Of a stretch of 64,000 bases of DNA, positions 1 to 64,000 are shown one piece after another. Both the position numbers and the translations under genes were made by a program. This DNA comes from Rhodobacteraceae bacterium HIMB11 (lineage in GTDB: Bacteria > Pseudomonadota > Alphaproteobacteria > Rhodobacterales > Rhodobacteraceae). The notes beneath the pieces are model-generated. The model saw nothing but the letters and a program-made list of their open reading frames with translations. It did not search any database and was not told the DNA's origin. Location: positions 310,001 to 374,000 of the forward strand of contig AVDB01000001.1 in NCBI GenBank assembly GCA_000472185.1. Reading direction: 5' to 3'. How positions within the stretch are numbered: the stretch's first letter is position 1; every line of letters starts with the position of its first letter.

Positions 1-141
<141 letters not shown>

Positions 142-162
142 TCCATAGTAATTTATGCGATT

Positions 163-192
163 AAGCGCTCCAATTTTTGGGGCGCTTTTTTA
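163..192 (+). terminator. Rho-independent terminator after katG
   Basis: The arms GCGCTCC and GGGGCGC pair (one G-U) around an AT-rich loop, and the stem runs into six T. It lies 22 bases after the katG stop and separates katG from pstS. Confidence 0.85.
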
Positions 193-244
193 TTTCAGGC
201 ACGATATTGATCAATTTGCCCATAAACTCGCAGAGTTCATAAAA

Positions 245-262
245 CTGTTACAAAGCTGTCGC
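245..262 (+). promoter_or_regulatory. Pho box upstream of pstS
   Basis: Two direct 7-mers, CTGTTAC and CTGTCGC, are 11 bases apart with an AAAG spacer. This matches the known PhoB operator form (CTGTCAT-N4-CTGTCAT). It lies about 80 bases before the pstS start. A weaker half site may sit one turn upstream (AGTTCAT at 234-240). I infer induction of pstS by PhoB in phosphate starvation. Confidence 0.82.
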
Positions 263-345
263 AAAAGCATAACAAAGCATTCTTAAACCTCGAGGGGCAA
301 AGCGCAGGATGCGTTCCAAGGTGAAAGACCGTTTAGGAGAATAAT

Positions 346-1341
346 ATGTCTTTTGTAAAAGCTACAGTCGCAGCAATCGCAGTTGCAGCAGTATCAGCAA
401 CATCAGCGGCAGCACGTGATCAAGTTCATATCGCAGGTTCATCAACAGTACTTCCATATGCTTCAATCGTTGCAGAAGCATTTGGCGAGAACTTTGACTT
501 CCCAACACCAATCGTTGAAGGCGGTGGCTCTGGTGCAGGCCGCAAGCGTATGTGTGAAGGTGTTGGTCTAAATACAATCGATATCGCGAACTCATCATCA
601 TTGATGAAAGAAGAGCAATGGGCAACTTGTGAAGCGACTGTTGGCAAAGTAACCGAAGTTCGCATTGGTTATGACGGGATTACATTCTCAACACGTCTTG
701 AGAACACAGGTTTTGAAGATCTAACCCCTGAACAAATTTACCTTGCGCTATCAGATAAATCTGAAGCGGCCACATGGGCAGATGTTGATGCATCCCTGCC
801 TGCCTTGGCGATTAAGGCATTCATTCCTGGCACAAAGCATGGCACGCGCGAAGTATTTGAAACAAAAGTTATGTTGGCAGGATGTAAGGCCGTCGGAACC
901 TATGACGAAGTCTTTGCCGCAAATGGTGGCGACAAAAAAGCAGCTGAAAAAGAATGCTTCAAAGTGCGCACAGATGGCGCATCTGTGGACATCGACGGTG
1001 ATTACACAGAAACATTGGCGTCGCTGGATGCCAACCCAGAGGGGATCGGTGTCTTTGGCCTGTCATTCTTGTTGAACAACACAGACAAACTTTACGCGGC
1101 GAACATCAACGGTGTTGAACCATCAACAGAAACAATCGCATCTGGTGAATACCCTGTGTCGCGTCCATTGCAGTTCTACGTAAAGAACGCGCATGTTTCG
1201 CAGGTACCAGGCATGAAAGAGTATTTGGAATTCTTCGTTTCTGACGAAATTGCGGGTCCTGATGGCCCATTGGCCGAGTATGGCTTGGTATCAGACCCAG
1301 AGTTGGAAGCGACACAAGAAATGGTTGCTGAAATTAACTAA
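346..1341 (+). CDS. pstS: Phosphate ABC transporter, periplasmic phosphate-binding protein
   Basis: 331 residues with a clear Sec signal peptide (charged start, Ala/Val-rich core, cleavage probably near residues 22-24). The mature start reads QVHIAGSSTVLPYA, and GGGSGAG follows near residue 60; both are typical phosphate-contacting loops of PstS-type proteins. It captures phosphate in the periplasm and passes it to PstC/PstA. The ATG follows TAGGAGAATAAT, a good ribosome site. The promoter region carries a Pho box, and a strong hairpin follows the stop codon. It heads pstS-pstC-pstA. The family call is firm; the exact ligand is inferred from family and neighbours. Confidence 0.93.
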   Translation: MSFVKATVAAIAVAAVSATSAAARDQVHIAGSSTVLPYASIVAEAFGENFDFPTPIVEGGGSGAGRKRMCEGVGLNTIDIANSSSLMKEEQWATCEATVGKVTEVRIGYDGITFSTRLENTGFEDLTPEQIYLALSDKSEAATWADVDASLPALAIKAFIPGTKHGTREVFETKVMLAGCKAVGTYDEVFAANGGDKKAAEKECFKVRTDGASVDIDGDYTETLASLDANPEGIGVFGLSFLLNNTDKLYAANINGVEPSTETIASGEYPVSRPLQFYVKNAHVSQVPGMKEYLEFFVSDEIAGPDGPLAEYGLVSDPELEATQEMVAEIN

Positions 1342-1360
1342 ACGCGTGTAATACGCGGTG

Positions 1361-1393
1361 TGAGAAGCATGCAACAGCATGCTTCTCATTTTT
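1361..1393 (+). terminator. Hairpin between pstS and pstC (attenuator or mRNA end stabiliser)
   Basis: A perfect 12-base stem, TGAGAAGCATGC and GCATGCTTCTCA, with an AACA loop, followed by TTTTT. It has the form of an intrinsic terminator but sits between two genes that should be co-transcribed, so partial termination or protection of pstS mRNA is the likely role. It also rules out the upstream in-frame start at 1360 for pstC. Confidence 0.8.
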
Positions 1394-1416
1394 GTAATTA
1401 TGGGACGAGCAAAAAC

Positions 1417-2889
1417 ATGACGCTGGTGACTGTTCTTTACGCGATTTGTATCATCTCTGCAGTTGCGTTTTTTGCGTCACGCGCACGGGCATTATCGTCC
1501 GTTTCAGGCGATCAAAGAAAACTTCATTCATTGCCGCAGTATTACGGCACAAATGGGCTTTTGCTGTCCCTGATCCCTGCTCTGATTCTCTTACTGATTT
1601 GGACCTATCTTCAGTCGCTTTTTATTGAAAATCATGTGGCGGAGTTAATCCCATCTGCATTGATCACTGAAAACGCGAATATAAATTTGTTGATGAGCGA
1701 AGTGGAACGCCTGAGCGACGGCCTGAAAATGGTTGTTTCCACCGGTTTGATGTCCCTTGATGCATTATTGGCCACCACCAACGACCTGACAGTGATCGAG
1801 GCAGCGTTGAAGCAAGCTGATGTTTTCCTATCGGGCGACATTCGCCCTGAAATCATGTCTGCTGCGCAAACGCGCTATGTTCTTGAAACCGATGGCAATC
1901 AATACCGAAATTGGGTGGTTATCGTCGTTTCGATCATCGGTTTTGCAACCGCATTTTTACAGGCAAAGCAGGATTTCCGCGCGCGGAACCAAGTTGAACG
2001 TATCGTTTTGTTGATCCTTGCGTCCGCTGCGACACTGGCGATTTTCACAAGTGTTGGGATCGTTCTGTCAATGGTGTTTGAAGCATCACGTTTCTTTAGC
2101 ATGCATGAATGGACAGACTTCTTTTTCGGCTTAGTTTGGGCGCCGTCATTTAGTCATGGTAGCCAGTTGTCAATTCTGCCGCTCTTGTGGGGCACGCTCT
2201 ATATTTCGTTTGTGGCGCTTTTGGTCTCGGTGCCGATCGGTCTTTATGCGGCGATCTACTTGTCAGAATACGCTTCGAAACCCGTCCGCTCTGTTGCGAA
2301 ACCACTACTTGAAATCTTGGCGGGTATTCCCACAATTGTTTATGGATTGTTCGCGCTTACAACGTTCGGACCGTTTCTGCGCATGTTTTTCGGCGATGGC
2401 GGGTTTTTGGGCGTTGAGTGGATGTCCGATTCACGTTCTGTCATAACCGCAGGGGTCGTCATGGGAATGATGCTGATCCCGTTTGTATCCTCCCTATCAG
2501 ATGACATCATCAATGCGGTGCCTCAATCATTGCGGGATGGTTCATACGGGTTGGGTGCCACGCAATCCGAAACAATTCGCAGCGTAATTTTGCCAGCGGC
2601 CCTTCCTGGTATTATTGGTGCGATCCTGTTGGCAACATCGCGTGCCATTGGTGAAACAATGATCGTTGTGATGGGCGCAGGCGCGGTGGCAAAGTTTGCG
2701 GGCAATCCGCTTGAGGCGCTAACAACAATCACAACACGCATCGTTAGCCAATTGACGGGTGATTTGGAGTTCGACAGTCCAGAAACACTTGTGGCGTTTG
2801 CCTTGGGTCTAACCCTATTTGTTCTCACGCTGTGCTTGAATGTCCTTGCCCTATACATCGTTAGAAAATATCGGGAGCAATACGAATGA
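1417..2889 (+). CDS. pstC: Phosphate ABC transporter, permease subunit PstC (long form)
   Basis: 490 residues from the ATG at 1417, which follows GGGACGAG. An in-frame start at 1360 lies inside the hairpin and is unlikely. The N-terminal ~200 residues hold membrane segments and a soluble stretch, an extension common in alphaproteobacterial PstC; the usual PstC is about 300 residues. The C-terminal ~280 residues are the classic permease with the EAA-type loop near DGSYGLGATQSETIRSVILPAA and motifs LAGIPTIVYG and RAIGETM. With PstA it forms the inner-membrane channel for phosphate. The stop overlaps the pstA start (ATGA), so translation is probably coupled. Confidence 0.92.
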   Translation: MTLVTVLYAICIISAVAFFASRARALSSVSGDQRKLHSLPQYYGTNGLLLSLIPALILLLIWTYLQSLFIENHVAELIPSALITENANINLLMSEVERLSDGLKMVVSTGLMSLDALLATTNDLTVIEAALKQADVFLSGDIRPEIMSAAQTRYVLETDGNQYRNWVVIVVSIIGFATAFLQAKQDFRARNQVERIVLLILASAATLAIFTSVGIVLSMVFEASRFFSMHEWTDFFFGLVWAPSFSHGSQLSILPLLWGTLYISFVALLVSVPIGLYAAIYLSEYASKPVRSVAKPLLEILAGIPTIVYGLFALTTFGPFLRMFFGDGGFLGVEWMSDSRSVITAGVVMGMMLIPFVSSLSDDIINAVPQSLRDGSYGLGATQSETIRSVILPAALPGIIGAILLATSRAIGETMIVVMGAGAVAKFAGNPLEALTTITTRIVSQLTGDLEFDSPETLVAFALGLTLFVLTLCLNVLALYIVRKYREQYE

Positions 2890-4217
2890 TGAACGACGTC
2901 CCATCAAAACGCTCTCTCTACGACATTTCTGAGCGTACCAAAAAACGCAACGCTGCCGAGGGGCGCTTTCGCCTTTATGGAATTATTGCAATTGCCATTG
3001 GTTTGCTGATGTTGTTGGTGCTGGTCACCACAATTATTTACCGTGGAACAAGCGCGTTTCAACAGACGTTTATCACCTTGGAAGTCGAGCTTTTGGAAAA
3101 GAAGCTTGATAAAAAAGGCAATCGAAACATCGACGATATTAAAAAGGTTTCGACATTTGGATATACGCCCCTGCTGGCAACCGCGATGCAGAACGCCTTG
3201 AAGGAAAACGGGATTGAAACCGACCTTAAGAAAAAAGCGCTAGGCGGTATGATTTCAAAAAGTGCGGCTGCACAAATGCGCAAATATGTTTTGGCCGATC
3301 CGTCGGTCATTGGGACGACTGTGGAATTTCGCTTTCTAACGAATGGTTGGATCGACGGATATCTTAAGGGGCGCTATACGCGTGAAAGTGTCGAAAATAG
3401 TAAATTCGCAAGCGCTGCGCAGTTTGATCTGACTGACAAACTGGTTGAAATTGGGGTTATTGAAAAGAAATTTAATCTTGATTTTATTTTGGGCGCGGAC
3501 TCCTCAGATCAGCGGCCAGAGGCAGCAGGCATTGGTGTGGCGATGGTAGGGTCGCTTTACCTTATGTTGGTTGTGCTGTTCCTATCACTGCCGTTGGGTG
3601 TTGCCGCGTCCATCTATCTTGAGGAATTTGCAAAGCAAAATATTGTGACGGATATCATCGAAATCACAATTTCAAACCTTGCAGCAGTTCCATCAATTGT
3701 ATTCGGCATTCTGGGATTGGCGGTCTTTATCAATTATGTCGAATTGCCCCAATCAACACCGATTGTTGGTGGTTTGGTCCTGACCCTTATGACAATACCG
3801 ACAATCATCATTTCAACGCGTGCGTCATTAAAATCTGTACCCCCCAGCATTCGCAGTGCGGCACTCGGTTTGGGCGCATCCAAAATGCAAACGGTGTTTC
3901 ACCACGTCCTTCCGTTGGCAGCACCGGGCATTTTGACGGGTACAATTATTGGCATGGCGCAGGCACTTGGCGAAAGTGCACCATTGTTGTTGATTGGGAT
4001 GATCGGATACATCGCAACCAACATGCCGGGATCCGTGGCCGAGGGTCTGTTTTCACCGAATTCGGCGATGCCAGCACAAATTTACGAATGGGCCAAACGT
4101 GCCGACCCTGCATTTATCGAACGGGCATGGGGCGGTATTATCATCCTACTGATTTTCTTGTTAACGATGAATACCTTAGCTGTGATTTTACGCCGCCGGT
4201 TTGAGCGTCGTTGGTAA
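2886..4217 (+). CDS. pstA: Phosphate ABC transporter, permease subunit PstA (DUF3333 form)
   Basis: 443 residues. The first ~200 contain one membrane segment and a charged periplasmic region of the DUF3333 type found on alphaproteobacterial PstA. The rest is the permease core with NLAAVPSIVFGILGLAVF and the EAA loop near RSAALGLGASKMQTVFHHVLP. The start overlaps the pstC stop by four bases. In related bacteria pstB, phoU and phoB usually follow; here the next gene is on the other strand with only five bases between, so the set ends at pstA. The ATPase must be encoded elsewhere if this transporter works. Confidence 0.92.
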   Translation: MMNDVPSKRSLYDISERTKKRNAAEGRFRLYGIIAIAIGLLMLLVLVTTIIYRGTSAFQQTFITLEVELLEKKLDKKGNRNIDDIKKVSTFGYTPLLATAMQNALKENGIETDLKKKALGGMISKSAAAQMRKYVLADPSVIGTTVEFRFLTNGWIDGYLKGRYTRESVENSKFASAAQFDLTDKLVEIGVIEKKFNLDFILGADSSDQRPEAAGIGVAMVGSLYLMLVVLFLSLPLGVAASIYLEEFAKQNIVTDIIEITISNLAAVPSIVFGILGLAVFINYVELPQSTPIVGGLVLTLMTIPTIIISTRASLKSVPPSIRSAALGLGASKMQTVFHHVLPLAAPGILTGTIIGMAQALGESAPLLLIGMIGYIATNMPGSVAEGLFSPNSAMPAQIYEWAKRADPAFIERAWGGIIILLIFLLTMNTLAVILRRRFERRW

Positions 4218-4222
4218 TCGCG

Positions 4223-5242
4223 TTAACTTTGGATTCCATTTAGGAAACGCGTCAGGTTGATCCCCAAACTGTCGCTGATATAGCCCCCCTCTTGCACCAT
4301 GAGGCAAGGCAGGCCAGCGCGAGCAATGCGCGCGCCGATGCGTTCAAAGCCGTCTTGGGTAATGGCCAATCCTTCAAATGGATCATCGATTGATGCATCT
4401 AGGCCAAGTGCCACAACGATGACATCACTTCCAAAATTACGTGCGCGCGCAAGGCCAATATCAAGCGCATTCAGAAAATCATCGTCGCCCGTTCCCCGTG
4501 CAAGCGGCAGGTTTAGATTGTACCCCAAACCCTGACCTTCACCCTTTTCCTGTTCGTAGCCCCAGAAAAATGGGTAAAACCGTTCGGGATCGGCGTGTAA
4601 CGATACGGTCAACACGTCGTCGCGGCGGTAAAAAATACCCTGTGTTCCATTTCCATGATGCACATCGACATCCAGTATTGTTGGGCGCATTCCGTTCGCC
4701 AATAAATACTCTGCAGCGATTGCCGAATTGTTCAAAAAACAAAATCCACCTGCCTGATCAGCATAGGCGTGATGCCCGGGGGGACGGGATAAGGCGTAGG
4801 CATTTTGGCCACCCTTGGCGATGAAATCAGCGCCGTTAAGGGCACTTTGCGCGGACCAATAGGCAGACTTCCATGTGTGCTCCGCGATAGGACACGCCGT
4901 ATCCGCCTGATGATATCCCGCCTGACCGACTGCGGAACGGGGATAGCCATCTTCGCGTGCTCTGGGATGGATATTTGGAACCACCTCTTCGCCGCCACCG
5001 GGAATGCGCGTCCAGCGTTCGTGTATATTTTCCAAAAAGGTCAAATATTGGGGCGAATGGATTTTCGCGATATGACTTATCCCCATGTCTGTTGGTTCGG
5101 CAAACACACATCCAGCATCTCTAGCGCCTGCGCTTAGTATCTCAACACGCTTGGGCTGTTCGGGGTTTGGTGCAATTGCACCCGAACGCATAAAATATTT
5201 TGGATCATGCTCTATTTGACGGGAATCAAGAAACGCTTTCAT
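4223..5242 (-). CDS. Histone deacetylase-fold amidohydrolase, acetylpolyamine amidohydrolase-like
   Basis: 339 residues from the ATG at 5242, which follows GGAG at five bases; a GTG two codons earlier would leave too little space. The N-terminus (EHDPKYFMRSG) resembles acetylpolyamine amidohydrolases rather than AcuC. Catalytic features are the His pair in RPPGHHA, the zinc ligands in DVDVHHGNG and in GLDASIDDPF, and a Tyr in QEGGYIS. The family removes acetyl groups from acetylated amines such as acetylputrescine, using zinc. It is a single gene convergent with pstA, so context does not fix the substrate. Confidence 0.85.
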   Translation of the reverse strand: MKAFLDSRQIEHDPKYFMRSGAIAPNPEQPKRVEILSAGARDAGCVFAEPTDMGISHIAKIHSPQYLTFLENIHERWTRIPGGGEEVVPNIHPRAREDGYPRSAVGQAGYHQADTACPIAEHTWKSAYWSAQSALNGADFIAKGGQNAYALSRPPGHHAYADQAGGFCFLNNSAIAAEYLLANGMRPTILDVDVHHGNGTQGIFYRRDDVLTVSLHADPERFYPFFWGYEQEKGEGQGLGYNLNLPLARGTGDDDFLNALDIGLARARNFGSDVIVVALGLDASIDDPFEGLAITQDGFERIGARIARAGLPCLMVQEGGYISDSLGINLTRFLNGIQS

Positions 5243-5418
5243 ATCCACTCCGTTTTAGGTGAACGCTATCCTTGAGTTCGATTTCGGGTCAAGGGATAGG
5301 TTCGCAGCATTATCAGACCAAAAACGCTTCGCCGATGCAAAATTTATGAATTAGAAATTGAAGTCCACTGAATTTGTGCGATCTTAATCATGAATCCACA
5401 AAGGAATTGGGTGATATT

Positions 5419-6567
5419 ATGCAAGGTTTTTTATCCGCTTCAGATTGCGATTTGGATGCATTCAAAGCGCTTTGTTCACAAAATTTAGACCCCAAAGATG
5501 TACCACATTCCGCGGTGATTAACGCCAATGTGCCAATTTACGATTGCGCCGCGCTTGCCGAAAACATCGATTCCGACGAAGGACGGCGGAAAATCATGGC
5601 GGAATGGTCCAAGGTTTTGATGGATCTATCGGGTGTTATTGTTTTGCGCGGTGCTTATAAAAATACGGATGCAATCGATGCAGCGAGCGACGTTTTCCAT
5701 CGTATCATTGCTGACGAAATAGAAACTGCAAAATCCGGTGCAGATCACTTTGCGGCATCTGGTGCGAATGATCGTATTTGGAATTCACTGCAAAAGCTTT
5801 GTTTGAATGCGCCTGACGTGCATGTGAATTATTTTGCGAACCCATTTGTGGATGCCGCGTGCGAAGCTTGGCTTGGTCCGCATTATCAGATGACTGCGCA
5901 GGTGAATTTGGTCCGGCCCGGTGGTCAGGCACAAACGGCGCATCGGGACTATCACCTAGGGTTTCAAAGCGTTGATAAATCCGTGCAATTTCCAGGTCAT
6001 GTCCATCAATTATCCCCAGTTTTGACGTTACAGGGGGGAATTGCACATTGCGACATGCCGATTGAAAGCGGCCCAACCAAATTATTGCCGTTTTCACAGA
6101 AATATCTGCACGGATACCTTGCGTACCACCAAGAGGACTTCAAAGAGTATTTTGAGCAAAGCTACGTGCAACTCGAACTGAATAAAGGCGATGTCATTTT
6201 CTTTAGCCCGGCTATTTTTCACGCTGCGGGCGAAAATAAGAGCGCGGATATCCAGCGCATGGTCAATTTACTTCAAGTATCCTCTGCATTTGGTCGCGCG
6301 ATGGAAAGCATTGACCGTGACGCGATGTGCCGCGCGGTTTTCAAATCATTGAAAGACGCGCAATTGACACCTGCGCAACAGCATGCCGCAATTGCAGCCA
6401 CCGCCGAAGGCTATTCGTTTCCAACCAATCTAGACAGTGACCCACCCATCGGTGGTCTGGCGCCAAAAACACAGGCGCAAATTTTGACGGAAGCAGTTGA
6501 TCAAGGCATGGTAAATTCGGAATTTGAAAATCTGCTTGATGCCCTAAATCACCGCCGTGACCCGTGA
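5419..6567 (+). CDS. Phytanoyl-CoA dioxygenase (PhyH) family protein
   Basis: 382 residues from the ATG at 5419, preceded by AAGGAATTGGG. An earlier in-frame ATG at 5374 lacks a ribosome site. The Fe(II) triad is visible: H175-x-D177 in QTAHRDYHL and a distal His in IFHAAGEN; an Arg for 2-oxoglutarate probably follows. The family hydroxylates small molecules with iron, oxygen and 2-oxoglutarate. It lies 96 bases upstream of an IolE-like/Gfo-Idh/aldolase/isomerase run on the same strand and may start that pathway by oxidising the substrate; this is inference. The substrate is unknown. Confidence 0.8.
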   Translation: MQGFLSASDCDLDAFKALCSQNLDPKDVPHSAVINANVPIYDCAALAENIDSDEGRRKIMAEWSKVLMDLSGVIVLRGAYKNTDAIDAASDVFHRIIADEIETAKSGADHFAASGANDRIWNSLQKLCLNAPDVHVNYFANPFVDAACEAWLGPHYQMTAQVNLVRPGGQAQTAHRDYHLGFQSVDKSVQFPGHVHQLSPVLTLQGGIAHCDMPIESGPTKLLPFSQKYLHGYLAYHQEDFKEYFEQSYVQLELNKGDVIFFSPAIFHAAGENKSADIQRMVNLLQVSSAFGRAMESIDRDAMCRAVFKSLKDAQLTPAQQHAAIAATAEGYSFPTNLDSDPPIGGLAPKTQAQILTEAVDQGMVNSEFENLLDALNHRRDP

Positions 6568-6663
6568 TGAATTCTGCAATGAAATTTCAGTAGAAATTTG
6601 GCCACATCTGACGTTATCAATGCACAGCAACAGCGTTTCGCGCTACTTACTAAGGATCACCGC

Positions 6664-7569
6664 ATGACAGTTAAAATTGGAATATCTCCAATTGCTTGGC
6701 AAAATGATGATTTGCCTGATTTGACCAAAGATTACACAATGGAGCAGGCCCTAAAAGAGTCGCGTGAAATTGGATATACGGGGGTCGAACGCGGGCAGCG
6801 TATGCCGCATGATACCGACGGTCTTCGTTCCTTTTTGGAAAAATATGACATAGGCCTGTGCGGCGGCTGGTGCAGCGGTAACCTGCTGAACAACACCGCG
6901 TCTGAAGAATGCGACGCCGTTCAGCAACAGGTTGATCAATTTATCGCGCTGGATGCACCCTGTATCGTCTTTGCCGAATGTTCAAACACGGTGCAGGGCA
7001 TGATTGACGTTCCTGTCAATGACCGTCCGCAATTAATGCGAGATGAAATAAAGGTCTACGCCGAAAAATTGACCGAGGTTGCGAAATGGATGCAAGATCG
7101 CGGCATGCCGATGGCTTATCACCACCACATGGGATCCATGATCGAAAGCGAGGATGACGTAAATTGGTTGATGGAATTTTCTGGTGCCGAGGTAAATCTG
7201 TGTTTTGATACGGGCCATTTGCTATTCGGTGGCGGTGATATTGCCCGTACAATGGATCGGTGGATGGACCGCATACATCATGTGCATTTCAAGGATATCC
7301 GTCCCGAAATCGTCAAAGATGTTCGTGAAAATAACCGTAGTTTCCTTGATGCCGTGATCGCGGGCGCATTCACTGTACCAGGTGATGGATGCATCGATTT
7401 CTTATCCGTTGCGAAAAAACTTAAGGCAGCAGATTACAACGGTTGGATTGTTGTTGAGGCGGAACAAGATCCAGCAAAGGCGCCACCATACGAATATTCA
7501 CAAAAAGGCTATCAAAACATCTTAGATGTTTGTGCAACAGCAGGGTTAGAGATCAAACATGAAACGTGA
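6664..7569 (+). CDS. Sugar phosphate isomerase/epimerase fold, myo-inosose-2 dehydratase-like
   Basis: 301 residues from the ATG at 6664 (AAGGATCACCGC before it). The N-terminus IGISPIAWQNDDLPDL and the later AYHHHMGSMIES, CFDTGHLLFGGG, HVHFKDIRPE and VPGDGCIDF closely follow IolE, the enzyme that dehydrates scyllo-inosose in inositol catabolism. It is a TIM barrel with metal ligands in those His/Glu/Asp motifs. No iolB, iolC or iolD is nearby, so the true substrate may be another inosose-like or keto-sugar compound. It overlaps the next gene by 11 bases. Confidence 0.78.
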   Translation: MTVKIGISPIAWQNDDLPDLTKDYTMEQALKESREIGYTGVERGQRMPHDTDGLRSFLEKYDIGLCGGWCSGNLLNNTASEECDAVQQQVDQFIALDAPCIVFAECSNTVQGMIDVPVNDRPQLMRDEIKVYAEKLTEVAKWMQDRGMPMAYHHHMGSMIESEDDVNWLMEFSGAEVNLCFDTGHLLFGGGDIARTMDRWMDRIHHVHFKDIRPEIVKDVRENNRSFLDAVIAGAFTVPGDGCIDFLSVAKKLKAADYNGWIVVEAEQDPAKAPPYEYSQKGYQNILDVCATAGLEIKHET

Positions 7570-8731
7570 AATTCACATTGCGGGGCAACCCGAAAATAAA
7601 ATCGGACTGGAAAAATTGCGCGTTGGCGTTTTGGGCATGGGTTTCATGGGCGGAACACATACGCAGGCCTGGCAGCGTGGCAAGGCAACATTCAATTGGC
7701 CAATTGATGTCGAATTGGTAGCCCTGTTTGACACGGACGAAGACACGCGTGATCTGCATGCAAACCGTTTTGATTTTCAACGGGTCACAGGTGATTGGCG
7801 CGAAGTCTGCGAAGCAGATGATATTGATGTTGTAAGCATTTGTACGCCGAATTTTACCCACTGGGAAATGGCCGAGGCGGCTGCGAAATCTGGCAAACAC
7901 ATTTGGTGCGAAAAACCAATGGCGACATCGATGGCGGATGCACGGGCAATGGTGTCAGTGGCGCAGGAACATGGTGTAAAAACCATGCTTGGGTATAACT
8001 ACATGAAAAGCCCAAGCCTTTTGGCGATCAAAGACCTGATTGCATCGGGCCATATTGGTGAAATCACCCACTTTAACGGTATCTATTTAGAAGATTTCAT
8101 GTGCGATCCAAATGTTCCGCATTCTTGGCGTTTGACCAAAAAGGGTGGTGGCAAGGGCGCGCTGGGTGATATGGGCAGCCACTTGATCAGCATGGCAATC
8201 TGGCTATGTGGTCCGTTCAAAGAGGTGGTCAGTCGATTGCAAACCATTCACACCGAACGCCCCGATGCATCCACGGGTGAAATGCGTCAGGTTGAAACGG
8301 ATGATCAGTTTTCCGCACTTGGCACATTTGAAAGCGGCGCTTTGTTCACGATGCATACATCATGGTTGGGGCAGGGTCACAAAATGAACCTTGGCTTTGA
8401 AATCACAGGAACCAAGGGTGCGATTAAATTTGATCAGGAACGAATGGGCGAATTCCAACTGTTCGAAATGGACGGCAATTCCGAAATGTCCACCAACGGT
8501 TATAAAACAGTTTTGATCGGACCATATCACCCATTCTTTGGTAATTTCTGTCCAGCACCTGGGCATCATGTTGGTTTCAATGAAATGAAAATCATCGAAG
8601 TTGGTGCATTTGTTAAAGCAATCCTTGAAGACGATCATGCCTATCCAAACTTTAAGGATGGCCTGCTGTTTGAAACAGCGATCCAAGCCATCCAAGATTC
8701 AAGCGATGAGGGGCGTTGGATAACGCTTTAG
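7559..8731 (+). CDS. Gfo/Idh/MocA family NAD(P)-dependent oxidoreductase
   Basis: 390 residues. The Rossmann motif is VGVLGMGFMGGTH near residue 23, and the conserved CEKPMATS near residue 117 supplies the Lys of the EKP motif. The C-terminal half is the alpha/beta substrate domain. The family oxidises sugars, inositols or sugar acids at a hydroxyl group. The start overlaps the IolE-like gene by 11 bases, and the aldolase follows after four bases, so the three are one operon. A dehydrogenase feeding a keto product to the IolE-like dehydratase would fit, by inference. Confidence 0.85.
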   Translation: MKREIHIAGQPENKIGLEKLRVGVLGMGFMGGTHTQAWQRGKATFNWPIDVELVALFDTDEDTRDLHANRFDFQRVTGDWREVCEADDIDVVSICTPNFTHWEMAEAAAKSGKHIWCEKPMATSMADARAMVSVAQEHGVKTMLGYNYMKSPSLLAIKDLIASGHIGEITHFNGIYLEDFMCDPNVPHSWRLTKKGGGKGALGDMGSHLISMAIWLCGPFKEVVSRLQTIHTERPDASTGEMRQVETDDQFSALGTFESGALFTMHTSWLGQGHKMNLGFEITGTKGAIKFDQERMGEFQLFEMDGNSEMSTNGYKTVLIGPYHPFFGNFCPAPGHHVGFNEMKIIEVGAFVKAILEDDHAYPNFKDGLLFETAIQAIQDSSDEGRWITL

Positions 8732-8735
8732 TGGT

Positions 8736-9485
8736 ATGTCGAGACCTGAGAACATTACAGATGAAGAATGGCAGGTGCGCTGCGATTTGGCGGCGTGCTA
8801 TCGCCTGTTTGTCAAATTTGGGTGGACTGATTTAATCTTTACCCACCTAAGTGCGCGGGTACCTGGGACAACAGACCAATATTTGATCAATCCCTACGGC
8901 CTGTTGTTTGACGAAATCACAGCGTCTAACCTGATTACGGTGGATTTCGACGGAAACGTTGTTCAGGGGGATTACCCGTACAATCAGGCGGGTCATGCCA
9001 TTCACACCGCAGTTTTGAGTGCGCGGCCAGAGGTGAACGTCGCACTCCACAGCCACACGCGGGCAGGTGCGGCGGTATCTGCGATGGGCGAGGGGTTGTT
9101 GCCACTGTCGCAGCACGCCATGGAAATTTTGGGTCTAACGTGTTATCATCCCTACGCTTATGCGCCTGACAGCGAAGAAGAATGTCGCAGGTTGGCGCGT
9201 GATCTGGATGATAAATGGCTTATGATCATGCACAATCACGGTTTGCTTGCCGCAGGGCGCACCGTGGCCGAGGCATTCTATTATCTTTACATCCTAGAGG
9301 CCGCCTGCAAAATCCAAGTGGATGTTTTAAGCGCCTCATCAAAGCCAATACTTCCAGATCAGGATGCAATTGAGTCACTCACCAAATACACCGCTGTACC
9401 TGATGAAGGTCCGCATGAGTATGTAAACGTTACTTGGGATGCGATGATCCGAAGTTTGGAGCGTTTGGGCGTTAAATGGGTGTAA
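8736..9485 (+). CDS. Class II aldolase/adducin family protein
   Basis: 249 residues. The family's metal-binding His residues appear in HSHTRAGAAV and MHNHGLLAAGRTV, and the substrate loop NPYGLLFDEI is present. Members cleave sugar phosphates (fuculose, ribulose) or act as epimerases or decarboxylases; many in this subgroup have no assigned reaction. It lies four bases after the Gfo/Idh gene and overlaps the isomerase gene by ten bases. Within the operon it is the likely carbon-carbon cleaving step. Confidence 0.82.
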   Translation: MSRPENITDEEWQVRCDLAACYRLFVKFGWTDLIFTHLSARVPGTTDQYLINPYGLLFDEITASNLITVDFDGNVVQGDYPYNQAGHAIHTAVLSARPEVNVALHSHTRAGAAVSAMGEGLLPLSQHAMEILGLTCYHPYAYAPDSEEECRRLARDLDDKWLMIMHNHGLLAAGRTVAEAFYYLYILEAACKIQVDVLSASSKPILPDQDAIESLTKYTAVPDEGPHEYVNVTWDAMIRSLERLGVKWV

Positions 9486-10282
9486 CGAGCAGGCTGCAAT
9501 TTTCAGCAAATCTTGGATTTTTGTGGACCGAACTGCCGATTGATCAGGCAATTCAGCGCGCCGCTGAAGCGGGCTTTCATGGTATCGAGTTGCACTGGCC
9601 CGAACCCGCCGACATTTCAAAAATCAATTCCGCGCTTACGTCCACAAACCTGCCATTGCTTTCCTTAAACACCGTGCCTGGAACGAAACAGGATGGCGAT
9701 TTTGGCCTATGCGCGTTGCCAGATCGTAGAGGTGAGGCCAAAGCTGCGATTGATCTAGCAGTTGATCAGGCGCACGTGCTTAACGCGAAATTTATCCACG
9801 TCATGGCGGGCAAGGCCTCAGGCCCGGACGCCCATGAAACCTTTGTCGAAAATCTTGAATATGCGTTGGACATTACGCGGGGTTTGGGTGTTCAGATATT
9901 GATTGAACCCATTAATTCGTATGACGTGCCAGAGTATTTTTTGAAAACTGTTGATCAGGCGATTGAGATCATTAATGAAATTGGGTCGTCCGATCTAAAA
10001 TTGATGTTCGATTTTTATCATGTTGATCGCCAGCAAGGAAGCGCAATAACAAGATTTCAGGATGCGTTAAACTTTGTGGGTCATGTTCAATTTGCATCGG
10101 TACCAGATCGTGCATCGCCTGATCATGGCGATTTAGACTTTGATAAAGTTTTCAAAGTATTGGATGCACATTGGAGCGGTTTTTGTGGCGCTGAATACCG
10201 ACCTGATGGACCTACGGATGCGTCACTTCAGTGGTTGCAAAACCTTAATTCTGACCGCGATAAAGCCAGCGAACAAGGATAA
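9476..10282 (+). CDS. hyi: Hydroxypyruvate isomerase-like TIM-barrel protein
   Basis: 268 residues. The N-terminus LQFSANLGFLWTELP and the motifs GFHGIELHWP, ILIEPINSYDVPEYFL, LMFDFYHVD and HVQFASVPDRASPDHGDLDF follow the Hyi/OtnI group. These interconvert hydroxypyruvate and tartronate semialdehyde, or 2-oxo-tetronate forms. The Glu and Asp/His metal ligands are in IEPIN and FDFYH. It is the last gene of the operon from 5419 and overlaps the convergent aquaporin gene by 38 bases. An OtnI-type role with the class II aldolase next door is possible. Confidence 0.78.
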   Translation: MGVTSRLQFSANLGFLWTELPIDQAIQRAAEAGFHGIELHWPEPADISKINSALTSTNLPLLSLNTVPGTKQDGDFGLCALPDRRGEAKAAIDLAVDQAHVLNAKFIHVMAGKASGPDAHETFVENLEYALDITRGLGVQILIEPINSYDVPEYFLKTVDQAIEIINEIGSSDLKLMFDFYHVDRQQGSAITRFQDALNFVGHVQFASVPDRASPDHGDLDFDKVFKVLDAHWSGFCGAEYRPDGPTDASLQWLQNLNSDRDKASEQG

Positions 10283-10913
10283 ACGCCACATAGGCGCCGC
10301 ACAGTTCAGCCGGGATAAACATCAATAATTCAATTGGGCGTATTCCCGCGAATGTATCTGACAAGGAACGTGCAATCGCAACTGCGGGGTTGGCGAATGA
10401 TGTTGACGCGGTGAACCAATAGGCGGCCGAAATATAAAACCCAACCAACATCGGAATAGATTTCGAATTCTGCGAAATTGCGGTGAAAATCACAAACACC
10501 AACCCAAAGGTCGCAATAATTTCACTGATACAATTCCCAAATCCACTGCGGTCGACAGTCGATATTTGTAGAATTGGCACCTCAAACATCGCGTGCGCGG
10601 CCCATGTACCCAATATGCCGCCACAAACCTGCACTATCATATAAAGCAGGGTCATTTCCCCCGCTAAATCACCGCGCAGATAAAATACAAATGAAACTGC
10701 AGGGTTAAAATGTGCACCAGATACGGGGCTAAAAATCGTGATCAACACGAATAAAATTGCGCCTGTCGCTATGGTGTTCCCAAGGAGTGATATCGCCACA
10801 TCATTCGATAGAGCGGCCGCCATGATGCCTGATCCAACGACCGTCGCGACCAACAACAGCGTGCCCAAACCCTCGGCCAAGAGCCTGCGATTGAGTGAAA
10901 ATGGATGATCCAA
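10245..10913 (-). CDS. Aquaporin family (MIP) channel
   Basis: 222 residues with six predicted membrane helices and both selectivity half-helices, FNPAVS near residue 69 and ANPAVA near residue 174. The start is TTG, preceded by AGGGGAA at a suitable distance; no better ATG exists. It resembles the AqpS-like aquaporins that can pass arsenite, but no ars gene is nearby, so water or small polyols are as likely. It lies downstream of a class II aldolase on the same strand (73-base gap), and its 3' end overlaps the hydroxypyruvate isomerase gene. Confidence 0.85.
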   Translation of the reverse strand: MDHPFSLNRRLLAEGLGTLLLVATVVGSGIMAAALSNDVAISLLGNTIATGAILFVLITIFSPVSGAHFNPAVSFVFYLRGDLAGEMTLLYMIVQVCGGILGTWAAHAMFEVPILQISTVDRSGFGNCISEIIATFGLVFVIFTAISQNSKSIPMLVGFYISAAYWFTASTSFANPAVAIARSLSDTFAGIRPIELLMFIPAELCGAYVAFILVRWLYRGQN

Positions 10914-10986
10914 CGTTCTGTTCCCCTAGTTCCAGAACGGGTGATGCACGATGTTAAGGAATTTGTACATCTTAAATGCAATATAA

Positions 10987-11730
10987 TTAGGAACTGTAGT
11001 TGCTACCTTCTTCATCCAAGATTGCTTTGAGTTCAGAAAAATGACTTTCCGCTTGATCTGGATAATCGTCAAGTTCGGCGGCCGTTTTTGCCGCGATATC
11101 ATGGGGCAGTTCCCTAAGCGGTTGACCCGTTTGCAGAGCACGAATGTAGGTTTCTGCGGCCCTTTCAAAGTAATAAAGGCGGTTAAATGTATCGGCCACG
11201 TCCTTGCCCAAGACCAAAACGCCATGATTTCCCATAATCATAACCTTAATTTTTGGGTCCTGAAGCATCCCTGCGCATCGTATGCCCTCATCTTCAAAGG
11301 CCAATCCTCCAAAGCTTTCGTCGATGACATATCGTTCGTAAAAAATAGCCGTATTTTGATCGATTGGTGGCAAACGACTATCCGCAAGGGAAGCGAGCAC
11401 GGTGGCGTGGATTGAATGCACGTGCATAACGCATTTTGCATGTGGACATTTACGATGAACAGAACCGTGCAACCCCCATGCTGTCGGATCAGGTGCGTCT
11501 GGTTTGTTCATGGTATCTGGATCATTTGCATCCAATAGCAACATATCAGATGCCTTGATGCGGCTGAAATGTTTTTGATTGGGGTTCATCAGAAACTGGG
11601 TGCCATCGTCATTCACTGACAGGCTAAAGTGGTTTGCAACTGCCTCGTGCATATTTAATCGCGCAGCCCAGCGAAATGCAGCGGCAAGGTCAATTCGTTC
11701 CTGCCAATAAAGTAAATTTTGACCGTCCAT
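10987..11730 (-). CDS. Class II aldolase/adducin family protein (second copy)
   Basis: 247 residues from the ATG at 11730, which follows a strong GGAGG; the in-frame start 17 codons earlier is rejected. Motifs: LNMHEAVANHFSLSV, FLMNPNQKHFSRI, CVMHVHSIHATV and MGNHGVLVLG, giving the expected His metal ligands. It differs clearly from the aldolase at 8736 and is closer to the adducin-like group often annotated as hypothetical aldolases. The aquaporin follows after 73 bases. No pathway can be named. Confidence 0.82.
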   Translation of the reverse strand: MDGQNLLYWQERIDLAAAFRWAARLNMHEAVANHFSLSVNDDGTQFLMNPNQKHFSRIKASDMLLLDANDPDTMNKPDAPDPTAWGLHGSVHRKCPHAKCVMHVHSIHATVLASLADSRLPPIDQNTAIFYERYVIDESFGGLAFEDEGIRCAGMLQDPKIKVMIMGNHGVLVLGKDVADTFNRLYYFERAAETYIRALQTGQPLRELPHDIAAKTAAELDDYPDQAESHFSELKAILDEEGSNYSS

Positions 11731-11859
11731 CGTTAGCCTCCAGATTTTGGCAAATATGTGATCAGCAGTTTTTCCAGTCAATCCAAAGTTTATCTGGACA
11801 CCATGCTCACCTGTCCCGCAATGTATGACAGGTTGGATGCTATTTTGGATGGGGACGAC

Positions 11860-12285
11860 ATGCTGGTCTTTCTAAAAACACTTCATTTTATTGCACTGTG
11901 GGCGGCAGGCGGCCTTGGGGTTGGTGGATGGGTGCTTCAACATGTTCATAAACGCAATGGACAGCGTCCCTCGGTAGAGGTGGTTCAAAGTATCCGCGTG
12001 ATGGGTGTACTTGCGCTGATTGCGGTGCTGGCGCTGTGGATCACAGGCTATTTGTTAAGCGGAATGATTTACGGCGGCTTGCCGACCTCTGGCGCGTTTC
12101 ATGCGAAACTGACGGGTGCCACATTGATATTGATTTGTTCGCTTGGTGCAAATCTTGAAACCCTGCGCTCAATGCGGGCGGGCACTCCACCGCGGGCGGG
12201 CCTTATGGCGGTTTTTGCATGGACTGTGCGGATATCACTGTTGGTGGTGTTGATTGGGGCTGCTGCTGCGTTTTCAAGTAACTAA
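11860..12285 (+). CDS. Small four-helix integral membrane protein
   Basis: 141 residues from the ATG at 11860, preceded by GGGGACGAC; the longer frame from 11758 would overlap the opposite gene's ribosome site. Four hydrophobic helices are seen, with His near the first helix (LHFIALWAAGGLGVGGW) and in GAFHAKLTG. The pattern recalls CopD-like or DUF2269-type membrane proteins, but I cannot assign a family with confidence. It lies 101 bases before the PhyH/HD gene pair on the same strand. Confidence 0.6.
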   Translation: MLVFLKTLHFIALWAAGGLGVGGWVLQHVHKRNGQRPSVEVVQSIRVMGVLALIAVLALWITGYLLSGMIYGGLPTSGAFHAKLTGATLILICSLGANLETLRSMRAGTPPRAGLMAVFAWTVRISLLVVLIGAAAAFSSN

Positions 12286-12385
12286 GAAAGTTTTACGTCG
12301 CAGATTGAATACTCGCGTCGCAAACCTCGTGTATCTGCGGAGAGGGATTGTGCCAACATCCCCTCAGCAGTGTAGGAGCGTTGGC

Positions 12386-13240
12386 ATGGGTCTTGATGCA
12401 AAGTCATATGAAGCATATCGCACAAACGGTTTTGTGGCGGGCATTCCAGTGTTTTCCGCGCAATCTGTTGCCGAGATACGGGGCGAAATTGAAGCGTTAG
12501 AGGCCCAATATCCAAAGCCAACAGATACCAAAGATTTAAATCAGTTCTTTCGCGTGAACGGTCATTTGGTCATCCCACTGCTTGCTGATTTGGCACGGAC
12601 GCCCGAAATTCTGAACGCGGTCGAGACAATCTTGGGCCCAAATCTGTTGGTTTGGTCGGTTGAACTATTCATCAAAGAAGCGCAAACGACGAAAACAGTA
12701 TCGTGGCATCAGGACATTACGTACTGGGGTATGGGCGAGACGGATGATGAAGTCACAGCCTGGGTCGCGCTAAGTAATGTATCGGTTCAAGCTGGATGCA
12801 TGCGGTTTATTCCTGGCAGCCATCGCAATCCAATTGTTTCCCACCACGATACCTACGACGACAACAATCTGCTATCCCGCGGCCAAGAGATTGCAGGTAT
12901 CAACGAAAATGATGCGGTTTACGGTGCACTCCGCCCGGGCGAAATGTCGTTGCATCATGGTCGCTGCTTTCACGCATCTGGGCCGAATATGTCCCATGAT
13001 CGACGCATTGGGCTTGCCATACGGTACGTGACGCCCGAAGTGCGACACGAGGCTCCTGGTAACGATTATGCCATGTTGGTTCGCGGGTGTGATGCAATGA
13101 ACGGTTGGATCAACGTTGCAGGGCCACGTGGCCTGTTTGATGCAGACGATCTTGAATTCTATGACCAGGTGTTGGCAGAGCAATCTGCAACGCTTGCGGC
13201 GGGTGCAGCAACTGATGTAGGGCTTTATTCAGCCACTTAA
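12386..13240 (+). CDS. Phytanoyl-CoA dioxygenase family Fe(II)/2-oxoglutarate oxygenase
   Basis: 284 residues from the ATG at 12386 (TAGGAG before it). Iron ligands: H108-x-D110 in SWHQDI and H196 in CFHASGP; an Arg about 12 residues on may bind 2-oxoglutarate. The segment SVQAGCMRFIPGSH is typical of the PhyH family. It is followed after 16 bases by an HD-domain oxygenase-like gene. A PhyH-type hydroxylase plus an HD-type diiron oxygenase is the layout of the PhnY/PhnZ route for aminoethylphosphonate, so a hydroxylate-then-cleave pathway is plausible. The substrate is not proven. Confidence 0.8.
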   Translation: MGLDAKSYEAYRTNGFVAGIPVFSAQSVAEIRGEIEALEAQYPKPTDTKDLNQFFRVNGHLVIPLLADLARTPEILNAVETILGPNLLVWSVELFIKEAQTTKTVSWHQDITYWGMGETDDEVTAWVALSNVSVQAGCMRFIPGSHRNPIVSHHDTYDDNNLLSRGQEIAGINENDAVYGALRPGEMSLHHGRCFHASGPNMSHDRRIGLAIRYVTPEVRHEAPGNDYAMLVRGCDAMNGWINVAGPRGLFDADDLEFYDQVLAEQSATLAAGAATDVGLYSAT

Positions 13241-13256
13241 GCCAAGGGAGAGCGAT

Positions 13257-13859
13257 ATGACGATCCAAAATAATACTGTTTCATTTACACAGATGAAAGA
13301 TGGCACCAAGGAAGAATATGAACTTCTTCATGAATTGGAAAAACCCTATCTGGCCATGACAGCGGATCGTGTCTTGGATGAATTGCGACGCCACGGCGAA
13401 ACAACGCTTGAAGGGTACAAAATCACCCGACTGCAACATGGCCTACAATCTGCAACGCGCGCCGAGGAAGACGGCGTGGATATCGATTGGATTGTTGGCG
13501 CATTGTTGCACGATATTGGCGACGGATTGGCCCCCCAAAACCATGACAGGTTTTCCGCAGAAGTTGTTCGCCCCTTTGTCCGTTGGGAAGTTTCGTGGGT
13601 GATTGAACACCACGGTATTTTTCAGATGTTATATTATGCACACCATTATGGTTGGGACAAAGATGCGCGTGATCGTTACCGTGATCATCCATGTTTTGAT
13701 ACATGTGCAAAATTCTGTGAACGCTGGGATCAATCATCATTTGATCCAGATTATCCAACCAAACCACTAGAATATTTTGAACCAATGGTGCGCGAAGTTT
13801 TTTCACGCAAGGCGTATGATCCTGCGGTAATCCAAGACGGCGTTTCCATCGGTTTATAG
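13257..13859 (+). CDS. HD-domain protein, PhnZ/TmpB-like mixed-valent diiron oxygenase candidate
   Basis: 200 residues after a strong AAGGGAG site. HD ligands can be placed at H61, H85-D86, H96, H118 or H119 and D158, the six-ligand set of a diiron HD site. The segment GYKITRLQHGLQSATRA and the N-terminal QMKDGTKEEY resemble organophosphonate dioxygenases of the TmpB type as I remember them. Such enzymes cleave a carbon-phosphorus bond next to a hydroxyl made by a partner oxygenase, which here would be the PhyH gene 16 bases upstream. A phosphohydrolase or another C-X bond-cleaving role remains possible. Confidence 0.72.
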   Translation: MTIQNNTVSFTQMKDGTKEEYELLHELEKPYLAMTADRVLDELRRHGETTLEGYKITRLQHGLQSATRAEEDGVDIDWIVGALLHDIGDGLAPQNHDRFSAEVVRPFVRWEVSWVIEHHGIFQMLYYAHHYGWDKDARDRYRDHPCFDTCAKFCERWDQSSFDPDYPTKPLEYFEPMVREVFSRKAYDPAVIQDGVSIGL

Positions 13860-13868
13860 GAAACTTTG

Positions 13869-14771
13869 ATGTCCACTATATCGCGAACGCGCGCGACGGC
13901 TGTTGGTGCAACTGCTGTTCTGATGTGGGGTGTTTTGGCCCTGTTCACAACGCTTACGGGTGATGTGCCGCCATTTTTATTAACGGCAATTGCGTTTTCC
14001 ATTGGTGGATTATTGATGATCTTCAAATGGATCATTCGCGGTGATGATATTGTTTCACACCTGCGCCAACCTATTGGTGCATGGGTTTTGGGTGTTGTTG
14101 GCTTATTTGGTTATCACTTTTTGTACTTCCTCGCTCTGAAAAGCGCCCCACCCGTCCAAGCGGGTTTGATCGCATATTTGTGGCCTTTGCTGATTGTTGT
14201 GTTTTCCGCGTTATTACCCGGCGAAAAACTGCGTTGGTATCACGTGATTGGTGCGATTTCTGGATTGGTTGGGACAGTTGTGTTGGTGTCTGGTTCCGCG
14301 AGTTTGGAACTAAACCGGTCGGAATATTTCGGTTACTTACTTGCCTTGGCCTGCGCGTTTACCTGGTCAGGGTATTCGGTTTTGAACCGCAGGTTTGGAA
14401 CTGTTCCCACAGATACGGTGGGTGCGTTTTGTATTGTGGTGGCGGTACTTTCATTTATTGCGCATTTGGTATTTGAAGATACGATCATGCCAGCCAATGT
14501 GATCGAATGGTTGGCTGTGATCGGTCTTGGGTTATTTCCCGTGGGCTTGGCCTTTTTCGCATGGGACTACGGGACTAAGCACGGAGACATTCAGGTTCTT
14601 GGCGCTATTTCCTATGCTGCTCCTTTAATCTCAACAATTGTCTTGATTGCATTCGGCATGGGCACGTTGACTTGGAGTGTGTTCTGGGGTTGTGTGTTCA
14701 TCGTTGGGGGTGCTGTGGTCAGCTCAAAAGAGCTTTTTCTGACGATACTGCGCCCAAATCGATCCCGCTGA
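13869..14771 (+). CDS. EamA/DMT family transporter
   Basis: 300 residues from the ATG at 13869 (a TTG one codon earlier is also in frame). Ten hydrophobic helices form the two EamA repeats, each about 140 residues. The family moves amino acids, metabolites or toxic analogues, mostly outward. It starts nine bases after the HD gene and 21 bases before rarD, so it belongs to the oxygenase operon and could carry that pathway's substrate or product. No specific ligand can be read from sequence. Confidence 0.85.
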   Translation: MSTISRTRATAVGATAVLMWGVLALFTTLTGDVPPFLLTAIAFSIGGLLMIFKWIIRGDDIVSHLRQPIGAWVLGVVGLFGYHFLYFLALKSAPPVQAGLIAYLWPLLIVVFSALLPGEKLRWYHVIGAISGLVGTVVLVSGSASLELNRSEYFGYLLALACAFTWSGYSVLNRRFGTVPTDTVGAFCIVVAVLSFIAHLVFEDTIMPANVIEWLAVIGLGLFPVGLAFFAWDYGTKHGDIQVLGAISYAAPLISTIVLIAFGMGTLTWSVFWGCVFIVGGAVVSSKELFLTILRPNRSR

Positions 14772-14792
14772 TCCAAATTAAAGAGCCCATAT

Positions 14793-15674
14793 ATGTCCAT
14801 TGAAAAGGTTGATCATCCCAAAGGTTTCGCCTTTGCAATTGTTGCATACCTTCTGTGGGGCTTCCTTCCAATATATATGAAAGCACTTTCGCACGTCCCT
14901 GCGGCAGAAGTGGTTGCGCATCGTGTTCTTTGGTCAGTACCTGTTGCGATGATTGTGTTGGTTGCTTTGCGCAGGACGTCAGATCTAAAAAACGCACTCC
15001 GATCAAAACGCGTTATGGGTATGGCGCTACTGACAGCAACGCTGATTTCTGTGAATTGGTTAACCTACGTTTACGCAATTGCCACGGATCGCGCCTTGGA
15101 TGCTGCTTTGGGATATTATATCAATCCGCTTTTCAGTGTTTTTCTGGGCTTCGCATTGTTGGGCGAAAAACTGACACAACGGCAATGGATCGCAATTTTC
15201 CTAACCGTGTTTGCTGTCGCGATTTTGACGTATGAAGTTGGCTCTTTGCCTTGGTTGTCCCTTATTTTGCCTATCTCTTGGGGGTTTTACGCCCTGTTCA
15301 AACGGTCATTACCCATCGGACCTAATCAAGGTTTTTTGCTTGAGGTTTTGTTGCTTTGCCCTCTTGCGGTTGTGTATTTGGCATATCTGTCCGCCATGGG
15401 CGACAATCATTTTGTGTCGATAAACATCTCCACAACTCTGTTGCTGGTGGGGTGCGGATTGGTAACGGCAATCCCGTTGATAGTTTATGCAAATGGCGCA
15501 AAATTACTAAAGCTTTCGACCATTGCGATGTTGCAATACATCGCGCCAACGCTGATATTCTTGGTCGCTGTATTCGTGTTTGGTGAAGAATTCGGATGGG
15601 CGAAGAAAGTGGCCTTTCCATTGATATGGGTCGCGCTGATTATCTTTACGTCGTCCTCTGCGAAAGCGCGTTGA
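14793..15674 (+). CDS. rarD: EamA family transporter RarD
   Basis: 293 residues with ten hydrophobic helices. The N-terminus (GFAFAIVAYLLWGFLPIYMK followed by HVPAAEVVAHRVLWS) and TDRALDAALGYYINPL are the hallmarks of RarD, and the length is usual. RarD is a member of the drug/metabolite transporter group named for chloramphenicol resistance in some hosts; its natural substrate is not settled. The gene follows another EamA gene by 21 bases. Confidence 0.88.
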   Translation: MSIEKVDHPKGFAFAIVAYLLWGFLPIYMKALSHVPAAEVVAHRVLWSVPVAMIVLVALRRTSDLKNALRSKRVMGMALLTATLISVNWLTYVYAIATDRALDAALGYYINPLFSVFLGFALLGEKLTQRQWIAIFLTVFAVAILTYEVGSLPWLSLILPISWGFYALFKRSLPIGPNQGFLLEVLLLCPLAVVYLAYLSAMGDNHFVSINISTTLLLVGCGLVTAIPLIVYANGAKLLKLSTIAMLQYIAPTLIFLVAVFVFGEEFGWAKKVAFPLIWVALIIFTSSSAKAR

Positions 15675-15750
15675 ATTATATTAAGAATTTGTTGCAGACT
15701 GACATCGTTCTTATCGAACACATTACCAACGAACAGGAAACCAACATTTC

Positions 15751-16686
15751 ATGACCAAGATGACTTCATCCACCTCTGAGCGCATAGGGTCAATCAAATC
15801 CCGCCTGCATTTGCCTGCGATTTGTGCGCCTATGTTTTTGGTCACGGGCCCTGATATGGTAATTTCCGCCTGCAAATCGGGTGTTTTGGGCACGTTCCCT
15901 GCCACGAATGCGCGCACAGAAGAACAATTGGTTAGTTGGTTGGATCAAATTTCGACCTCTATCACAAAAGCGGATGCACCATGGGCGTTGAACATGATTA
16001 CGCACAACAGTTATGGACGCTTTGACTCCGAGCTTGATTTGGTGCGCCAATATCGACCAGAGTTAGTCATCACAGCGCTGGGTGGCCCGCATCGGGTTAC
16101 GGATGTTGTGCATGGCTACGGCGGATTGGTTTTTGCCGATGTGAATTCCCCAAAATTTGCGCGGAAGGCGATTGAAAAGGGTGCAGATGGACTGGTTCTG
16201 ATATGTGCGGGCGCGGGTGGGCATACAGGGGAATACGCCATGATCCCGTTTGTGGAAGAGGTGCGCACATTTTTTGACGGTCCAATTATTGTGGGGGGCG
16301 GTATTGGCACTGGCCGCGGGATCAAAGCGGTTGAGGCCTTGGGAGTTGATTTCGCCTATCTTGGAACCCGCTTTTTGGCATGCCAAGAATCTTTGATTAA
16401 TGATGAGTACCGTCAAATGGTTTGGGACAGCAAAATGGAAGATTTGATTGCATCGCGTGCGATCACAGGTGCATTGGGCAATTGGATGCGGGCAAGTGTC
16501 GAGGCGGCTGGTCTGACGGAAGAGGCCATGAAAGCGGTGGCGAAAATCGATTTTTCCCAAGATATGCACGCGGGAACGAAGGCGTGGAAACATGTATGGA
16601 GTGCAGGCCAAGGAGTGGGGTTGGTGAACGCTCCCGAAACTGTGGCCGATGTCGTGGAAACATTAGTACGGCAATATTCAACATAA
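15751..16686 (+). CDS. Nitronate monooxygenase-like flavin enzyme (2-nitropropane dioxygenase family)
   Basis: 311 residues. The FMN TIM barrel is seen in LPAICAPMFLVTGPDMVISACKSG, the glycine-rich phosphate-binding segment CAGAGGHTG and GGGIGTGRGIKAVEALGVDFAYLGTRF. Family members oxidise nitronates or reduce enoyl thioesters with FMN. The His of GGHTG is the usual catalytic residue and is present. It stands alone, 76 bases after rarD and 78 before a Rieske oxygenase gene, so no pathway is fixed. Confidence 0.85.
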   Translation: MTKMTSSTSERIGSIKSRLHLPAICAPMFLVTGPDMVISACKSGVLGTFPATNARTEEQLVSWLDQISTSITKADAPWALNMITHNSYGRFDSELDLVRQYRPELVITALGGPHRVTDVVHGYGGLVFADVNSPKFARKAIEKGADGLVLICAGAGGHTGEYAMIPFVEEVRTFFDGPIIVGGGIGTGRGIKAVEALGVDFAYLGTRFLACQESLINDEYRQMVWDSKMEDLIASRAITGALGNWMRASVEAAGLTEEAMKAVAKIDFSQDMHAGTKAWKHVWSAGQGVGLVNAPETVADVVETLVRQYST

Positions 16687-16717
16687 AATTGGTATGACTC
16701 AGCATAGTTGTTTTTAG

Positions 16718-16730
16718 TTATGTTTCATAA
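16718..16730 (+). promoter_or_regulatory. Palindrome TTATG-TTT-CATAA upstream of the Rieske oxygenase gene
   Basis: Perfect 5-base inverted arms around TTT, 35 bases before the start codon. Near-copies (one arm mismatch each) lie upstream of dctP (31897-31909) and of the P450 gene (33191-33203). Operator candidate for a shared, unidentified regulator. Confidence 0.5.
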
Positions 16731-16764
16731 TAATATTGCGATGAGTATCAGATGAGGTTGCACG

Positions 16765-17925
16765 TTGATCAGCGAAGAAGAACGCCAGATTATAAAAGAG
16801 ACACTTGATCACAAAGCAAATGGGACAACCCATATGCTGGATGATGTGATGCATAATCCGGTTGCCAAATACAATGATCCAGATCAGTTAAGGGCTGAAA
16901 TGGACATATTGTTCAAAAACTTCCCCATCATCATAGCCCATTCCAGCGATCTACCAGACGCGGGAAGTTTCCTGACCTATGACGATCTACAGGCCCCAAT
17001 TTTGGTGACGCGTAACAACGATGGACAAGTCAAAGCGTTTCTAAATGTCTGTCGCCACCGTGGTGCGCGGGTTGAGGATAAGCCATGCGGTAAGGCGCGT
17101 ACGTTTTCTTGTCCTTATCACAGCTGGACATTTGATCTGAATGGTAATTTGCGCGGCCTACCACAGCCATTTGGGTTTGGCGATCTGGATAAATCAAAAC
17201 TTGGACTCGTCGAATTGCCCGTATTTGAAGAATTCGGAATGATCTGGGTGATGCCATCCAAAACCGAACAAACGATTGATTTTGACGCTTGGACTGCCCC
17301 AATGCGGGAACAACTAAACGGATTGGATTTAGGCGGTCACGTCGTTTTCAAAAAATGGTCGCTTGACCGCAATATGAGTTGGCGCTTGGCCTTGGAAGGG
17401 TTTCAGGAAAGTTATCATTTCTGCTCTGCGCACCGCGACACTGCGTGTTCCAGTTACTTGGATAATCAAAGTGTGCACATGAATTTTTATCCGCATGTTC
17501 GCCATGCAGTTCCATTGCCATCGATCGAAGAATTACGCGAAAAACCCGAGGCAGAGTGGGATTATCGCCCACACTATATGACGCAGAATTATTTGTTTCC
17601 CGCAAATTTTGTTCAGGTGATGACTGATCATGTTTACGTCCACACAATTATCCCAACTGGGCAGGGAACCTGTAAATTTCAGTGTATGATGCTGATCCCA
17701 GAAGCGCCAAAAACAGAAAAAGCAGAGCGGTATTGGAACAAAAATTATGATCTAATTCGGATCGTATTTGATGAAGATTTCGTAATCGGCGAAGGTATTC
17801 AAAAAGGATTGAACACCAACGCCAATCAGGAATTCTTGTTTGGTATGTACGAATGCGGCCTGCACTTTGGCCAAACCGCAATTGATGATGCATTAAAAGG
17901 TGATTTAACTGTCACTACGGTTTAG
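16765..17925 (+). CDS. Aromatic ring-hydroxylating oxygenase, Rieske alpha subunit
   Basis: 386 residues, starting at TTG with GAGG seven bases upstream; no ATG fits better. Rieske [2Fe-2S] ligands are C96, H98, C116 and H119 (CRHRG, CPYHS). The mononuclear iron site is in EGFQESYHFCSAH, with H218 and H223; the third ligand, an Asp or Glu, should lie near the C-terminus. The family hydroxylates or demethylates aromatics and amines. No ferredoxin or reductase gene lies beside it, so electrons must come from elsewhere. It converges with the hydratase/dehydrogenase gene of the box operon, overlapping it by 21 bases, and is about 30% the same by eye as the Rieske protein at 44141. Confidence 0.88.
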   Translation: MISEEERQIIKETLDHKANGTTHMLDDVMHNPVAKYNDPDQLRAEMDILFKNFPIIIAHSSDLPDAGSFLTYDDLQAPILVTRNNDGQVKAFLNVCRHRGARVEDKPCGKARTFSCPYHSWTFDLNGNLRGLPQPFGFGDLDKSKLGLVELPVFEEFGMIWVMPSKTEQTIDFDAWTAPMREQLNGLDLGGHVVFKKWSLDRNMSWRLALEGFQESYHFCSAHRDTACSSYLDNQSVHMNFYPHVRHAVPLPSIEELREKPEAEWDYRPHYMTQNYLFPANFVQVMTDHVYVHTIIPTGQGTCKFQCMMLIPEAPKTEKAERYWNKNYDLIRIVFDEDFVIGEGIQKGLNTNANQEFLFGMYECGLHFGQTAIDDALKGDLTVTTV

Positions 17926-19980
17926 GTGGTATTCAGACAGTTTTGTGCCCGTTTGTTCGCAATGTCTCAGCACGTCCGAGAGTTTCCATGCAACTGGATC
18001 CGTTTCTGCTAGCTTGCTAATTTGATTGACAATGTTTGGGACACCTAGTTCGTCAGCGTAATGCATCAACCCTCCGCGCCATCGTGGAAAGCCATATCCC
18101 AACACCGAAACCAGATCGATTTCAGCAACGGAATGTGCAATTCCTTCGCCCAAGATATCAGCGGCTTCGTTGATCATGGCGAGTAGTAGCAGTTCTTGTA
18201 TATCCGCTTCAGAAACCTCTGTCCGCGTAACTTTGGCAAAATATGCTTCTTCGCGGATCAAATCCTCAATCAGGGGATCATCAACGCGGCCTTTGCCGCC
18301 TGGGTATCTGTACCAACCAACGCCCACCTTTTTACCTAATCGGCCTTCATCCACCATTCGATCGCTGATGGGGATATAGCGACGGTTTGGATCGCGGGTG
18401 GCATCCTGACGACGGCGATTTGCATAGGCAATGTCTAACCCCGACAAATCCTGCGCCTCGTACGGTCCCATGGCATAGCCAAAGTTTACCATGGCTTCGT
18501 CCACATCCCACGGAGTCGATCCATCCATAAGAATGGTATCCGCTGCCTCGCGGTAGCGGGCAAGGATGCGATTGCCGATGAACCCATCGCAAACACCAGC
18601 AAGAACGGGTACCTTGCGGAGTTTTTTCGCAATCGCATAGGCCGTAGATAAGGCGCGATCCGATGTGGCATCGCCGCGGACGACTTCCAATAATCGCATG
18701 ATGTGTGCGGGCGCAAAGAAGTGTAAACCGACGACCCGAGAGGGGTTTTTCGTGCTGTCTGCAATTTCATTTATATCTAGATAAGATGTGTTTGTGGCCA
18801 ATATTGCGTGGTCGGGCACATGTGCATCCAACTGCGCGAAGATGCTTTTCTTTACGTCCATATTCTCAAACGCGGCTTCGATCATCAGATCAATATCAGC
18901 TGTCGAAGCATAGTCATGTGAATATGTAATACTGGCCTCAAGGGTCAATTTTTTGGCGTCATCAATTACACCACGCGCGACGCCAGCTTGGATCAGGCGT
19001 CCAACATTTTGACGTGCGCGTTCGATACCATCGGCATCTTCTTCCAATAGGACGACTGAATATCCTGCCGAAATGCAGGCATATGCAATCCCTGCGCCCA
19101 TTGTGCCCCCACCGACAACGCCAATCTTCGTTATGTCAGCAGGTTGGTTTTCTATATCGCTTGGTAGTTTTGCGGCGCGCTCTGCGAAAAACATATGTCG
19201 TAATGCACGTGCTTGGGGTTCGGTTCGAAGGGTTAGAAAAGCGTCGCGTTCGTGTTGCATAGCAGCTTCAAATGGCAATTCAGAACCAAGTTTTGCAATT
19301 TCCAGAGCACGTTTAGGCGCATTTTGACCCACCATGCGTTGATCTATTTTTTGGGTGATTTTCTCGGCGATGTCTTGGTCCCAATCTGGGAACGGTAATT
19401 CCCATGTTGGTACGCGGCACAGCAAATCCTCTGTGTTTACCAAAAATGCGGCTTCGATCACATCGTCGTCGATATCTTGGATCAAACCAATGGATTGGGC
19501 TTTTGCTGCACTGATTGGTTTGCCAAAGCATATCATGTCCAGAGCGGTTCCTAGATCAATCAATCGGGGCAATCGTTGCGTTCCACCAGCACCTGGAATG
19601 ACGCCCAAACTAACCTCGGGAAATCCAATCTGCGCCTTGGGGTGCATAATCCGCATCCGACACGCCAACGCAATTTCGGCGCCCCCGCCCAAGGCAATCC
19701 CGTTTATCGCGGCGATCCACGGAACAAAGCTTCGATCAATCGCGTCCAATACATCTGGCAAGTGTGGTTCAATCGGATCACCATCAAATTCCTTGGCATC
19801 TGCGCCCGCCGCAAATGCGCGACCCAAACCTGATACAATCACACGTTCTAGGTTGAGTTTCTCTGCCGATCTTACGGCATCCAGCAGTCCTTGGCGCATG
19901 GCAGCGTTGATTGCATTGACGGGTGGATTGTTTAATTCCACGTACCCCGTGCGACCATCATGATGAAAGTTAAGCGCCAT
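17905..19980 (-). CDS. Enoyl-CoA hydratase/3-hydroxyacyl-CoA dehydrogenase fusion
   Basis: 691 residues. The first ~190 are a crotonase domain with the oxyanion-hole stretch ALGGGAEIALA and the active-site PEVSLGVIPGAGGTQRLPR. From ~285 a Rossmann domain (IGVVGGGTMGAGIAYACISAG) and two 3HCDH C-terminal segments follow. This is the FadB/FadJ order, and the length is normal. It hydrates an enoyl-CoA and oxidises the 3-hydroxyacyl-CoA with NAD. It ends the box operon, 17 bases after boxR, so its likely job is the beta-oxidation-like processing of the ring-opened CoA thioester to acetyl-CoA and succinyl-CoA precursors. Confidence 0.9.
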   Translation of the reverse strand: MALNFHHDGRTGYVELNNPPVNAINAAMRQGLLDAVRSAEKLNLERVIVSGLGRAFAAGADAKEFDGDPIEPHLPDVLDAIDRSFVPWIAAINGIALGGGAEIALACRMRIMHPKAQIGFPEVSLGVIPGAGGTQRLPRLIDLGTALDMICFGKPISAAKAQSIGLIQDIDDDVIEAAFLVNTEDLLCRVPTWELPFPDWDQDIAEKITQKIDQRMVGQNAPKRALEIAKLGSELPFEAAMQHERDAFLTLRTEPQARALRHMFFAERAAKLPSDIENQPADITKIGVVGGGTMGAGIAYACISAGYSVVLLEEDADGIERARQNVGRLIQAGVARGVIDDAKKLTLEASITYSHDYASTADIDLMIEAAFENMDVKKSIFAQLDAHVPDHAILATNTSYLDINEIADSTKNPSRVVGLHFFAPAHIMRLLEVVRGDATSDRALSTAYAIAKKLRKVPVLAGVCDGFIGNRILARYREAADTILMDGSTPWDVDEAMVNFGYAMGPYEAQDLSGLDIAYANRRRQDATRDPNRRYIPISDRMVDEGRLGKKVGVGWYRYPGGKGRVDDPLIEDLIREEAYFAKVTRTEVSEADIQELLLLAMINEAADILGEGIAHSVAEIDLVSVLGYGFPRWRGGLMHYADELGVPNIVNQISKLAETDPVAWKLSDVLRHCEQTGTKLSEYHLNRSDS

Positions 19981-19997
19981 GTTCGTTCCTTACGTCT

Positions 19998-20864
19998 TTA
20001 TCCAAGCAGATGTTCAGCTTGGATGAGTTTTATGAGTTGGGCTGCGGTTTTTTCCAGCGGTTTATGCGATGTATCCAGTTTGTAGTCGGACATCGCATAT
20101 AATTTTTCGCGACTTGCCAGTAAACCACGCAATTTTTGCATCGCCTGTCCTTGTCCAATCACGGGCCGCGTATCACCTTGGGCCAAAACGCGCTTCATAT
20201 GATCATCGGGCGAAGCGGTCAGCCAGATGCAATGAAAATTCGCGTTCAGCATTTGATAGGTTTCCAAATTCTCAACGATACCCCCAGATGCAGCCACAAC
20301 GACCCGATCATGATCTGCGATCAAAGCTTCAAGCGCGTCTGCCTCAAGCTGACGGTATCCACTTTCTCCATATAGTGCGATGACCTCAGAAATGGGCATT
20401 CCGCCTTCTTTGGCAATGACGGCGTTCAGTTCGATGAACGGTACGTCCAAATCGTCCGCCACCATCTGCCCAAGGGTTGATTTACCCGCACCACGCAACC
20501 CAATCAGACACACGCGGTGGGATTTATGTTCCCCTTCCTGAGAGCTGCGCAGAACGCGCAAGGCGCGTGTGCGTTTGGTGTCATCTGCCACGCGAAAGTT
20601 GTTTGTTAATGCTTGAAACTCTGACAACCATGGGTCTTCTGGCCAAAAAAACCATTCAATCCCCATGTCTAGTGCGGTTGCCACCTTTTGCAGCAACGCA
20701 ATTGAAATATTGCCTTCGCCTGCTTCCATCTGTGCAATGTAACGTGGTGAAACACCTGATTTTTCTGACAGTAAACGTCGTGAAATTCCCGCCTTGGTGC
20801 GCGCCTTAAGGATACGCAGACCGACCTGGGCCAATAAATCTGCTTTGGGTGCGGTTTCGCTCAT
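19998..20864 (-). CDS. boxR: BoxR-type regulator: XRE helix-turn-helix fused to a shikimate kinase-like domain
   Basis: 288 residues. The N-terminal helix-turn-helix (residues ~14-67; SRRLLSEKSGVSPRYIAQME) is followed by a shikimate kinase-like domain with a P-loop GLRGAGKST near residue 124. This architecture is that of BoxR and BzdR, which repress benzoate degradation genes until benzoyl-CoA binds the kinase-like domain. The start overlaps the thioesterase stop (TGATG). It sits inside the operon it should regulate, so autoregulation is expected. Candidate operators lie upstream of boxC. Confidence 0.92.
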   Translation of the reverse strand: MSETAPKADLLAQVGLRILKARTKAGISRRLLSEKSGVSPRYIAQMEAGEGNISIALLQKVATALDMGIEWFFWPEDPWLSEFQALTNNFRVADDTKRTRALRVLRSSQEGEHKSHRVCLIGLRGAGKSTLGQMVADDLDVPFIELNAVIAKEGGMPISEVIALYGESGYRQLEADALEALIADHDRVVVAASGGIVENLETYQMLNANFHCIWLTASPDDHMKRVLAQGDTRPVIGQGQAMQKLRGLLASREKLYAMSDYKLDTSHKPLEKTAAQLIKLIQAEHLLG

Positions 20865-21313
20865 CAGGCGCCTCTGTGTTCGTTACTCCAATCAGGACCC
20901 AGTAACGGCGTTATCAGATCTTGGACACTTTTCGGAGGAGCACATTTTTTGAATTCGTCAGCGACAATAAAAACACTCACCGATCTAAACGAAAAGCATC
21001 GTTTTCCATCTTGGAACCCATCTACGCGAAACGTGATAGAGGTGTTTCCTAATTTTACTGGCCATACATGACAAATTAATCTGGCTCGTGGTGTAACGGG
21101 GCGCTCAAAATTCATTTGCAGTTGAACAAACGGCGTTCCTAGGTTGTCGTCCAGTTCCATTTGGTACCAACCGTGGCCCAAATGCTCTTCCCACCACGCG
21201 TTGATCGCGTCCAACGCCATTGCAGGAAGCTTGCCTGTATACACGATTTTGGCTGGATCACAGTCGCCCCAACCCACCCGAATTTCGTGAGTGAATGTCG
21301 CCTGAATAGTCAT
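20864..21313 (-). CDS. 4-hydroxybenzoyl-CoA thioesterase-like hotdog protein
   Basis: 149 residues from the ATG at 21313, which overlaps the boxA stop (TAATG). The N-terminal VGWGDCDPAKIVYTGKL is the hotdog thioesterase signature with the catalytic Asp of the 4HBT family. In box operons this enzyme is thought to release stalled or wrong CoA esters and recover CoA, which is the likely role here. It is translationally coupled to both neighbours. Confidence 0.88.
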   Translation of the reverse strand: MTIQATFTHEIRVGWGDCDPAKIVYTGKLPAMALDAINAWWEEHLGHGWYQMELDDNLGTPFVQLQMNFERPVTPRARLICHVWPVKLGNTSITFRVDGFQDGKRCFSFRSVSVFIVADEFKKCAPPKSVQDLITPLLGPDWSNEHRGA

Positions 21314-22494
21314 TAGTAAGTCTCTACGTGAAAACGCCCTTCGTCCCGCATGACATCCCGCAATGTGGACCATTGTTGGCCAGTGCTTTCTGCAATATTT
21401 GTCAGCGCGAAGTCTACGCCTTCTTCCATTCCACGCAAACCACAGATGTATATATGGGTGTTGGGATCATTCAGCATCTCGGCAACGCGATCTTCTTCTT
21501 TCATCATGCGATCTTGCACATATTCCTTTGCACCATCGCGGGAAAAGACCAAATGCTGTTCCAAGATATTTTTGGGTACTTTTTTCAGGGGCCCAAAATA
21601 GGGCAGGCTGTCGGCCGTTCTTGCACCAAAAAACATGACCATGCCGCCAGTTTTTTCACCAATTGCGCGTTGACGACGCATTGTGAAAGCGCGCATCGGT
21701 GCGGACCCAGTACCTGTGCAGATCATCAATAAACGTGCATTCGGGTCATCGGGCAATAGGAACGTAGCACCAAACGGTCCAGTGATGCGTACTTCATCAC
21801 CGACCGACAGGTCACAAAGGTAGTTAGAGCATATACCACCCGCTTCGCGCTTAATGGTAAGGGATATGTTGTTATAATTTTGACGTTCACCATCTCGTGG
21901 TGAAGATACAGAGTAAAGTCGGGGCAGGTGATCTTGGCCTGCATCGGTTTTCCCGGGCGCGATAACGCCGATGGATTGCCCCTCAAGCACTGGGAACGGT
22001 GTTTGGCCAAAATCCAAAATAATGTGACGTACGTCATGGTCGGGGTCATTGGTTAACGAAATGTTGCCAGTGACTTTTGCAACAGCGGGTTTTCCAAGGT
22101 TGTGCAGATTGATTGATGGCTTTGCCGCAGATTTAGGTGCAACAGGTCGACCACCTGCGCCCTTGTGTGCCTCGGCCAGTAGTGCTGCGACGGCATCATC
22201 AATTGCCTCATCAGACGGCGTATCTGCACCTTCTTGGATGTCCTCTTGTTCTGGCAGCTCCATCCATTCAAATTGCTCTTCCATGGAATAGGGTTCATGG
22301 ACGACGCGCCATTCGTCGATGGACCCAGTTGGGCAAACGGGAATGCAATCCATGCAAAAATTACACGCCTCTGCATCGACCACGACATTGTCATCGTTAT
22401 GGTGGATCGCCTGAATTGGGCAGGTCATCTCACATGTGTAACAACGAATACAGATTTCAGGGTCAATTAGGTGCTGTCGGATTGGTTTTGTCAT
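21313..22494 (-). CDS. boxA: Benzoyl-CoA 2,3-epoxidase, reductase component BoxA
   Basis: 393 residues from the ATG at 22494 (AAGG upstream). Two 4Fe-4S clusters are formed by C15, C18, C21, C25 and by C44, C47, C50, C54. A linker of about 90 residues leads to a ferredoxin-NADP reductase module with FAD motif RLYSVSSP and NADPH motif CTGTGSAPMR. It passes electrons from NADPH to BoxB. It lies 64 bases after boxB; that gap holds a 9-base hairpin that may set BoxB:BoxA ratios. Confidence 0.94.
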   Translation of the reverse strand: MTKPIRQHLIDPEICIRCYTCEMTCPIQAIHHNDDNVVVDAEACNFCMDCIPVCPTGSIDEWRVVHEPYSMEEQFEWMELPEQEDIQEGADTPSDEAIDDAVAALLAEAHKGAGGRPVAPKSAAKPSINLHNLGKPAVAKVTGNISLTNDPDHDVRHIILDFGQTPFPVLEGQSIGVIAPGKTDAGQDHLPRLYSVSSPRDGERQNYNNISLTIKREAGGICSNYLCDLSVGDEVRITGPFGATFLLPDDPNARLLMICTGTGSAPMRAFTMRRQRAIGEKTGGMVMFFGARTADSLPYFGPLKKVPKNILEQHLVFSRDGAKEYVQDRMMKEEDRVAEMLNDPNTHIYICGLRGMEEGVDFALTNIAESTGQQWSTLRDVMRDEGRFHVETY

Positions 22495-22530
22495 AGCGCA
22501 ACCTTTTGGAACAAGGATCAAAAGATGGAA

Positions 22531-22552
22531 AGGCGGGGGTGGTCCCCCGCCT
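22531..22552 (-). other. Hairpin between boxB and boxA
   Basis: On the minus strand a perfect 9-base stem, AGGCGGGGG with CCCCCGCCT, and a 4-base loop begin six bases after the boxB stop. Only three T follow, so it is more likely an mRNA end stabiliser or weak attenuator than a full terminator. It may keep oxygenase subunit levels above the reductase. Confidence 0.72.
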
Positions 22553-22558
22553 AAAGAA

Positions 22559-24010
22559 TTAGGCCATATGCAGTTTTACATACTCAAAATCGCCCGGCTT
22601 ATTATCAATCCCAACCTTGGGTGGTGCGATCCAGCCCGCGAATTTGCCAGGTTCATAACATGGCACCATAAGCGATTGAATAAATGCACCGTCTTCTTTG
22701 GTTGGCAGCCAATTATCGATATTTGCGTCCCATTCAGTATCTGAAATGATGTTGCCTTCTGGATTTGCCTTAATCGAAGCAAAGATACCGATTTGACGAT
22801 GGAATGCCTCGTGCGGCAAGGACAATTGGAATTCGATCCCAGTCTTTTGAATGATCTTATTCCAGCGCCCCACGCCACCAGATGCATCGCGCACATAATC
22901 GTCACGCAAGCGCATGTTGATTGCCGTCAGCGCAGGAACTTCCTGATCCACGATGGCACCGTTTACGATGTTCTTAACGACATATGTGTCGCTTTGCAGT
23001 TGATGATCATCGTCAATGCGATGTTCCATATACCGCCCCTTGATTCCAGCGTTAAAGGCATTGGCGGCATTCGTCGAAACTTCTTGACCAAATAGATCCA
23101 GTGAAAGCGTGTAATGTAGGTTTAGCTTTTTCTGGATAGTCGGCAGGTCGATAACACCCAGATCACGAACGCGTCCGATTGCATATGGATCTGTGATGCC
23201 GGCTTCCTTCATCGCCTCACAGGTGCGCTGAATGATCCGTCCTACACCCGTTTCACCCACGAACATGTGGTGTGCTTCTTCGGTTAACATGAAACGGCAG
23301 GTGCGGCTGAGCGGGTCAAAGCCTGATTGTGCCAATGACTCTAGCTGCATTTTTCCGTCGCGGTCAGTGAAATAGGTGAACATAAAGAACGATAACCAAT
23401 CTGGCGTTTCCTCGTTAAAGGCGCCCAACATGCGTGGTGCTTCGTCAGAACCCGATGAGCGGATTAGCATTTCATCTGCCTCCTCGCGGCCATCTTTACC
23501 GAAATACTTCTGTAGCAAATAAACCATCGCCCACAGGTGGCGGCCTTCTTCTACGTTCACTTGGAACAAGTTGCGCATGTCGTATAGCGACGGCGCGGTT
23601 AGCCCTAAAAAGCGTTGCTGTTCAACTGATCCAGGTTCGGTATCGCCCTGAATGACGATCAGGCGCTTTAACATGTTACGGTATTCGCCTGGAACTTCTT
23701 GCCACGCAGGTTGGCCTGCGTGTTCGCCGCACGGGATCAAACGGCCCTCTGCTTGAGGTGCCAACAAAACACCCCAGCGGTATTCAGGCATTTTGACATA
23801 GTCAAACTTTGCCCACCCTTTGGGGTCGACGGACACGGCAGTGCGCAAATACACCATGGATTCTTGGAAATTTTGTGGGATTAGGCGGTTCCACCAATCC
23901 AAGTAGCCTGGGTGCCATTTTTCAAGCGCCTTTAAAACTTTGCGGTCTTGGCTAAGACCAACATTGTTTGGAATTTGTGTGTCGTAACTTACGTTGATTA
24001 GATCAAGCAT
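22559..24010 (-). CDS. boxB: Benzoyl-CoA 2,3-epoxidase, diiron oxygenase component BoxB
   Basis: 483 residues after CGGAG. The probable diiron ligands, by position and by a constant offset from those recalled for the Azoarcus enzyme, are E125, E155, H158, D216, E245 and H248 (EEGRHLW and EEAHHMF). BoxB adds one oxygen atom to benzoyl-CoA to give the 2,3-epoxide, taking electrons from BoxA. Length is normal. It follows boxC by 29 bases and is the core enzyme of the aerobic CoA-dependent benzoate route. Confidence 0.95.
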   Translation of the reverse strand: MLDLINVSYDTQIPNNVGLSQDRKVLKALEKWHPGYLDWWNRLIPQNFQESMVYLRTAVSVDPKGWAKFDYVKMPEYRWGVLLAPQAEGRLIPCGEHAGQPAWQEVPGEYRNMLKRLIVIQGDTEPGSVEQQRFLGLTAPSLYDMRNLFQVNVEEGRHLWAMVYLLQKYFGKDGREEADEMLIRSSGSDEAPRMLGAFNEETPDWLSFFMFTYFTDRDGKMQLESLAQSGFDPLSRTCRFMLTEEAHHMFVGETGVGRIIQRTCEAMKEAGITDPYAIGRVRDLGVIDLPTIQKKLNLHYTLSLDLFGQEVSTNAANAFNAGIKGRYMEHRIDDDHQLQSDTYVVKNIVNGAIVDQEVPALTAINMRLRDDYVRDASGGVGRWNKIIQKTGIEFQLSLPHEAFHRQIGIFASIKANPEGNIISDTEWDANIDNWLPTKEDGAFIQSLMVPCYEPGKFAGWIAPPKVGIDNKPGDFEYVKLHMA

Positions 24011-24039
24011 TTCTTACTCCGAAATCAATTTCAGGGGTC

Positions 24040-25701
24040 TTAGACCCGTTCCATGTTGTAGTTTCCACGTAGACCAGTTCCGTATCGTTGCAATGCGCCG
24101 CCTTCACCGACTGCATTGGGACGGTTAAATATCCAGTTTTGCCATGCTGTCAGGCGGCCAAAAATGCGCGTTTCCATGGTTTCTGGGCCAGCGAAGCGTA
24201 AATTTGCTTCCATCCCTGTCATCGCGTCAGGAGAGAAGCTTGCGCGTTCTTCAAGGAAGATGCGGATTTCATCCTCCCAATCGATATCGTCCAATATCAT
24301 CGTAACAAGCCCGTTTTCATCGGCGTCGTCGGCCTCCATCGATTCACCGACGTGTGATTTCAGCGTGTCTATGCGCTCTGCTTCATCCAAAAAGCGGGTT
24401 TCCAAGCGGCTTAGTCCGTTACCCATTGGATACGTGCCAAAATTATCATTTGATAACGTAATTGTGGCGATTGGGCGATTATCCCCCTCAAACTCATCTT
24501 CCATCATGTAACTGCGATCAACAGCCCACAGCAATTCTGCCAATACACCTGCAAAACATGACCCATGTTCAACCTGTGCCATGAGTGAGCGAGAAGTGAC
24601 ATCAACCCGCTTCAACGTGCGTTTCCAATACTGGCGGACTTCGTTGGCAAGCCAATGGTCCGCGTTCTCTGCCAGCAACGCTTCGTGTTTCAACAACAAT
24701 TCTGGATCACCTTGGGTGCGAATGACCCACAGACCCAAGTCCATTTCATTCAGGCGCAGATGAAGGATCGCATCCTCAAATTCTCGTGCGAGACGTAGCA
24801 AATAGGCTTGATCGCCCTGCGCTTGGAATTCATCCATCGTTTTGGGCGCGGTTTGGTCAGGACCATTTAACGTAATCGTCGCGGTGCGGCCTTCGCGATC
24901 AATGGTGACCTCGACACAGGTGTAAGCAACGTTTCCCTTTTCATCAATCTCCCGTTGTAGCGGGTTCAATGTAATGCCCGCATCTACTTCAGATTTTGAG
25001 GACGCAGCCACAAATTCATTTGCGCGTTCTGCAACCTTTTCATCGAAAACGCTATTTTTGAAAACATCATCTACGAGTTTCCAGTCTTTGGCGCGCTTGC
25101 CTTTGACGCCTTCTTCTGTTGCGCAAAAAATATCGGCCAAATCGCGGCGCACTTTGCGTTTGTCTGTGACACGCGTAAGCCCGCCCGTGCCCGGCAATAC
25201 CGCCAATAACGGTACCTCTGGCAGAGCAACACTGGATTGAGAGTCATCGGTAAGCATGATATGATTGCACGCGAGCGCGAGTTCGTATCCACCCCCTGCG
25301 CAGGCTCCCTTGACCGCTGCGATGTATTTTTGGCCGCTTTCTTCCTCGGCGGCTTCGAATGCATTTCGGGTTTCATTCGTGAATTTGCAGAAATTCACCT
25401 TGTGACTGTGCGCGGCCCCGCCCAACATCCGAATATTGGCTCCTGCGCAGAACACTTTGTCCTTTGCTGAGCGCATTACAACAACTTTTACTTCGGGATG
25501 TTCGAAACGCATCCGTTGGACTATGTCGTTCAATTCAATGTCGACGCCCAAATCATATGAATTCAGTTTCAGTTGATAGCCGTCGAACAGACCGCCGTCC
25601 TCGTCAACATCCATAAACAGATTTGCGATTGCACCATCATATTCAACGCGCCAATGGCGGTAATTGTTGGGATCAACACGAAAATCGATGATCTGAGACA
25701 T
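24040..25701 (-). CDS. boxC: 2,3-epoxybenzoyl-CoA dihydrolase BoxC
   Basis: 553 residues, first gene of the box operon, after AAGGAA. Crotonase-type sequence occurs in the N-terminal half (KDKVFCAGANIRMLGG, CAGGGYELALACNHIML, LPGTGGLTRVTDKRKV) and a second divergent crotonase-like half follows, as in known BoxC. It hydrolyses the epoxide ring, yielding 3,4-dehydroadipyl-CoA semialdehyde and formate. The promoter region upstream (25702-25809) carries two GCATTATA sites that may bind BoxR. Confidence 0.94.
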   Translation of the reverse strand: MSQIIDFRVDPNNYRHWRVEYDGAIANLFMDVDEDGGLFDGYQLKLNSYDLGVDIELNDIVQRMRFEHPEVKVVVMRSAKDKVFCAGANIRMLGGAAHSHKVNFCKFTNETRNAFEAAEEESGQKYIAAVKGACAGGGYELALACNHIMLTDDSQSSVALPEVPLLAVLPGTGGLTRVTDKRKVRRDLADIFCATEEGVKGKRAKDWKLVDDVFKNSVFDEKVAERANEFVAASSKSEVDAGITLNPLQREIDEKGNVAYTCVEVTIDREGRTATITLNGPDQTAPKTMDEFQAQGDQAYLLRLAREFEDAILHLRLNEMDLGLWVIRTQGDPELLLKHEALLAENADHWLANEVRQYWKRTLKRVDVTSRSLMAQVEHGSCFAGVLAELLWAVDRSYMMEDEFEGDNRPIATITLSNDNFGTYPMGNGLSRLETRFLDEAERIDTLKSHVGESMEADDADENGLVTMILDDIDWEDEIRIFLEERASFSPDAMTGMEANLRFAGPETMETRIFGRLTAWQNWIFNRPNAVGEGGALQRYGTGLRGNYNMERV

Positions 25702-25763
25702 AACAAAGTTCCTTTATTTCTTGGGAACAAACTAAAACACCACTATGCGCGGTAAACCCAAAT

Positions 25764-25818
25764 GTTGCATTATATCGTTACAAAATACAAAAATACTAAT
25801 TAATTGGCATTATAATGC
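25764..25818. promoter_or_regulatory. Candidate BoxR operators upstream of boxC
   Basis: GCATTATA occurs at 25767-25774 and again, 40 bases on, in the perfect 12-base palindrome GCATTATAATGC at 25807-25818, which overlaps the stop codon of the DUF309 gene. Operators of the related BzdR/BoxR regulators contain TGCA elements, and TGCA occurs in both copies. The spacing and location fit repression of the boxC promoter. Assignment is by inference. Confidence 0.42.
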
Positions 25819-26226
25819 ATGTTTCGAGAACAATTTCTGAATCTCTGTGACGGCTAAAGAATCTGGAGCGCGACGACCAATTTCAGCGGACAAAGCGTTG
25901 GCCTGTGCCATGATTTTCTGCGTTGCTGTTTCGCGTTTCATGATGTGTTTTAGGTTCGCGTTTGCCAAATGAATAATGCATTGCGAGAACAAGCGTTCGA
26001 TAGAATTCTGTGCGGTATTCATCCAGATCGCTTCCAAGATTTCATGCGCCTCCCAGTGGAAGCCATGCTGCATATAGTTCAAAGCGGTATGAAATGCGGA
26101 CAGGGTTTGAAGTGTTTCAAAGTCAATAACGCTTGGGATTGATGAAATGATTTCATCAAATTGAGCTTCGTTATGGCGTTGGGTTTGGCCCGGGATATAG
26201 GCATGTGGGGGTAGCGCGTGCCGCAT
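25810..26226 (-). CDS. DUF309 domain protein
   Basis: 138 residues. The start RHALPPHAYIPGQTQRH is a recurrent N-terminus of proteobacterial DUF309 proteins, and the domain core is HWEAHEILEAIW followed by QCIIHLANANLKHIM, an all-helical His/Glu-rich unit that could hold a metal. Function is unknown for the family. It starts six bases after the alpha/beta hydrolase stop, third in the benzoate-CoA ligase operon, just before boxC. Its place suggests a helper role in benzoate use, but nothing more can be read. Confidence 0.82.
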   Translation of the reverse strand: MRHALPPHAYIPGQTQRHNEAQFDEIISSIPSVIDFETLQTLSAFHTALNYMQHGFHWEAHEILEAIWMNTAQNSIERLFSQCIIHLANANLKHIMKRETATQKIMAQANALSAEIGRRAPDSLAVTEIQKLFSKHAL

Positions 26227-26232
26227 TGCATC

Positions 26233-27015
26233 CTACCTAAATGCCATAGAAAATGCTTTGATCGCGTCTAAGACTTTTGTGGGATGTTCCAGATGCGGAC
26301 TATGCTTGCAATCCTGTAATATTTCCACGCTCACAGATACGCGCGCACTTGCCTGTATCGATTGAATTTGATGAAGCGTTCCGTATTGATCATCCGTCCC
26401 TTGAATGGCCAGAATGGGTGTAGTGATTTTCTCAATCACGCTCTGAACATCCCATGAACGAAAATCTGGGTGCAGCCAGCTTTCGTTCCATCCGTAAAAT
26501 GCATTTTCAGCATCCCGATGATATTTTCCCAGTTTTTCTGGCAGATCAGTCGTTTCAAATGCGTGCTTGGCAGCCTTGATCTGGGTGATGCCCATATCCT
26601 CTGTGAAAAAGTGCGGCGCGATCAGTGTGACACCGCTTAGTTTATCGTGTCCAAGGTCACCGGCATAAATCGCAGCGATTGTTGCCCCGTCGCTGTGCCC
26701 GATCAGTTGAAATTGGGTTGGTGACAGGTGTTCAACGATCTTTGGTAGAACGTTGATTGCTTCCAAGGTCATATAGTTTAGGGTGCGCGGCAGCTGCACT
26801 GGATCAGATGCGCCATAGCCCTGTCTGGAATATAAAAATACGCCACATCCAAGAGTTTTGGACAGCTGTTCGGGAAAATCGCGCCACAAATCAACGCAAC
26901 CTAATCCTTCATGTAACAATATTGCAGTTGGTGCATCGGAGGGGGGTGGCCCCATACAACCGTATTCCAGTTGCACGCCATCAATTCTCAAAAACCCGCG
27001 TTCGCACCAATCCAT
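26233..27015 (-). CDS. Alpha/beta fold hydrolase
   Basis: 260 residues. The nucleophile elbow is GHSDGA (Ser near residue 107); the acid is probably the Asp in IQGTDDQYG, and the catalytic His lies in DCKHSPHLEHP near the end. The oxyanion region LLHEGLGCVDLWRDFPEQL is clear. It could hydrolyse an ester, lactone or thioester. It sits five bases after the benzoate-CoA ligase gene and six before DUF309, so it probably serves the box pathway, for example on a lactone or CoA side product. Reaction not proven. Confidence 0.85.
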   Translation of the reverse strand: MDWCERGFLRIDGVQLEYGCMGPPPSDAPTAILLHEGLGCVDLWRDFPEQLSKTLGCGVFLYSRQGYGASDPVQLPRTLNYMTLEAINVLPKIVEHLSPTQFQLIGHSDGATIAAIYAGDLGHDKLSGVTLIAPHFFTEDMGITQIKAAKHAFETTDLPEKLGKYHRDAENAFYGWNESWLHPDFRSWDVQSVIEKITTPILAIQGTDDQYGTLHQIQSIQASARVSVSVEILQDCKHSPHLEHPTKVLDAIKAFSMAFR

Positions 27016-27020
27016 CGCAC

Positions 27021-28547
27021 CTAATCACGCAACTTAAATCGTTGAATTTTTCCTGTTGCGGTTTTGGGTAGGTCAGGAACGAATGTAATTTTCCGTGGGT
27101 ATTTCCACTTGCCAATTTTGTCCTGCACAAACTCTTTTATATCGCCGGCATCCGTTTCTGATTTACCTGATTGTAAAACGACAAAAGCTTGTGGTTTTTC
27201 CAAATCGTCATCATCGCGATACGGTACAACGGCGGCCTCTAACACGGCGGGGTGTTCAATGATGGCCTGCTCTACTTCAAATGGCGATAGCCAAATTCCC
27301 GATACTTTGAACATATCGTCTGTACGCCCGCAGTAGATATATCGCCCGTCAGAGGTTTGTTCATACTTATCACCGGTTCTTGTCCAATGGCCTTCAAATG
27401 TGGACTTCGATTTGTCTCTTCTATTCCAATAACTTTCTGCAGAAGATGGGCCATTCACGATCAATTCGCCAATTTCGCCCACCGTGCAATCGTTTCCATT
27501 TTCGTCGACAAGTCGAACGTCATACCCAGGAACTGCCTTACCCGATGTTCCGTACACCAAATCATTGGGGTGATTGGATAAAAAGATATGCAGCATTTCG
27601 GTGGATCCGACACCGTCAACGATGTCTGTTCCTGTCAATGAATTCCAACGTTCGCCCACTTCTCTGGGCAGCGCCTCACCCGCAGAGGTGTTGATACGTA
27701 AATTATGAACAATGTTTTCTGATCGTTGATCTAGATAAGCAAGCAACGCAGCAAACAGTGTTGGGACACCACAGAAAATAGTCGGTTTTCGGCTTTCTAG
27801 TATATCGGTGACCGCGTCGGGAGTCGGACGGTTCGTAAACAAAAGGGTTGTTGCACCAACGGACATCGGGAAACTCATCGCGTTCCCAAGTCCGTAGGCG
27901 AAGAACAATTTTGCCGCCGAGTACACGACATCATCTTCCTTTATGCCCAAAACTTGTTGACCAAAGGTATCTGATGTTGCCTGCAAACTGGCATGTAAAT
28001 GCCGCACGCCTTTGGGCAATCCTGTTGATCCAGATGAATAAAGCCAAAACGCCAATTCATCACCGCTTGCCTCAATCGGTGTCAGCGCATGCGCGTCTTT
28101 GACGAAGCTATCGAAATTTGTGGTGTTCTCTGGCGTATCACCGATTACGATTACATGGCGAATACAATCGATGTCAGCCAATGCTGGCGAAACCGTATCC
28201 CACAATTCCCTGGACACCACGACGCAAGATGGCCGGCTGTCTTCTAAAATGCCGTTGTAAATCTCTGTAGACAAAAGCGTATTTAATGGGATGGGTGTGA
28301 CACCTGCCTTTAGCGCACCCCAAAATGCTATTGGAAATTCAATTTGATCCAGAACGATCATGGCCATGCGTTCGTCGCGTCGAATATCTGCGCGGCTAAG
28401 AGCGCCTGCGAATAGTGCGCTTTGATGCGCTAAATCACCATATGATATTGATCTTTTTGCGCCGTCAACTTCTACGAACGCGGGCTTGTCGGTGCGTCCC
28501 TCGTCAATATGACGGTCCACAAAATATACAGCAGCATTGCTGTTCAT
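27021..28547 (-). CDS. bclA: Benzoate-CoA ligase family enzyme
   Basis: 508 residues from the ATG at 28547, which follows AGGGAGAT; the frame extends six codons further without a ribosome site. Adenylation motifs: WLYSSGSTGLPKGVRH (P-loop), VGSTEML, GRTDDMFKVSGIWLSPFEVE and a C-terminal PKTATGKIQRFKLR with the catalytic Lys. This matches the benzoate-CoA ligase clade. It makes benzoyl-CoA from benzoate, CoA and ATP, the substrate of BoxAB. A terminator at 28641-28687 separates it from the TRAP operon upstream. Confidence 0.9.
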   Translation of the reverse strand: MNSNAAVYFVDRHIDEGRTDKPAFVEVDGAKRSISYGDLAHQSALFAGALSRADIRRDERMAMIVLDQIEFPIAFWGALKAGVTPIPLNTLLSTEIYNGILEDSRPSCVVVSRELWDTVSPALADIDCIRHVIVIGDTPENTTNFDSFVKDAHALTPIEASGDELAFWLYSSGSTGLPKGVRHLHASLQATSDTFGQQVLGIKEDDVVYSAAKLFFAYGLGNAMSFPMSVGATTLLFTNRPTPDAVTDILESRKPTIFCGVPTLFAALLAYLDQRSENIVHNLRINTSAGEALPREVGERWNSLTGTDIVDGVGSTEMLHIFLSNHPNDLVYGTSGKAVPGYDVRLVDENGNDCTVGEIGELIVNGPSSAESYWNRRDKSKSTFEGHWTRTGDKYEQTSDGRYIYCGRTDDMFKVSGIWLSPFEVEQAIIEHPAVLEAAVVPYRDDDDLEKPQAFVVLQSGKSETDAGDIKEFVQDKIGKWKYPRKITFVPDLPKTATGKIQRFKLRD

Positions 28548-28640
28548 TTCGTATCTCCCTAGCATCGCACTTTGGTGCGTTTCTCATCATTAATTGATGA
28601 TGTTTTTCTTTATGCTAGACGCGTCAGATCGCTTAACTGG

Positions 28641-28687
28641 AAAAATTTTGCCTAAAAAGTGCGGTAAAGCTGTAATTTAGGCAAAAT
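28641..28687 (-). terminator. Terminator after the TRAP operon
   Basis: Perfect 12-base inverted repeat, ATTTTGCCTAAA at 28645-28656 and TTTAGGCAAAAT at 28676-28687, with a 19-base loop. On the minus strand the second arm runs on into TTTT. It lies 18 bases after the dctM stop and ahead of the benzoate-CoA ligase gene. An operator role for the same repeat is also possible. Confidence 0.7.
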
Positions 28688-28704
28688 AATGCAAATACCT
28701 TCGG

Positions 28705-30207
28705 CTACCATTGCACCAAGAACAGCGTGATCGCCGGAAAGGTCACCAAGAGTGCGACCCGAACTAAATCGGATGCAACGAACAGGATTACCGCCTTATA
28801 TGTTTCAATCATTGGTGTCTTGCGGTCCATCGCGTTGATAATGAACAGGTTCATCCCAACAGGTGGTGTGATTAGGCCAACCTCGACAACGATCAAAACC
28901 AGAATGCCGAACCAGATTGCGACTTGTTCTGACTCGATACGACGCGCCATGCCCTTGCTCATTCTGATATCAAGAGCGCGCATTTGTTCGCGGGTCAGCT
29001 CGGCACCATTTGCAATCGCTGTTTTGATGTTTGCTAACATGTCCCCAGTAACGGCCTCAGGGATCGCGCCGCTGTTGATTACTGCCATCGCTTTCATCGC
29101 TTGCAATTCCGCCAACGAGGTAAAGTTAAAATCGAGCGCGGTAATCACTGGGAAAAAGATTGGTATCGTCAGCAAAATCATGGACAAGCTGTCCATCAAA
29201 CAGCCAAGCAGTAGGTAAAACACTAAAATCAGGACCAGAACCATCCATGGGTTGAACCCCATTCCAACAACCCATTCTGCAATTTCCTGTGGAACTTGTG
29301 TCAGTGCCAAGAACCCGTTGTAGAATCCAGCACCGAGCACGATCAAAAAAATCATAGCAGTAGAACGTGCAGTGACTGTAAAGCTCTCGACCAGAGTGGT
29401 TCGTGTTAGACCACCGTTGAAATATGCGATCAATCCAGTACCTAACGCCCCAACGGCGGCCCCTTCAGTCGGTGTGAAAATACCGCCGTAAATACCTCCG
29501 ACAACAGCGATAAAAACAAGTAGTACTGGCCAAACTGCCGTCAGATCTTTGAAGCGTTGTATGTAAGGCACACGTTCACGAACGCCAGCAGAGTCAGGAT
29601 AAAGACGGACATAGATTGATATGACGATTACATATCCAATCGCAGCCAAGATCCCTGGCACGAAGGCGGCAAGAAACAGTTTCGCGATATTTTGTTCAGT
29701 CAAAATGGCATAGATGACCAACACAACAGACGGTGGGATCAGGATGCCAAGCGTGCCGCCAGCAGCAAGTGTTGCAGTTGAAAACCCACTAGCATAGCCA
29801 TAACGCTTCATTTCAGGCAGGGCCACGCGACTCATCGTGGCAGCAGTTGCAAGAGATGATCCGCAGATCGCCCCAAATCCAGCACATGCGCCAACGGCTG
29901 CCATGGCAACACCACCCTTGCGATGGCCCAACCACCCCTCTGCCGCTTTAAACAACGCCTGACTCATTCCACCAAGTGTCGCAAAATGTCCCATAAGCAA
30001 GAACATCGGCACAATCGAAAGCGAATAACTTGAAAACGTCGTAAACGCTTCTGATTTCATCTTAGCTAGAGGAATATCAGGTGCGCCTGTTACGATCGAA
30101 AGCCCAACAAAGCCCGTTGAAAACATGGCTAATCCAATTGGGACACGCAAGAAAATCAAGATCAACAGGATCGGGAACGAATAAAGGCCGATTTCAAGGT
30201 TGCTCAA
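28705..30207 (-). CDS. dctM: TRAP transporter, large permease (DctM family)
   Basis: 500 residues with about 12-13 hydrophobic helices. TRAP-type motifs include CAGFGAICGSSLATAATMS, the loop GTLGILIPPSVVLVIYA and LITPPVGMNLFIINAM near the end. It is the ion-coupled permease of a tripartite ATP-independent transporter. A soluble loop of about 55 residues near positions 352-420 is longer than in many DctM proteins. It overlaps dctQ by four bases. The neighbouring benzoate genes suggest an aromatic acid or related carboxylate as substrate, by inference. Confidence 0.92.
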   Translation of the reverse strand: MSNLEIGLYSFPILLILIFLRVPIGLAMFSTGFVGLSIVTGAPDIPLAKMKSEAFTTFSSYSLSIVPMFLLMGHFATLGGMSQALFKAAEGWLGHRKGGVAMAAVGACAGFGAICGSSLATAATMSRVALPEMKRYGYASGFSTATLAAGGTLGILIPPSVVLVIYAILTEQNIAKLFLAAFVPGILAAIGYVIVISIYVRLYPDSAGVRERVPYIQRFKDLTAVWPVLLVFIAVVGGIYGGIFTPTEGAAVGALGTGLIAYFNGGLTRTTLVESFTVTARSTAMIFLIVLGAGFYNGFLALTQVPQEIAEWVVGMGFNPWMVLVLILVFYLLLGCLMDSLSMILLTIPIFFPVITALDFNFTSLAELQAMKAMAVINSGAIPEAVTGDMLANIKTAIANGAELTREQMRALDIRMSKGMARRIESEQVAIWFGILVLIVVEVGLITPPVGMNLFIINAMDRKTPMIETYKAVILFVASDLVRVALLVTFPAITLFLVQW

Positions 30208-30716
30208 TGTTCCACCCCCTCTGCTTCAAGTATTTGAGCACCTGTGAGTGTTTCGTAAATGCGTGCGAATGCCGTGTAGGTTGCAACGATTGCGGCGGCA
30301 AATGCGCCAAAAACGCTAAGGGCATAGGCCCACCAAACAGGGAATTGAAGAAGGAATGTTGTTTGTCCGCGATCGAGTTTGTCAAACATCCCTTCGCGAA
30401 GTTGCCATGCTACCATGATCAACATCGCGGCAAAGAAAATTTCGATAACCGCCAACAAAAGGCGCTGAATCTTAGGGGGTAAAGAGTTTGTGAAAATGTC
30501 GACCGTCGCATGGCCAGCCGTAATTTGCGTTAGCGGAAGAAAGGCAAATATTGAAAACGCGATACCCGCTTCAACCAATTCATAGTCTCCGTTGATTGGT
30601 CCAATTCCGATTGTACGCCCAACGATAGATACGAAAATCAACAGGATAAGTGCGGAAAGCACAAGACCTCCAAGGATTGCCATGAATTTCGAGAGAGATA
30701 AGAAAAAGCGGTGCAA
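30204..30716 (-). CDS. dctQ: TRAP transporter, small permease (DctQ family)
   Basis: 170 residues with four hydrophobic helices, the usual DctQ size and shape. The start is read as TTG at 30716 with GGGGG upstream; an ATG eleven codons further in is the alternative. It is the small membrane subunit that binds DctM. The stop overlaps the dctM start (ATGA). A hairpin at 30745-30772 lies between dctP and this gene. Confidence 0.85.
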   Translation of the reverse strand: MHRFFLSLSKFMAILGGLVLSALILLIFVSIVGRTIGIGPINGDYELVEAGIAFSIFAFLPLTQITAGHATVDIFTNSLPPKIQRLLLAVIEIFFAAMLIMVAWQLREGMFDKLDRGQTTFLLQFPVWWAYALSVFGAFAAAIVATYTAFARIYETLTGAQILEAEGVEH

Positions 30717-30744
30717 AGGTGCCCCCTGGTTCTAAAATAGCACA

Positions 30745-30772
30745 CGGGCCACCAGTCATCACCAGCGGCCCG
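30745..30772 (-). other. Hairpin between dctP and dctQ
   Basis: A 12-base stem (CGGGCC outer arm perfect, three G-U pairs inside on the minus strand) with a 4-base loop lies 17 bases after the dctP stop. No long T run follows. Likely protects dctP mRNA or lowers read-through, giving more binding protein than permease. Confidence 0.65.
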
Positions 30773-30788
30773 AGAGTTTAGTTTTGGA

Positions 30789-31820
30789 TTAGTCTGCTGA
30801 GTATTCAGCCATCAATGCGCGTGCTTCGTCGATCAATGCCTGACCGTCTTTGCCCTGTGCATTCATGTCCGCAACCCATGTGTCATAGATTGGGTTCACC
30901 AATTCACGCCATTCGGATGTATCCGTAACTGTGATGATGTTGTTCCCCATTTCTTCTGCAACGGCGCGGGCCTGCCAATCAGCATCCTGTTGAGTTGAGC
31001 CAGCGAAGATTGAGAACATCAAACCAGAGTGATCATCGATCATTTCCTGAATGTCGGCTGGTAGGCTGTCAAACTTTGCTTTGTTCATCGCAAGGAAGAA
31101 CGTCAAAGTATAAAGCGCAGGGCCTTCGAACTGTGTGTGGTTTTCCACAAGCTCTGGAACCTTAAGCGCAGCTGAAACTTCCCATGGAATTGTTGTTCCA
31201 TCAATCACACCTTTTGACAGTGCTTCTGCAACCGCGGGAACGGGCATCCCAACAGGTGTTGCGCCAACGCGGGTCAGTAGGTCATTGACCAAGCGTGACC
31301 CGCCGCGAATTTTCATACCCTCTAAGTCAGCAGGTGTTTCAACTGGATCGGCAGTGTGGAACATACCAGGGCCATGTACCCAAGTGCCAAGCATTTTTAG
31401 GTCTTTGGTTTCGCCGTCTTTCATGTGGCGTTCGTGCATTTTCCAGAATGCGTATGACGCCGCATCTGCATCCTCTACCATGAACGGCAATTCAAACACT
31501 TCTGTCGTTGGGTAGCGACCTGGCGTGTACCCAACAACAACCCAACCGATATCAACGATCCCGTCTTGGACGTGGTCGATCAATTCAGGGGGTGTCCCGC
31601 CAAGTGACATAGTTGCATAACGTTCAATTTTGATACGACCGTTTGAGTTGCGCTCAAGGTTGTTCGCCCAAACGTCCAGAATTTCAACAGGCACGTTTGC
31701 GCCAGCTGGTAGAAAGTGCTCAAGCTTTAGTGTGACTTCCTGAGCGACAGCAGCGCCTGCTGTAACAACAGCAAGTGCTGCTCCGCTCATTAGTCCAAGA
31801 AAGTTCTTGCGTGTGTACAT
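30789..31820 (-). CDS. dctP: TRAP transporter, periplasmic solute-binding protein (DctP family)
   Basis: 343 residues from the ATG at 31820, which follows GGGAGGA. A signal peptide (YTRKNFLGLMSGAALAVVTA) is cleaved near AVAQ. The mature protein begins VTLKLEHFLPAGANVP, and the conserved Arg of the carboxylate pocket probably lies in GMKIRGGSRLVND near residue 180. It captures an organic acid for DctQM. The gene is first in dctPQM, 150 bases downstream of the P450 gene. A copy of the shared palindrome lies 77 bases upstream of its start. Confidence 0.92.
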   Translation of the reverse strand: MYTRKNFLGLMSGAALAVVTAGAAVAQEVTLKLEHFLPAGANVPVEILDVWANNLERNSNGRIKIERYATMSLGGTPPELIDHVQDGIVDIGWVVVGYTPGRYPTTEVFELPFMVEDADAASYAFWKMHERHMKDGETKDLKMLGTWVHGPGMFHTADPVETPADLEGMKIRGGSRLVNDLLTRVGATPVGMPVPAVAEALSKGVIDGTTIPWEVSAALKVPELVENHTQFEGPALYTLTFFLAMNKAKFDSLPADIQEMIDDHSGLMFSIFAGSTQQDADWQARAVAEEMGNNIITVTDTSEWRELVNPIYDTWVADMNAQGKDGQALIDEARALMAEYSAD

Positions 31821-31896
31821 TTTGTTTCCTCCCAAACATAAGCCACGACCGTTTTTACGTGTAATTGCACCAGTGAACGGTCAAACTAAAAATAAA

Positions 31897-31909
31897 TATG
31901 AAACATAAC
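31897..31909 (-). promoter_or_regulatory. Copy of the TTATGTTTCATAA element upstream of dctP
   Basis: Read on the minus strand: GTTATGTTTCATA, identical over 13 bases to 16717-16729 upstream of the Rieske gene. One of the palindrome's outer bases differs here. It lies in the 150-base gap between the P450 and dctP. Regulator unknown. Confidence 0.45.
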
Positions 31910-31970
31910 AATCTGTTTGTCACTATCTTTTCTGATACCAAACAAATGTGCGCGCTAAATCGCAATTTTA

Positions 31971-33146
31971 TCAATCTAATCTGATAGGTAGATTGATTGG
32001 ACCTCTGAAACCAAAACCGCGCCAATTCACGGCTGCGGGGTCGTCTAGCCGCATATTTGGGAATCTTTCAAACATTTTAGGCAAAAGAATTCCAGCACCT
32101 GTAAGTCGCGCAATATGCATGCCCATACAATGGTGCGGACCGCTGCCAAAGCTTTGATGTGGGGCCGATTTGCGAAACACGTTATATTCGTGTCCATCCT
32201 GAAATACGTCCTCATCGTGATTTGCCGACGCCTGACACACCATCACAATTGTGCCTTTTGGAATGTCGATACCTTGGATCATTGTATCATCTTTTGCGAC
32301 ACGGCCACTGACTTGAATAGGGGCGACCCAACGTACGCCTTCTTGAAAGGCAAGCTCCCAGTTTTCTGTCTCGCGAATATGCTCAAGTTGATCTGGGTTT
32401 GTCAGCAATCCATACAAAATTGTCAAAAGCGCATCGCGGGGTTCATTAATTCCGCCACCGATTGCGATTTTGATATTTGCAATGATTTGCGAATATTCAA
32501 TTGGTTCTTCCACATTGATCATCATCGACAGTGCAGATGGATCTGGATCGGCACGCAGGCGTTCTTCGTTAGAACGAATGCAATCATTGATTTCAATATT
32601 CGCCTGCGCTGCGCGCGCGAACGGTTCATCGAAATACCCGAAATTACCTGCCCCATCAATCAAGGCCTGTGACCATCGTTGTAATTCTTCCTCTGTAGCG
32701 TTGGGGATCCCCATCATTTCGCCCAACATTTTCGCCGCGATCGGGCCCGCAAGCCTTGGGAAGAGGTCTATCACCTCTCCTTTCGGCAGGCGGTCCAAAT
32801 ATTCATCGGCCAGTTTATCGTACATTGGTAGCCAGTGGTTTTTGATAAATTTGGGGGCAAATGTGGGCATCATCGCGTTGCGTTCACGCAGATGTGCATC
32901 ACCATCTTTGCGCATCAAAGTGTGGGCTTCAAACGCTCGTTCCATTGGTGTTGTCGGATCATTTGAACTGAATAAAGCGGGGTTATCTTTGATTGCGCGC
33001 GTATCTGCTGCCTTAGTGATAAGGGTACGGTTCAACGCAGGTGCAAACATCACAGGTGCCTCTGCCCGTAGTCGTCGATAAACGGGATAGGGGTTAATCG
33101 TCATATCTTTGACTTGGATGGTGGGATCACTCGGGGCAGTTGGCAT
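31971..33146 (-). CDS. Cytochrome P450, GcoA/CYP255-like
   Basis: 391 residues from the ATG at 33146 (a GTG one codon earlier is possible). The haem-binding Cys is C340 in FGSGPHHCMG. The I-helix segment near 229-238 reads IGGGINEPRD, without the usual Thr of AGxDT, and the end WRGFGFRGPINLP is unusual. Both features, and the start NPYPVYRRLRAEAPVMF, recall GcoA, the guaiacol O-demethylase P450, as I remember it. No GcoB-type reductase is adjacent. A role in demethylating or hydroxylating an aromatic acid before benzoyl-CoA formation is inferred from the neighbours. Confidence 0.82.
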   Translation of the reverse strand: MPTAPSDPTIQVKDMTINPYPVYRRLRAEAPVMFAPALNRTLITKAADTRAIKDNPALFSSNDPTTPMERAFEAHTLMRKDGDAHLRERNAMMPTFAPKFIKNHWLPMYDKLADEYLDRLPKGEVIDLFPRLAGPIAAKMLGEMMGIPNATEEELQRWSQALIDGAGNFGYFDEPFARAAQANIEINDCIRSNEERLRADPDPSALSMMINVEEPIEYSQIIANIKIAIGGGINEPRDALLTILYGLLTNPDQLEHIRETENWELAFQEGVRWVAPIQVSGRVAKDDTMIQGIDIPKGTIVMVCQASANHDEDVFQDGHEYNVFRKSAPHQSFGSGPHHCMGMHIARLTGAGILLPKMFERFPNMRLDDPAAVNWRGFGFRGPINLPIRLD

Positions 33147-33190
33147 CACGAAACCTAGGCGTTGTTTGTACGACTTCTGCGTAATGAAAT

Positions 33191-33203
33191 GTTATATTTC
33201 ATA
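33191..33203 (+). promoter_or_regulatory. Copy of the TTATGTTTCATAA element between the P450 and dipeptidase-like genes
   Basis: GTTATATTTCATA, one base different from the copies at 16717 and 31897. It is 45 bases upstream of the P450 start on the divergent side and 89 bases upstream of the M19-like gene. An overlapping GAAAT-N5-ATTTC repeat spans 33186-33200. Confidence 0.45.
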
Positions 33204-33291
33204 AATAATCAATACTTAGGTTTGCTCTGAATAGTCTTGCACCTTGCAAAAACACGGCTAACGTACGGCTGTTCAGATTGGGGAAAACGTA

Positions 33292-34272
33292 ATGACCTAC
33301 ATGATCGACGGATTGCAGTACGCGAACTGGTCCGAAAAAATATTCCAGGAAATGCGTGTGGGTGCAGTGGATGCCGTTCACGTTACGATCACCTATCATG
33401 AAAACTTCCGCGAAACTGTGCATAATATTGAACGCTGGAATCGGTGGTTTGAACAATATCCCGATCTGATTTTTCACGGGCGCACCGCAGCCTGCATAAA
33501 AACTGCACGTGAGACCAACCGCACTGCGATCTTTTTCGGATCCCAAAATCCCAGCTGTATCGAAGACGATATCGGTTTGGTCGAGGTGCTGCACACCCTG
33601 GGTTTGCGGTTCATGCAATTAACTTACAACAATCAATCATTGCTTGCGACTGGGTGTTATGAACAAGACGACACGGGCCTGACGCGCATGGGCAAGGAAG
33701 TGGTGCGCGAAATGAACCGCGTGGGATTGGTTGTTGATATGAGTCATTCGGCTGAACGTTCGACGCTTGAGGCGATTGAATATTCGTCACGCCCCATCGC
33801 CATAACTCACGCCAATCCAGCATTTTGGCATCCTGCGCTGCGCAATAAATCGGATGATGTTCTACGCGCACTCGGGCAGTCGGGCGGTATGTTGGGATTT
33901 TCTCTATATCCGCATCACCTTGAAAACGGTAGCGACTGTTCGATCACATCCTTTTGTGAAATGATTGCGCGCACTGCGGACCTAATGGGCGCGGAAAACA
34001 TCGGCATTGGTACGGATTTATGTCAGGATCAACCCGACAGTATCGTTGAATGGATGCGTGTGGGGCGTTGGACAAAATCCATAGATTATGGTGAGGGCAG
34101 CGCCGATAAACCTGGTTTTCCACCCATGCCAAATTGGTTCAAAGATAATCGCGACTTTGGAAATATCAGAAACGCACTATCTGACTTGGGCATGGCACCA
34201 TCAGAAATTGATGGCGTCATGGGCGATAATTGGTATCGTTTCTTTGAAAACAACTTTGGCCCTTTGGGGTAG
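33292..34272 (+). CDS. M19 membrane dipeptidase-like protein with altered metal site
   Basis: 326 residues after GGGG. The overall pattern is M19 (renal dipeptidase): IEDDIGLVEVLHTLGLRFMQLTY, then VVDMSH and ITHANP with the two His of the second metal. The first-metal motif, normally DGHxD, is DGLQY here, so His and Asp are missing. The bridging Glu, five residues before IEDD, is Gln. A normal two-zinc dipeptidase is therefore unlikely; another hydrolase or lyase activity, or one metal, is possible. It starts a run with a 554-residue unknown protein (nine bases on) and DUF3726. Confidence 0.78.
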   Translation: MTYMIDGLQYANWSEKIFQEMRVGAVDAVHVTITYHENFRETVHNIERWNRWFEQYPDLIFHGRTAACIKTARETNRTAIFFGSQNPSCIEDDIGLVEVLHTLGLRFMQLTYNNQSLLATGCYEQDDTGLTRMGKEVVREMNRVGLVVDMSHSAERSTLEAIEYSSRPIAITHANPAFWHPALRNKSDDVLRALGQSGGMLGFSLYPHHLENGSDCSITSFCEMIARTADLMGAENIGIGTDLCQDQPDSIVEWMRVGRWTKSIDYGEGSADKPGFPPMPNWFKDNRDFGNIRNALSDLGMAPSEIDGVMGDNWYRFFENNFGPLG

Positions 34273-34281
34273 GGTTTAAAC

Positions 34282-35946
34282 ATGACGCAGCAAATTGATC
34301 ATTCGGAAACACATACTGTGGCGCTTCGCTCTCCGGCCACTGTGATGCGATTGGACAGAATGGGTGCCGCGCATCCCGTGCGATTGTCTTTTTTGCGTAT
34401 ATTGCTGCGTCGTGCGCAAAGGGAAAATTGGCAATTCACGCGAACCGAATGGAATGTGGACGATAAGGGTGTTGGCCACGCAGTGTATCAGGCACGGGGC
34501 CTCGAACGTACATATAGCCTGATTGCGTTCGCGCATGATCTACCTGATGAGCATCGCACTGATCGCGTGATTGCCACAGCTTGGGATGCGACATTTACAT
34601 TATTTGATGGCGTCCCAAGCGAAGGCGACATTCATCGACTATCCCAAAATGTGCCGCATCAAGAAGCAGGGCGAATTTCCGAGAAAGAGATTTGTCTGTC
34701 ACGTGCAAACCGCTCGGTACGGTTGTTCAATTATGTTGTCGACACGCTCAGCCAAGGTATTCAGCCAGACGCAGAAAAATTGTTCGATGTTGGATATTTG
34801 ATGCGCACGACCGCAGTTTATGGATCTGGAAAATTTGGGGCAGTTGATTATTCCGCCATCCAGCATCGCCCGGAATTACAGGCACCGTTTCAGGCAGAAA
34901 TGTTGACCGTTTGGCTTATTCGTTGGTTTGCCATTGATATTGTTAATCACATGGCAAAATGCGCGGACGCAGAACGGGCAGTGGAACTTGACCCAATGCT
35001 TGCACAGCGCTTGGGTGTTGGGAATTCAACGGGTTTGGGTATGGCTCCATTTTTGGTGCGCCACCCTGATTTAGTAAACGCATGGATCGCGACACGCGAA
35101 ACAGCATTGGCCAGAGTTCGATCGCTGAGTGCATTTGATCAGGCAACCAAAACAGGCTTTTTGTCGGCACTGGCAGAGGCCATCGAAAACGCGCAGTTGT
35201 GGAATACGTCGCACCCATTACAGGTCACGCGATTGGCAGATCTGCGAAATGATTTGTCCTTGCTTGATACATATGTGCGCACTTTTGATTGGGACGCGAA
35301 AATGCCATGGGATTGTCTGTGGTGTTGGGGAGAACAGCATCTGTCGAACGAAGGGCAAGAAGCGTTACTTTCCCTTTTCTTAGAGCCGCATGGCAGCATC
35401 ATTGATGATCTGGCGTCAAATTTATCCTCTGCGCTGGGTAAGGATAAGAAAATTGATGGCGCGATGTCGGTCGCTGAGCTTAAAGACATCCTTAATGAAT
35501 ATTTCCAGTGGGCCTTGTCGACCGATTTCCAAGATAAAGACGAAAACGCGCTATTCTGGTATGTTTCAGAAGAAAAATTGGAACCACGCATAGGCCGTGT
35601 TGGCATTGATGAAGGCCATGATTTAGAGCAGCCCTTGGGCATTGCGCGCCTGATTTCTGATTTGTCTCGTGATCTGGAATCTTGGAACAACTCTGATCCC
35701 ATTGCGGCGGTTCTTATGCGCCACCCTGAGCACAGATTGGCGGTTAAACGTGTGCAGCAGGCGCCATTTAATCCCTATGGTGAAATTCAGGATAATCTGT
35801 TGGGGAAAGATACGCTTCCCATCGACATGATGCGCTGCAAACTAGCGTTTTTTGGCGCATCGCGTTTTGATCCGCGGTCTGACAAATGGGTTCGGATTAG
35901 CCTGTTTCAGGATATGCCCTTCCCCTATCAATTGGTTCAGGAATAG
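34282..35946 (+). CDS. Conserved-looking protein of unknown function, 554 residues
   Basis: I do not recognise a family. The protein is soluble with no signal peptide or membrane helix. The N-terminal ~130 residues mix strands and helices (HPVRLSFLRILLRRAQRENW, AYSLIAFAHDL-like stretch, TAWDATFTLFDG); the rest is mostly helical, rich in Trp, Leu and Asp. Possible active residues (HEAE or Cys clusters) are not obvious. It lies nine bases after the M19-like gene and five before DUF3726, so the three are one operon and probably act together. Codon use looks like that of the neighbours. Confidence 0.72.
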   Translation: MTQQIDHSETHTVALRSPATVMRLDRMGAAHPVRLSFLRILLRRAQRENWQFTRTEWNVDDKGVGHAVYQARGLERTYSLIAFAHDLPDEHRTDRVIATAWDATFTLFDGVPSEGDIHRLSQNVPHQEAGRISEKEICLSRANRSVRLFNYVVDTLSQGIQPDAEKLFDVGYLMRTTAVYGSGKFGAVDYSAIQHRPELQAPFQAEMLTVWLIRWFAIDIVNHMAKCADAERAVELDPMLAQRLGVGNSTGLGMAPFLVRHPDLVNAWIATRETALARVRSLSAFDQATKTGFLSALAEAIENAQLWNTSHPLQVTRLADLRNDLSLLDTYVRTFDWDAKMPWDCLWCWGEQHLSNEGQEALLSLFLEPHGSIIDDLASNLSSALGKDKKIDGAMSVAELKDILNEYFQWALSTDFQDKDENALFWYVSEEKLEPRIGRVGIDEGHDLEQPLGIARLISDLSRDLESWNNSDPIAAVLMRHPEHRLAVKRVQQAPFNPYGEIQDNLLGKDTLPIDMMRCKLAFFGASRFDPRSDKWVRISLFQDMPFPYQLVQE

Positions 35947-35951
35947 CAAAC

Positions 35952-36554
35952 GTGAGTGTTGCCCTTTCACAAGGTGAAGCGACCGCAATTGTTGTTAAAG
36001 CTGCGCGTGGTTTTGGCCTAAGTTGGGGGTTGGCAGAAGAGGCGGGTTGGGCCCTTTGCCAACTGGGTCAATATGGCAATGACCCGCTTTCATGGTTTGA
36101 ACGTGCATTTAATGGGCCCGCAGAAAACTGCCCCATCACGATTGGGGCAACCTTGATGGATCATTCACCCCTTCCAAACAGCGATGCGCAACTGGGGGGT
36201 GATTTGGGTCTGATTAGAATGCCAATCCTGCTAATACCCTTTTTGCGTCAATCGGCTGAGCTGGTTGGACATAGATTGTATCTTTGCGAACAGGCCAATG
36301 AACTGCGAATTGATGTAACTGGTGATTTGGGCCGCCACATCGAACAGTTGGGTTCATTAAATATCGGTCATATTGCGATCAAGGTGGGTTCGCTCATAAA
36401 CAATGATCCACCACTTAAGCCCAAGACATGCAGGTTTCATACCTCCATGGATACGCTTACGCAGTTGGATAAGCTGGGATCACGTACTTATGTGCCGGAA
36501 ACCGAGGCATCGCGCATGTCAGGTGCGGGTGCAGGTGCGTCCGACAATGATTAG
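35952..36554 (+). CDS. DUF3726 domain protein
   Basis: 200 residues, GTG start with AGGAA inside the end of the previous gene. The segment ALSQGEATAIVVKAARGFGLSWGLAEEAGWALCQL is the N-terminal mark of DUF3726. No signal peptide or membrane helix. Family function is unknown. Its end overlaps the convergent Ldh-family gene by four bases. It is five bases from the 554-residue unknown gene, pointing to a shared role. Confidence 0.78.
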   Translation: MSVALSQGEATAIVVKAARGFGLSWGLAEEAGWALCQLGQYGNDPLSWFERAFNGPAENCPITIGATLMDHSPLPNSDAQLGGDLGLIRMPILLIPFLRQSAELVGHRLYLCEQANELRIDVTGDLGRHIEQLGSLNIGHIAIKVGSLINNDPPLKPKTCRFHTSMDTLTQLDKLGSRTYVPETEASRMSGAGAGASDND

Positions 36555-37537
36555 GTTTTATTACCCAAATCAGTGATTTTTCGCCATAACGCGTCATCGA
36601 CGTTCACGTTTGTCAGTGGATCACGTTGTGCCCCTGGGATGCGTGCGCCTTCATCTTCTGCAATCGCGTCCGCTAGTCTTTGGAACCGATCCCCAAATTG
36701 ATCACCAAAGGTGGTGGTATCCATAATGATATATGTTTGGCCCAAGCGGTGGGGTGGGCCATCTGCCAATTTCAGGCCACCAACATCCAACGAATTAACC
36801 GATCCGGTCATTGCCGATGCCATAAGTTCCGCCAATAGACCAAAACCCCAACCTTTATAACCGCCCGCACTGCATAGGGATCCTTTTAATGCGGCCTCTG
36901 GATCGTCGGTAGGTTTACCATTTTCATCGACTGCCCAGCCAAATGGAATTTTTTCACCCGCGTATTTCGCCATGGTGATCTTACCCAAGGCCACTGCAGA
37001 TGTAGAAAAATCAAAGTGCATTGCTATGCCGCATTGTCCGTTTGGAACGGAACAGGCAATAGGGTTTGTCCCAATAACCCGTGACTTACCCCCAGGTGCC
37101 GCAACCACAGGTGATGCGTTCGTGAATCCCAGCCCGATCAAACCTTGGGCTGCGATCTGTTCCGTGAAATAACCCAACGATGTGCATGTGTGACTGTTGC
37201 TAACAGAGTAAAGCGCAATGCCAGTTTCACGCGCGACGTTACAGGCGGTTTCCAACCCTTTGGCGAATGCAGGTTGTGCAAACCCCAATTGTGCATTGGA
37301 CAAAACCGAGGAGGCGCGTGGTTTGGTCACAATCGGATCGGCGCGTCCATCAACACGGCCAGAGGCCAACTGAATGCAATAACTTTCGACATATTGCAGT
37401 CCGCAGATGACATTGCCATAGGCCTCAGAATGCGCGGTGGCCTTTGCCACTTCATCCGCCTGCCATTGGGCAGCGCCATGCGCGATCAGAGCGTTTTTTG
37501 TCAGATCGAAAATTTGGTCAATATTGCGGGTTGGCAT
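36551..37537 (-). CDS. Ldh family (malate/lactate dehydrogenase type II) oxidoreductase
   Basis: 328 residues after AGGA. The family's NAD(P)H-binding and catalytic regions appear in VSNSHTCTSLGYF (catalytic His), NASPVVAAPGG, IGTNPIACSVP and FDFSTSAVALGKI. Members reduce cyclic imines (delta-1-piperideine or pyrroline-2-carboxylate) or keto acids, or oxidise ureidoglycolate. It is convergent with the M19-like/unknown/DUF3726 operon. Its own promoter is in 37538-37620. The substrate is not set; an imino acid or amino acid derivative would fit a peptidase-like neighbour. Confidence 0.83.
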   Translation of the reverse strand: MPTRNIDQIFDLTKNALIAHGAAQWQADEVAKATAHSEAYGNVICGLQYVESYCIQLASGRVDGRADPIVTKPRASSVLSNAQLGFAQPAFAKGLETACNVARETGIALYSVSNSHTCTSLGYFTEQIAAQGLIGLGFTNASPVVAAPGGKSRVIGTNPIACSVPNGQCGIAMHFDFSTSAVALGKITMAKYAGEKIPFGWAVDENGKPTDDPEAALKGSLCSAGGYKGWGFGLLAELMASAMTGSVNSLDVGGLKLADGPPHRLGQTYIIMDTTTFGDQFGDRFQRLADAIAEDEGARIPGAQRDPLTNVNVDDALWRKITDLGNKT

Positions 37538-37614
37538 TTTAATTCCTGACTCTGTCTATTCTGACATCCCCTAATCTATCCGGGGCAGATCTCCAAAACA
37601 AATTTAACTCAGAC

Positions 37615-37648
37615 AAAAAGAAAGCGCCCGGTGACCCTGAGCGCTTTC
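37615..37648 (-). terminator. Terminator after the cold-shock gene
   Basis: On the minus strand the stem GAAAGCGC with GCGCTTTC (plus two inner pairs) is followed by TTTTT. It starts 24 bases after the cold-shock stop codon. Confidence 0.83.
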
Positions 37649-37671
37649 GTCAAACGATAATTGTTATCGAA

Positions 37672-37878
37672 TTATGCAGCTTGAATATTGGTTGCTTGGC
37701 TTTTGCCGTTGCGACCTGTTTCAACTTCGTAGCTGACTTTTTGGTTGTCTTGCAGTTCGCTCATGCCTGATTGCTCGACTTGACGAATGTGAACGAACAC
37801 ATCGGCGCCGCCATCTTCAGGTGCGATAAAGCCATATCCTTTGGTTGCATTGAACCATTTTACTGTTCCGTTCGCCAT
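37672..37878 (-). CDS. Cold-shock domain protein (CspA family)
   Basis: 68 residues, the usual size. RNA-binding motifs are RNP1 KGYGFIAP and RNP2 VFVHI. These small beta-barrel proteins bind single-stranded RNA and melt structure at low temperature. It starts 41 bases after the DEAD-box helicase gene on the same strand, with GGAG upstream of its ATG, so the two may be one cold-response transcript. A terminator follows. Confidence 0.93.
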   Translation of the reverse strand: MANGTVKWFNATKGYGFIAPEDGGADVFVHIRQVEQSGMSELQDNQKVSYEVETGRNGKSQATNIQAA

Positions 37879-37919
37879 TTAATTCTCCGTATGGTTTGGA
37901 AGTGTAGTTTGTTTTTCAA

Positions 37920-39110
37920 TCACGCCGCGTGGGCGCGATTTGATTTCTTGTTCCGCCAGCGGCCCTTGGCCTGTGGTTTTTTACGTGCGGGTTTCCCAGC
38001 GGGTCGTTTGTGCGCTAATTTGGCAGCCTTGGGATTAATCAGCCGCTCAATTTCATTCAGTTTTTCCATATCATCGCGTGTCGCTAGGTTTAATGCTATG
38101 CCCTGGGCGCCATTTCGGCCCGTTCTGCCGATGCGATGAATATAATCTTCGGTTTGTCGCGGTAGATCAAAATTGATGACCTGATGAATATGGGGCACAT
38201 CAATCCCGCGCGCGGCCACATCCGTTGCGACAAGCACGCGAAATTTATTGTCGCGCAAATTTGAAATGACGCGTTCTCGTTTGCTTTGACGCAAATCGCC
38301 GTGGATGGCCTCTGCGGTGATACCCGCAGATTTCAAACGTTTCGCCATTTTTTCGGTGGCGAACTTGCTGTTCATGAAAACAATCGCGCTTTGATCGTGT
38401 TCGCGCAATGCATCAACCAGCATTTCAAATTTGCCGTCTTTGCTGACGAACTGAGTTGATTGAACAATATTATCGCCAACGCTGTTCACCTGACCCATTT
38501 CAATTCGCACTGGGTTTTGCAGATACTGAGCCGAGATTTTTTGGATATTTTTCGGCAGCGTCGCAGAGAACAGCAATGTTTGGCGTTCTTCTGAAACATG
38601 CGAAAAAATTTCGGCGATAGGTGCAGAAAATCCCATGTCCAACATTCGATCTGTTTCATCCAGAACGACATAATTAAACCCTGAGAGATCAAGGCTCTTG
38701 CGCTCTAAATGGTCAATGATGCGCCCGGGTGTGCCAACAATGATCTTTGGCCTTTTACCCAACGCCTGAACTTGACGTTCGATTGACGCGCCACCGATCA
38801 ACACAACCGAGCGGATTTTGGATTTCGCACTTAGGAATGCACGGATTTGTTCATCCAGTTGCAGCGCCAATTCACGCGTAGGTGTGACGATGATGCCATA
38901 GACATCCGCGTGGTTCATAATCTTAGTCAAAAGTGGAATGGAAAACGCCGCGGTTTTACCTGTTCCTGTTTGCGCAGACCCCAAAATATCGCGATGTTCC
39001 AAGGCGGCAGGGATCGCGCGTTCTTGGACGGGGGTTGGTGTATCAAAACCTAATGCATCCAATTTATGCTGCAATGCCTCTGGCAATGCAAATTCTTTGA
39101 ATGTCGTCAT
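37920..39110 (-). CDS. DEAD-box ATP-dependent RNA helicase (RhlE-like)
   Basis: 396 residues from the ATG at 39110 (GAGG upstream). Helicase motifs in order: TPTPVQERAIP (Q motif), GSAQTGTGKTAAF (I), PTRELALQ (Ia), TPGRIIDHL (Ib), DETD (II, not DEAD), SATLP (III), then VATDVAARGIDVP (V) and HRIGRTGRNG (VI). The basic tail (KKPQAKGRWRNKK) is typical of RhlE-like proteins. It unwinds structured RNA. Its downstream cold-shock partner suggests a role at low temperature. Confidence 0.92.
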   Translation of the reverse strand: MTTFKEFALPEALQHKLDALGFDTPTPVQERAIPAALEHRDILGSAQTGTGKTAAFSIPLLTKIMNHADVYGIIVTPTRELALQLDEQIRAFLSAKSKIRSVVLIGGASIERQVQALGKRPKIIVGTPGRIIDHLERKSLDLSGFNYVVLDETDRMLDMGFSAPIAEIFSHVSEERQTLLFSATLPKNIQKISAQYLQNPVRIEMGQVNSVGDNIVQSTQFVSKDGKFEMLVDALREHDQSAIVFMNSKFATEKMAKRLKSAGITAEAIHGDLRQSKRERVISNLRDNKFRVLVATDVAARGIDVPHIHQVINFDLPRQTEDYIHRIGRTGRNGAQGIALNLATRDDMEKLNEIERLINPKAAKLAHKRPAGKPARKKPQAKGRWRNKKSNRAHAA

Positions 39111-39353
39111 ACTCTGTGACCTCAAATGTACATCTGGACGGGTGAAATTTGGATCACACGCCTTCGGTTTGTTTCTGTTAATAGCACTGCGCAGATGGAT
39201 CCATCTACGTGGCAAAACTCAAAACAAAGGGAAGGGTCGAAGTTATTAGATCCCGGTCATTTCAACAATGACGTTTGGAAAGAGTATCGCTAAGCTGTGG
39301 CGCACCTATCGTGTTCATCCGTATATAGCAAGCTTTTTTACGCCTGACTGAGG

Positions 39354-39770
39354 CTAGTCGGCAAAATTCGCACCCACCTCTAGTGGGCCTGTGCGGATCA
39401 ACCGGGATGTTTTTACCGCGATCTGACGATGTTCCATCGCTTTGCGGTAATCGAGATTTTTGATCATTGAAACAAACGCAGCAAGATTGGGGTATTCCGC
39501 GATGAAACATAAATCCCATTGTTCATCACTTGGCCCGATCAGCATGGCCAATTGTTCACCACGCCAAACAATACGCCCACCAAGAGCCGCGAAAATAGGG
39601 GCGCTTTCACGCCCGTAATTCCGATAGGCGTCCCGCCCCGACATCACCGTGCCATCGGGATATGTGACTGTTTCGTGGAATTTGACAAGGTTCAGCATAT
39701 GTAGCGGTCGATCATCCTGAACATCTCTGAAATTACGAAATTGTTCGCCGTCAAATCCCACGTAGTCCAT
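39354..39770 (-). CDS. DUF1330 domain protein
   Basis: 138 residues with a ferredoxin-like fold of the dimeric alpha-beta barrel kind. The core LNLVKFHETVTYPDGTVMSGRDAYRNY and the second half RQIAVKTSRLIRT match DUF1330. Function unknown; related barrels bind small aromatic or haem-like ligands. It follows the dioxygenase gene by two bases and is the last gene of the operon starting with the PLP lyase. The 39111-39353 gap before the helicase gene (downstream of it) shows no clear gene. Confidence 0.8.
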   Translation of the reverse strand: MDYVGFDGEQFRNFRDVQDDRPLHMLNLVKFHETVTYPDGTVMSGRDAYRNYGRESAPIFAALGGRIVWRGEQLAMLIGPSDEQWDLCFIAEYPNLAAFVSMIKNLDYRKAMEHRQIAVKTSRLIRTGPLEVGANFAD

Positions 39771-39772
39771 GA

Positions 39773-40753
39773 TCAGTCTCCAAAATGCTCCATCGTGCCT
39801 TTACCCGCACGAATTTGCGCGGCTGCAAATTGCAACATTTCCGCAGCCTGTTCCAAATCCTGCGCAATATTTGCGGGACTTTCACCGAATTTTTGCTGAA
39901 CAAGATTCTGTTCAAGAAATCTGTTCGCTTGCACTGCGATATGTTTTGAATATTCGGTAGTTACAACATCCTCAGGATCGGCATGACACAGCTGATCATA
40001 ACGCGAATAGTCAGGGAATCGGGGATCATGTGGCACATATCCGTTAACCATGGTGATACGCTCACCCGGTGCCGTTAATCCCTTGGCCTGATGAACAACA
40101 AGATTGCCCTGTTGCAACACCGCATATCCTGGTCCTGGCATTGCGGGGGAAATGACACGATGTGCGGGTACTTCCTGTCCTGCATTTTTCAACGCGGCCA
40201 TTTCTTCTTTGGTGCCTTTGAAATACTGGAATTGCCCACCCTGATTTTTGGTTGGGTCGGTCACAAACATCACGTAATCAAAACGCAGTGTATCAACGTG
40301 CCATTTATCAACGTTTTTACCGATATCTTTCGGGTTGAAATTCAGGTGCCCCAACTGATGTGGAATTGTGTGCGGCATAAGCTTTAGGCCAACGATATCT
40401 GATAAAAATTCGGTAATATCGGGTGATAAGCACAGATCACGCAGGAATTTCGAACGATAAACGCCACCGCGCACATTGCGTTCAATGCGTGGGTTTGATG
40501 TGGCGAATTCTTCCAAACGTTTGACTGTATGATAAAGCGTTTTTGCACCTTCTGCAGAGAGCACGCGAAACACAGAAGTCGCCGCAAATTTCGCAGGGGC
40601 ATTTTCCAACGTTTCGCCCGTGTAACCCAAGTCAGACAAGGAATAGAGTGTCTCTGGTTTTTCCAGGGCCAAGTGAATGGCGGGATTAAACTCGGGTTCA
40701 TTTTCTAATGCTGCATATCCGTTGGGCAGTTCATTAAAATTGATTGGGTACAT
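39773..40753 (-). CDS. Putative Fe(II)/2-oxoglutarate-type dioxygenase
   Basis: 326 residues. A facial triad is suggested by H152-x-D154 in DKWHVDTLRFDY and the His in LVVHQAKGL, with Arg in GERITMVNGY as the 2-oxoglutarate partner. The fold pattern is PhyH-like though the sequence is far from the other two PhyH proteins in this window. It lies 90 bases after the M24 gene and two bases before DUF1330. It may oxidise an amino acid or peptide-derived product. Family not firmly assigned. Confidence 0.6.
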   Translation of the reverse strand: MYPINFNELPNGYAALENEPEFNPAIHLALEKPETLYSLSDLGYTGETLENAPAKFAATSVFRVLSAEGAKTLYHTVKRLEEFATSNPRIERNVRGGVYRSKFLRDLCLSPDITEFLSDIVGLKLMPHTIPHQLGHLNFNPKDIGKNVDKWHVDTLRFDYVMFVTDPTKNQGGQFQYFKGTKEEMAALKNAGQEVPAHRVISPAMPGPGYAVLQQGNLVVHQAKGLTAPGERITMVNGYVPHDPRFPDYSRYDQLCHADPEDVVTTEYSKHIAVQANRFLEQNLVQQKFGESPANIAQDLEQAAEMLQFAAAQIRAGKGTMEHFGD

Positions 40754-40843
40754 TTTTGCCTCCGACTAACTTGGTCACAGCATTACGATTGCTGCAGGAA
40801 CGCACAAGCCTGTTTCCGACGGGTTCTGTCGTTCTTTTTCGCC

Positions 40844-41971
40844 CTATAGCAAGGGGAGTTCTTTGGGCGCGCGCGTACTTAGCAGGATGGGCACACCATC
40901 TGTGATCAGGATATTTTCCTCGGTGACCATAATGCCGCCCCCATCGACGCCGATGCTGGGCTCTAGGGTCAGAACCATGTTTTCCCGAATGATGGTTTCG
41001 TCCCAGGCGGCGAGTGATGGCCATTCGGTCAATTGCATCCCCAACCCATGACCAAAACGTCCTACGTCGGAATTTTGCGTGTCCATCGACTTTGCCATGG
41101 CGGCGAATAGATCGCAGGCCCGAACACCGGGGCGGGCCATTTCCATCGCTGCATCCGTTGCATCGTATAGTTTCGCATAGGCACGCTGCGCAGACTTTGT
41201 TGGCGTTCCAACCGCATAGTTGCGATCAAAATCGCAGAAATATCCGTTCAGCGTTGCGCCCGTGTCTAACATTAAAATTTGCCCATTGGACAAGGGTCGA
41301 TCATCGGGTGGCGAAATCACATCGTCATAGGATGGATGATCAACACCCCCAACCAAATAGGGCACATCGTCTGCACCCAGTTCCAACAACATGCGTTTGA
41401 ATTCCCGAAATACCGACGACAGCGAATGACCCGCGTTTGCGATTTCAGGAACGCGTGCAAATCCTTGGCTCGCGATCCCACAAATTTGACGGATATAGGC
41501 GATTTCACGGTCTGATTTCACCATGCGCAGGTCGCGGATGATGTCCGTCGCATCGATCCATTCTGCGGGCAATGCCGCGCGCAATTCAAACACATCATTC
41601 AATGGCATGCGGAATGTGGTTTCGTGCCCCATCAACACGCCTAAACGCTGACAATTACCGAGCCGATCCTTCAATAGGGATAGGCCGTCATCATGCGGGC
41701 GCGGTGCGGGCCATGCCTCAATCTCGGCGATGTCTGAACGTGCCATCAGCTCGGCACCAATTTCGGGAATGATCGCCAATGGCGTTTGATCGCGCCGCAA
41801 AATCACAAACCATGGGCGTGTGGGGCTTTGCCAGAACTGTGTGCGAAATCCCGTGAAATAGCGGACCTCGGCCTCGCTTGCCAGCAATATGGCGTCAAGG
41901 CTGTTTGCGTGCATTGCACGGTTCGCGGTCTCTAGGCGTGCTTCGTATTCTGCGCGCGGGAAATCAGTCAT
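40844..41971 (-). CDS. M24 family metallopeptidase (Xaa-Pro peptidase/ectoine hydrolase-like)
   Basis: 375 residues with an N-terminal creatinase-like domain (~1-150) and a C-terminal pita-bread domain. Metal ligands: Asp in LDTGA and CDFDRN, His in FGHGLGMQLTEWP, Glu in LEPSI and in TEENIL. Such enzymes hydrolyse Xaa-Pro peptides, creatine or the ectoine ring. It overlaps the preceding PLP lyase gene by eight bases. DoeA/EutD-type roles occur in gene clusters with a PLP enzyme and a racemase like the one across the promoter, but the other eut genes are absent here. Confidence 0.85.
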   Translation of the reverse strand: MTDFPRAEYEARLETANRAMHANSLDAILLASEAEVRYFTGFRTQFWQSPTRPWFVILRRDQTPLAIIPEIGAELMARSDIAEIEAWPAPRPHDDGLSLLKDRLGNCQRLGVLMGHETTFRMPLNDVFELRAALPAEWIDATDIIRDLRMVKSDREIAYIRQICGIASQGFARVPEIANAGHSLSSVFREFKRMLLELGADDVPYLVGGVDHPSYDDVISPPDDRPLSNGQILMLDTGATLNGYFCDFDRNYAVGTPTKSAQRAYAKLYDATDAAMEMARPGVRACDLFAAMAKSMDTQNSDVGRFGHGLGMQLTEWPSLAAWDETIIRENMVLTLEPSIGVDGGGIMVTEENILITDGVPILLSTRAPKELPLL

Positions 41972-43028
41972 TCACGGCCCCTTCGGAAACAATACACATC
42001 ACACGGGATGTTGCGTTCAGACCAAATTCACCCTGCGATGCACCAATCAACGCTGCCGCTAAACCCGCCCCGCCAGACGGGCTGGTGGCCAAGCCTAGTT
42101 CGGCCAATCGCGGTAATTGATTTTCTACATCTTCATCCGTCAGGGTCGTGAAATCGTTGGCATGTCGGGCCAATGCATCAAGTGCGGACAAAGAGGCCCG
42201 TTTACAATCCAATCGTCCCATGCTGGACACACCTTCGCCCGCATCACACAAGGCACCCAATTGCACCGCTGCCTGAAGGGCAGGTGCGCGGTCAGGTTCA
42301 ACAACAATGATCCGCAAATCTGGACCATACGCCTCGCGCAGATATAGCGCCATGGCCGCGGCCAATCCGCCAACGCCCGCTTGCAAAAATAAATGTGTTG
42401 GCGGTTCTGGGCACTGTTCCACAATCTCTTTCGCGGACAGCATGTAACCCTTCATCACATCTGCACCCACCGCATATCCGGGCCAGGTGGAATCGGACAA
42501 TAAAAACCAACCATTTTCCTTGGCTGCTTGTTCGGCTGCCGACATGCTGGCCTCATAATCGACACCCTCAACCACGACATCGGCACCGATTGAACGCAGC
42601 TTTTCTTGGAAACTGGCGGGGACTGTTTCGGCCAGATAAATCACCGCTTTGGCGCCAAATGCATTTGCGCCTGCCACAACGGATAAACCATGATTGCCCG
42701 CGCTGGCGGTAACAAAGGTCATGTCTGATAGTACATTTTCAAAACCGTCGTTTTTGGCGCGGTCTTGGGCGATGGTCGCGATGACAGATGCCGCGCCCAA
42801 TGCTTTAAAACTACCCAATCCCATCCGCGTGCGTTCATCTTTGACATACAAGGCGCTAATTTCGATTTGGGCCGCGTTCGTATCTATCGAATGCAGCGGT
42901 GTTTTGTCCGCTTTGGGACATATGGCGTAAAGGTGTCCAAGCGCTTCAATCTCGGTTGTCAGTTTCACCGCCTCGGGTAAATCAAGGCCAGTTCCAATAT
43001 GCGGGTTTTGTATGTTTATCAGGGTCAT
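41964..43028 (-). CDS. Diaminopropionate ammonia-lyase-like PLP enzyme
   Basis: 354 residues from the ATG at 43028 (no strong ribosome site; a TTG at 43064 also lies in frame). The PLP lysine is in GLGSFKALGAASV, and SAGNHGLSVV follows, the phosphate-binding loop of fold-type II enzymes; VEPDRAPALQ and AGVGGLAAAM are also present. It resembles diaminopropionate ammonia-lyase, which removes both amino groups from 2,3-diaminopropionate, but threonine dehydratase-like activity is possible. First gene of a four-gene operon with M24, a dioxygenase-like gene and DUF1330. Confidence 0.8.
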   Translation of the reverse strand: MTLINIQNPHIGTGLDLPEAVKLTTEIEALGHLYAICPKADKTPLHSIDTNAAQIEISALYVKDERTRMGLGSFKALGAASVIATIAQDRAKNDGFENVLSDMTFVTASAGNHGLSVVAGANAFGAKAVIYLAETVPASFQEKLRSIGADVVVEGVDYEASMSAAEQAAKENGWFLLSDSTWPGYAVGADVMKGYMLSAKEIVEQCPEPPTHLFLQAGVGGLAAAMALYLREAYGPDLRIIVVEPDRAPALQAAVQLGALCDAGEGVSSMGRLDCKRASLSALDALARHANDFTTLTDEDVENQLPRLAELGLATSPSGGAGLAAALIGASQGEFGLNATSRVMCIVSEGAVND

Positions 43029-43122
43029 ATTTGCAGCATGGTCAAAAATATTTTCAACCGTCAAGCGGGTTTACACACACCTGAAACCTGAATAGCGTTT
43101 TCGCAAAAGACAGGGATCGAAC

Positions 43123-43860
43123 ATGACGGCCTTTCCATTTGACACAAATCCGAATGAACCGACAAAACTGGGCCTGATCGTCCTAAGTTCAGACGAAACA
43201 ATCGAGGATGAGTTTCGCGCGATGCTGCCGAAATCATGTTCCCTGTTTCAAACGCGCATTCATTCCGCACCCGAAGTGACGCCAGATACGCTCATGGAAA
43301 TGAAAGCGGGACTTGCCACATCGGCGGCGATGATCCCGCCCAGTTTTGATGTGGATGTCATCGGATATGCCTGTACATCGGGGGCCACAATGATTGGCCC
43401 CAGCAATGTCGCGACCGAGGTGCAAAAGGTGCATCCAAATTCACAGGTTTGCACGCCAATCACGGCAGTAATGCGTGCGCTGAATACTCTGGGTGCGAGA
43501 AAAATTGGGATGGTGACACCCTATATCCGAGATGTCAGCCAAGAGATGCGCAATTTGTTGATCGAAAACGGATTTGAAATTTCCGCACTGGTTTCATTTG
43601 AGGTCAGCACCGAAGCCATTGTTGCACGCATCACCGCAGATGCGATTAAACGCGCAGTGCGCGCCGCAGCAGTCGATGGGGCAGATGCGGTTTTTGTATC
43701 CTGCACGAATTTGCGAACCGTGGATGTGATTGACGAGTTGGAAGATGAACTGGGGATTGCAATCGTCACGTCAAATCAGGCGCTGGCGTGGGACATGCTG
43801 ACATCCGCGGGTATTTCAGCGGTGCAGTCTGCGGTGCCGGGTCGGTTGTCAAAAATCTAG
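43123..43860 (+). CDS. Asp/Glu racemase-fold protein (maleate isomerase/EutA-like)
   Basis: 245 residues. Two Cys in the right setting for this fold: GYACTSGATMIGP (near residue 87) and FVSCTNLRTVDV (near residue 194). This pair is used by racemases, maleate isomerases and arylmalonate decarboxylases, and by EutA of ectoine gene sets. It is divergent from the PLP lyase/M24 operon with a 94-base gap, so the two sides probably share regulation and substrate. Reaction not set. Confidence 0.8.
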   Translation: MTAFPFDTNPNEPTKLGLIVLSSDETIEDEFRAMLPKSCSLFQTRIHSAPEVTPDTLMEMKAGLATSAAMIPPSFDVDVIGYACTSGATMIGPSNVATEVQKVHPNSQVCTPITAVMRALNTLGARKIGMVTPYIRDVSQEMRNLLIENGFEISALVSFEVSTEAIVARITADAIKRAVRAAAVDGADAVFVSCTNLRTVDVIDELEDELGIAIVTSNQALAWDMLTSAGISAVQSAVPGRLSKI

Positions 43861-43920
43861 GTTTTCTTGCCGTTACGGGCCATTGGGCTAGTTCTGTGCC
43901 AGACAACGAAAGCCCAGTAA

Positions 43921-44136
43921 ATGAAATCAGTTCATGACCTAAACGACGCGCAGGTGTCCGATATCGTGCAGATGGCTTTATCTGATCATGTTGCTTTTGC
44001 GGATATTGAACATCAGTACGGCCTAAAGGAAAAGGAAGTGGTCGCGTTGATGCGCAATACCTTGCGCACTGGGTCCTATCGGGCTTGGCGTAAACGGGTT
44101 GCCACATTTGGCCGTCGACGCGAACATTATAAATAA
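43921..44136 (+). CDS. Small DUF2805/TIGR03643 family protein
   Basis: 71 residues, rich in charged residues, with a helix-turn-helix-like core (VAFADIEHQYGLKEKEVVAL) and a basic end. The start MKSVHDLNDAQVSDIVQMAL is the family's usual form. Function unknown. It follows the racemase-fold gene by 60 bases and converges with the Rieske gene after four bases. Confidence 0.8.
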   Translation: MKSVHDLNDAQVSDIVQMALSDHVAFADIEHQYGLKEKEVVALMRNTLRTGSYRAWRKRVATFGRRREHYK

Positions 44137-44140
44137 TCCG

Positions 44141-45289
44141 CTATGTCGCGATCAGTTCCTCGACAACCAGATTGAACCGATTAAGCGCCCCTTCGAACCG
44201 ACCGAACAGATGGCTTGGGTTTCCTTTTGAGGCGAACCCCGCCTGAACCTCTTCACCTAATACAAAATCTTCCATCAGCGCGGTTACGGTGATGCGTTGG
44301 TTTTTATCCCAATAGGCCTGCTTTTCCTCTGTTTGGGGTTCATCACGATGGGCCAATGTTGCCATGCGAACGCGCGTTTCATTGAACGATAGTGGTTCAT
44401 AATGAAACAGCATCACGTGATCCTGCTGGACCAACATCTGTACGTTGGGAACCAGCGTATACAACAGGTTTGCATCCTGCCGAATGGCCCAGTTTTCTTG
44501 GGGTATTTTGTGTAATTCGGGCATTGAGATACGCGGCAACACGGCACGCATATGTGTTTCGAATTGGCGGTAGGTTAGCAGATTATCGGGGAAATAGGGG
44601 GCAATCGTGTCTTTATGTGCGATGCGAAAATGATAGGCCTCTAACCCGCCTTCAAACAGCACTTTCCAGTTCGCTTTGATGGTCTTTGTTTCCAGAGCCA
44701 TGATTTTATGTTTGTCCAACTCTAGCCAGTTGAAATCATCCGCCAATCCACCCAGCCATTGATCGATATTGGGAATATCGGCGGCATCAGGATTTGCAAT
44801 GATCCAGATAAAACCATGCGCCTCGGCACAGGGTAGGCGTCGTAGGCCCCGTTCAGCGCGTGCTAGATCGGGGAAACCTTGTGCCTCTTGTGTGACGCCG
44901 CGTAGATCGCCTTGGTTCGTCCAACTCCAACCGTGATATGGGCATGTAAAAACGCGTTTGCACCCTGTGACGGAGCGTTCAACCTTGGCGCCGCGGTGCC
45001 GACACACGTTTAGAAAGGCATTCACGTCGCCCGCTTCATTTCGCGTCAAAAGTAGGGGTAGGCCTATAAAATCGCGCGCGATAAACGAATTTTTCCCAAC
45101 CAATTCCGAACTATGCGCTGCCACAACGGGTTTGCGGCGAAAAATCATGGCCTGTTCACGTTCAAATCGTTCGGGGCTTGAATATCGGGAAATTGGTGAA
45201 TGCGCGATTGTTTCATCCAAAAAGGTTGATTTCTGTTCGGCCAATCCAATGATTTCCTGAATCAGTTTTATTTCGGTTTGACGGTCCAT
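44141..45289 (-). CDS. Aromatic ring-hydroxylating oxygenase, Rieske alpha subunit (second)
   Basis: 382 residues after AAGGAGG. Rieske ligands C96, H98, C116, H119, at the same positions as in the protein at 16765. The mononuclear iron region is FEGGLEAYHFRIAH. It shares segments such as VAAHSSEL, AFLNVCRHRGAKVE and DFVLGEEVQ with that paralogue. No electron-transfer partner gene is adjacent. It is divergent from a TetR gene, and the gap contains an 18-base operator-like repeat, so TetR repression is likely. Confidence 0.88.
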   Translation of the reverse strand: MDRQTEIKLIQEIIGLAEQKSTFLDETIAHSPISRYSSPERFEREQAMIFRRKPVVAAHSSELVGKNSFIARDFIGLPLLLTRNEAGDVNAFLNVCRHRGAKVERSVTGCKRVFTCPYHGWSWTNQGDLRGVTQEAQGFPDLARAERGLRRLPCAEAHGFIWIIANPDAADIPNIDQWLGGLADDFNWLELDKHKIMALETKTIKANWKVLFEGGLEAYHFRIAHKDTIAPYFPDNLLTYRQFETHMRAVLPRISMPELHKIPQENWAIRQDANLLYTLVPNVQMLVQQDHVMLFHYEPLSFNETRVRMATLAHRDEPQTEEKQAYWDKNQRITVTALMEDFVLGEEVQAGFASKGNPSHLFGRFEGALNRFNLVVEELIAT

Positions 45290-45324
45290 GATTCCTCCTT
45301 GTCTAGTTGATTGGCAAAATGCTA

Positions 45325-45342
45325 ACTTACCAATCGGTAAGT
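45325..45342. promoter_or_regulatory. TetR-type operator between the Rieske and TetR genes
   Basis: Perfect 7-base inverted arms ACTTACC and GGTAAGT around AATC. It lies 36 bases upstream of the Rieske start and 35 upstream of the TetR start, the usual place for a divergent repressor site. The TACCNNNNGGTA core is a common TetR-family operator form. Confidence 0.75.
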
Positions 45343-45376
45343 GGTCAAGCGATGTGATGCAACGAAAGGATCCAGA

Positions 45377-45955
45377 ATGAAGCCATCAGGAGATGCAAAA
45401 CCAGCCTATATCGCGGTTGCAACGCGGCGATTTGCGATGGATGGATTTTATGGAACCAGCCTATCGCATCTGGCCAAGGATTCAGGGGTCAGCAAACAAG
45501 CCTTGCTACATTTTTTCAAAACGAAAGAGGCTCTTTATGAGGCGACATTGACCGCCCTAGCTGAACGTATGATGCAGGATTTGATTGCCTGCCACCATGC
45601 GGAGCCTGCGCAATGGTTGTCAGATTATTTCATGATATTGTGTCAAAATGCATGTGCTGATCCCACAGACTTGCGATTGGTTATGCATGCGCTGTTGGAT
45701 AGTGACCATAATGCGCGAAAATGGCCGCTAAAACCCTATTTAGACAAATTGTTAGTTATAATCGCTCATACAAATGGAGGGCATAAGATGAGCACAGCCA
45801 AAAGAATAAACTGGCTACTCCAAATGAATGGTATGATCAACTATCATATAATAAGTCATACTGCGATGTTGGGAATGTATGGTGAACAAGTTCTTGCAGA
45901 TACATTTAACGCTCTGCGTTCTTCAATTTCCGCACAAGCCCGTTTGCTGGAATAA
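45377..45955 (+). CDS. TetR/AcrR family transcriptional regulator
   Basis: 192 residues from the ATG at 45377 (GAAAGGA upstream); the longer frame from 45341 would start inside the operator. The helix-turn-helix is TSLSHLAKDSGVSKQALLHFFKTKEALY. The C-terminal ligand domain is specific to subgroups and has no assigned ligand. It is divergent from the Rieske gene at 44141 and probably controls both itself and that gene through the repeat between them. Confidence 0.9.
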   Translation: MKPSGDAKPAYIAVATRRFAMDGFYGTSLSHLAKDSGVSKQALLHFFKTKEALYEATLTALAERMMQDLIACHHAEPAQWLSDYFMILCQNACADPTDLRLVMHALLDSDHNARKWPLKPYLDKLLVIIAHTNGGHKMSTAKRINWLLQMNGMINYHIISHTAMLGMYGEQVLADTFNALRSSISAQARLLE

Positions 45956-45995
45956 TCGGTCTATACGAGTTTGGAAATTACCGAGTGCAATTCGT

Positions 45996-46883
45996 TTAAC
46001 GCTGAACCAACGACGCAACTGTTGAAATATCGAAATGCCCCTTTAATCCGATGACTACTATGCCTATTGGGAAGTGATCCTGCACCTGTTTAAGTTGTAA
46101 GGCGCCACTTGATATTTGGATTAGCCATCTATTGTTCGCTATATCTTCAAAATACCCTTTGGCTCTCTCTATACCAGTAGCATTCAAAAGCAGATTTCCC
46201 AAATTCACTGGATCATCAATATTTGATGGGTAGATCACCACACTATCGAAGACATCGTCTGCGTGATCAGTATCGCTACACGCTGCGCTAATTCCTTGTA
46301 GCTCTTCGAGAATTTCGAATGAGATGTTTGAAAAGGTGGTAGAAGCGATAAGATTAGCGTTTAAATCCACCGATATTTGTTCTTTAATCAGCTCCAGTTT
46401 TTGTGCAGAACAAGCATCGGTTTTATTGAGGATGATCAGATTTGAATTTTCAATTTGGCTTGCAATAAGATCAGAGACATACCCGTCACGTAGTTTTTGC
46501 AAAACATTTGAACAATCAACAATGCAAACAACACCTGCCATGAAGAATTTATTTAACAACCCAACGTTTGCTACTATTTGATTTGGGAGAGCGACACCCG
46601 AGCTTTCGATCAGAATATAGTCGGGTGCTGGCAAAAATTTTGCTAAATCACTTAACGCACCACTTAAGTCATCGCCAAATGAACAACAAATACATCCACC
46701 GCTAATAGAAATTAAATTATCATCTTTTGCCTCAATTAAATCTTCATCAATTGCGAGTTCACCAAACTCATTGACCAATATGGCGAGACGCTTCCCGTTT
46801 GGCTCACGGAGTAAATTGTTGATGAGTGTAGTTTTTCCCGCACCCAAATATCCGCTTACCAAGATTACAGGGGTTTCTTTCAC
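45996..46883 (-). CDS. CobW/COG0523 family GTPase, paralogue 1
   Basis: 295 residues. Walker A GYLGAGKTTLINN, the metal-binding CxCC in SGGCICCSFGDDL, ESSGVALP (G3 region) and NKTD (G4) are all present. The C-terminal CobW_C domain is short. The family loads zinc or other metals into client enzymes using GTP. It overlaps the amidohydrolase gene by four bases, pointing to that metal enzyme as its client. Base composition is AT-rich here: 46681-46740 has only 17 G or C in 60. A paralogue lies at 55871. Confidence 0.88.
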   Translation of the reverse strand: MKETPVILVSGYLGAGKTTLINNLLREPNGKRLAILVNEFGELAIDEDLIEAKDDNLISISGGCICCSFGDDLSGALSDLAKFLPAPDYILIESSGVALPNQIVANVGLLNKFFMAGVVCIVDCSNVLQKLRDGYVSDLIASQIENSNLIILNKTDACSAQKLELIKEQISVDLNANLIASTTFSNISFEILEELQGISAACSDTDHADDVFDSVVIYPSNIDDPVNLGNLLLNATGIERAKGYFEDIANNRWLIQISSGALQLKQVQDHFPIGIVVIGLKGHFDISTVASLVQR

Positions 46884-48526
46884 GATAAATTATCCGCTTC
46901 GAAAATTCTGCCAGATTGTACGGTACCCCAAACGGCAATATTTTTAAGATCGACAGGTTTTGCCTCAAAGGGATCATCCTCTAGAATTGCAAAATCGGCT
47001 CGTTTACCAATTTCTATCGATCCAATTTCATGATCCATATGCAATGTGTAAGCTGCTCCTAATGTAATTGCGAACATTGCTTCTTCTATTGAAATTTTTT
47101 CATGTTCGCCTTGTACACGTTCTGACACAGTTAATCGGTTGACTGCGCACCAAGCCGTGAATAGCGGTGCGAGTGGTGTAATTGGTGCATCTGAATGGAT
47201 TGCCATGTTGACATTCGCGTCTAAGGCGGTTCGGCATGCGTTCATTCTCTCGGCTCTTTCTGGTCCGACGGTGAGCCTGTAATGCTCGTCACCCCAATAA
47301 TAGTGATGATTTGCGAACAAGTTTACACACATTCCCAATTTGGACATTTTTCGGAACTGCGCCGTAGATGCGAGCTGGCAATGTTGAAGCGTAAATCTAT
47401 GATCGAATGATGGATGAACCTTCAAAACAGCTTCAAGGGTTTCTATCGCTAATTGGGTTGCTTGATCTCCATTCGTGTGGGTGTGGATTTGGAGATTGTT
47501 TTCAAGCGCCAACGAGTACAACTCAAGAAGTTGTTCGGGTGAAGTATACCACAAGCCATTTGGCGAACCATTGAAATAGCCTGGCCAGTTCAGTCGAGCA
47601 GAAAATCCTTGAATTGAACCATCTAAAACCGCTTTTATCCGTCCTAAGCGCAACCGCTCTGTGCTTAGTGTCTGTATTTCTTTGACAAACTCCACGAGGT
47701 CTTTGGGCGACATTCCAAAAAAAACTTTCAGGGGAACAATGCAAGCAGGGAAATTTGCCTCCCCTGTTACCCGCAGCATCATGCTCACGCTCTCTTCAGT
47801 TAAACGAGCTGCAAGATCAGTGCAGGTTGTAACGCCTGCTCTTACGCAAAGCCTCGCATAATCGCGTAGGCCTTGCTCATCACAGTCAGTCATAGATCTA
47901 TCAAATCCAACATGTTTACCGACTGGGGTCATTGCATCAGGACCGTATAATTCTCCGGTTGGATATCCATCATTACCTATGGGAATACCCGGATGATTGA
48001 TCCCCTTTTTTAATAGCCCCGCTAACTCAAGTCCTTTAGAATTCACGTTTAATATATGACCTGATGCGTGTAGGACACCTATCGGGCGTGTCCGCGAAAC
48101 TTGGTCTAAAGCTTGCCGAGATATTCTCTGATTATCCATATAAATTGGATCAATAGACCAGCCTGACAGTGGTAAATCTTCATTGGAAAGTTCTTTTTCG
48201 GCGGCTGATAATCGTTCAATTATTTCGTTTATGCTTTTTAGACCTGGCCAAGTTTTACCACTAGGATCTGTCCGATCGAACCAGCCTAAATACACTTTAC
48301 GCCACAAAGTGCCTTCCATGGTGTGTGCATGGCCTTCGACAAAGCCGGGCATAATCACTTTTTCGTTAAAGGTATCATCTAGGTCAAATTCACCCCAAGA
48401 CGCCAACTCTTCTAGGCTACCTGCACCTAATATTTTTCCTTCTTTCACGGCTACGTGTGAAACTATGGGCCGACATGGGTTCATAGTGTAGATCTTTTTT
48501 GCTGAATATATTTTGGTTTTTTGCAT
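46880..48526 (-). CDS. YtcJ/NfdA-like metal-dependent amidohydrolase, paralogue 1
   Basis: 548 residues. Metal ligands of the amidohydrolase fold: HxH in PGFVEGHAHTMEG, later HTHTNGDQ, LQHCQLAS and the final Asp in AIHSDAPITP. The C-terminal IGKRADFAILEDDPF strand is usual. Family members hydrolyse N-acyl or N-formyl amines. The start is near ABC genes on the other side of a divergent promoter (48527-48748), so the substrate may be what that transporter imports. The stop overlaps the CobW gene start (ATGA). A paralogue lies at 54246. Confidence 0.87.
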   Translation of the reverse strand: MQKTKIYSAKKIYTMNPCRPIVSHVAVKEGKILGAGSLEELASWGEFDLDDTFNEKVIMPGFVEGHAHTMEGTLWRKVYLGWFDRTDPSGKTWPGLKSINEIIERLSAAEKELSNEDLPLSGWSIDPIYMDNQRISRQALDQVSRTRPIGVLHASGHILNVNSKGLELAGLLKKGINHPGIPIGNDGYPTGELYGPDAMTPVGKHVGFDRSMTDCDEQGLRDYARLCVRAGVTTCTDLAARLTEESVSMMLRVTGEANFPACIVPLKVFFGMSPKDLVEFVKEIQTLSTERLRLGRIKAVLDGSIQGFSARLNWPGYFNGSPNGLWYTSPEQLLELYSLALENNLQIHTHTNGDQATQLAIETLEAVLKVHPSFDHRFTLQHCQLASTAQFRKMSKLGMCVNLFANHHYYWGDEHYRLTVGPERAERMNACRTALDANVNMAIHSDAPITPLAPLFTAWCAVNRLTVSERVQGEHEKISIEEAMFAITLGAAYTLHMDHEIGSIEIGKRADFAILEDDPFEAKPVDLKNIAVWGTVQSGRIFEADNLS

Positions 48527-48588
48527 TTAAGGCCTTCCAAAGATTTTCGGTATCTTCAGGGACCAATGAATACTACATTTTTGGTTGT

Positions 48589-48625
48589 GTCAGCAGATTT
48601 ATGTAAATTACCAATGTCTGCTGAC
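48589..48625. promoter_or_regulatory. Inverted repeat in the divergent promoter of the amidohydrolase and ABC transporter genes
   Basis: Perfect 9-base arms GTCAGCAGA and TCTGCTGAC with a 19-base spacer. No T run follows on either strand, so a terminator is unlikely. It lies 63 bases upstream of the amidohydrolase start and 124 upstream of the binding-protein start. Two operator halves one regulator could bridge are the best reading; no regulator gene is beside it. Confidence 0.5.
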
Positions 48626-48748
48626 TCAGCGCAACATAACCTCCCAGAGACATAGATTAATTTTGTATGAGATTGGGAAAATCATTGTCATGAGCTCATT
48701 AGTGAGTCTAGGCTACCTTATAACATAGTAATAATCAGGGAGTTAATC

Positions 48749-50323
48749 GTGAGAAAATTCACAAGAAATGTGGCAGCTGCTATGTCACTTGTGGCTTTTA
48801 CGGCCGCCGGTGTTATTGCAGACACGCCCACGCGTGGTGGTACGCTTGTTACTGTACTGGGTTCAAACGTTCGCAATCTAAATTCCGCAGTCCAATCTGG
48901 GATTGTAACGGGATATCCTGGTGCGCAATTATTTGCCTCACCTCTAAGATACGATGATAGCTGGACACCTCAACCCTATCTTGCGGAGAGTTGGGATGTG
49001 AGTGATGACGGAATGTCAGTGACGCTCAACCTAGTCAAGAATGCGACTTTCCATGATGGTCAACCAATCACATCAAGTGATGTTGCCTTCTCGGTTGAGG
49101 TGATAAAGAACAATCACCCCTTTAAATCTATGTTTGCGCCAGTTGAAAATGTAGAAACACCAGATGCGCATACGGCGATTTTGAAATTATCAAAACCCCA
49201 TCCTGCATTAATGTTGGCAATGTCGGGCCAATTAATGTCGATCATCCCCGAACACATTTACGGCGATGTTCCGATAAATGAGGTAAAAACTCATCCGCGC
49301 AACAATGAAAATGTTGTCGGATCTGGTCCATTTAAGTTAGTAGAGTTCAAAAACGGTGAACACGTAATCCTTGAAAGATATGACGGTTTTTTCATGGAAG
49401 GTCGTCCTTATCTTGATAAGGTAGTGATGCGTATCATCACGGATCCTGCCGCGCGGGCAATCGCTTATGAAAACGGCGAAGTGCATATGGGTGCATTTGA
49501 GTCACTACCGCGCGTAATAAACCGGCTGAAAAAGGCTGATGGATTAAATGTTACACCCGATGGCTATGGGGGCATTGGTCCACTCGATTGGTTAGCAATC
49601 AACACCACCAAAGGACCGCTCGCTGATGTTCGTGTACGGAAAGCCATTGCGCACGCGATCGATAAAAACTTTATCATGAAGGCAATTATGCAAGGCACGG
49701 CTTCTGAAAGTAGAACAGGTATTCACCCAGATAGTCCGTTCTATAGTGCTGACGTTGAAGCATATGCGCTCGATTTAGATAAAGCGAATGCACTGTTGGA
49801 TGAAGCAGGGTATCCAAAGAATGGTGATACGCGTTTCAGTGTAACAATTGATTTTGGTTGGCCTGGCGTAAAGCCACAAGTGGAGTATGTGAAAGCAGCG
49901 CTCAAAAAAGTTGGTATAGATGTCGAAGTGCGAGCCAGCGCCGACTTTCCTACCTGGGCTAAGCGAATGGGGACCATGGACTTTGATTTGTCCTGGGATA
50001 CCGTGTTTAACTGGGGTGATCCAGTTATCGGGGTACACCGCACCTACGATTCTAGTAATATTGCAAAAGGCGTTTGGTCCAACACCCAAGGATATAGCAA
50101 TGCTCGAGTTGATGAATTGATGCAAATGGCGGCAGTCGAAAACGACATGGAAAAACGAAAAGCCTTGTATGCTGAATTCCAGGCGATTATTGCCGATGAG
50201 GTCCCAGTTTATCATGTCAATACACTGCCTTATCATACCGTGTATTCTGATAAGATCGGCAATCCACCGATTGGAATCTGGGCTACGTCCTCACCAATTG
50301 ATATGGTTTATCTGAAGGATTAA
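48749..50323 (+). CDS. ABC transporter, family 5 (peptide/nickel/opine) solute-binding protein
   Basis: 524 residues, GTG start after CAGGGAG. Signal peptide (RKFTRNVAAAMSLVAFTAAG, cleaved near VIADTP). The mature protein starts TRGGTLVTVL and carries AESWDVSDDGMSVTLNLVKNATFHDGQPI, the family's N-terminal mark, and later NTTKGPLADVRVRKAIAHAID. It binds peptide-like or amide solutes in the periplasm. First of five transporter genes. A 13-base hairpin follows its stop. It lies between two amidohydrolase genes, so an N-acylated amine or amide cargo is plausible. Confidence 0.92.
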   Translation: MRKFTRNVAAAMSLVAFTAAGVIADTPTRGGTLVTVLGSNVRNLNSAVQSGIVTGYPGAQLFASPLRYDDSWTPQPYLAESWDVSDDGMSVTLNLVKNATFHDGQPITSSDVAFSVEVIKNNHPFKSMFAPVENVETPDAHTAILKLSKPHPALMLAMSGQLMSIIPEHIYGDVPINEVKTHPRNNENVVGSGPFKLVEFKNGEHVILERYDGFFMEGRPYLDKVVMRIITDPAARAIAYENGEVHMGAFESLPRVINRLKKADGLNVTPDGYGGIGPLDWLAINTTKGPLADVRVRKAIAHAIDKNFIMKAIMQGTASESRTGIHPDSPFYSADVEAYALDLDKANALLDEAGYPKNGDTRFSVTIDFGWPGVKPQVEYVKAALKKVGIDVEVRASADFPTWAKRMGTMDFDLSWDTVFNWGDPVIGVHRTYDSSNIAKGVWSNTQGYSNARVDELMQMAAVENDMEKRKALYAEFQAIIADEVPVYHVNTLPYHTVYSDKIGNPPIGIWATSSPIDMVYLKD

Positions 50324-50335
50324 TTTCCTTAAATA

Positions 50336-50365
50336 GCACCCCGCATTCGTATGAATGCGGGGTGC
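50336..50365 (+). other. Hairpin between the binding-protein and permease genes
   Basis: Perfect 13-base stem GCACCCCGCATTC with GAATGCGGGGTGC and a GTAT loop, 13 bases after the stop codon. No T run, so an mRNA stabiliser is more likely than a terminator. It argues against the in-frame ATG at 50355 as the permease start. Confidence 0.75.
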
Positions 50366-50384
50366 TCAAAGAGGTAGTAGAGCA

Positions 50385-51362
50385 TTGAAAACATTTGGCT
50401 TGATTGTGAACCGATTGGTTTATGCTTTTGTCTTGTTGTTTGCGGTCCTGGTGTTAAATTTCACACTGATGCATATGGCACCTGGTGATGTTGCAGACAC
50501 TATTTCTCAATCGATGGGTGGTGCTGACGAAGAGCTATTAATTGAAATTCGCAAGGATTATGGATTAGATCAGCCATATTACCAACAGTTGGTGACGTAC
50601 ATCGGAAAAGTACTGCGTTTTGATTTGGGGCATTCGTTTTTCTTCAATGAGCCAGTGTCAAAACTTGTTTTGGAAAGGGTCCCTGCGACTTTACTACTCG
50701 TCATAACCGCTCAGATTTTAGCATTATTGCTCGGTGTAGTTCTCGGTGTTTACTCAGCCCGAAAACCCAACGGTATACTGAGCCATTTTGTAACTCTTTT
50801 TGCGTTATTTGGTTATTCTGCTCCAGTGTTTTGGACTGGAATACTTCTGTTGATAGCGTTTTCTTTGCAGATACCACTCTTCCCGGTTGCTGGAATGAGG
50901 GATGTAACCATCGAGGGAAATTTCTGGGTACATGCAATAGACGTAATGAAACACATGGTATTGCCTGTTTTAACTTTAGCATCAATTTTTCTCGCCCTGT
51001 ATTCGCGTCTTGCTAGAGCAACGATGATCGAAACGCTTGGGACAGATTTCGTTCGAACGGCACGAGCAAAAGGATTACCCGAAAGGCAAGTGGTTTATAA
51101 ACATGCTCTGCGAAACTCACTTTCACCAGTCGTAACGCTCGCAGGTCTACAATTCTCAGCAGTGGTGTCAGGTGCTGTATTAGTCGAAGCTGTATTTAGT
51201 TGGCCAGGACTTGGAACTTTAGCATTTCAATCGATAATTGCTCGAGATACGCCTACTATTCTAGGTATTTTGTTTTTTTCTGCGTTGGTTGTAATCATTG
51301 GAAATTTACTCACAGATTTGGCTTTGCGTTTCGTGGATCCACGAGTTGGAGCTTCGAAATGA
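50385..51362 (+). CDS. ABC transporter permease, DppB-like
   Basis: 325 residues. The start is read as TTG at 50385 with GAGG upstream, giving the normal N-terminus MKTFGLIVNRLVYAFVLLF; the ATG at 50355 is inside a hairpin. Six membrane helices. Family motifs: HMAPGD near residue 31 and the EAA loop in DFVRTARAKGLPERQVVYKHALRNSL. It forms half of the membrane channel with the DppC-like protein. The stop overlaps the next start (ATGA). Confidence 0.9.
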   Translation: MKTFGLIVNRLVYAFVLLFAVLVLNFTLMHMAPGDVADTISQSMGGADEELLIEIRKDYGLDQPYYQQLVTYIGKVLRFDLGHSFFFNEPVSKLVLERVPATLLLVITAQILALLLGVVLGVYSARKPNGILSHFVTLFALFGYSAPVFWTGILLLIAFSLQIPLFPVAGMRDVTIEGNFWVHAIDVMKHMVLPVLTLASIFLALYSRLARATMIETLGTDFVRTARAKGLPERQVVYKHALRNSLSPVVTLAGLQFSAVVSGAVLVEAVFSWPGLGTLAFQSIIARDTPTILGILFFSALVVIIGNLLTDLALRFVDPRVGASK

Positions 51363-52243
51363 TGGATAGGAAAACAGAAAATAGCGAGTATTTAGAGCAA
51401 GCTAGTAGCCCTTCAGCTGAAGCCTGGGAAATGTTTAAACGTAACCATGCAGCAATGGCAGGTTTGGTAATTCTCTTTGTTATTACTATCGGTTCAATTT
51501 TTGGGCCATTGATATACCCAACAGATCCTTTTGACATGGTTTGGGCGCCATTTTCTCCACCCGGAGAGGAAGGCTATTTGTTTGGTACTGATTACTTAGG
51601 GCGTGACTTACTCGCCATGGTTATCCATGGCGCGCGTGTCTCCTTGGTTATTGGTTTGTCGGCTGCGATTGTGTCGATTTTCATCGGTGTTACGATTGGC
51701 GCTCTTGCTGGGTTTTATAGAGGTTATATTGAAGAAATATTGATGCGCGTCACAGAATTCTTTCAAGTACTCCCCACTTTATTATTTTCGATGGTAATCG
51801 TCGCTCTCTTTGGCGCAAGCCTCACTATGATTACGATAGCTATTGGTATAGTAAGCTGGACGGCCGTTGCGAGAATAACGCGCTCTGAGTTTTTGAGAAT
51901 AAGAGAGCTCGAGTATGTTATGGCATCTAGAGCTTCAGGCGTATCAAATACAAAATTAATGTTTGGGATTATCTTACCAAATGCATTGCCGCCGATAATT
52001 GTACAGTCTGCGTTAATGGTTGGATCGGCGATTTTATTTGAAGCAGGCTTGTCATTTCTAGGTTTAACGGATCCAAATGTTGTAAGTTGGGGACAAATTA
52101 TTGGTTCAAACAGGCAATATATTCTAGATGCTAGCTATACTGTTACAATACCAGGCATCGCAATCTTTGTTACAGTTTTGGCTATTTCACTTGTAGGTGA
52201 CGGTTTGAATGATGCACTTAATCCGAAATTGAGGGCGCGCTAG
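51359..52243 (+). CDS. ABC transporter permease, DppC-like
   Basis: 294 residues from the ATG at 51359, which overlaps the DppB stop by four bases; the frame extends upstream into dppB and that part is rejected. N-terminal cytoplasmic stretch ending WEMFKRNHAAMAGLVILF, then six membrane helices; the motif FGTDYLGRDLLAMVIHGARVSL is the family mark, and the EAA loop is ASRASGVSNTKLMFGIILPN. One base overlap with the following ATPase gene (TAGTG). AT-rich codon use is visible. Confidence 0.9.
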   Translation: MMDRKTENSEYLEQASSPSAEAWEMFKRNHAAMAGLVILFVITIGSIFGPLIYPTDPFDMVWAPFSPPGEEGYLFGTDYLGRDLLAMVIHGARVSLVIGLSAAIVSIFIGVTIGALAGFYRGYIEEILMRVTEFFQVLPTLLFSMVIVALFGASLTMITIAIGIVSWTAVARITRSEFLRIRELEYVMASRASGVSNTKLMFGIILPNALPPIIVQSALMVGSAILFEAGLSFLGLTDPNVVSWGQIIGSNRQYILDASYTVTIPGIAIFVTVLAISLVGDGLNDALNPKLRAR

Positions 52244-53241
52244 TGGTAGATAAACTTCTGGAAGTAAAGAACCTTCGCGTTGAATTGCAGACCAAAGATG
52301 GCGTCGTCCCGGTGATCGACGACCTTTCATTTGATCTGGACTATGGTGAAAGCCTGAGTTTCGTTGGAGAGTCTGGCTGCGGCAAATCAATGACGGCACT
52401 AGCTTTGATGGGCCTACTTCCTGAGAAAGTTGGTAGAATTGCGAGTGGAAGTATTAAATTTGAGGGACGACAACTCGCTAATGCATCTTCAGAGGATTTA
52501 CGCAAAATTCGTGGTAATGAAATTTCGATGATTTTTCAGGAACCAATGACTTCACTCAATCCAGTTTTAAGCGTAGGTGAACAAATTTCAGAAGTGTTGA
52601 GGTTGCATCAGAAAATGTCGGTTAATTCCGCATGGAAACGAGCTGAAGATTTGTTGGACGCCGTGAATATCCCAGATCCGAAACGCAGGGTGCATGATTA
52701 TCCATTTCAAATGTCTGGGGGTCAAAGGCAGCGCGTTATGATTGCAATGGCGCTAGCATGTGAGCCTAAAATATTGATAGCAGATGAGCCCACGACTGCT
52801 CTGGATGTGACAGTTCAAGCACAAATTTTTGGATTGTTGAAGGATTTACAAACAAAAACAGGCACCTCAATTATACTGATTACACATGACATGGGTGCCG
52901 TCGCACAAATGGCTCGAAAAATGATTGTAATGTATGCAGGAAGGCCTTGTGAAATTGGAGAGGTTGCACAAGTTATAAAAACGCCTCAGCATCCTTACAC
53001 TACTGGTTTAATCTCATGTGTTCCTCACCTTGATGATGCAATTATAGATGCAAATAATCGTTTATCAGAGATACCGGGTATTGTGCCCAGCTTGAGAGAA
53101 TTTGGCAGCAACAAGTGTCTTTTTGCATCCAGGTGCAAACATCAAATGGAACAATGTCGGGCTGAGCGTCCAGTTTTGGCACAATTTTCGAATAAACAAG
53201 CGTTTGCATGCTGGAAAAGAGAGATTATTGATGCAGGCTGA
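52243..53241 (+). CDS. ABC transporter ATP-binding protein, DppD-like
   Basis: 332 residues, GTG start. Walker A GESGCGKSM near residue 43, signature MSGGQRQR, Walker B ILIADEPTTALD and a switch His in ITHDMG. The C-terminal extension with IPGIVPSLREF and Cys-containing RCKHQMEQC is typical of oligopeptide ATPases. It pairs with the DppF-like protein to power transport. The next gene overlaps it by 11 bases. Confidence 0.92.
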   Translation: MVDKLLEVKNLRVELQTKDGVVPVIDDLSFDLDYGESLSFVGESGCGKSMTALALMGLLPEKVGRIASGSIKFEGRQLANASSEDLRKIRGNEISMIFQEPMTSLNPVLSVGEQISEVLRLHQKMSVNSAWKRAEDLLDAVNIPDPKRRVHDYPFQMSGGQRQRVMIAMALACEPKILIADEPTTALDVTVQAQIFGLLKDLQTKTGTSIILITHDMGAVAQMARKMIVMYAGRPCEIGEVAQVIKTPQHPYTTGLISCVPHLDDAIIDANNRLSEIPGIVPSLREFGSNKCLFASRCKHQMEQCRAERPVLAQFSNKQAFACWKREIIDAG

Positions 53242-54217
53242 TGAGCAGGACCGCCCACTTCTAAAGGTTCGCAATTTACGTGTGGAGTTTGCGACAAAAT
53301 CAAATATTTTTTCGCGTCAAAAAAGCTCTGTGAAAGCCGTAGATGGGATTTCTTTTGACATTAAACGGGGTGAAACATTAGGCCTTGTGGGGGAAAGCGG
53401 CTCTGGAAAAACCACAGCAGCTTTAGCAATTGCCAGGTTACTCGAAGCATCTGGGGGTGAAGTCAACTTGAATAATGTTGATTTACTTCAGCTTGAAAGA
53501 GAAGACTTACGACAAGCTAGAACAAAATTGCAGTTCATTTTTCAAGATCCATATTCAAGCCTCAATCCTAGAAAAAGAGCAGAAGAAATTGTGCGGGAGC
53601 CACTCGATAGCTTAACTGACTTTGACCAGGTAAAGCGGCAAAAGATAGTGGATAATCTATTCGATTCCGTTGGTCTAAGGCACGAACAAAAGAAATTGTT
53701 CCCACATCAATTTTCGGGCGGTCAACGACAAAGATTGGGAATTGCGCGCGCACTTTCAACAAACCCAGAACTTGTAATTTGTGATGAAGCGGTTTCAGCG
53801 CTTGATGTGGCTGTTCAGGCTCAGATCCTAAATCTCTTGAAAGATTTACAGGCAAATTTGGGTCTGACTTATTTATTTATTAGCCATGACCTTGGTGTCG
53901 TGAAGCATATGTGCGACTCAGTTGTGGTAATGTACATGGGTAAGGTAGTGGAGCATGCAAATAGAGAGCAACTCTTTTCCGCGCCTAAACATCCCTACAC
54001 AAAAACGCTCCTGAACGCAGTTCCAAAATTGGATGTGGCCTTGGACGTGACTGAAGTACAAAATCAAATGAGCAAAAGTGCAACAGAAAATTCTTTTGTA
54101 AATGGCTGCAAATTCTTCGATAGATGTCCCTTATCTCAGCCGAAATGCAAAGAAGTTGCGCCGGAGTTGGGAGAAACACAAACGGGTCACTGGGTTGCTT
54201 GCCACATGATTTCTTAA
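53231..54217 (+). CDS. ABC transporter ATP-binding protein, DppF-like
   Basis: 328 residues from the ATG at 53231. Walker A GESGSGKTT, signature FSGGQRQR, Walker B VICDEAVSALD with an Ala where the canonical DEP has Pro, and the switch His in ISHDLG. The C-terminal part has FFDRCPLSQPKCKE. It forms the ATPase dimer with the DppD-like protein. It ends 28 bases before the second amidohydrolase gene on the same strand, so that gene may be in the same transcript. Confidence 0.92.
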   Translation: MQADEQDRPLLKVRNLRVEFATKSNIFSRQKSSVKAVDGISFDIKRGETLGLVGESGSGKTTAALAIARLLEASGGEVNLNNVDLLQLEREDLRQARTKLQFIFQDPYSSLNPRKRAEEIVREPLDSLTDFDQVKRQKIVDNLFDSVGLRHEQKKLFPHQFSGGQRQRLGIARALSTNPELVICDEAVSALDVAVQAQILNLLKDLQANLGLTYLFISHDLGVVKHMCDSVVVMYMGKVVEHANREQLFSAPKHPYTKTLLNAVPKLDVALDVTEVQNQMSKSATENSFVNGCKFFDRCPLSQPKCKEVAPELGETQTGHWVACHMIS

Positions 54218-54245
54218 AAGCTTTACGAAGGGTCTCTATTATTAA

Positions 54246-55874
54246 ATGCAAAAAATAACTGTATTTTCAGCAAAAAAAGTTATCACGATGGACCCAAATC
54301 AGCCGAGTGCGACCCATGTCGCGGTGTTGGGTGATCGCATCTTAGCCGTTGGGCAAGCGGATTGTGCAGATCAATGGGGGGATGTGATCCATGACGATTC
54401 ACTTTCTGACTTCGTGCTGACCCCTGGGTTTGTCGAAGGACATGCGCATATGATGGCAGGGGCGATTTGGGATTTTGCCTATGCAGGTTACCATGATCGC
54501 ATTGACCCAGACGGAAAGCTGTGGAGCGGTAAAGGTGATCTAAATACCGTAATTGGGGATTTGTCCGACTACGAAAAAACCCTGCCAGACGATCAACCAT
54601 TGGTGGGGTGGGGATTGGACCCGATTTTCTTACAGGATGAACGGCTAAGCCGTAAACATTTGGATCAAATTAGCGAAACACGCCCGATTGCTGTCATGTT
54701 TTCGAACTTTCACTTGATGTGTGTGAACTCTAAGGCGTTGGACATGGTGGGATACACCAACGAAACCAATGCCGAAGGTGTAATCAAGGATGATGCGGGA
54801 CATCCCACGGGCGAATTGCAGGAAATGGCAGCGATGTTCCCGGTGATGCGTCGTTTGGGCATTGATTTTCGTTCGCTGTCGCAGACTGAACCTGCGATCC
54901 GCAGTTATGCCAAGGTGTGTCAACGTGCAGGTGTGACAACGGTCACGGATTTGTTTTCGACGTTGACGGATGAGGATGTAACAACCCTAACCAGTGTCAC
55001 GGGCGAGGCGCAGTTTCCCGTTCGTATCGTTCCTGCATTGGCCGCTATTGGGGCAGCCCCCGCAGAAATCGCGCAATTCGCATTAAAGCTGCGCTCAATG
55101 TCGACCGATAAATTGCGACTGGGCGCGGTGAAATTGATGACGGATGGATCAATCCAAGGGTGGACCGCGCGTGTCAAATGGCCAGGTTATGTGGGCGGAC
55201 AACCAAATGGTTTGTGGAACACGCCACCTGAATTGATTTATGAATTGGTCGAGGAAATGCAGCGCGCAGGCGTTCAAATGCACATTCATGTCAACGGGGA
55301 CGAGGCATCGGATGTGTCAATCGATGCGATCGAAGCGGCCAGTCGCAAACACCCCTGGCCTGAGGCGCGTCATGTTTTGCAGCATTGTCAGATGATGGGT
55401 GTGGATCAGTTCAAGCGATGCGCAAATATGGGCATTTGCACCAATATTTTTGCCAACCACATTTGGTATTTTGGGGATCAACATGCGGCACTGACCATCG
55501 GGAATGATCGGGCTGAACGTATGGATGCCGTCCGCGCTGCATTGGATGCGGGCGTGAATGTTGCAATCCACTCTGATGCACCCGTGACGCCCATGGGTCC
55601 ACTGTTCACCGCATGGTGCGCCGTGACACGTCAAACGATGTCGGGGCGCGTTCTGGGCGCTGGACAATGCATCTCGGTTGAGGAGGCATTGCACGCCATT
55701 ACCCTTGGGGCGGCCTATACATTGAAACTGGATCGCGATATTGGCAGCATCGAAACAGGAAAAATCGCGGACTTTGCTATTTTGGCTCAAGATCCCACAG
55801 AAAGCGACGGAATTGCGCTCAAGGATATTGAGGTTAAGGGTACCGTAAGCTCAGGGGTCGTACACCTTATATGA
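54246..55874 (+). CDS. YtcJ/NfdA-like metal-dependent amidohydrolase, paralogue 2
   Basis: 542 residues. Clear paralogue of the protein at 46880: shared starts (MQK, then FSAKKVITMD against YSAKKIYTMN), PGFVEGHAH, MTDGSIQGWTARVKWPGY, LQHCQMMG, MGICTNIFANH and AIHSDAP. Metal ligands are the HxH in GHAH, His in HIHVNGDEA, His in LQHC and Asp in HSDAP. It hydrolyses an amide-like bond with zinc, by family. It overlaps the CobW gene after it by four bases. Its composition is much more G+C rich than paralogue 1 (37 of 60 at 55621-55680). Confidence 0.87.
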   Translation: MQKITVFSAKKVITMDPNQPSATHVAVLGDRILAVGQADCADQWGDVIHDDSLSDFVLTPGFVEGHAHMMAGAIWDFAYAGYHDRIDPDGKLWSGKGDLNTVIGDLSDYEKTLPDDQPLVGWGLDPIFLQDERLSRKHLDQISETRPIAVMFSNFHLMCVNSKALDMVGYTNETNAEGVIKDDAGHPTGELQEMAAMFPVMRRLGIDFRSLSQTEPAIRSYAKVCQRAGVTTVTDLFSTLTDEDVTTLTSVTGEAQFPVRIVPALAAIGAAPAEIAQFALKLRSMSTDKLRLGAVKLMTDGSIQGWTARVKWPGYVGGQPNGLWNTPPELIYELVEEMQRAGVQMHIHVNGDEASDVSIDAIEAASRKHPWPEARHVLQHCQMMGVDQFKRCANMGICTNIFANHIWYFGDQHAALTIGNDRAERMDAVRAALDAGVNVAIHSDAPVTPMGPLFTAWCAVTRQTMSGRVLGAGQCISVEEALHAITLGAAYTLKLDRDIGSIETGKIADFAILAQDPTESDGIALKDIEVKGTVSSGVVHLI

Positions 55875-56767
55875 CAGGCATACCACTTACCGTCATCGGC
55901 GGATATCTAGGTGCGGGTAAAACTACACTGATCAATCAAATTTTACGCGACCCTCAAGGTAAGCGGTATTTGGTCATGGTTAATGATTTTGGCGCGATCA
56001 ATGTTGATGCCTCGCTCTTGGCTTCGGCGGATGAGGATACCATTCAGCTTTCTAATGGCTGTGTGTGTTGCACGATGGGCGCGGATCTCTTCCTAGCGAT
56101 TGGAGATGTGTTGGATGGAGATATGCGCCCTGACCACATTGTGATTGAGGCCAGTGGTATTGCCGATCCCGCAAAAATCGCGAATGTCGCCGTGGCAGAA
56201 CCCGATTTGGTGTATCAGGGGATTATCACGGTCGTGGATGGCGCGAATATTTTGGATCAGCTTGTCGATCGCTTCGTCGGGGATCAAGTCCGTGATCAAA
56301 TCCGCGTGGCTGATTTGATTTACGTCTCGAAAACTGAACTGAGCGACCATTTGTCCATGCAACTGACTACAATCAGCAAAGCTCCCATTCTGGAAAGCGA
56401 TGCCGCGACAATTGAAATGTTGCTGTCCCCTAGCACACCAAAGGCTCCCAACCCAACTACTGCACCACACACGGCCTATACCAAATGGTTTACAGAGGCC
56501 GATGTCGCATTCAATCGAAATACCCTGATCTATGCCCTTCAAAATCGTCCAGAGGGTGTATTTCGGATGAAGGGATTTGTGCGTGCAGAAACCCGCATGT
56601 TATCGGTGCATGTGGTTGGGGCGCATATAGATGTCACAACCTTTCCCAATGATGTTGAAACGGGATTGGTTGCCATCGGGCTTGCCTCAGAAATGAATCC
56701 GCAGGATTTAAATAAATGGTGGGCCAAGGCTAAGGAAAAGGCCCTGACACCCTATTCGATGCTATAG
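55871..56767 (+). CDS. CobW/COG0523 family GTPase, paralogue 2
   Basis: 298 residues. Walker A GYLGAGKTTLINQ, CxCC in NGCVCCTMGADLF, EASGIADP (G3 region). The G4 segment, usually NKxD, reads SKTE here, so guanine recognition may be changed. A short CobW_C domain follows. By family it delivers a metal, probably zinc, to a client. The four-base overlap with the amidohydrolase gene, repeated exactly in the other pair, makes that enzyme the likely client. A weak hairpin (GCCC/GGGC at about 56800) follows. Confidence 0.86.
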   Translation: MTGIPLTVIGGYLGAGKTTLINQILRDPQGKRYLVMVNDFGAINVDASLLASADEDTIQLSNGCVCCTMGADLFLAIGDVLDGDMRPDHIVIEASGIADPAKIANVAVAEPDLVYQGIITVVDGANILDQLVDRFVGDQVRDQIRVADLIYVSKTELSDHLSMQLTTISKAPILESDAATIEMLLSPSTPKAPNPTTAPHTAYTKWFTEADVAFNRNTLIYALQNRPEGVFRMKGFVRAETRMLSVHVVGAHIDVTTFPNDVETGLVAIGLASEMNPQDLNKWWAKAKEKALTPYSML

Positions 56768-56961
56768 ATTAGAGATATAAAATAGCGTCGCATAAAAAGC
56801 CCTTCGGGATGGGGCAAAACTCTGATCCGCGGTTTGTTGATTTTCATTCTTAAAACACCGACGGTATAACGACGTAATACATATCGCAAATTTCTCCAAA
56901 TCTCTTGTCAGAATGGCGCAATAAAGATAAGCAACGCACAACGATGCTTAGGAGTCGAACG

Positions 56962-57948
56962 ATGACAAAATTGGTAACCATTTTTGGCGGATCAGGATTT
57001 GTAGGACGCTACATCGCACGCCGCATGGCTCAAGCAGGCTGGCGTGTTCGCGTTGCTGTTCGCCGCCCGAACGAGGCCATTTTTGTTAAACCCTACGGCA
57101 CAGTTGGTCAGGTCGAACCAATTGGATGCAACATCCGTGATGATGCGTCGGTTTCTGCTGCGCTATCAGGTGCTGATGCGGTAGTAAACTGTGTGGGCAT
57201 CCTAAACGAAGTGGGTCACAACAAATTTTTAGATGTCCAAGCAGAGGGTGCTGCCCGTATTGCGCGTTTGGCCAGTGAACATGGCGTTTCCAACTTGGTG
57301 CATATCTCTGCCATCGGTGCGGACAAAAATGGGCCAAGCGCTTATTCTGTAACCAAAGCTCAAGGCGAGGCCGCGATCCAAGAGCATTTTCCCAATGCGG
57401 TGATCCTGCGTCCGTCTATTATTTTTGGGTCCGAAGATCAGTTTTTCAATCGCTTCGCGCAAATGGCAGCTTCGCTTCCAGTGCTTCCAATCTCAGGGGC
57501 AAACAGCAAATTCCAACCTGTTTACGTGGATAATGTGGCGCGTGCGGCTGTGGTTGGTGCGATGGGTCAGGCCCCTGCGGGTATCTACGAATTGGGTGGT
57601 CCTGATGTGGAAACATTCGCTGAACTTATGGCGCGTATGAAATCGGTCATTCAACGCCGCCCACTTACACTGTCTTTGCCAAAATTTGTGGCGTGGTGCG
57701 TGGCCTTTGGTGCGGATATGGCGCAGGCGATTACATTTGGATTGTTCACAAATTCGATCCTTACACGGGATCAGTTGAAGCAATTGCAAAACGACAATGT
57801 TGTTGCGGATGATGCAAAAACATTGGGCGATTTGGGAATTGAAGCCACATCGATGGCGTCGATTTTGCCAGATTATTTGTGGTGCTATCGCCCGTCTGGT
57901 CAGTATGCCGCCATCAAAAATTCTGCCAAGAATTTGAAATCGTCATAA
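56962..57948 (+). CDS. NAD(P)-binding protein, complex I NDUFA9-like
   Basis: 328 residues from the ATG at 56962 (TTAGGAG upstream). The N-terminal Rossmann motif TIFGGSGFVGRYIARRMAQAG and the atypical SDR features ISAIGADKNGPSAYSVTKAQGE, PVYVDNVARA and YELGGPDVETF define the NDUFA9-like group. In mitochondria this protein is a complex I subunit; in bacteria the role is less clear (quinone or NADPH binding). The MFS transporter gene follows after three bases. Confidence 0.85.
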   Translation: MTKLVTIFGGSGFVGRYIARRMAQAGWRVRVAVRRPNEAIFVKPYGTVGQVEPIGCNIRDDASVSAALSGADAVVNCVGILNEVGHNKFLDVQAEGAARIARLASEHGVSNLVHISAIGADKNGPSAYSVTKAQGEAAIQEHFPNAVILRPSIIFGSEDQFFNRFAQMAASLPVLPISGANSKFQPVYVDNVARAAVVGAMGQAPAGIYELGGPDVETFAELMARMKSVIQRRPLTLSLPKFVAWCVAFGADMAQAITFGLFTNSILTRDQLKQLQNDNVVADDAKTLGDLGIEATSMASILPDYLWCYRPSGQYAAIKNSAKNLKSS

Positions 57949-57951
57949 CCC

Positions 57952-59130
57952 ATGATCGCGGGCATTGTTTCGCTGTGCTTGGCCTATGTGCTAAGCCAAT
58001 TTTTCCGCAGCTTTTTGGCCGTTTTAACAGGTATCTTGGGGCAGGACATTGGTGTCACACCCGATGATTTGTCAACGGCCTCGGGCCTTTGGTTTCTGTC
58101 CTTTGCGTTGATGCAAATTCCCGTGGGTGGTGCATTGGATCGTATCGGTCCACGTCTAACGGCGGCCGTGTTATTTTTGATCGGTGGCGCAGGGGGTGCA
58201 GCCCTTTTTGCAGTGGCGCAATCTGCATTGCACGTAAAACTAGCGATGCTGCTGATTGGGATTGGATGTTCGCCTGTTTTAATGGCGTCCTACTATATTT
58301 TTGCGCGTGTCTATTCCCCAAGAATATTTGCCACACTTGCGGCAACAACTATTGGTGTTGGGTCTGTCGGCAATTTGGCTGGATCTGTGCCGCTTGTTTG
58401 GGTTGTGCAAAGTTATGGGTGGCGCGAAACGCTGTGGGGTTTGGCCATTGTCAGCGCGTTGATTGCGATTGCCGCCTTTGTATTTGTGCGCAATCCTTCA
58501 AAGGTCAAGAGTGCGCAGGTTGGTCGGTTTAGCGACCTTTTGAAAATGCCAGTTTTGTGGTTGATCATTCCGCTTGTGTTTGTGAATTACCTGCCCGTCG
58601 CCGCGTTGCGCGGATTATGGATTGGCCCATATTTGGTTGATACCTATGGCGCAAATGCGACGCAGGTCGGCAATGCCAGCATGATGATGAGCGTTGCGAT
58701 TATCGCGGGAACATTTGCCTATGGCCCATTGGACCGTGTGTTTGGATCGCGGAAATGGGTCATCTTTGCCGGGAATGTGATTGTGCTAACTGCGTTGGTC
58801 GCATTGCTATTGTCGGGCGATTTCAGTTTCACTTGGGCCGTATCCCTGTTCACCGCCATTGGCTTTTTCGGCATGTCGTTCCCGATGATTGTCGCGCATG
58901 GCCGTGCATTTGCGCCACCGCACATCGCGGGGCGGGGCGTTACATTGATGAATTTGTTTTCAATTAGTGGGGTTGGGTTTTTTCAGGTGGTATCTGGAAA
59001 AATGCACGCCGCCCAAATTGCATCAGGAATCACAGGTGCGGCGCGCTATAGCGAAATCCTATTGCTGATGAGTGGGCTGATCGCCATTAGTTTGCTGATT
59101 TACGCCTTTTCCAAGGATAATTTGGACTAA
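57952..59130 (+). CDS. MFS family transporter
   Basis: 392 residues with about twelve hydrophobic helices. The loop 2-3 region reads ALDRIGPRLTAAVLF, the MFS G-x-x-x-D-R-x-G-R-R-like signature (here LDRIGPR). It begins three bases after the NDUFA9-like gene, so the two are likely co-transcribed. Substrate cannot be told from sequence; the family covers sugars, acids, drugs and cyanate. Confidence 0.87.
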   Translation: MIAGIVSLCLAYVLSQFFRSFLAVLTGILGQDIGVTPDDLSTASGLWFLSFALMQIPVGGALDRIGPRLTAAVLFLIGGAGGAALFAVAQSALHVKLAMLLIGIGCSPVLMASYYIFARVYSPRIFATLAATTIGVGSVGNLAGSVPLVWVVQSYGWRETLWGLAIVSALIAIAAFVFVRNPSKVKSAQVGRFSDLLKMPVLWLIIPLVFVNYLPVAALRGLWIGPYLVDTYGANATQVGNASMMMSVAIIAGTFAYGPLDRVFGSRKWVIFAGNVIVLTALVALLLSGDFSFTWAVSLFTAIGFFGMSFPMIVAHGRAFAPPHIAGRGVTLMNLFSISGVGFFQVVSGKMHAAQIASGITGAARYSEILLLMSGLIAISLLIYAFSKDNLD

Positions 59131-59237
59131 AAACCCCTAAAAAGGCCTCTACGGCTCTTTCAACGGTGTTTTCCATCGTGTATGCCCCGTGCTGTCCCGT
59201 GCAGGGGACGAACCCGTAGTAAAGGAGACCCGATAAA

Positions 59238-60260
59238 ATGGGGTACAAAATCGTTGTTTGTGGCGCGACAGGAAATGTTGGCCGCGAAATGTTGAACATT
59301 CTGGCAGAACGCCAGTTTCCAGTGGATGAAATTGCAGCGCTTGCAAGCCGTCGCTCTTTGGGAACGGAAGTAAGCTTTGGTGATAAGACATTGACGACGA
59401 AGGATCTTGCTACGTTTGATTTTTCTGGTTGGGATATCGCATTATTTGCGATTGGTTCATCCGCAACCAAAGAATTTGCACCCAAGGCCGCGGCGGCAGG
59501 ATGTGTAGTCATCGATAACAGCTCGCTTTATCGGTATGATCCTGACGTTCCCCTGATCGTTCCAGAGGTGAACGCGGATGCGGTTATGGGCTATTCGAAA
59601 AAGAACATCATTGCCAACCCAAACTGCTCAACAGCGCAGATGGTTGTCGCGCTTAAGCCTTTGCATGATCGCGCAAAAATCAAACGCGTTGTTGTAAGCA
59701 CATATCAATCGACATCTGGCGCAGGCAAAGAAGGCATGGATGAACTTTGGGATCAGACAAAGGCAGTCTACAATCCTGTCAATGAGGTTGAGCCCAAAAA
59801 ATTCACCAAGCAGATCGCCTTTAACGTGATCCCGCACATCGATGTTTTCATGGAAGATGGAAGCACGAAAGAAGAATGGAAGATGGTGGCAGAGACCAAG
59901 AAAATTTTGGACCCTGCTGTTAAAATCACCGCGACTTGTGTGCGGGTCCCCGTTTTCGTGGGCCATTCAGAAGCGTTAAACATCGAATTCGAAGAATTCC
60001 TAGATGAGGATGAAGCACGCGACATCCTGCGTGAAGCGCCTGGTATTATGGTTATCGATAAGCGCGAAGATGGTGGGTATGTGACACCGATTGAATGTGT
60101 TGGTGATTACGCAACATTCATCAGCCGCATTCGCACAGACAGCACGGTTGAAAACGGTTTGAACCTTTGGTGTGTCTCAGACAACCTTCGCAAAGGTGCT
60201 GCATTGAACGCTGTGCAGATTGCCGAAGTATTGGGACAGAAGGTTCTGAAAAAAGGCTGA
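59238..60260 (+). CDS. asd: Aspartate-semialdehyde dehydrogenase
   Basis: 340 residues after AAAGGAG. The NADP motif is VCGATGNVGREML, the catalytic Cys is in IIANPNCSTAQMV near residue 135, and the active-site His probably lies in VFVGHSEALNIE. It reduces aspartyl phosphate to the semialdehyde, the branch point for lysine, diaminopimelate, methionine and threonine. Single housekeeping gene with a terminator about 80 bases after it. Confidence 0.96.
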   Translation: MGYKIVVCGATGNVGREMLNILAERQFPVDEIAALASRRSLGTEVSFGDKTLTTKDLATFDFSGWDIALFAIGSSATKEFAPKAAAAGCVVIDNSSLYRYDPDVPLIVPEVNADAVMGYSKKNIIANPNCSTAQMVVALKPLHDRAKIKRVVVSTYQSTSGAGKEGMDELWDQTKAVYNPVNEVEPKKFTKQIAFNVIPHIDVFMEDGSTKEEWKMVAETKKILDPAVKITATCVRVPVFVGHSEALNIEFEEFLDEDEARDILREAPGIMVIDKREDGGYVTPIECVGDYATFISRIRTDSTVENGLNLWCVSDNLRKGAALNAVQIAEVLGQKVLKKG

Positions 60261-60335
60261 TCTGTCGTTACTGTGTTGAAATCAGCTATATACTCAATCC
60301 TAAAGTATTGGCTTCATAGCAAAAGATAGAAAATA

Positions 60336-60371
60336 TCCCCTAACGTTCCAATGCGTTGGGGGAGTTTCTTT
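60336..60371 (+). terminator. Terminator after asd
   Basis: Arms TCCCCTAACG and CGTTGGGGGA (one G-U) around an 8-base loop, followed by the T-rich stretch GTTTCTTTG. Confidence 0.8.
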
Positions 60372-60446
60372 GTTACGCATTGTTACAGGGATGTTGTGGC
60401 CTTAGGCCGTCTGTCCCCAAGAGTTAATCGCGCATTGCGCGTCGAG

Positions 60447-60508
60447 GTTGAACCGGCCCGGTGCCTCCGACACCGCATCCCTTACCTTGGGCATCGGGTT
60501 GGTTCGAC
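60447..60508 (+). ncRNA. Candidate structured RNA (long hairpin)
   Basis: A 19-base stem without mismatches if G-U pairs are counted: 60447-60465 pairs with 60490-60508, with a 24-base loop. A smaller hairpin CGCGC-ATT-GCGCG is just upstream (60429-60441). The region lies after the asd terminator and before a small reading frame. The stem-with-side-hairpin look could fit a 6S-type or other regulatory RNA, but I cannot place it in a family, and the strand is not certain. Confidence 0.4.
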
Positions 60509-60537
60509 ATAGTTACAAAAAGACCTTCTTTTCCGAT

Positions 60538-60729
60538 ATGTTGACGCGATCAAGAACGCCGAATCGGGCGCGTAAGCACCGTGAAGAGAGCGAAATTGAC
60601 AATCAAAGCAGCGTTACACGTGAAGAGTTGGAACATTTGTTCGCATATGAATTGCGTGTTGCGAATGCAGATATCCTAAAGCTGAAGGTGTATAATCGTG
60701 ATGAACGTTATATGCCAAAAACCGATTAA
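60538..60729 (+). CDS. Small charged hypothetical protein
   Basis: 63 residues if started at the ATG at 60538. A frame open further upstream runs through the RNA hairpin and is not trusted. The protein is basic at the start (LTRSRTPNRARKHREE) and then helical and mixed-charge (TREELEHLFAYELRVANADILKLKV). No known domain. No clear ribosome site. It may be a real small protein, but the support is only an open frame with plausible helical content. Confidence 0.4.
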   Translation: MLTRSRTPNRARKHREESEIDNQSSVTREELEHLFAYELRVANADILKLKVYNRDERYMPKTD

Positions 60730-60897
60730 CCAGAGATGAAGAGATAATCTCGGAAAAGAGCCCCAAAGTATCGTAGTAACAGCGCAAGAGTATTGGCCGC
60801 CGATATCTGCGAGGACTACTATAGATATGCAGTTCCCTGGCTTGATTGCACGATTATCTGCTTGGTTGTGTGCCATGCAGGAATGGCAGTGCAGTAA

Positions 60898-61371
60898 TTA
60901 TTTCTGATATGGTAGCGATGAATGGTGTAGTACGATCCGCACAGTGCCATCAGCATCTTTTTTGTAGCCGAATGTTTTATCTACAGTTGTCACAAGGCCA
61001 TCTTTATTTGTGCAGTGCACGTTGCCCATCCAGATCCCAACGTCCCCTTCGATGAAGCTTGCTGCAGTTTCAGACGTGACCGTACGCCATCCTTTGATTC
61101 CAAAGCCGCTATCATCAGGATAGGTGTCATCATGTCCAACAAAATATGACAATGCGCCAATTTTTGTTGTTCTAAATGTTTGCTTACCACCACTTAGCGT
61201 TGGCTTGAATAGAACGGGCCCAAGGTTATAACCATAGGCTGTGTCCAATACTTCTTCAGCCAAAGTCCGAGCAGCGTCAATCCCCTGAGCTTCATACTCC
61301 TTGGAGATCGCAATCAGTGCATCCCCCCAAGCCACACGCGCAGCTTCCATTTCACTCTGTGTGATTGACAT
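60898..61371 (-). CDS. NTF2-like (SnoaL-type) small protein
   Basis: 157 residues. N-terminal helix with AARVAWGDALIAISKEY, strand segments such as WRTVTSETAASFIEGDVGIWMGNVHCTNKDG and the end RIVLHHSSLPY give a cone-shaped NTF2 pattern. Family members include ketosteroid isomerase-like enzymes, polyketide cyclases and binding proteins with no known reaction. It stands alone; the next genes on both sides are on the other strand. Function not assigned. The 168-base gap before it (60730-60897) shows no other gene. Confidence 0.72.
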   Translation of the reverse strand: MSITQSEMEAARVAWGDALIAISKEYEAQGIDAARTLAEEVLDTAYGYNLGPVLFKPTLSGGKQTFRTTKIGALSYFVGHDDTYPDDSGFGIKGWRTVTSETAASFIEGDVGIWMGNVHCTNKDGLVTTVDKTFGYKKDADGTVRIVLHHSSLPYQK

Positions 61372-61574
61372 TATTTGTTCCTCTCTTGCTTTGGCTAGCA
61401 GTGCATTATCACGATGAATTTAAATGCTCCACCTATTTGTATGATGGCACAACCAAGTCAGTAATCTAATCGAATTTAATTTAATACGTGAATAGAAATT
61501 CTCGTTAAATAAACGAATTCCTACGGTTTCTCGAACAATATCCTAATCGGTGATACAGTGATTAGGGAACCGAT

Positions 61575-61952
61575 ATGACTATTGTGACGATGATGGAACG
61601 GAAAGAATGCGTTGAGATTGATCAGGCGCAATTGTTTCAGCAATTCAACCTACAGGCGGACCGTGACAGGCATGATCTGATTTTCGATGTGGTTGAGGAT
61701 ATTGCACGAATCCTAGGCCGCGCAGAAACGCAATACTTGAAAACAGATTACGACGATTTGCGCGACAGTTTGGATAGTGTCGTCACACTGGGCCGTCAAT
61801 TTGGATTTGGACATCTATCGCGTTTTGCGCAGGATGTGAAATGTTGCGTCGATGGCAACGATCTTGTTGCCGTGTCATCCACATTTCAGCGGCTTCTTCG
61901 TGTTGGGGAACAGTCCCTTTTCGCAATTTGGGACATGCCAATCTATTCATGA
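61575..61952 (+). CDS. Hypothetical protein, 125 residues
   Basis: I do not recognise the family. Mostly helical, soluble and acidic, with DLIFDVVEDIARILGRAETQYLKTDYDDLRDSL and a C-terminal LLRVGEQSLFAIWDMP. The pattern could be a four-helix bundle such as an Hpt-like or chaperone-type unit, but no phosphoryl His motif is present. It lies 65 bases before the aminopeptidase gene on the same strand. Confidence 0.6.
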   Translation: MTIVTMMERKECVEIDQAQLFQQFNLQADRDRHDLIFDVVEDIARILGRAETQYLKTDYDDLRDSLDSVVTLGRQFGFGHLSRFAQDVKCCVDGNDLVAVSSTFQRLLRVGEQSLFAIWDMPIYS

Positions 61953-62017
61953 TTGGCACTTGCAGTTCCCTGTTTCTTTAGCCAGTGTTTCAAGAAACCA
62001 TTCTGACGGGGAAACGC

Positions 62018-63397
62018 ATGGCTGATCTATTCGCGCCAACGGGTGCCGAGGCGATAAAAACATACATCTGCACAAAAGAAATAGCCAACGCCGTGTTAAC
62101 CCAATTGTCGGATGCCCAACAAAAAGCTGCACAATTCCATGGTTTTGACGGCGGTTTGGGCCAAGCATTGGTTGTGCATGCAGCGGAACAACCCATCGCA
62201 CTGTTGGGTATCGGAAATGATTCCGCGCGCAAACGCGGACGCTTTGCATTGGCAGCTGCGGCGGCAAAGCTGCCCGATGGCATCTATGAGCTCTGTAATG
62301 ATGATGCATTGCAGGGGAATTCTGCGGAATTGGTTGGTTGGTTCATCGATCAATATCGTTTTGATCGATACAAAACGATCACGCGACCCACACGGCAATT
62401 GGTCAAACCTGATTGGGCCGATGCAGATAAAATCGCTGCGATGGTCGAGGCCGAAATCCTGTGCCGAGACCTTATCAATACCCCCGCGGCCGATATGGGA
62501 CCCGCCGAACTCGCCGACGCGGTTCGGGAATTGGCGGCACAACATAAGGCGGATTTTAGTGTCATTGTGGGTGATGAATTACTTGCCCAAAATTTCCCGA
62601 TGATACACGCCGTAGGGCGCGCCGCAGAGCAAGAGCCGCGTTTGATTGACCTGAAATGGGGCAGCGCAGGGCCAAAGGTTACCTTGGTCGGCAAAGGCGT
62701 TTGTTTCGATACAGGCGGGTTGGATTTGAAACCGGCCGCCAGCATGGCCCTGATGAAGAAAGATATGGGCGGGTCTGCCAATGTCATTGCACTGGCACAT
62801 ATGATTATGCGCATGAAATTACCTGTTCAATTACGTGTACTTATCCCCGCGGTCGAAAATGCCGTATCTGGCAATGCGTTTCGCCCCAAAGACATCCTGA
62901 ATTCACGCAAAGGATTAAGCGTCGAAATCAATAACACCGATGCAGAGGGTCGCCTAGTTCTGGCCGATGCGCTGGCCTTGGCGAGTGAGGATAATCCCGA
63001 TTTCATTCTGTCCATGGCCACATTAACGGGCGCGGCACGTGTTGCGGTTGGCCCCGATATCGCACCATTCTTTTCAGGATCCGCGGCACTTTCATCGGCT
63101 TTGTTGTCGGGTTGTCTCGACGCGCAGGACCCTGTTTGGGAATTGCCATTTTGGGATCCGTATGAGGTGATGATTGAACCCGATATTGCAGATTTGGACA
63201 ATGCTCCAGCGGGCGGATTGGGCGGCGCAATCACAGCGGCCTTGTTTTTACGTAGATTTGTGAATGATCCTGAAAAATACGCGCATTTCGATATCTTTGC
63301 GTGGAGTGCGCAAAACGCCCCTGGGCGGCCTAAGGGTGGAAATTCCACTGGTGCGCGTGCCGTTTTTGAGGCGTTGCCAAAGTTTCTGAAACTGTAA
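62018..63397 (+). CDS. Leucyl aminopeptidase family protein (M17)
   Basis: 459 residues from the ATG at 62018 (GGGG upstream). The C-terminal M17 catalytic domain carries GKGVCFDTGGLDLK, KKDMGGSANVIAL and the family signature NTDAEGRLVLADAL with the zinc ligands Asp and Glu. It removes N-terminal amino acids from peptides in the cytoplasm. The N-terminal part is less conserved. It overlaps the start of the NlpC/P60 gene by one base (TAATG), a pair often seen in Rhodobacteraceae. Confidence 0.92.
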   Translation: MADLFAPTGAEAIKTYICTKEIANAVLTQLSDAQQKAAQFHGFDGGLGQALVVHAAEQPIALLGIGNDSARKRGRFALAAAAAKLPDGIYELCNDDALQGNSAELVGWFIDQYRFDRYKTITRPTRQLVKPDWADADKIAAMVEAEILCRDLINTPAADMGPAELADAVRELAAQHKADFSVIVGDELLAQNFPMIHAVGRAAEQEPRLIDLKWGSAGPKVTLVGKGVCFDTGGLDLKPAASMALMKKDMGGSANVIALAHMIMRMKLPVQLRVLIPAVENAVSGNAFRPKDILNSRKGLSVEINNTDAEGRLVLADALALASEDNPDFILSMATLTGAARVAVGPDIAPFFSGSAALSSALLSGCLDAQDPVWELPFWDPYEVMIEPDIADLDNAPAGGLGGAITAALFLRRFVNDPEKYAHFDIFAWSAQNAPGRPKGGNSTGARAVFEALPKFLKL

Positions 63398-64000
63398 TGG
63401 ATCGGCGATTTCAGGCATATAATGAACGTGTTGCTGCAATCGACCTGAAATCTGATATCGACCATCATAATTTTGTCCACCCCGAACGCTGCCAGATTGC
63501 TGTGCCTGTATGTGATTTGCTGGATCAGCCAAACGGAGATCGACAACGACAATTCCTTTATGGAGCCTCCGTTGATGTGTTGGAGGATGTCGCTGGCTGG
63601 GCCTTTGTGCGTCAACACTCAGATGGATATGTAGGGTATGTGAACTCTGCTGCATTGGGCAGCTATTCCGCCCCAACGCATTATGTCACAAACCCTTTGA
63701 CGCATTGCTATCGTGAGGCGGATTTCAAAAGCTGTGACATTGTGCAGCTACCCATGCAGTCCCAAATTAGGGTGCATGACCAAACGGAACGCTTTGGTAG
63801 AACTGACTTGGGCTGGATCCCTTTGACGCACTTGAAATCGCTTTCAGAAAAGGCCCAGGACATCGTGATAGAGGCGCAAAAGTTTCTAGGGGCGCCATAT
63901 CTGTGGGGTGGTAATACGGCATTGGGGATTGATTGTTCTGGTCTAGTTCAGGTTGCCTGCACAGCCTGCGGGATCGCCGCACCCGCCGATAGCGACTTAC
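63397..64000 (+). CDS. NlpC/P60 family peptidoglycan hydrolase (partial, cut by window end)
   Basis: 201 codons are visible from the ATG at 63397, which shares one base with the aminopeptidase stop. The first ~135 residues look like SH3-type wall-binding strands (VCDLLDQPNGDRQRQFLYGASVDVLEDV, WAFVRQHSDGYVGYV). The catalytic domain begins near residue 150 with AQKFLGAPYLWGGNTALGIDCSGLV, where the Cys is the NlpC/P60 nucleophile. It should cut peptide bonds in the cell wall. The His of the active site lies beyond the window. Confidence 0.88.
   Translation, partial: MDRRFQAYNERVAAIDLKSDIDHHNFVHPERCQIAVPVCDLLDQPNGDRQRQFLYGASVDVLEDVAGWAFVRQHSDGYVGYVNSAALGSYSAPTHYVTNPLTHCYREADFKSCDIVQLPMQSQIRVHDQTERFGRTDLGWIPLTHLKSLSEKAQDIVIEAQKFLGAPYLWGGNTALGIDCSGLVQVACTACGIAAPADSDL

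Follow-up and report, generated by a model that had tools for sequence, protein, structure and literature searches.

Canonical M19 proteins, among them the human renal dipeptidase (1ITQ) and M19 proteins of the Rhodobacteraceae, have at their metal centre the residues His20, Asp22, Glu125, His198, His219, Arg230 and the catalytic Asp288 (numbering of the human enzyme). The M19-like protein described here, encoded in a 64,000-nucleotide stretch of DNA from Rhodobacteraceae bacterium HIMB11 (the whole of which is called the window), belongs to the same fold family and shares with them the second-site His pair and the equivalents of Arg230 and Asp288, but differs in that His20, Asp22 and Glu125 are replaced and in that it carries an additional Trp/Arg insertion. 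Its best match in the PDB is 2I5G ('amidohydrolase'), which we take to be Pseudomonas PA5396 and also the product of the dipeptidase gene next to dgcAB. The alignment of the two proteins covers residues 3-322. Like the window protein, 2I5G shows the first-site replacement, with IDGL at the position of the DGHxD motif and Gln for the bridging Glu, and has both second-site His residues; unlike it, 2I5G has Ile and not Tyr after DGL. If it is indeed PA5396, its gene adjoins dgcAB and not the orphan gene, here termed P554, that accompanies the M19-like gene of the window (PMC12093977 for the locus). Literature searches for 2I5G, PA5396 and PA5397 found nothing.

The dimethylglycine demethylation genes dgcAB of Pseudomonas and Vibrio natriegens are preceded by a dipeptidase gene and by one annotated as hypothetical, both of which lie in a betaine catabolic cluster with a BCCT transporter gene nearby (PMC12093977). 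The window differs in having P554 and a DUF3726 gene instead, and neither DgcA/DgcB nor a flavin/Fe-S demethylase was found among the window neighbours scanned with Pfam. The hydroxyproline (hyp) cluster was considered as a source of the M19 and orphan genes (hypY, hypX, hypZ) and rejected, as hypY is an epimerase and hypX a citrate isomerase (PMC5343134); in addition, the P554 locus of Sinorhizobium meliloti is a different cluster.

Results

Organisation of the locus

The genes under study are arranged in the window as follows.

33292..34272, plus strand: M19-like protein, 326 aa; Pfam Peptidase_M19
34282..35946, plus strand: P554 (orphan protein family), 554 aa; no Pfam family
35952..36554, plus strand: DUF3726 protein, 200 aa, GTG start; Pfam DUF3726
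36551..37537, minus strand (convergent): Ldh_2 family dehydrogenase, 328 aa; Pfam Ldh_2

The Pfam matches are to Peptidase_M19 (PF01244; 1.2e-71; 242 bits against a cut-off of 26), to Ldh_2 (1.7e-78; 264.5 bits) and to DUF3726 (PF12525; 8.1e-8; 32.5 bits, cut-off 22.1). The tight linkage described in the earlier note is borne out by the coordinates of the reading frames, with gaps of 9 bases between the M19-like and P554 genes and of 5 bases between P554 and the DUF3726 gene, and the convergent Ldh_2 gene overlaps the stop of the latter by 4 bases.

Loss of the first metal site

Ligand positions were mapped by alignment to human renal dipeptidase. The human spacing 198-219-230-288 recurs as 152-173-184-242 in the window protein, which retains His152, His173, Arg184 and Asp242 as the equivalents of His198, His219, Arg230 and Asp288 and has Leu8, Tyr10 and Gln85 in place of His20, Asp22 and Glu125. 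The alignment thereby confirms what had been read from the letters alone, namely that DGHxD has become DGLQY, that the bridging Glu is Gln, and that the later His residues remain, those of VVDMSH (His152) and ITHANP (His173) aligning with the second-site pair. Gln85, His152, His173, Arg184 and Asp242 are invariant in 46 P554-linked homologues and L-Q-Y is retained in 43-44 of them; the exception at the second site is one Shinella copy with Asp in place of His152. The 46 homologues contain no invariant His beyond the second-site pair that could rebuild the first site. Two acidic residues of the P554-linked clade, Glu124 and Asp127, are invariant there but not in canonical M19 members.

Intact M19 proteins of the same bacterial family have H, D and E at the first-site positions, and a phylogenetic tree separates intact M19 from all non-canonical M19 proteins with support of 96/93. 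The window protein shows the traits of the non-canonical (2I5G-type) clade, with Leu for His20, Gln for Glu125 and Tyr for His152 (human numbering), and its invariant Trp254, Arg256 and Trp260 fall into a gap of canonical M19, forming a clade-specific insertion. Because of the invariant columns, the split in the tree, the example of 2I5G and the Trp/Arg insertion, we conclude that the first site has been lost across the clade and that its replacement is under constraint; the loss is an invariant family trait and not decay. The missing site noticed in the earlier note is real but not specific to this protein, since the entire clade including 2I5G is without it. Further M19 homologues that have neither the first metal site nor a P554 partner (DGLN, DGLS and DGLQT types) occur at loci L144, L146 and L142, with two of them at L144.

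P554, DUF3726 and Ldh_2

P554 has no match in Pfam, NCBIfam, PHROGs or the PDB. Profile searches with 37 homologues, across which 36 columns are invariant, many of them Arg, recovered no known family and only chance hits in the PDB, and no relatives were found in viral contigs. With an identity of about 50% as compared to about 70-75% for the M19-like protein, P554 is the more variable of the two, and the M19-like protein is the most conserved member of the set. AlphaFold models of the M19-like protein (pLDDT 47) and of P554 (pLDDT 44), each built from few input sequences, were too poor for fold searches. In Mesorhizobium, P554 is fused to DUF3726. A bin labelled Crocinitomicaceae (L036) holds a P554 gene product 94% identical to that of the window, probably on a misbinned contig.

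The DUF3726 protein carries a conserved tail, EASRxxGAGAGxxDND. Residues 3-135 of a gammaproteobacterial DUF3726 protein (L121:10551-11315) match positions 1-137 of Ldh_2 with an E value of 1e-9 (38.5 bits, just below the cut-off of 38.8), and comparison of the DUF3726 and Ldh_2 profiles gave an hhalign probability of 85-89%. The window protein itself has no Ldh_2 match in Pfam, and a search of the PDB with the DUF3726 profile returned chance hits only. At the sequence level the DUF3726 family appears to resemble the N-terminal part of Ldh_2, and we infer that it may be a reduced Ldh_2-like domain acting with P554. Searches found no paper on DUF3726.

The closest solved relative of the operon Ldh_2 proteins is a reductase of cyclic 2-imino acids, the delta1-piperideine/pyrroline-2-carboxylate reductase of the Ldh_2 family (1WTJ, 2CWH). 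Unlike this enzyme, the window protein and four close relatives have ICG where others have SHG, the His of which presumably acts in the active site. The exchange suggests an altered chemistry of these five proteins.

Conservation of the gene set

In a survey of 199 Rhodobacteraceae genomes, P554 was found in 92, DUF3726 in 84 and a close M19-like protein in 93. The neighbourhood picked out in the earlier note is conserved: M19-like protein and P554 occur together in 91 of the 94 genomes holding either (Fisher p ~2e-53, uncorrected for relatedness), and in the single genome with P554 and no close M19-like match the P554 gene lies at a contig edge. A sample of 398 genomes of the phylum yielded P554 in 29, Gammaproteobacteria among them, and plasmid records add Sinorhizobium, Aminobacter, Mesorhizobium, Vibrio, Caballeronia and Variovorax, the gene set being present in Alpha-, Beta- and Gammaproteobacteria. 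Distant relatives keep P554, a DUF3726-like gene and the M19-like gene, in this order, and the triad therefore is the core of the set.

The fuller operon of relatives

In its fuller form, seen in many genomes, the operon comprises genes for a LysR regulator, RidA, an aldehyde dehydrogenase, the M19-like protein, a BCCT or ProU-type transporter, P554, DUF3726 and Ldh_2. The order LysR, aldehyde dehydrogenase, M19-like, BCCT, P554, DUF3726 and Ldh_2 is annotated in Ruegeria TM1040 and Tritonibacter; Aminobacter and Shinella have the same operon with glycine betaine ABC transporters, and Vibrio-like genomes have RidA, aldehyde dehydrogenase, M19-like, BCCT, P554 and DUF3726. Among 66 P554 loci, an M19-like gene lies within 10 kb in 61 and the operon aldehyde dehydrogenase is present in 34. 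A BCCT or OpuAC gene lies within 10 kb in 25 of these 34, as compared to an expected share of about 2% (20 kb span, ~1.1 BCCT and 2.7 OpuAC genes per genome of ~4 Mb). This count includes BCCT and OpuAC matches only, generic ABC ATPase matches having been excluded as inflating, and since the loci, though chosen by P554 and not by transporter, are related to each other, no p-value is given for the enrichment.

The closest NCBIfam models of the operon aldehyde dehydrogenase are 2-oxoglutarate semialdehyde dehydrogenases, with scores below cut-off. A heterotetrameric sarcosine oxidase adjoins the operon in four loci, and the Mesorhizobium locus contains a GcvT-type FAD oxidoreductase and a gene of the trimethylamine methyltransferase family. 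The glycine betaine pocket of BCCT transporters is formed by Trp-Trp-Tyr in TM4 and Trp-Trp-Trp in TM8 (PMC12093977). In most of eight operon BCCTs, the rest being similar, TM4 reads HWGFLAWAIL (Tyr to Leu) and TM8 FFWGWFMGYGP (Trp to Phe, Trp to Tyr), with the register set by eye. As the operon BCCT of the relatives is without the Tyr and two Trp of this pocket, it probably carries a solute other than glycine betaine.

Surroundings of the core in this genome

Only the core triad and the convergent Ldh_2 gene remain together in this genome. No operon-type aldehyde dehydrogenase gene lies nearby in the window, the best match anywhere in the genome reaching 38%, and the genome has no BCCT; the core is thus either reduced or relies on other genes. 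Two gene groups flank it.

17905-31835: aerobic benzoate (box) cluster, in which BoxB, BoxC and benzoate-CoA ligase exceed their NCBIfam cut-offs
40844-43860: M24, PALP (diaminopropionate ammonia-lyase-like) and EutA-like genes, all of which score under their cut-offs

The box cluster, whose region also holds an HTH plus shikimate-kinase type regulator and a TRAP transporter, is unrelated to the core. The upstream P450 and TRAP genes were rejected as operon members; they are part of the box cluster or flank it, and their position next to the set is not conserved in other genera. Past the Ldh_2 gene, at a distance of 3-6 kb, lies the EutA-like/PALP/M24 group; in L049 and L075, from two other genera, it is contiguous with the core, to which it is possibly linked in function. 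Such genes, reminiscent of eutA/eutB/eutD of ectoine utilisation, are found close to the operon in four loci, that of the window among them, but all likenesses are below NCBIfam cut-offs (EutA 175.7 against 318) and neither EutE nor EutC was found among the scanned neighbours. Further on, at 44141-45289, the window encodes a Rieske oxygenase with weak likeness to the glycine betaine monooxygenase GbcA (101.8 bits against a cut-off of 670).

Discussion

The M19-like protein, P554 and the DUF3726 protein are a real and conserved gene set that is undescribed as far as our searches show. With moderate confidence, we propose that this triad forms the core of a conserved operon that serves to catabolise an imported zwitterion, namely a betaine-like, N-methylated solute. 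Breakdown of such a solute fits because the operon provides for uptake of a zwitterion, oxidation of an aldehyde, handling of imines and interconversion of 2-imino and 2-oxo acids. The undescribed small-molecule pathway suggested in the earlier note is hence supported by the transporters and oxidoreductases of the operon, and the amino acid derivatives it had envisaged as substrates may be narrowed to betaine-like zwitterions.

How might the core act on such a solute? The M19-like barrel would no longer function as a two-zinc dipeptidase. Since Tyr and Gln replace metal ligands and Trp and Arg have been added, the freed first-metal pocket (Tyr10, Tyr112, Gln85) together with Trp254, Arg256, Trp260 and Trp282 of the insertion may bind the quaternary ammonium and the carboxylate of the substrate, while His152, His173 and Asp242 would hold at most one metal or serve in acid-base catalysis. 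The M19-like protein, P554 and the DUF3726 protein, probably in one complex, would then cleave a C-N bond or remove an N-alkyl group, a step for which the core is the candidate because gammaproteobacterial operons have no other enzyme for C-N cleavage. The resulting aldehyde would be oxidised by the operon aldehyde dehydrogenase, RidA would clear imines, and Ldh_2 would interconvert a 2-imino and 2-oxo, or 2-hydroxy, acid. That the three proteins form a new kind of enzyme complex that cleaves C-N bonds of quaternary ammonium compounds or removes their N-alkyl groups, with the first zinc site of a dipeptidase fold exchanged for an aromatic pocket that binds cations and a dehydrogenase domain reduced to a helper subunit, is a tentative elaboration that we consider rather unlikely in this form. 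As to the substrate, the similarities of Ldh_2 and of the aldehyde dehydrogenase, the models being below cut-off, give a hint of a cyclic imino acid, for instance proline betaine or pipecolate betaine; a carnitine-like compound that undergoes C-N cleavage is just as possible.

Might the M19-like protein instead have remained a hydrolase? In the manner of mononuclear amidohydrolases, it could use a single metal at the second site to cut an amide, linear or cyclic, in a compatible solute, P554 and DUF3726 serving as partner or accessory proteins. The invariance in the 46 homologues of the residues equivalent to His198, His219, Arg230 and Asp288, which are common to canonical M19, speaks for such an activity, as do the relatives of ectoine utilisation genes (M24, PALP, EutA-like) beside the operon in four loci including the window. 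Yet Gln, which is a weaker ligand, invariably takes the place of the bridging Glu, and the Shinella copy has Asp for the first second-site His, and we regard this explanation as possible but doubtful. A clearly less probable reading makes the M19-like protein a pseudoenzyme that binds or scaffolds without catalysing and leaves the chemistry to P554, to which DUF3726 might contribute a shrunken, Ldh_2-like cofactor domain. Both the M19-like protein and DUF3726 do resemble reduced enzymes, and P554 has its many invariant, often Arg, columns and its fusion to DUF3726 in Mesorhizobium; but the M19-like protein is the most conserved member and has invariant His, Asp and Glu residues, which is unusual in a scaffold. 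Finally, an ordinary M19 dipeptidase in peptide or amino acid salvage, already judged unlikely in the earlier note, is highly improbable, for despite the strong Pfam score and although Glu124 and Asp127 could in principle serve as shifted carboxylate ligands, only the second-site pair is invariant among His residues, and the usual transporters of the operon are of the betaine family and not peptide transporters.

The Rhodobacteraceae are a major group of marine heterotrophs, and about half of those sampled carry a set of which one partner (P554) belongs to no named family and another (DUF3726) has a DUF number only. If the operon does degrade a betaine-like solute, it would be a hitherto unknown route by which carbon and nitrogen are turned over in the sea. 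It would also provide a substrate for a clade of M19 look-alikes that are currently annotated as dipeptidases, and show a binuclear metal site rebuilt for another use. The core reaction may extend beyond betaines, because in a second set of Rhodobacteraceae loci the M19-like and P554 genes adjoin housekeeping genes, with neither aldehyde dehydrogenase nor transporter, and because distant relatives adjoin polyamine-type ABC transporters and aminotransferases.

Close M19-like proteins (~70%) also occur in two genomes without P554, L151 and L152, the gene in L152 being accompanied by those for LysR, a TRAP-like transporter and a RidA-like protein.

Follow-up and report, generated by a model that had tools for sequence, protein, structure and literature searches.

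A recurrent gene pair of an amidohydrolase and a COG0523 GTPase, present twice around a family-5 ABC transporter in Rhodobacteraceae bacterium HIMB11

The closest described systems are those in which a G3E GTPase is encoded with the metalloenzyme that it serves. UreG is encoded with its client urease, an enzyme of the amidohydrolase fold with a carboxylated lysine, and HypB is encoded with its client hydrogenase. Nha3, which belongs to COG0523 subgroup 2, is reported in the main text of Haas et al. 2009 to be required for the activity of Fe-type nitrile hydratase in vivo (PMC2770081). That main text defines fifteen COG0523 subgroups and does not mention amidohydrolases; the neighbourhoods of ten of the subgroups are in its supplement. 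In the literature covered, our search found no paper that joins CobW, COG0523 or G3E with amidohydrolase, YtcJ or COG1574. A COG0523 chaperone-client pair with such a client is therefore not described in the literature covered.

The gene pair analysed here resembles these systems in part. Like UreG and HypB, its GTPase is encoded with a likely client, but it belongs to COG0523, and no UreE/F/H-like or HypA-like helpers were recognised beside the pairs. As with Nha3, a COG0523 GTPase is tied genetically to a single metalloenzyme whose substrate is a C-N compound. However, nitrile hydratase differs in fold and chemistry from the amidohydrolases, which are TIM-barrels with a predicted dinuclear site, and the requirement for Nha3 is reported whereas one for the amidohydrolase-linked CobW is hypothetical.

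The window is the whole stretch of DNA that was analysed, 64,000 nucleotides from a genome of 3.1 Mb whose nearest matches are marine roseobacters. The first-pass annotation described two pairs of an amidohydrolase and a CobW-type GTPase around a complete five-gene peptide-type ABC transporter, and an ORF check and Pfam searches confirm this arrangement. All nine genes are open at the positions assigned there (Table 1). The amidohydrolases match Amidohydro_3 (PF07969; 3.2e-67 and 2.9e-77) over their full length, with 228.5 and 261.6 bits against a gathering cut-off of 29.7; the GTPases match cobW (PF02492; 1.5e-44 and 2.7e-42); and the importer consists of an SBP_bac_5 protein, two BPD_transp_1 permeases and two ATPases with ABC_tran and oligo_HPY domains. 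As also proposed, the amidohydrolases (AH1 and AH2) are paralogues, 49% identical over their full length, and so are the GTPases (CobW1 and CobW2), at 32%. The genome has only these two amidohydrolases of this type, and three more PF02492 matches lie elsewhere in it.

CobW1-AH1 is on the minus strand, divergent from the ABC operon, which starts 222 bases away on the plus strand; AH2-CobW2 lies directly 3' of that operon. Given the gap of 28 nt between the last ABC gene and AH2 and the shared plus strand, ABC-AH2-CobW2 reads as one operon. The genes of both pairs overlap by exactly 4 nt, as first annotated, but the overlap is ATGA in pair 2 only; in pair 1 it is GTGA (tcac on the plus strand at 46880-46883). 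Because overlaps of this length are common in the family (31 of 60 pairs), they show translational coupling only, and we ruled them out as a special signature. The double-pair arrangement was found in no other locus among those examined.

Table 1. Positions of genes and predicted metal-binding residues in the window
Feature	Position	Strand	Evidence or remark
CobW1, COG0523/G3E GTPase	45996..46883	-	GTG start; P-loop GYLGAGKTT; CxCC = GGCICC; NKTD
AH1, YtcJ-type amidohydrolase (Amidohydro_3), AH1 clade	46880..48526	-	Pfam and tree
Divergent intergenic region, AH1-CobW1 versus ABC operon	48527..48748	.	Without LysR gene
Family-5 solute-binding protein	48749..50323	+	SBP_bac_5
ABC permease B (DppB/OppB-like)	50355..51362	+	BPD_transp_1
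ABC permease C	51359..52243	+	Probable ATG 51359; mechanical ORF from 51200
ABC ATPase D	52243..53241	+	ABC_tran and oligo_HPY
ABC ATPase F	53231..54217	+	Probable ATG 53231; mechanical ORF from 53102; ABC_tran and oligo_HPY
AH2, YtcJ-type amidohydrolase, AH2 clade	54246..55874	+	Pfam, tree, structure model
AH2 HxH, predicted metal ligands H66 and H68	54441..54449	+	Invariant in 82/82
Other AH2 predicted ligands	K296 55131-55133; H348 55287-55289; H380 55383-55385; D444 55575-55577	+	
CobW2, COG0523/G3E GTPase	55871..56767	+	CxCC = NGCVCC; model resembles YjiA (1NIJ)
CobW2 CxCC metal motif (C64-C67)	56060..56071	+	Sequence motif
Variable segment	44172..56885	.	Congener G002 collinear on both sides

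The pairing is conserved well beyond this genome. With the amidohydrolase alignment as the only query, a scan of 84,980 species genomes gave 65 loci, to which six plasmid loci were added; in 68 of these the sequence continues past the enzyme gene. In 60 of the 68 that gene is followed immediately, on the same strand, by a COG0523 gene (one of the 60, L023, is truncated), and the eight loci without one include three distant YtcJ enzymes. When sorted by identity, 60 of the 65 loci with an amidohydrolase at least 40% identical are paired, and none of the three below 36%. Recurrence in 60 of 65 loci indicates more than chance, although many of the loci are from related MAGs and do not represent 60 independent events. 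Whole genomes of relatives gave 12 further loci, 10 of which have an adjacent COG0523 gene, and tblastn located an adjacent CobW at L131 and L132. The hosts are Alpha-, Beta- and Gammaproteobacteria; culturable marine roseobacters with a single cassette, such as Sulfitobacter sp. HGT1 and Roseobacter sp. GAI101, are among them.

The two partners have also been inherited together. AH1 and AH2 are in separate, well-supported enzyme clades, each made up mostly of CobW-bearing members. The amidohydrolase-linked GTPases form one clade (SH-aLRT 99) when compared with 17 unlinked COG0523 proteins of related genomes, and inside this clade the proteins linked to AH1 and to AH2 are once more split into separate clades (starred in the tree) that mirror those of the enzymes. 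The distance matrices of enzymes and GTPases are correlated (r = 0.81, a value that includes shared species history), and none of 5000 permutations gave a value as high. GTPases diverge faster than enzymes: between the AH1 pair and that of L021, identity is 72% for the enzyme and 40% for the GTPase. The linkage is stable and the trees are congruent, as for a dedicated pair, and by these comparisons the pairing is ancient, although at least one enzyme clade has lost it.

The linked GTPases are a distinct group of COG0523 proteins. Those in the window have the Walker A, GxCxCC and ExSG motifs of COG0523/G3E, and the P-loop and CxCC are kept in all 67 linked GTPases examined, most of which are about 290-330 aa. 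YjiA, ZigA, YciC and CobW have the P-loop, CxCC and fold in common with the linked GTPases, but the latter are a clade of their own. CobW1 and CobW2 score 121.8 and 112.2 bits for the cobalamin-synthesis CobW equivalog (TIGR02475; cut-off 332.1) and 95.9 and 105.3 bits for ZigA (NF038288; cut-off 600), and they are far below the YjiA equivalog cut-off as well. The His-rich stretch of CobN-linked CobW was not found in either sequence. Pfam CobW_C is matched by CobW2 (36 bits, cut-off 22) and not by CobW1. In the CobW2 model there is an alpha/beta domain at the C-terminus, and the model matches YjiA (1NIJ) best, with HypB and UreG weaker; the TM-scores are modest, probably because of a different domain orientation. 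Apparent long 'CobW' ORFs in L055, L062 and L063 proved to be upstream extensions rather than fusions.

The amidohydrolases have an intact set of predicted metal ligands. Residues H66, H68, K296, H348, H380 and D444 (AH2 numbering), a set of the dinuclear type, are invariant in 82 of 82 sequences; the whole set of six corresponds by motif to the metal ligands of another Amidohydro_3 enzyme, BwBSH1, and the last four also through alignment to 3ICJ. The nearest solved folds to the AH2 model (pLDDT 95) are 3IGH and 3ICJ (YtcJ/COG1574), which have the Amidohydro_3 fold in common with AH1, AH2 and BwBSH1. BwBSH1 is a metallo bile salt hydrolase, a distant relative of AH1 and AH2 within Amidohydro_3 that has the same six metal residues. 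Alanine mutants of BwBSH1 show that its metal ligands are essential, one lysine is predicted to be carboxylated, and the enzyme made in E. coli is active and contains 0.59 Zn per monomer; unlike the case of AH1 and AH2, CobW is never mentioned in the paper (PMC13081902).

Some amidohydrolases lack an adjacent GTPase, so the pairing that the first-pass annotation called fixed is conserved and co-inherited but not universal. A supported clade consisting of L014, L042 and L064 has no CobW next to the amidohydrolase, and the COG0523 proteins detected in these genomes all belong to unlinked types. L033, L044 and L136 have no adjacent CobW either. Genome G012 carries a tandem of two AH2-type enzymes, with LysR and ABC genes but no CobW beside them; an AH2-type CobW is located some 0.73 Mb from there, adjacent to tRNA-Arg, and a G run near the start of this gene appears to hold a frameshift, either real or a sequencing error. 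These cases indicate that the pair can be split and that CobW can be lost. The metal ligands are identical in enzymes with and without adjacent CobW, which rules out a changed ligand as the explanation of CobW presence and suggests that the metal site can probably assemble without CobW. Other positions, R309 (to K), P328 (to V or L), C381 (to V) and D496 (to E), stand out in the CobW-free clade. For a chaperone-client relation, these exceptions point both ways. The GTPase of the AH2-linked type elsewhere in G012 speaks for it; the ligands kept by CobW-less enzymes, the absence of all but other COG0523 types from genomes of the CobW-free clade, the activity of BwBSH1 from E. coli and the apparent frameshift in G012 speak against it.

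The genes around the pair vary. In the commonest setting, the amidohydrolase and CobW genes are divergent from a family-5 ABC operon, often with LysR; a related solute-binding protein is present in 43 of 83 loci and LysR in about 30 (28-30). Many homologous loci have LysR in the divergent region between amidohydrolase and ABC genes, and the window has none there, so AH1-CobW1 with the ABC operon is the standard unit minus LysR. The solute-binding protein of the window is 84% identical to the AH1-linked one of L015. The first-pass annotation included the ABC importer in its proposed system, but the importer is swappable and not a constant part of the unit. The pair follows SSS (sodium-solute symporter) and DUF3311 genes at some loci, is found with MFS at L040 and L041, and lies beside a TRAP importer and a D-aminoacylase-like enzyme in L037, L039 and G002. 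The TRAP/D-aminoacylase-like unit is also in CobW-less L042, and these units are 69-74% identical. Enzymes that cleave amides occur as neighbours too, namely an amidase in G002 and L136, a hydantoinase in L138 and 5-oxoprolinase subunits in L007. These neighbours suggest an amide or cyclic amide as the class of substrate, although such enzymes are common in catabolic islands. The substrate could not be read from solute-binding protein similarity, as the best PDB matches are too diverse (binders of peptide, nickel, heme and agrocinopine).

We consider it probable that the true unit is a two-gene cassette of an amidohydrolase and its own COG0523 GTPase, rather than the nine-gene block, and that it takes part in importing and hydrolysing an amide or cyclic amide, the GTPase being dedicated to assembly of a dinuclear metal site. 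The intact ligands, the GTPase and CxCC motifs and the amide-catabolism surroundings are consistent with the chaperone-client relation first proposed. In our model, an importer (here the family-5 ABC transporter) would bring a small amide or cyclic amide into the cytoplasm, candidates being an N-acyl or N-carbamoyl amino acid, a lactam, an imide or a hydantoin-like compound. The amidohydrolase would open a C-N bond at a site formed by the six predicted ligands, with K296 carboxylated. The translationally coupled GTPase, with its CxCC metal site, would bind the nascent or apo enzyme, and GTP hydrolysis would drive the delivery or seating of the metal, in the manner of UreG, HypB and Nha3 with their own clients. 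It is by analogy with these three that the pairing suggests a metal delivery step, and we infer metallochaperone action, metal identity, cargo class and sharing of the importer.

How far the enzyme depends on its partner is a matter of degree. The GTPase might be auxiliary, aiding metallation only when metal is limiting or a wrong metal competes, with an enzyme that works without it in rich conditions. The identical ligands of the CobW-free clade and the activity of BwBSH1 without a partner (PMC13081902) fit this alternative, which we regard as possible but doubtful: long co-inheritance through transporter swaps and across three proteobacterial classes suggests steady selection. At the other extreme, and only tentatively, the linked proteins may be a new COG0523 subfamily whose GTP-driven action is indispensable for assembling the carboxylated-lysine dinuclear centre in one clade of amidohydrolases, perhaps with a metal other than zinc. 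If so, urease-like assisted metallation would extend to a catabolic cassette that is built on an amidohydrolase and can be combined with different importers.

Two further alternatives place the GTPase outside a catabolic client relation. COG0523 subfamily 1 and paralogues of zinc enzymes are described in the main text of Haas et al. 2009 as members of Zur regulons (PMC2770081), and the pair could likewise be a zinc-sparing module, a paralogous enzyme with a YciC/ZigA-like GTPase in a Zur-type zinc-starvation response, so that the pairing reflects regulation by metal limitation. We find this improbable. Two consensus patterns, which cover alphaproteobacterial box variants only partly, matched no palindrome resembling a Zur box in the window; LysR is the regulator gene that recurs; the neighbours are catabolic importers and amide hydrolases; and the linked GTPases group separately from the remaining COG0523 types. 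About as improbable is a GTPase that has some other metalloenzyme as its client and is only a passenger in the operon. The same text describes COG0523 clients as generally unknown (PMC2770081), but the amidohydrolase is the only constant partner over all backgrounds, while transporters, regulators and other neighbours change.

The two cassettes of this genome have different histories. The window is collinear with congener G002 as far as 44172 (81% over 101 bases, 44072-44172) and again from 56885 (94%), and between these points only AH2-CobW2 is clearly shared. At this site G002 has a TRAP importer, a D-aminoacylase-like enzyme, AH2 (93%), CobW2 (98% and 90% on the two sides of an assembly gap), another ABC operon, which differs from that of the window (solute-binding protein 26%), an amidase, an ALDH and an SDR. 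No AH1 turned up in G002, and the genome of the window lacks the TRAP/D-aminoacylase unit. Congeners G001 and G003, whose assemblies are fragmentary (95% and 76% complete), gave no such amidohydrolase, and G030 has both the AH1 and AH2 types, on different contigs. GC content is 0.43 at 46-54 kb (pair 1 and the ABC operon) versus 0.50 at 54-56 kb (pair 2).

The separate clades, the synteny with G002 and the GC difference show that two independent cassettes were joined at a variable site: the AH1 cassette with its ABC transporter and the AH2 cassette, which keeps other gene company elsewhere, have separate origins. The reading of the bracket as recent duplicate pairs thus gives way to two old clades, each single elsewhere and often with its own transporter. 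Local duplication around the ABC operon, giving a redundant or heteromeric unit, would fit the paralogy and the symmetric layout, but it is extremely improbable and is ruled out by the amidohydrolase tree (separate supported clades whose members occur singly), by GC and by the congener, in which the same site holds AH2-CobW2 but neither AH1 nor this ABC operon, and the different contigs of G030 also argue against it. With two cassettes joined at one locus, a single importer probably supplies two amidohydrolases that differ in specificity.

It has long been asked to which proteins COG0523 GTPases deliver metal, and the amidohydrolase offers a candidate client that is genetically fixed and has a simple fold. 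The CobW-free sister clade (L014, L042 and L064) provides a natural control. Moreover, the presence of two divergent pairs in one genome makes both dependence and partner specificity, with CobW1 acting on AH2 and the reverse, directly testable.

Both flanks of the variable locus and the AH2-CobW2 pair (a YtcJ-type amidohydrolase and its COG0523 GTPase) are common to the window species and its congener G002, and the rest of the locus differs, with other catabolic modules in each. The TRAP importer and D-aminoacylase-like enzyme form a unit that recurs next to YtcJ-type amidohydrolases (L037, L039, L042, L154), at 69-74% identity from Granulosicoccaceae to roseobacters.

Elsewhere in the window lie genes resembling those for ectoine utilisation and, by eye, an aromatic degradation cluster of benzoyl-CoA epoxidation (box) type. 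In a Desulfobacteraceae MAG (L044), three YtcJ-type amidohydrolases stand in tandem without CobW.

In the relative G012 (L172), the AH2-type CobW lies apart from its enzymes, immediately past a tRNA gene, and its reading frame appears to shift at a run of Gs close to the start. CobW1 has a long branch. It and its relatives have diverged far more rapidly than the enzymes they pair with, at about 40% identity against about 70%.

Features of the window and of related loci
Feature	Location	Remark
Benzoate-CoA ligase-like gene	window, within 17905-28565	box-type cluster; by eye
Xaa-Pro peptidase-like gene	window, within 40844-43860 (ectoine-like genes)	assigned by eye
Diaminopropionate ammonia-lyase-like gene	window, within 40844-43860	
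EutA-like gene	window, within 40844-43860	175.7 bits, below the 318 cut-off
Variable locus, window	44172-56885	ABC, AH1-CobW1, TetR, Rieske
Variable locus, G002	L154	TRAP, D-aminoacylase-like, ABC, amidase, ALDH
CobW1	window, 45996-46883	
tRNA-Arg(tct)	L172 (G012), 10100-10176	adjacent AH2-type CobW on reverse strand
Tandem amidohydrolases	L044, 9989-15074
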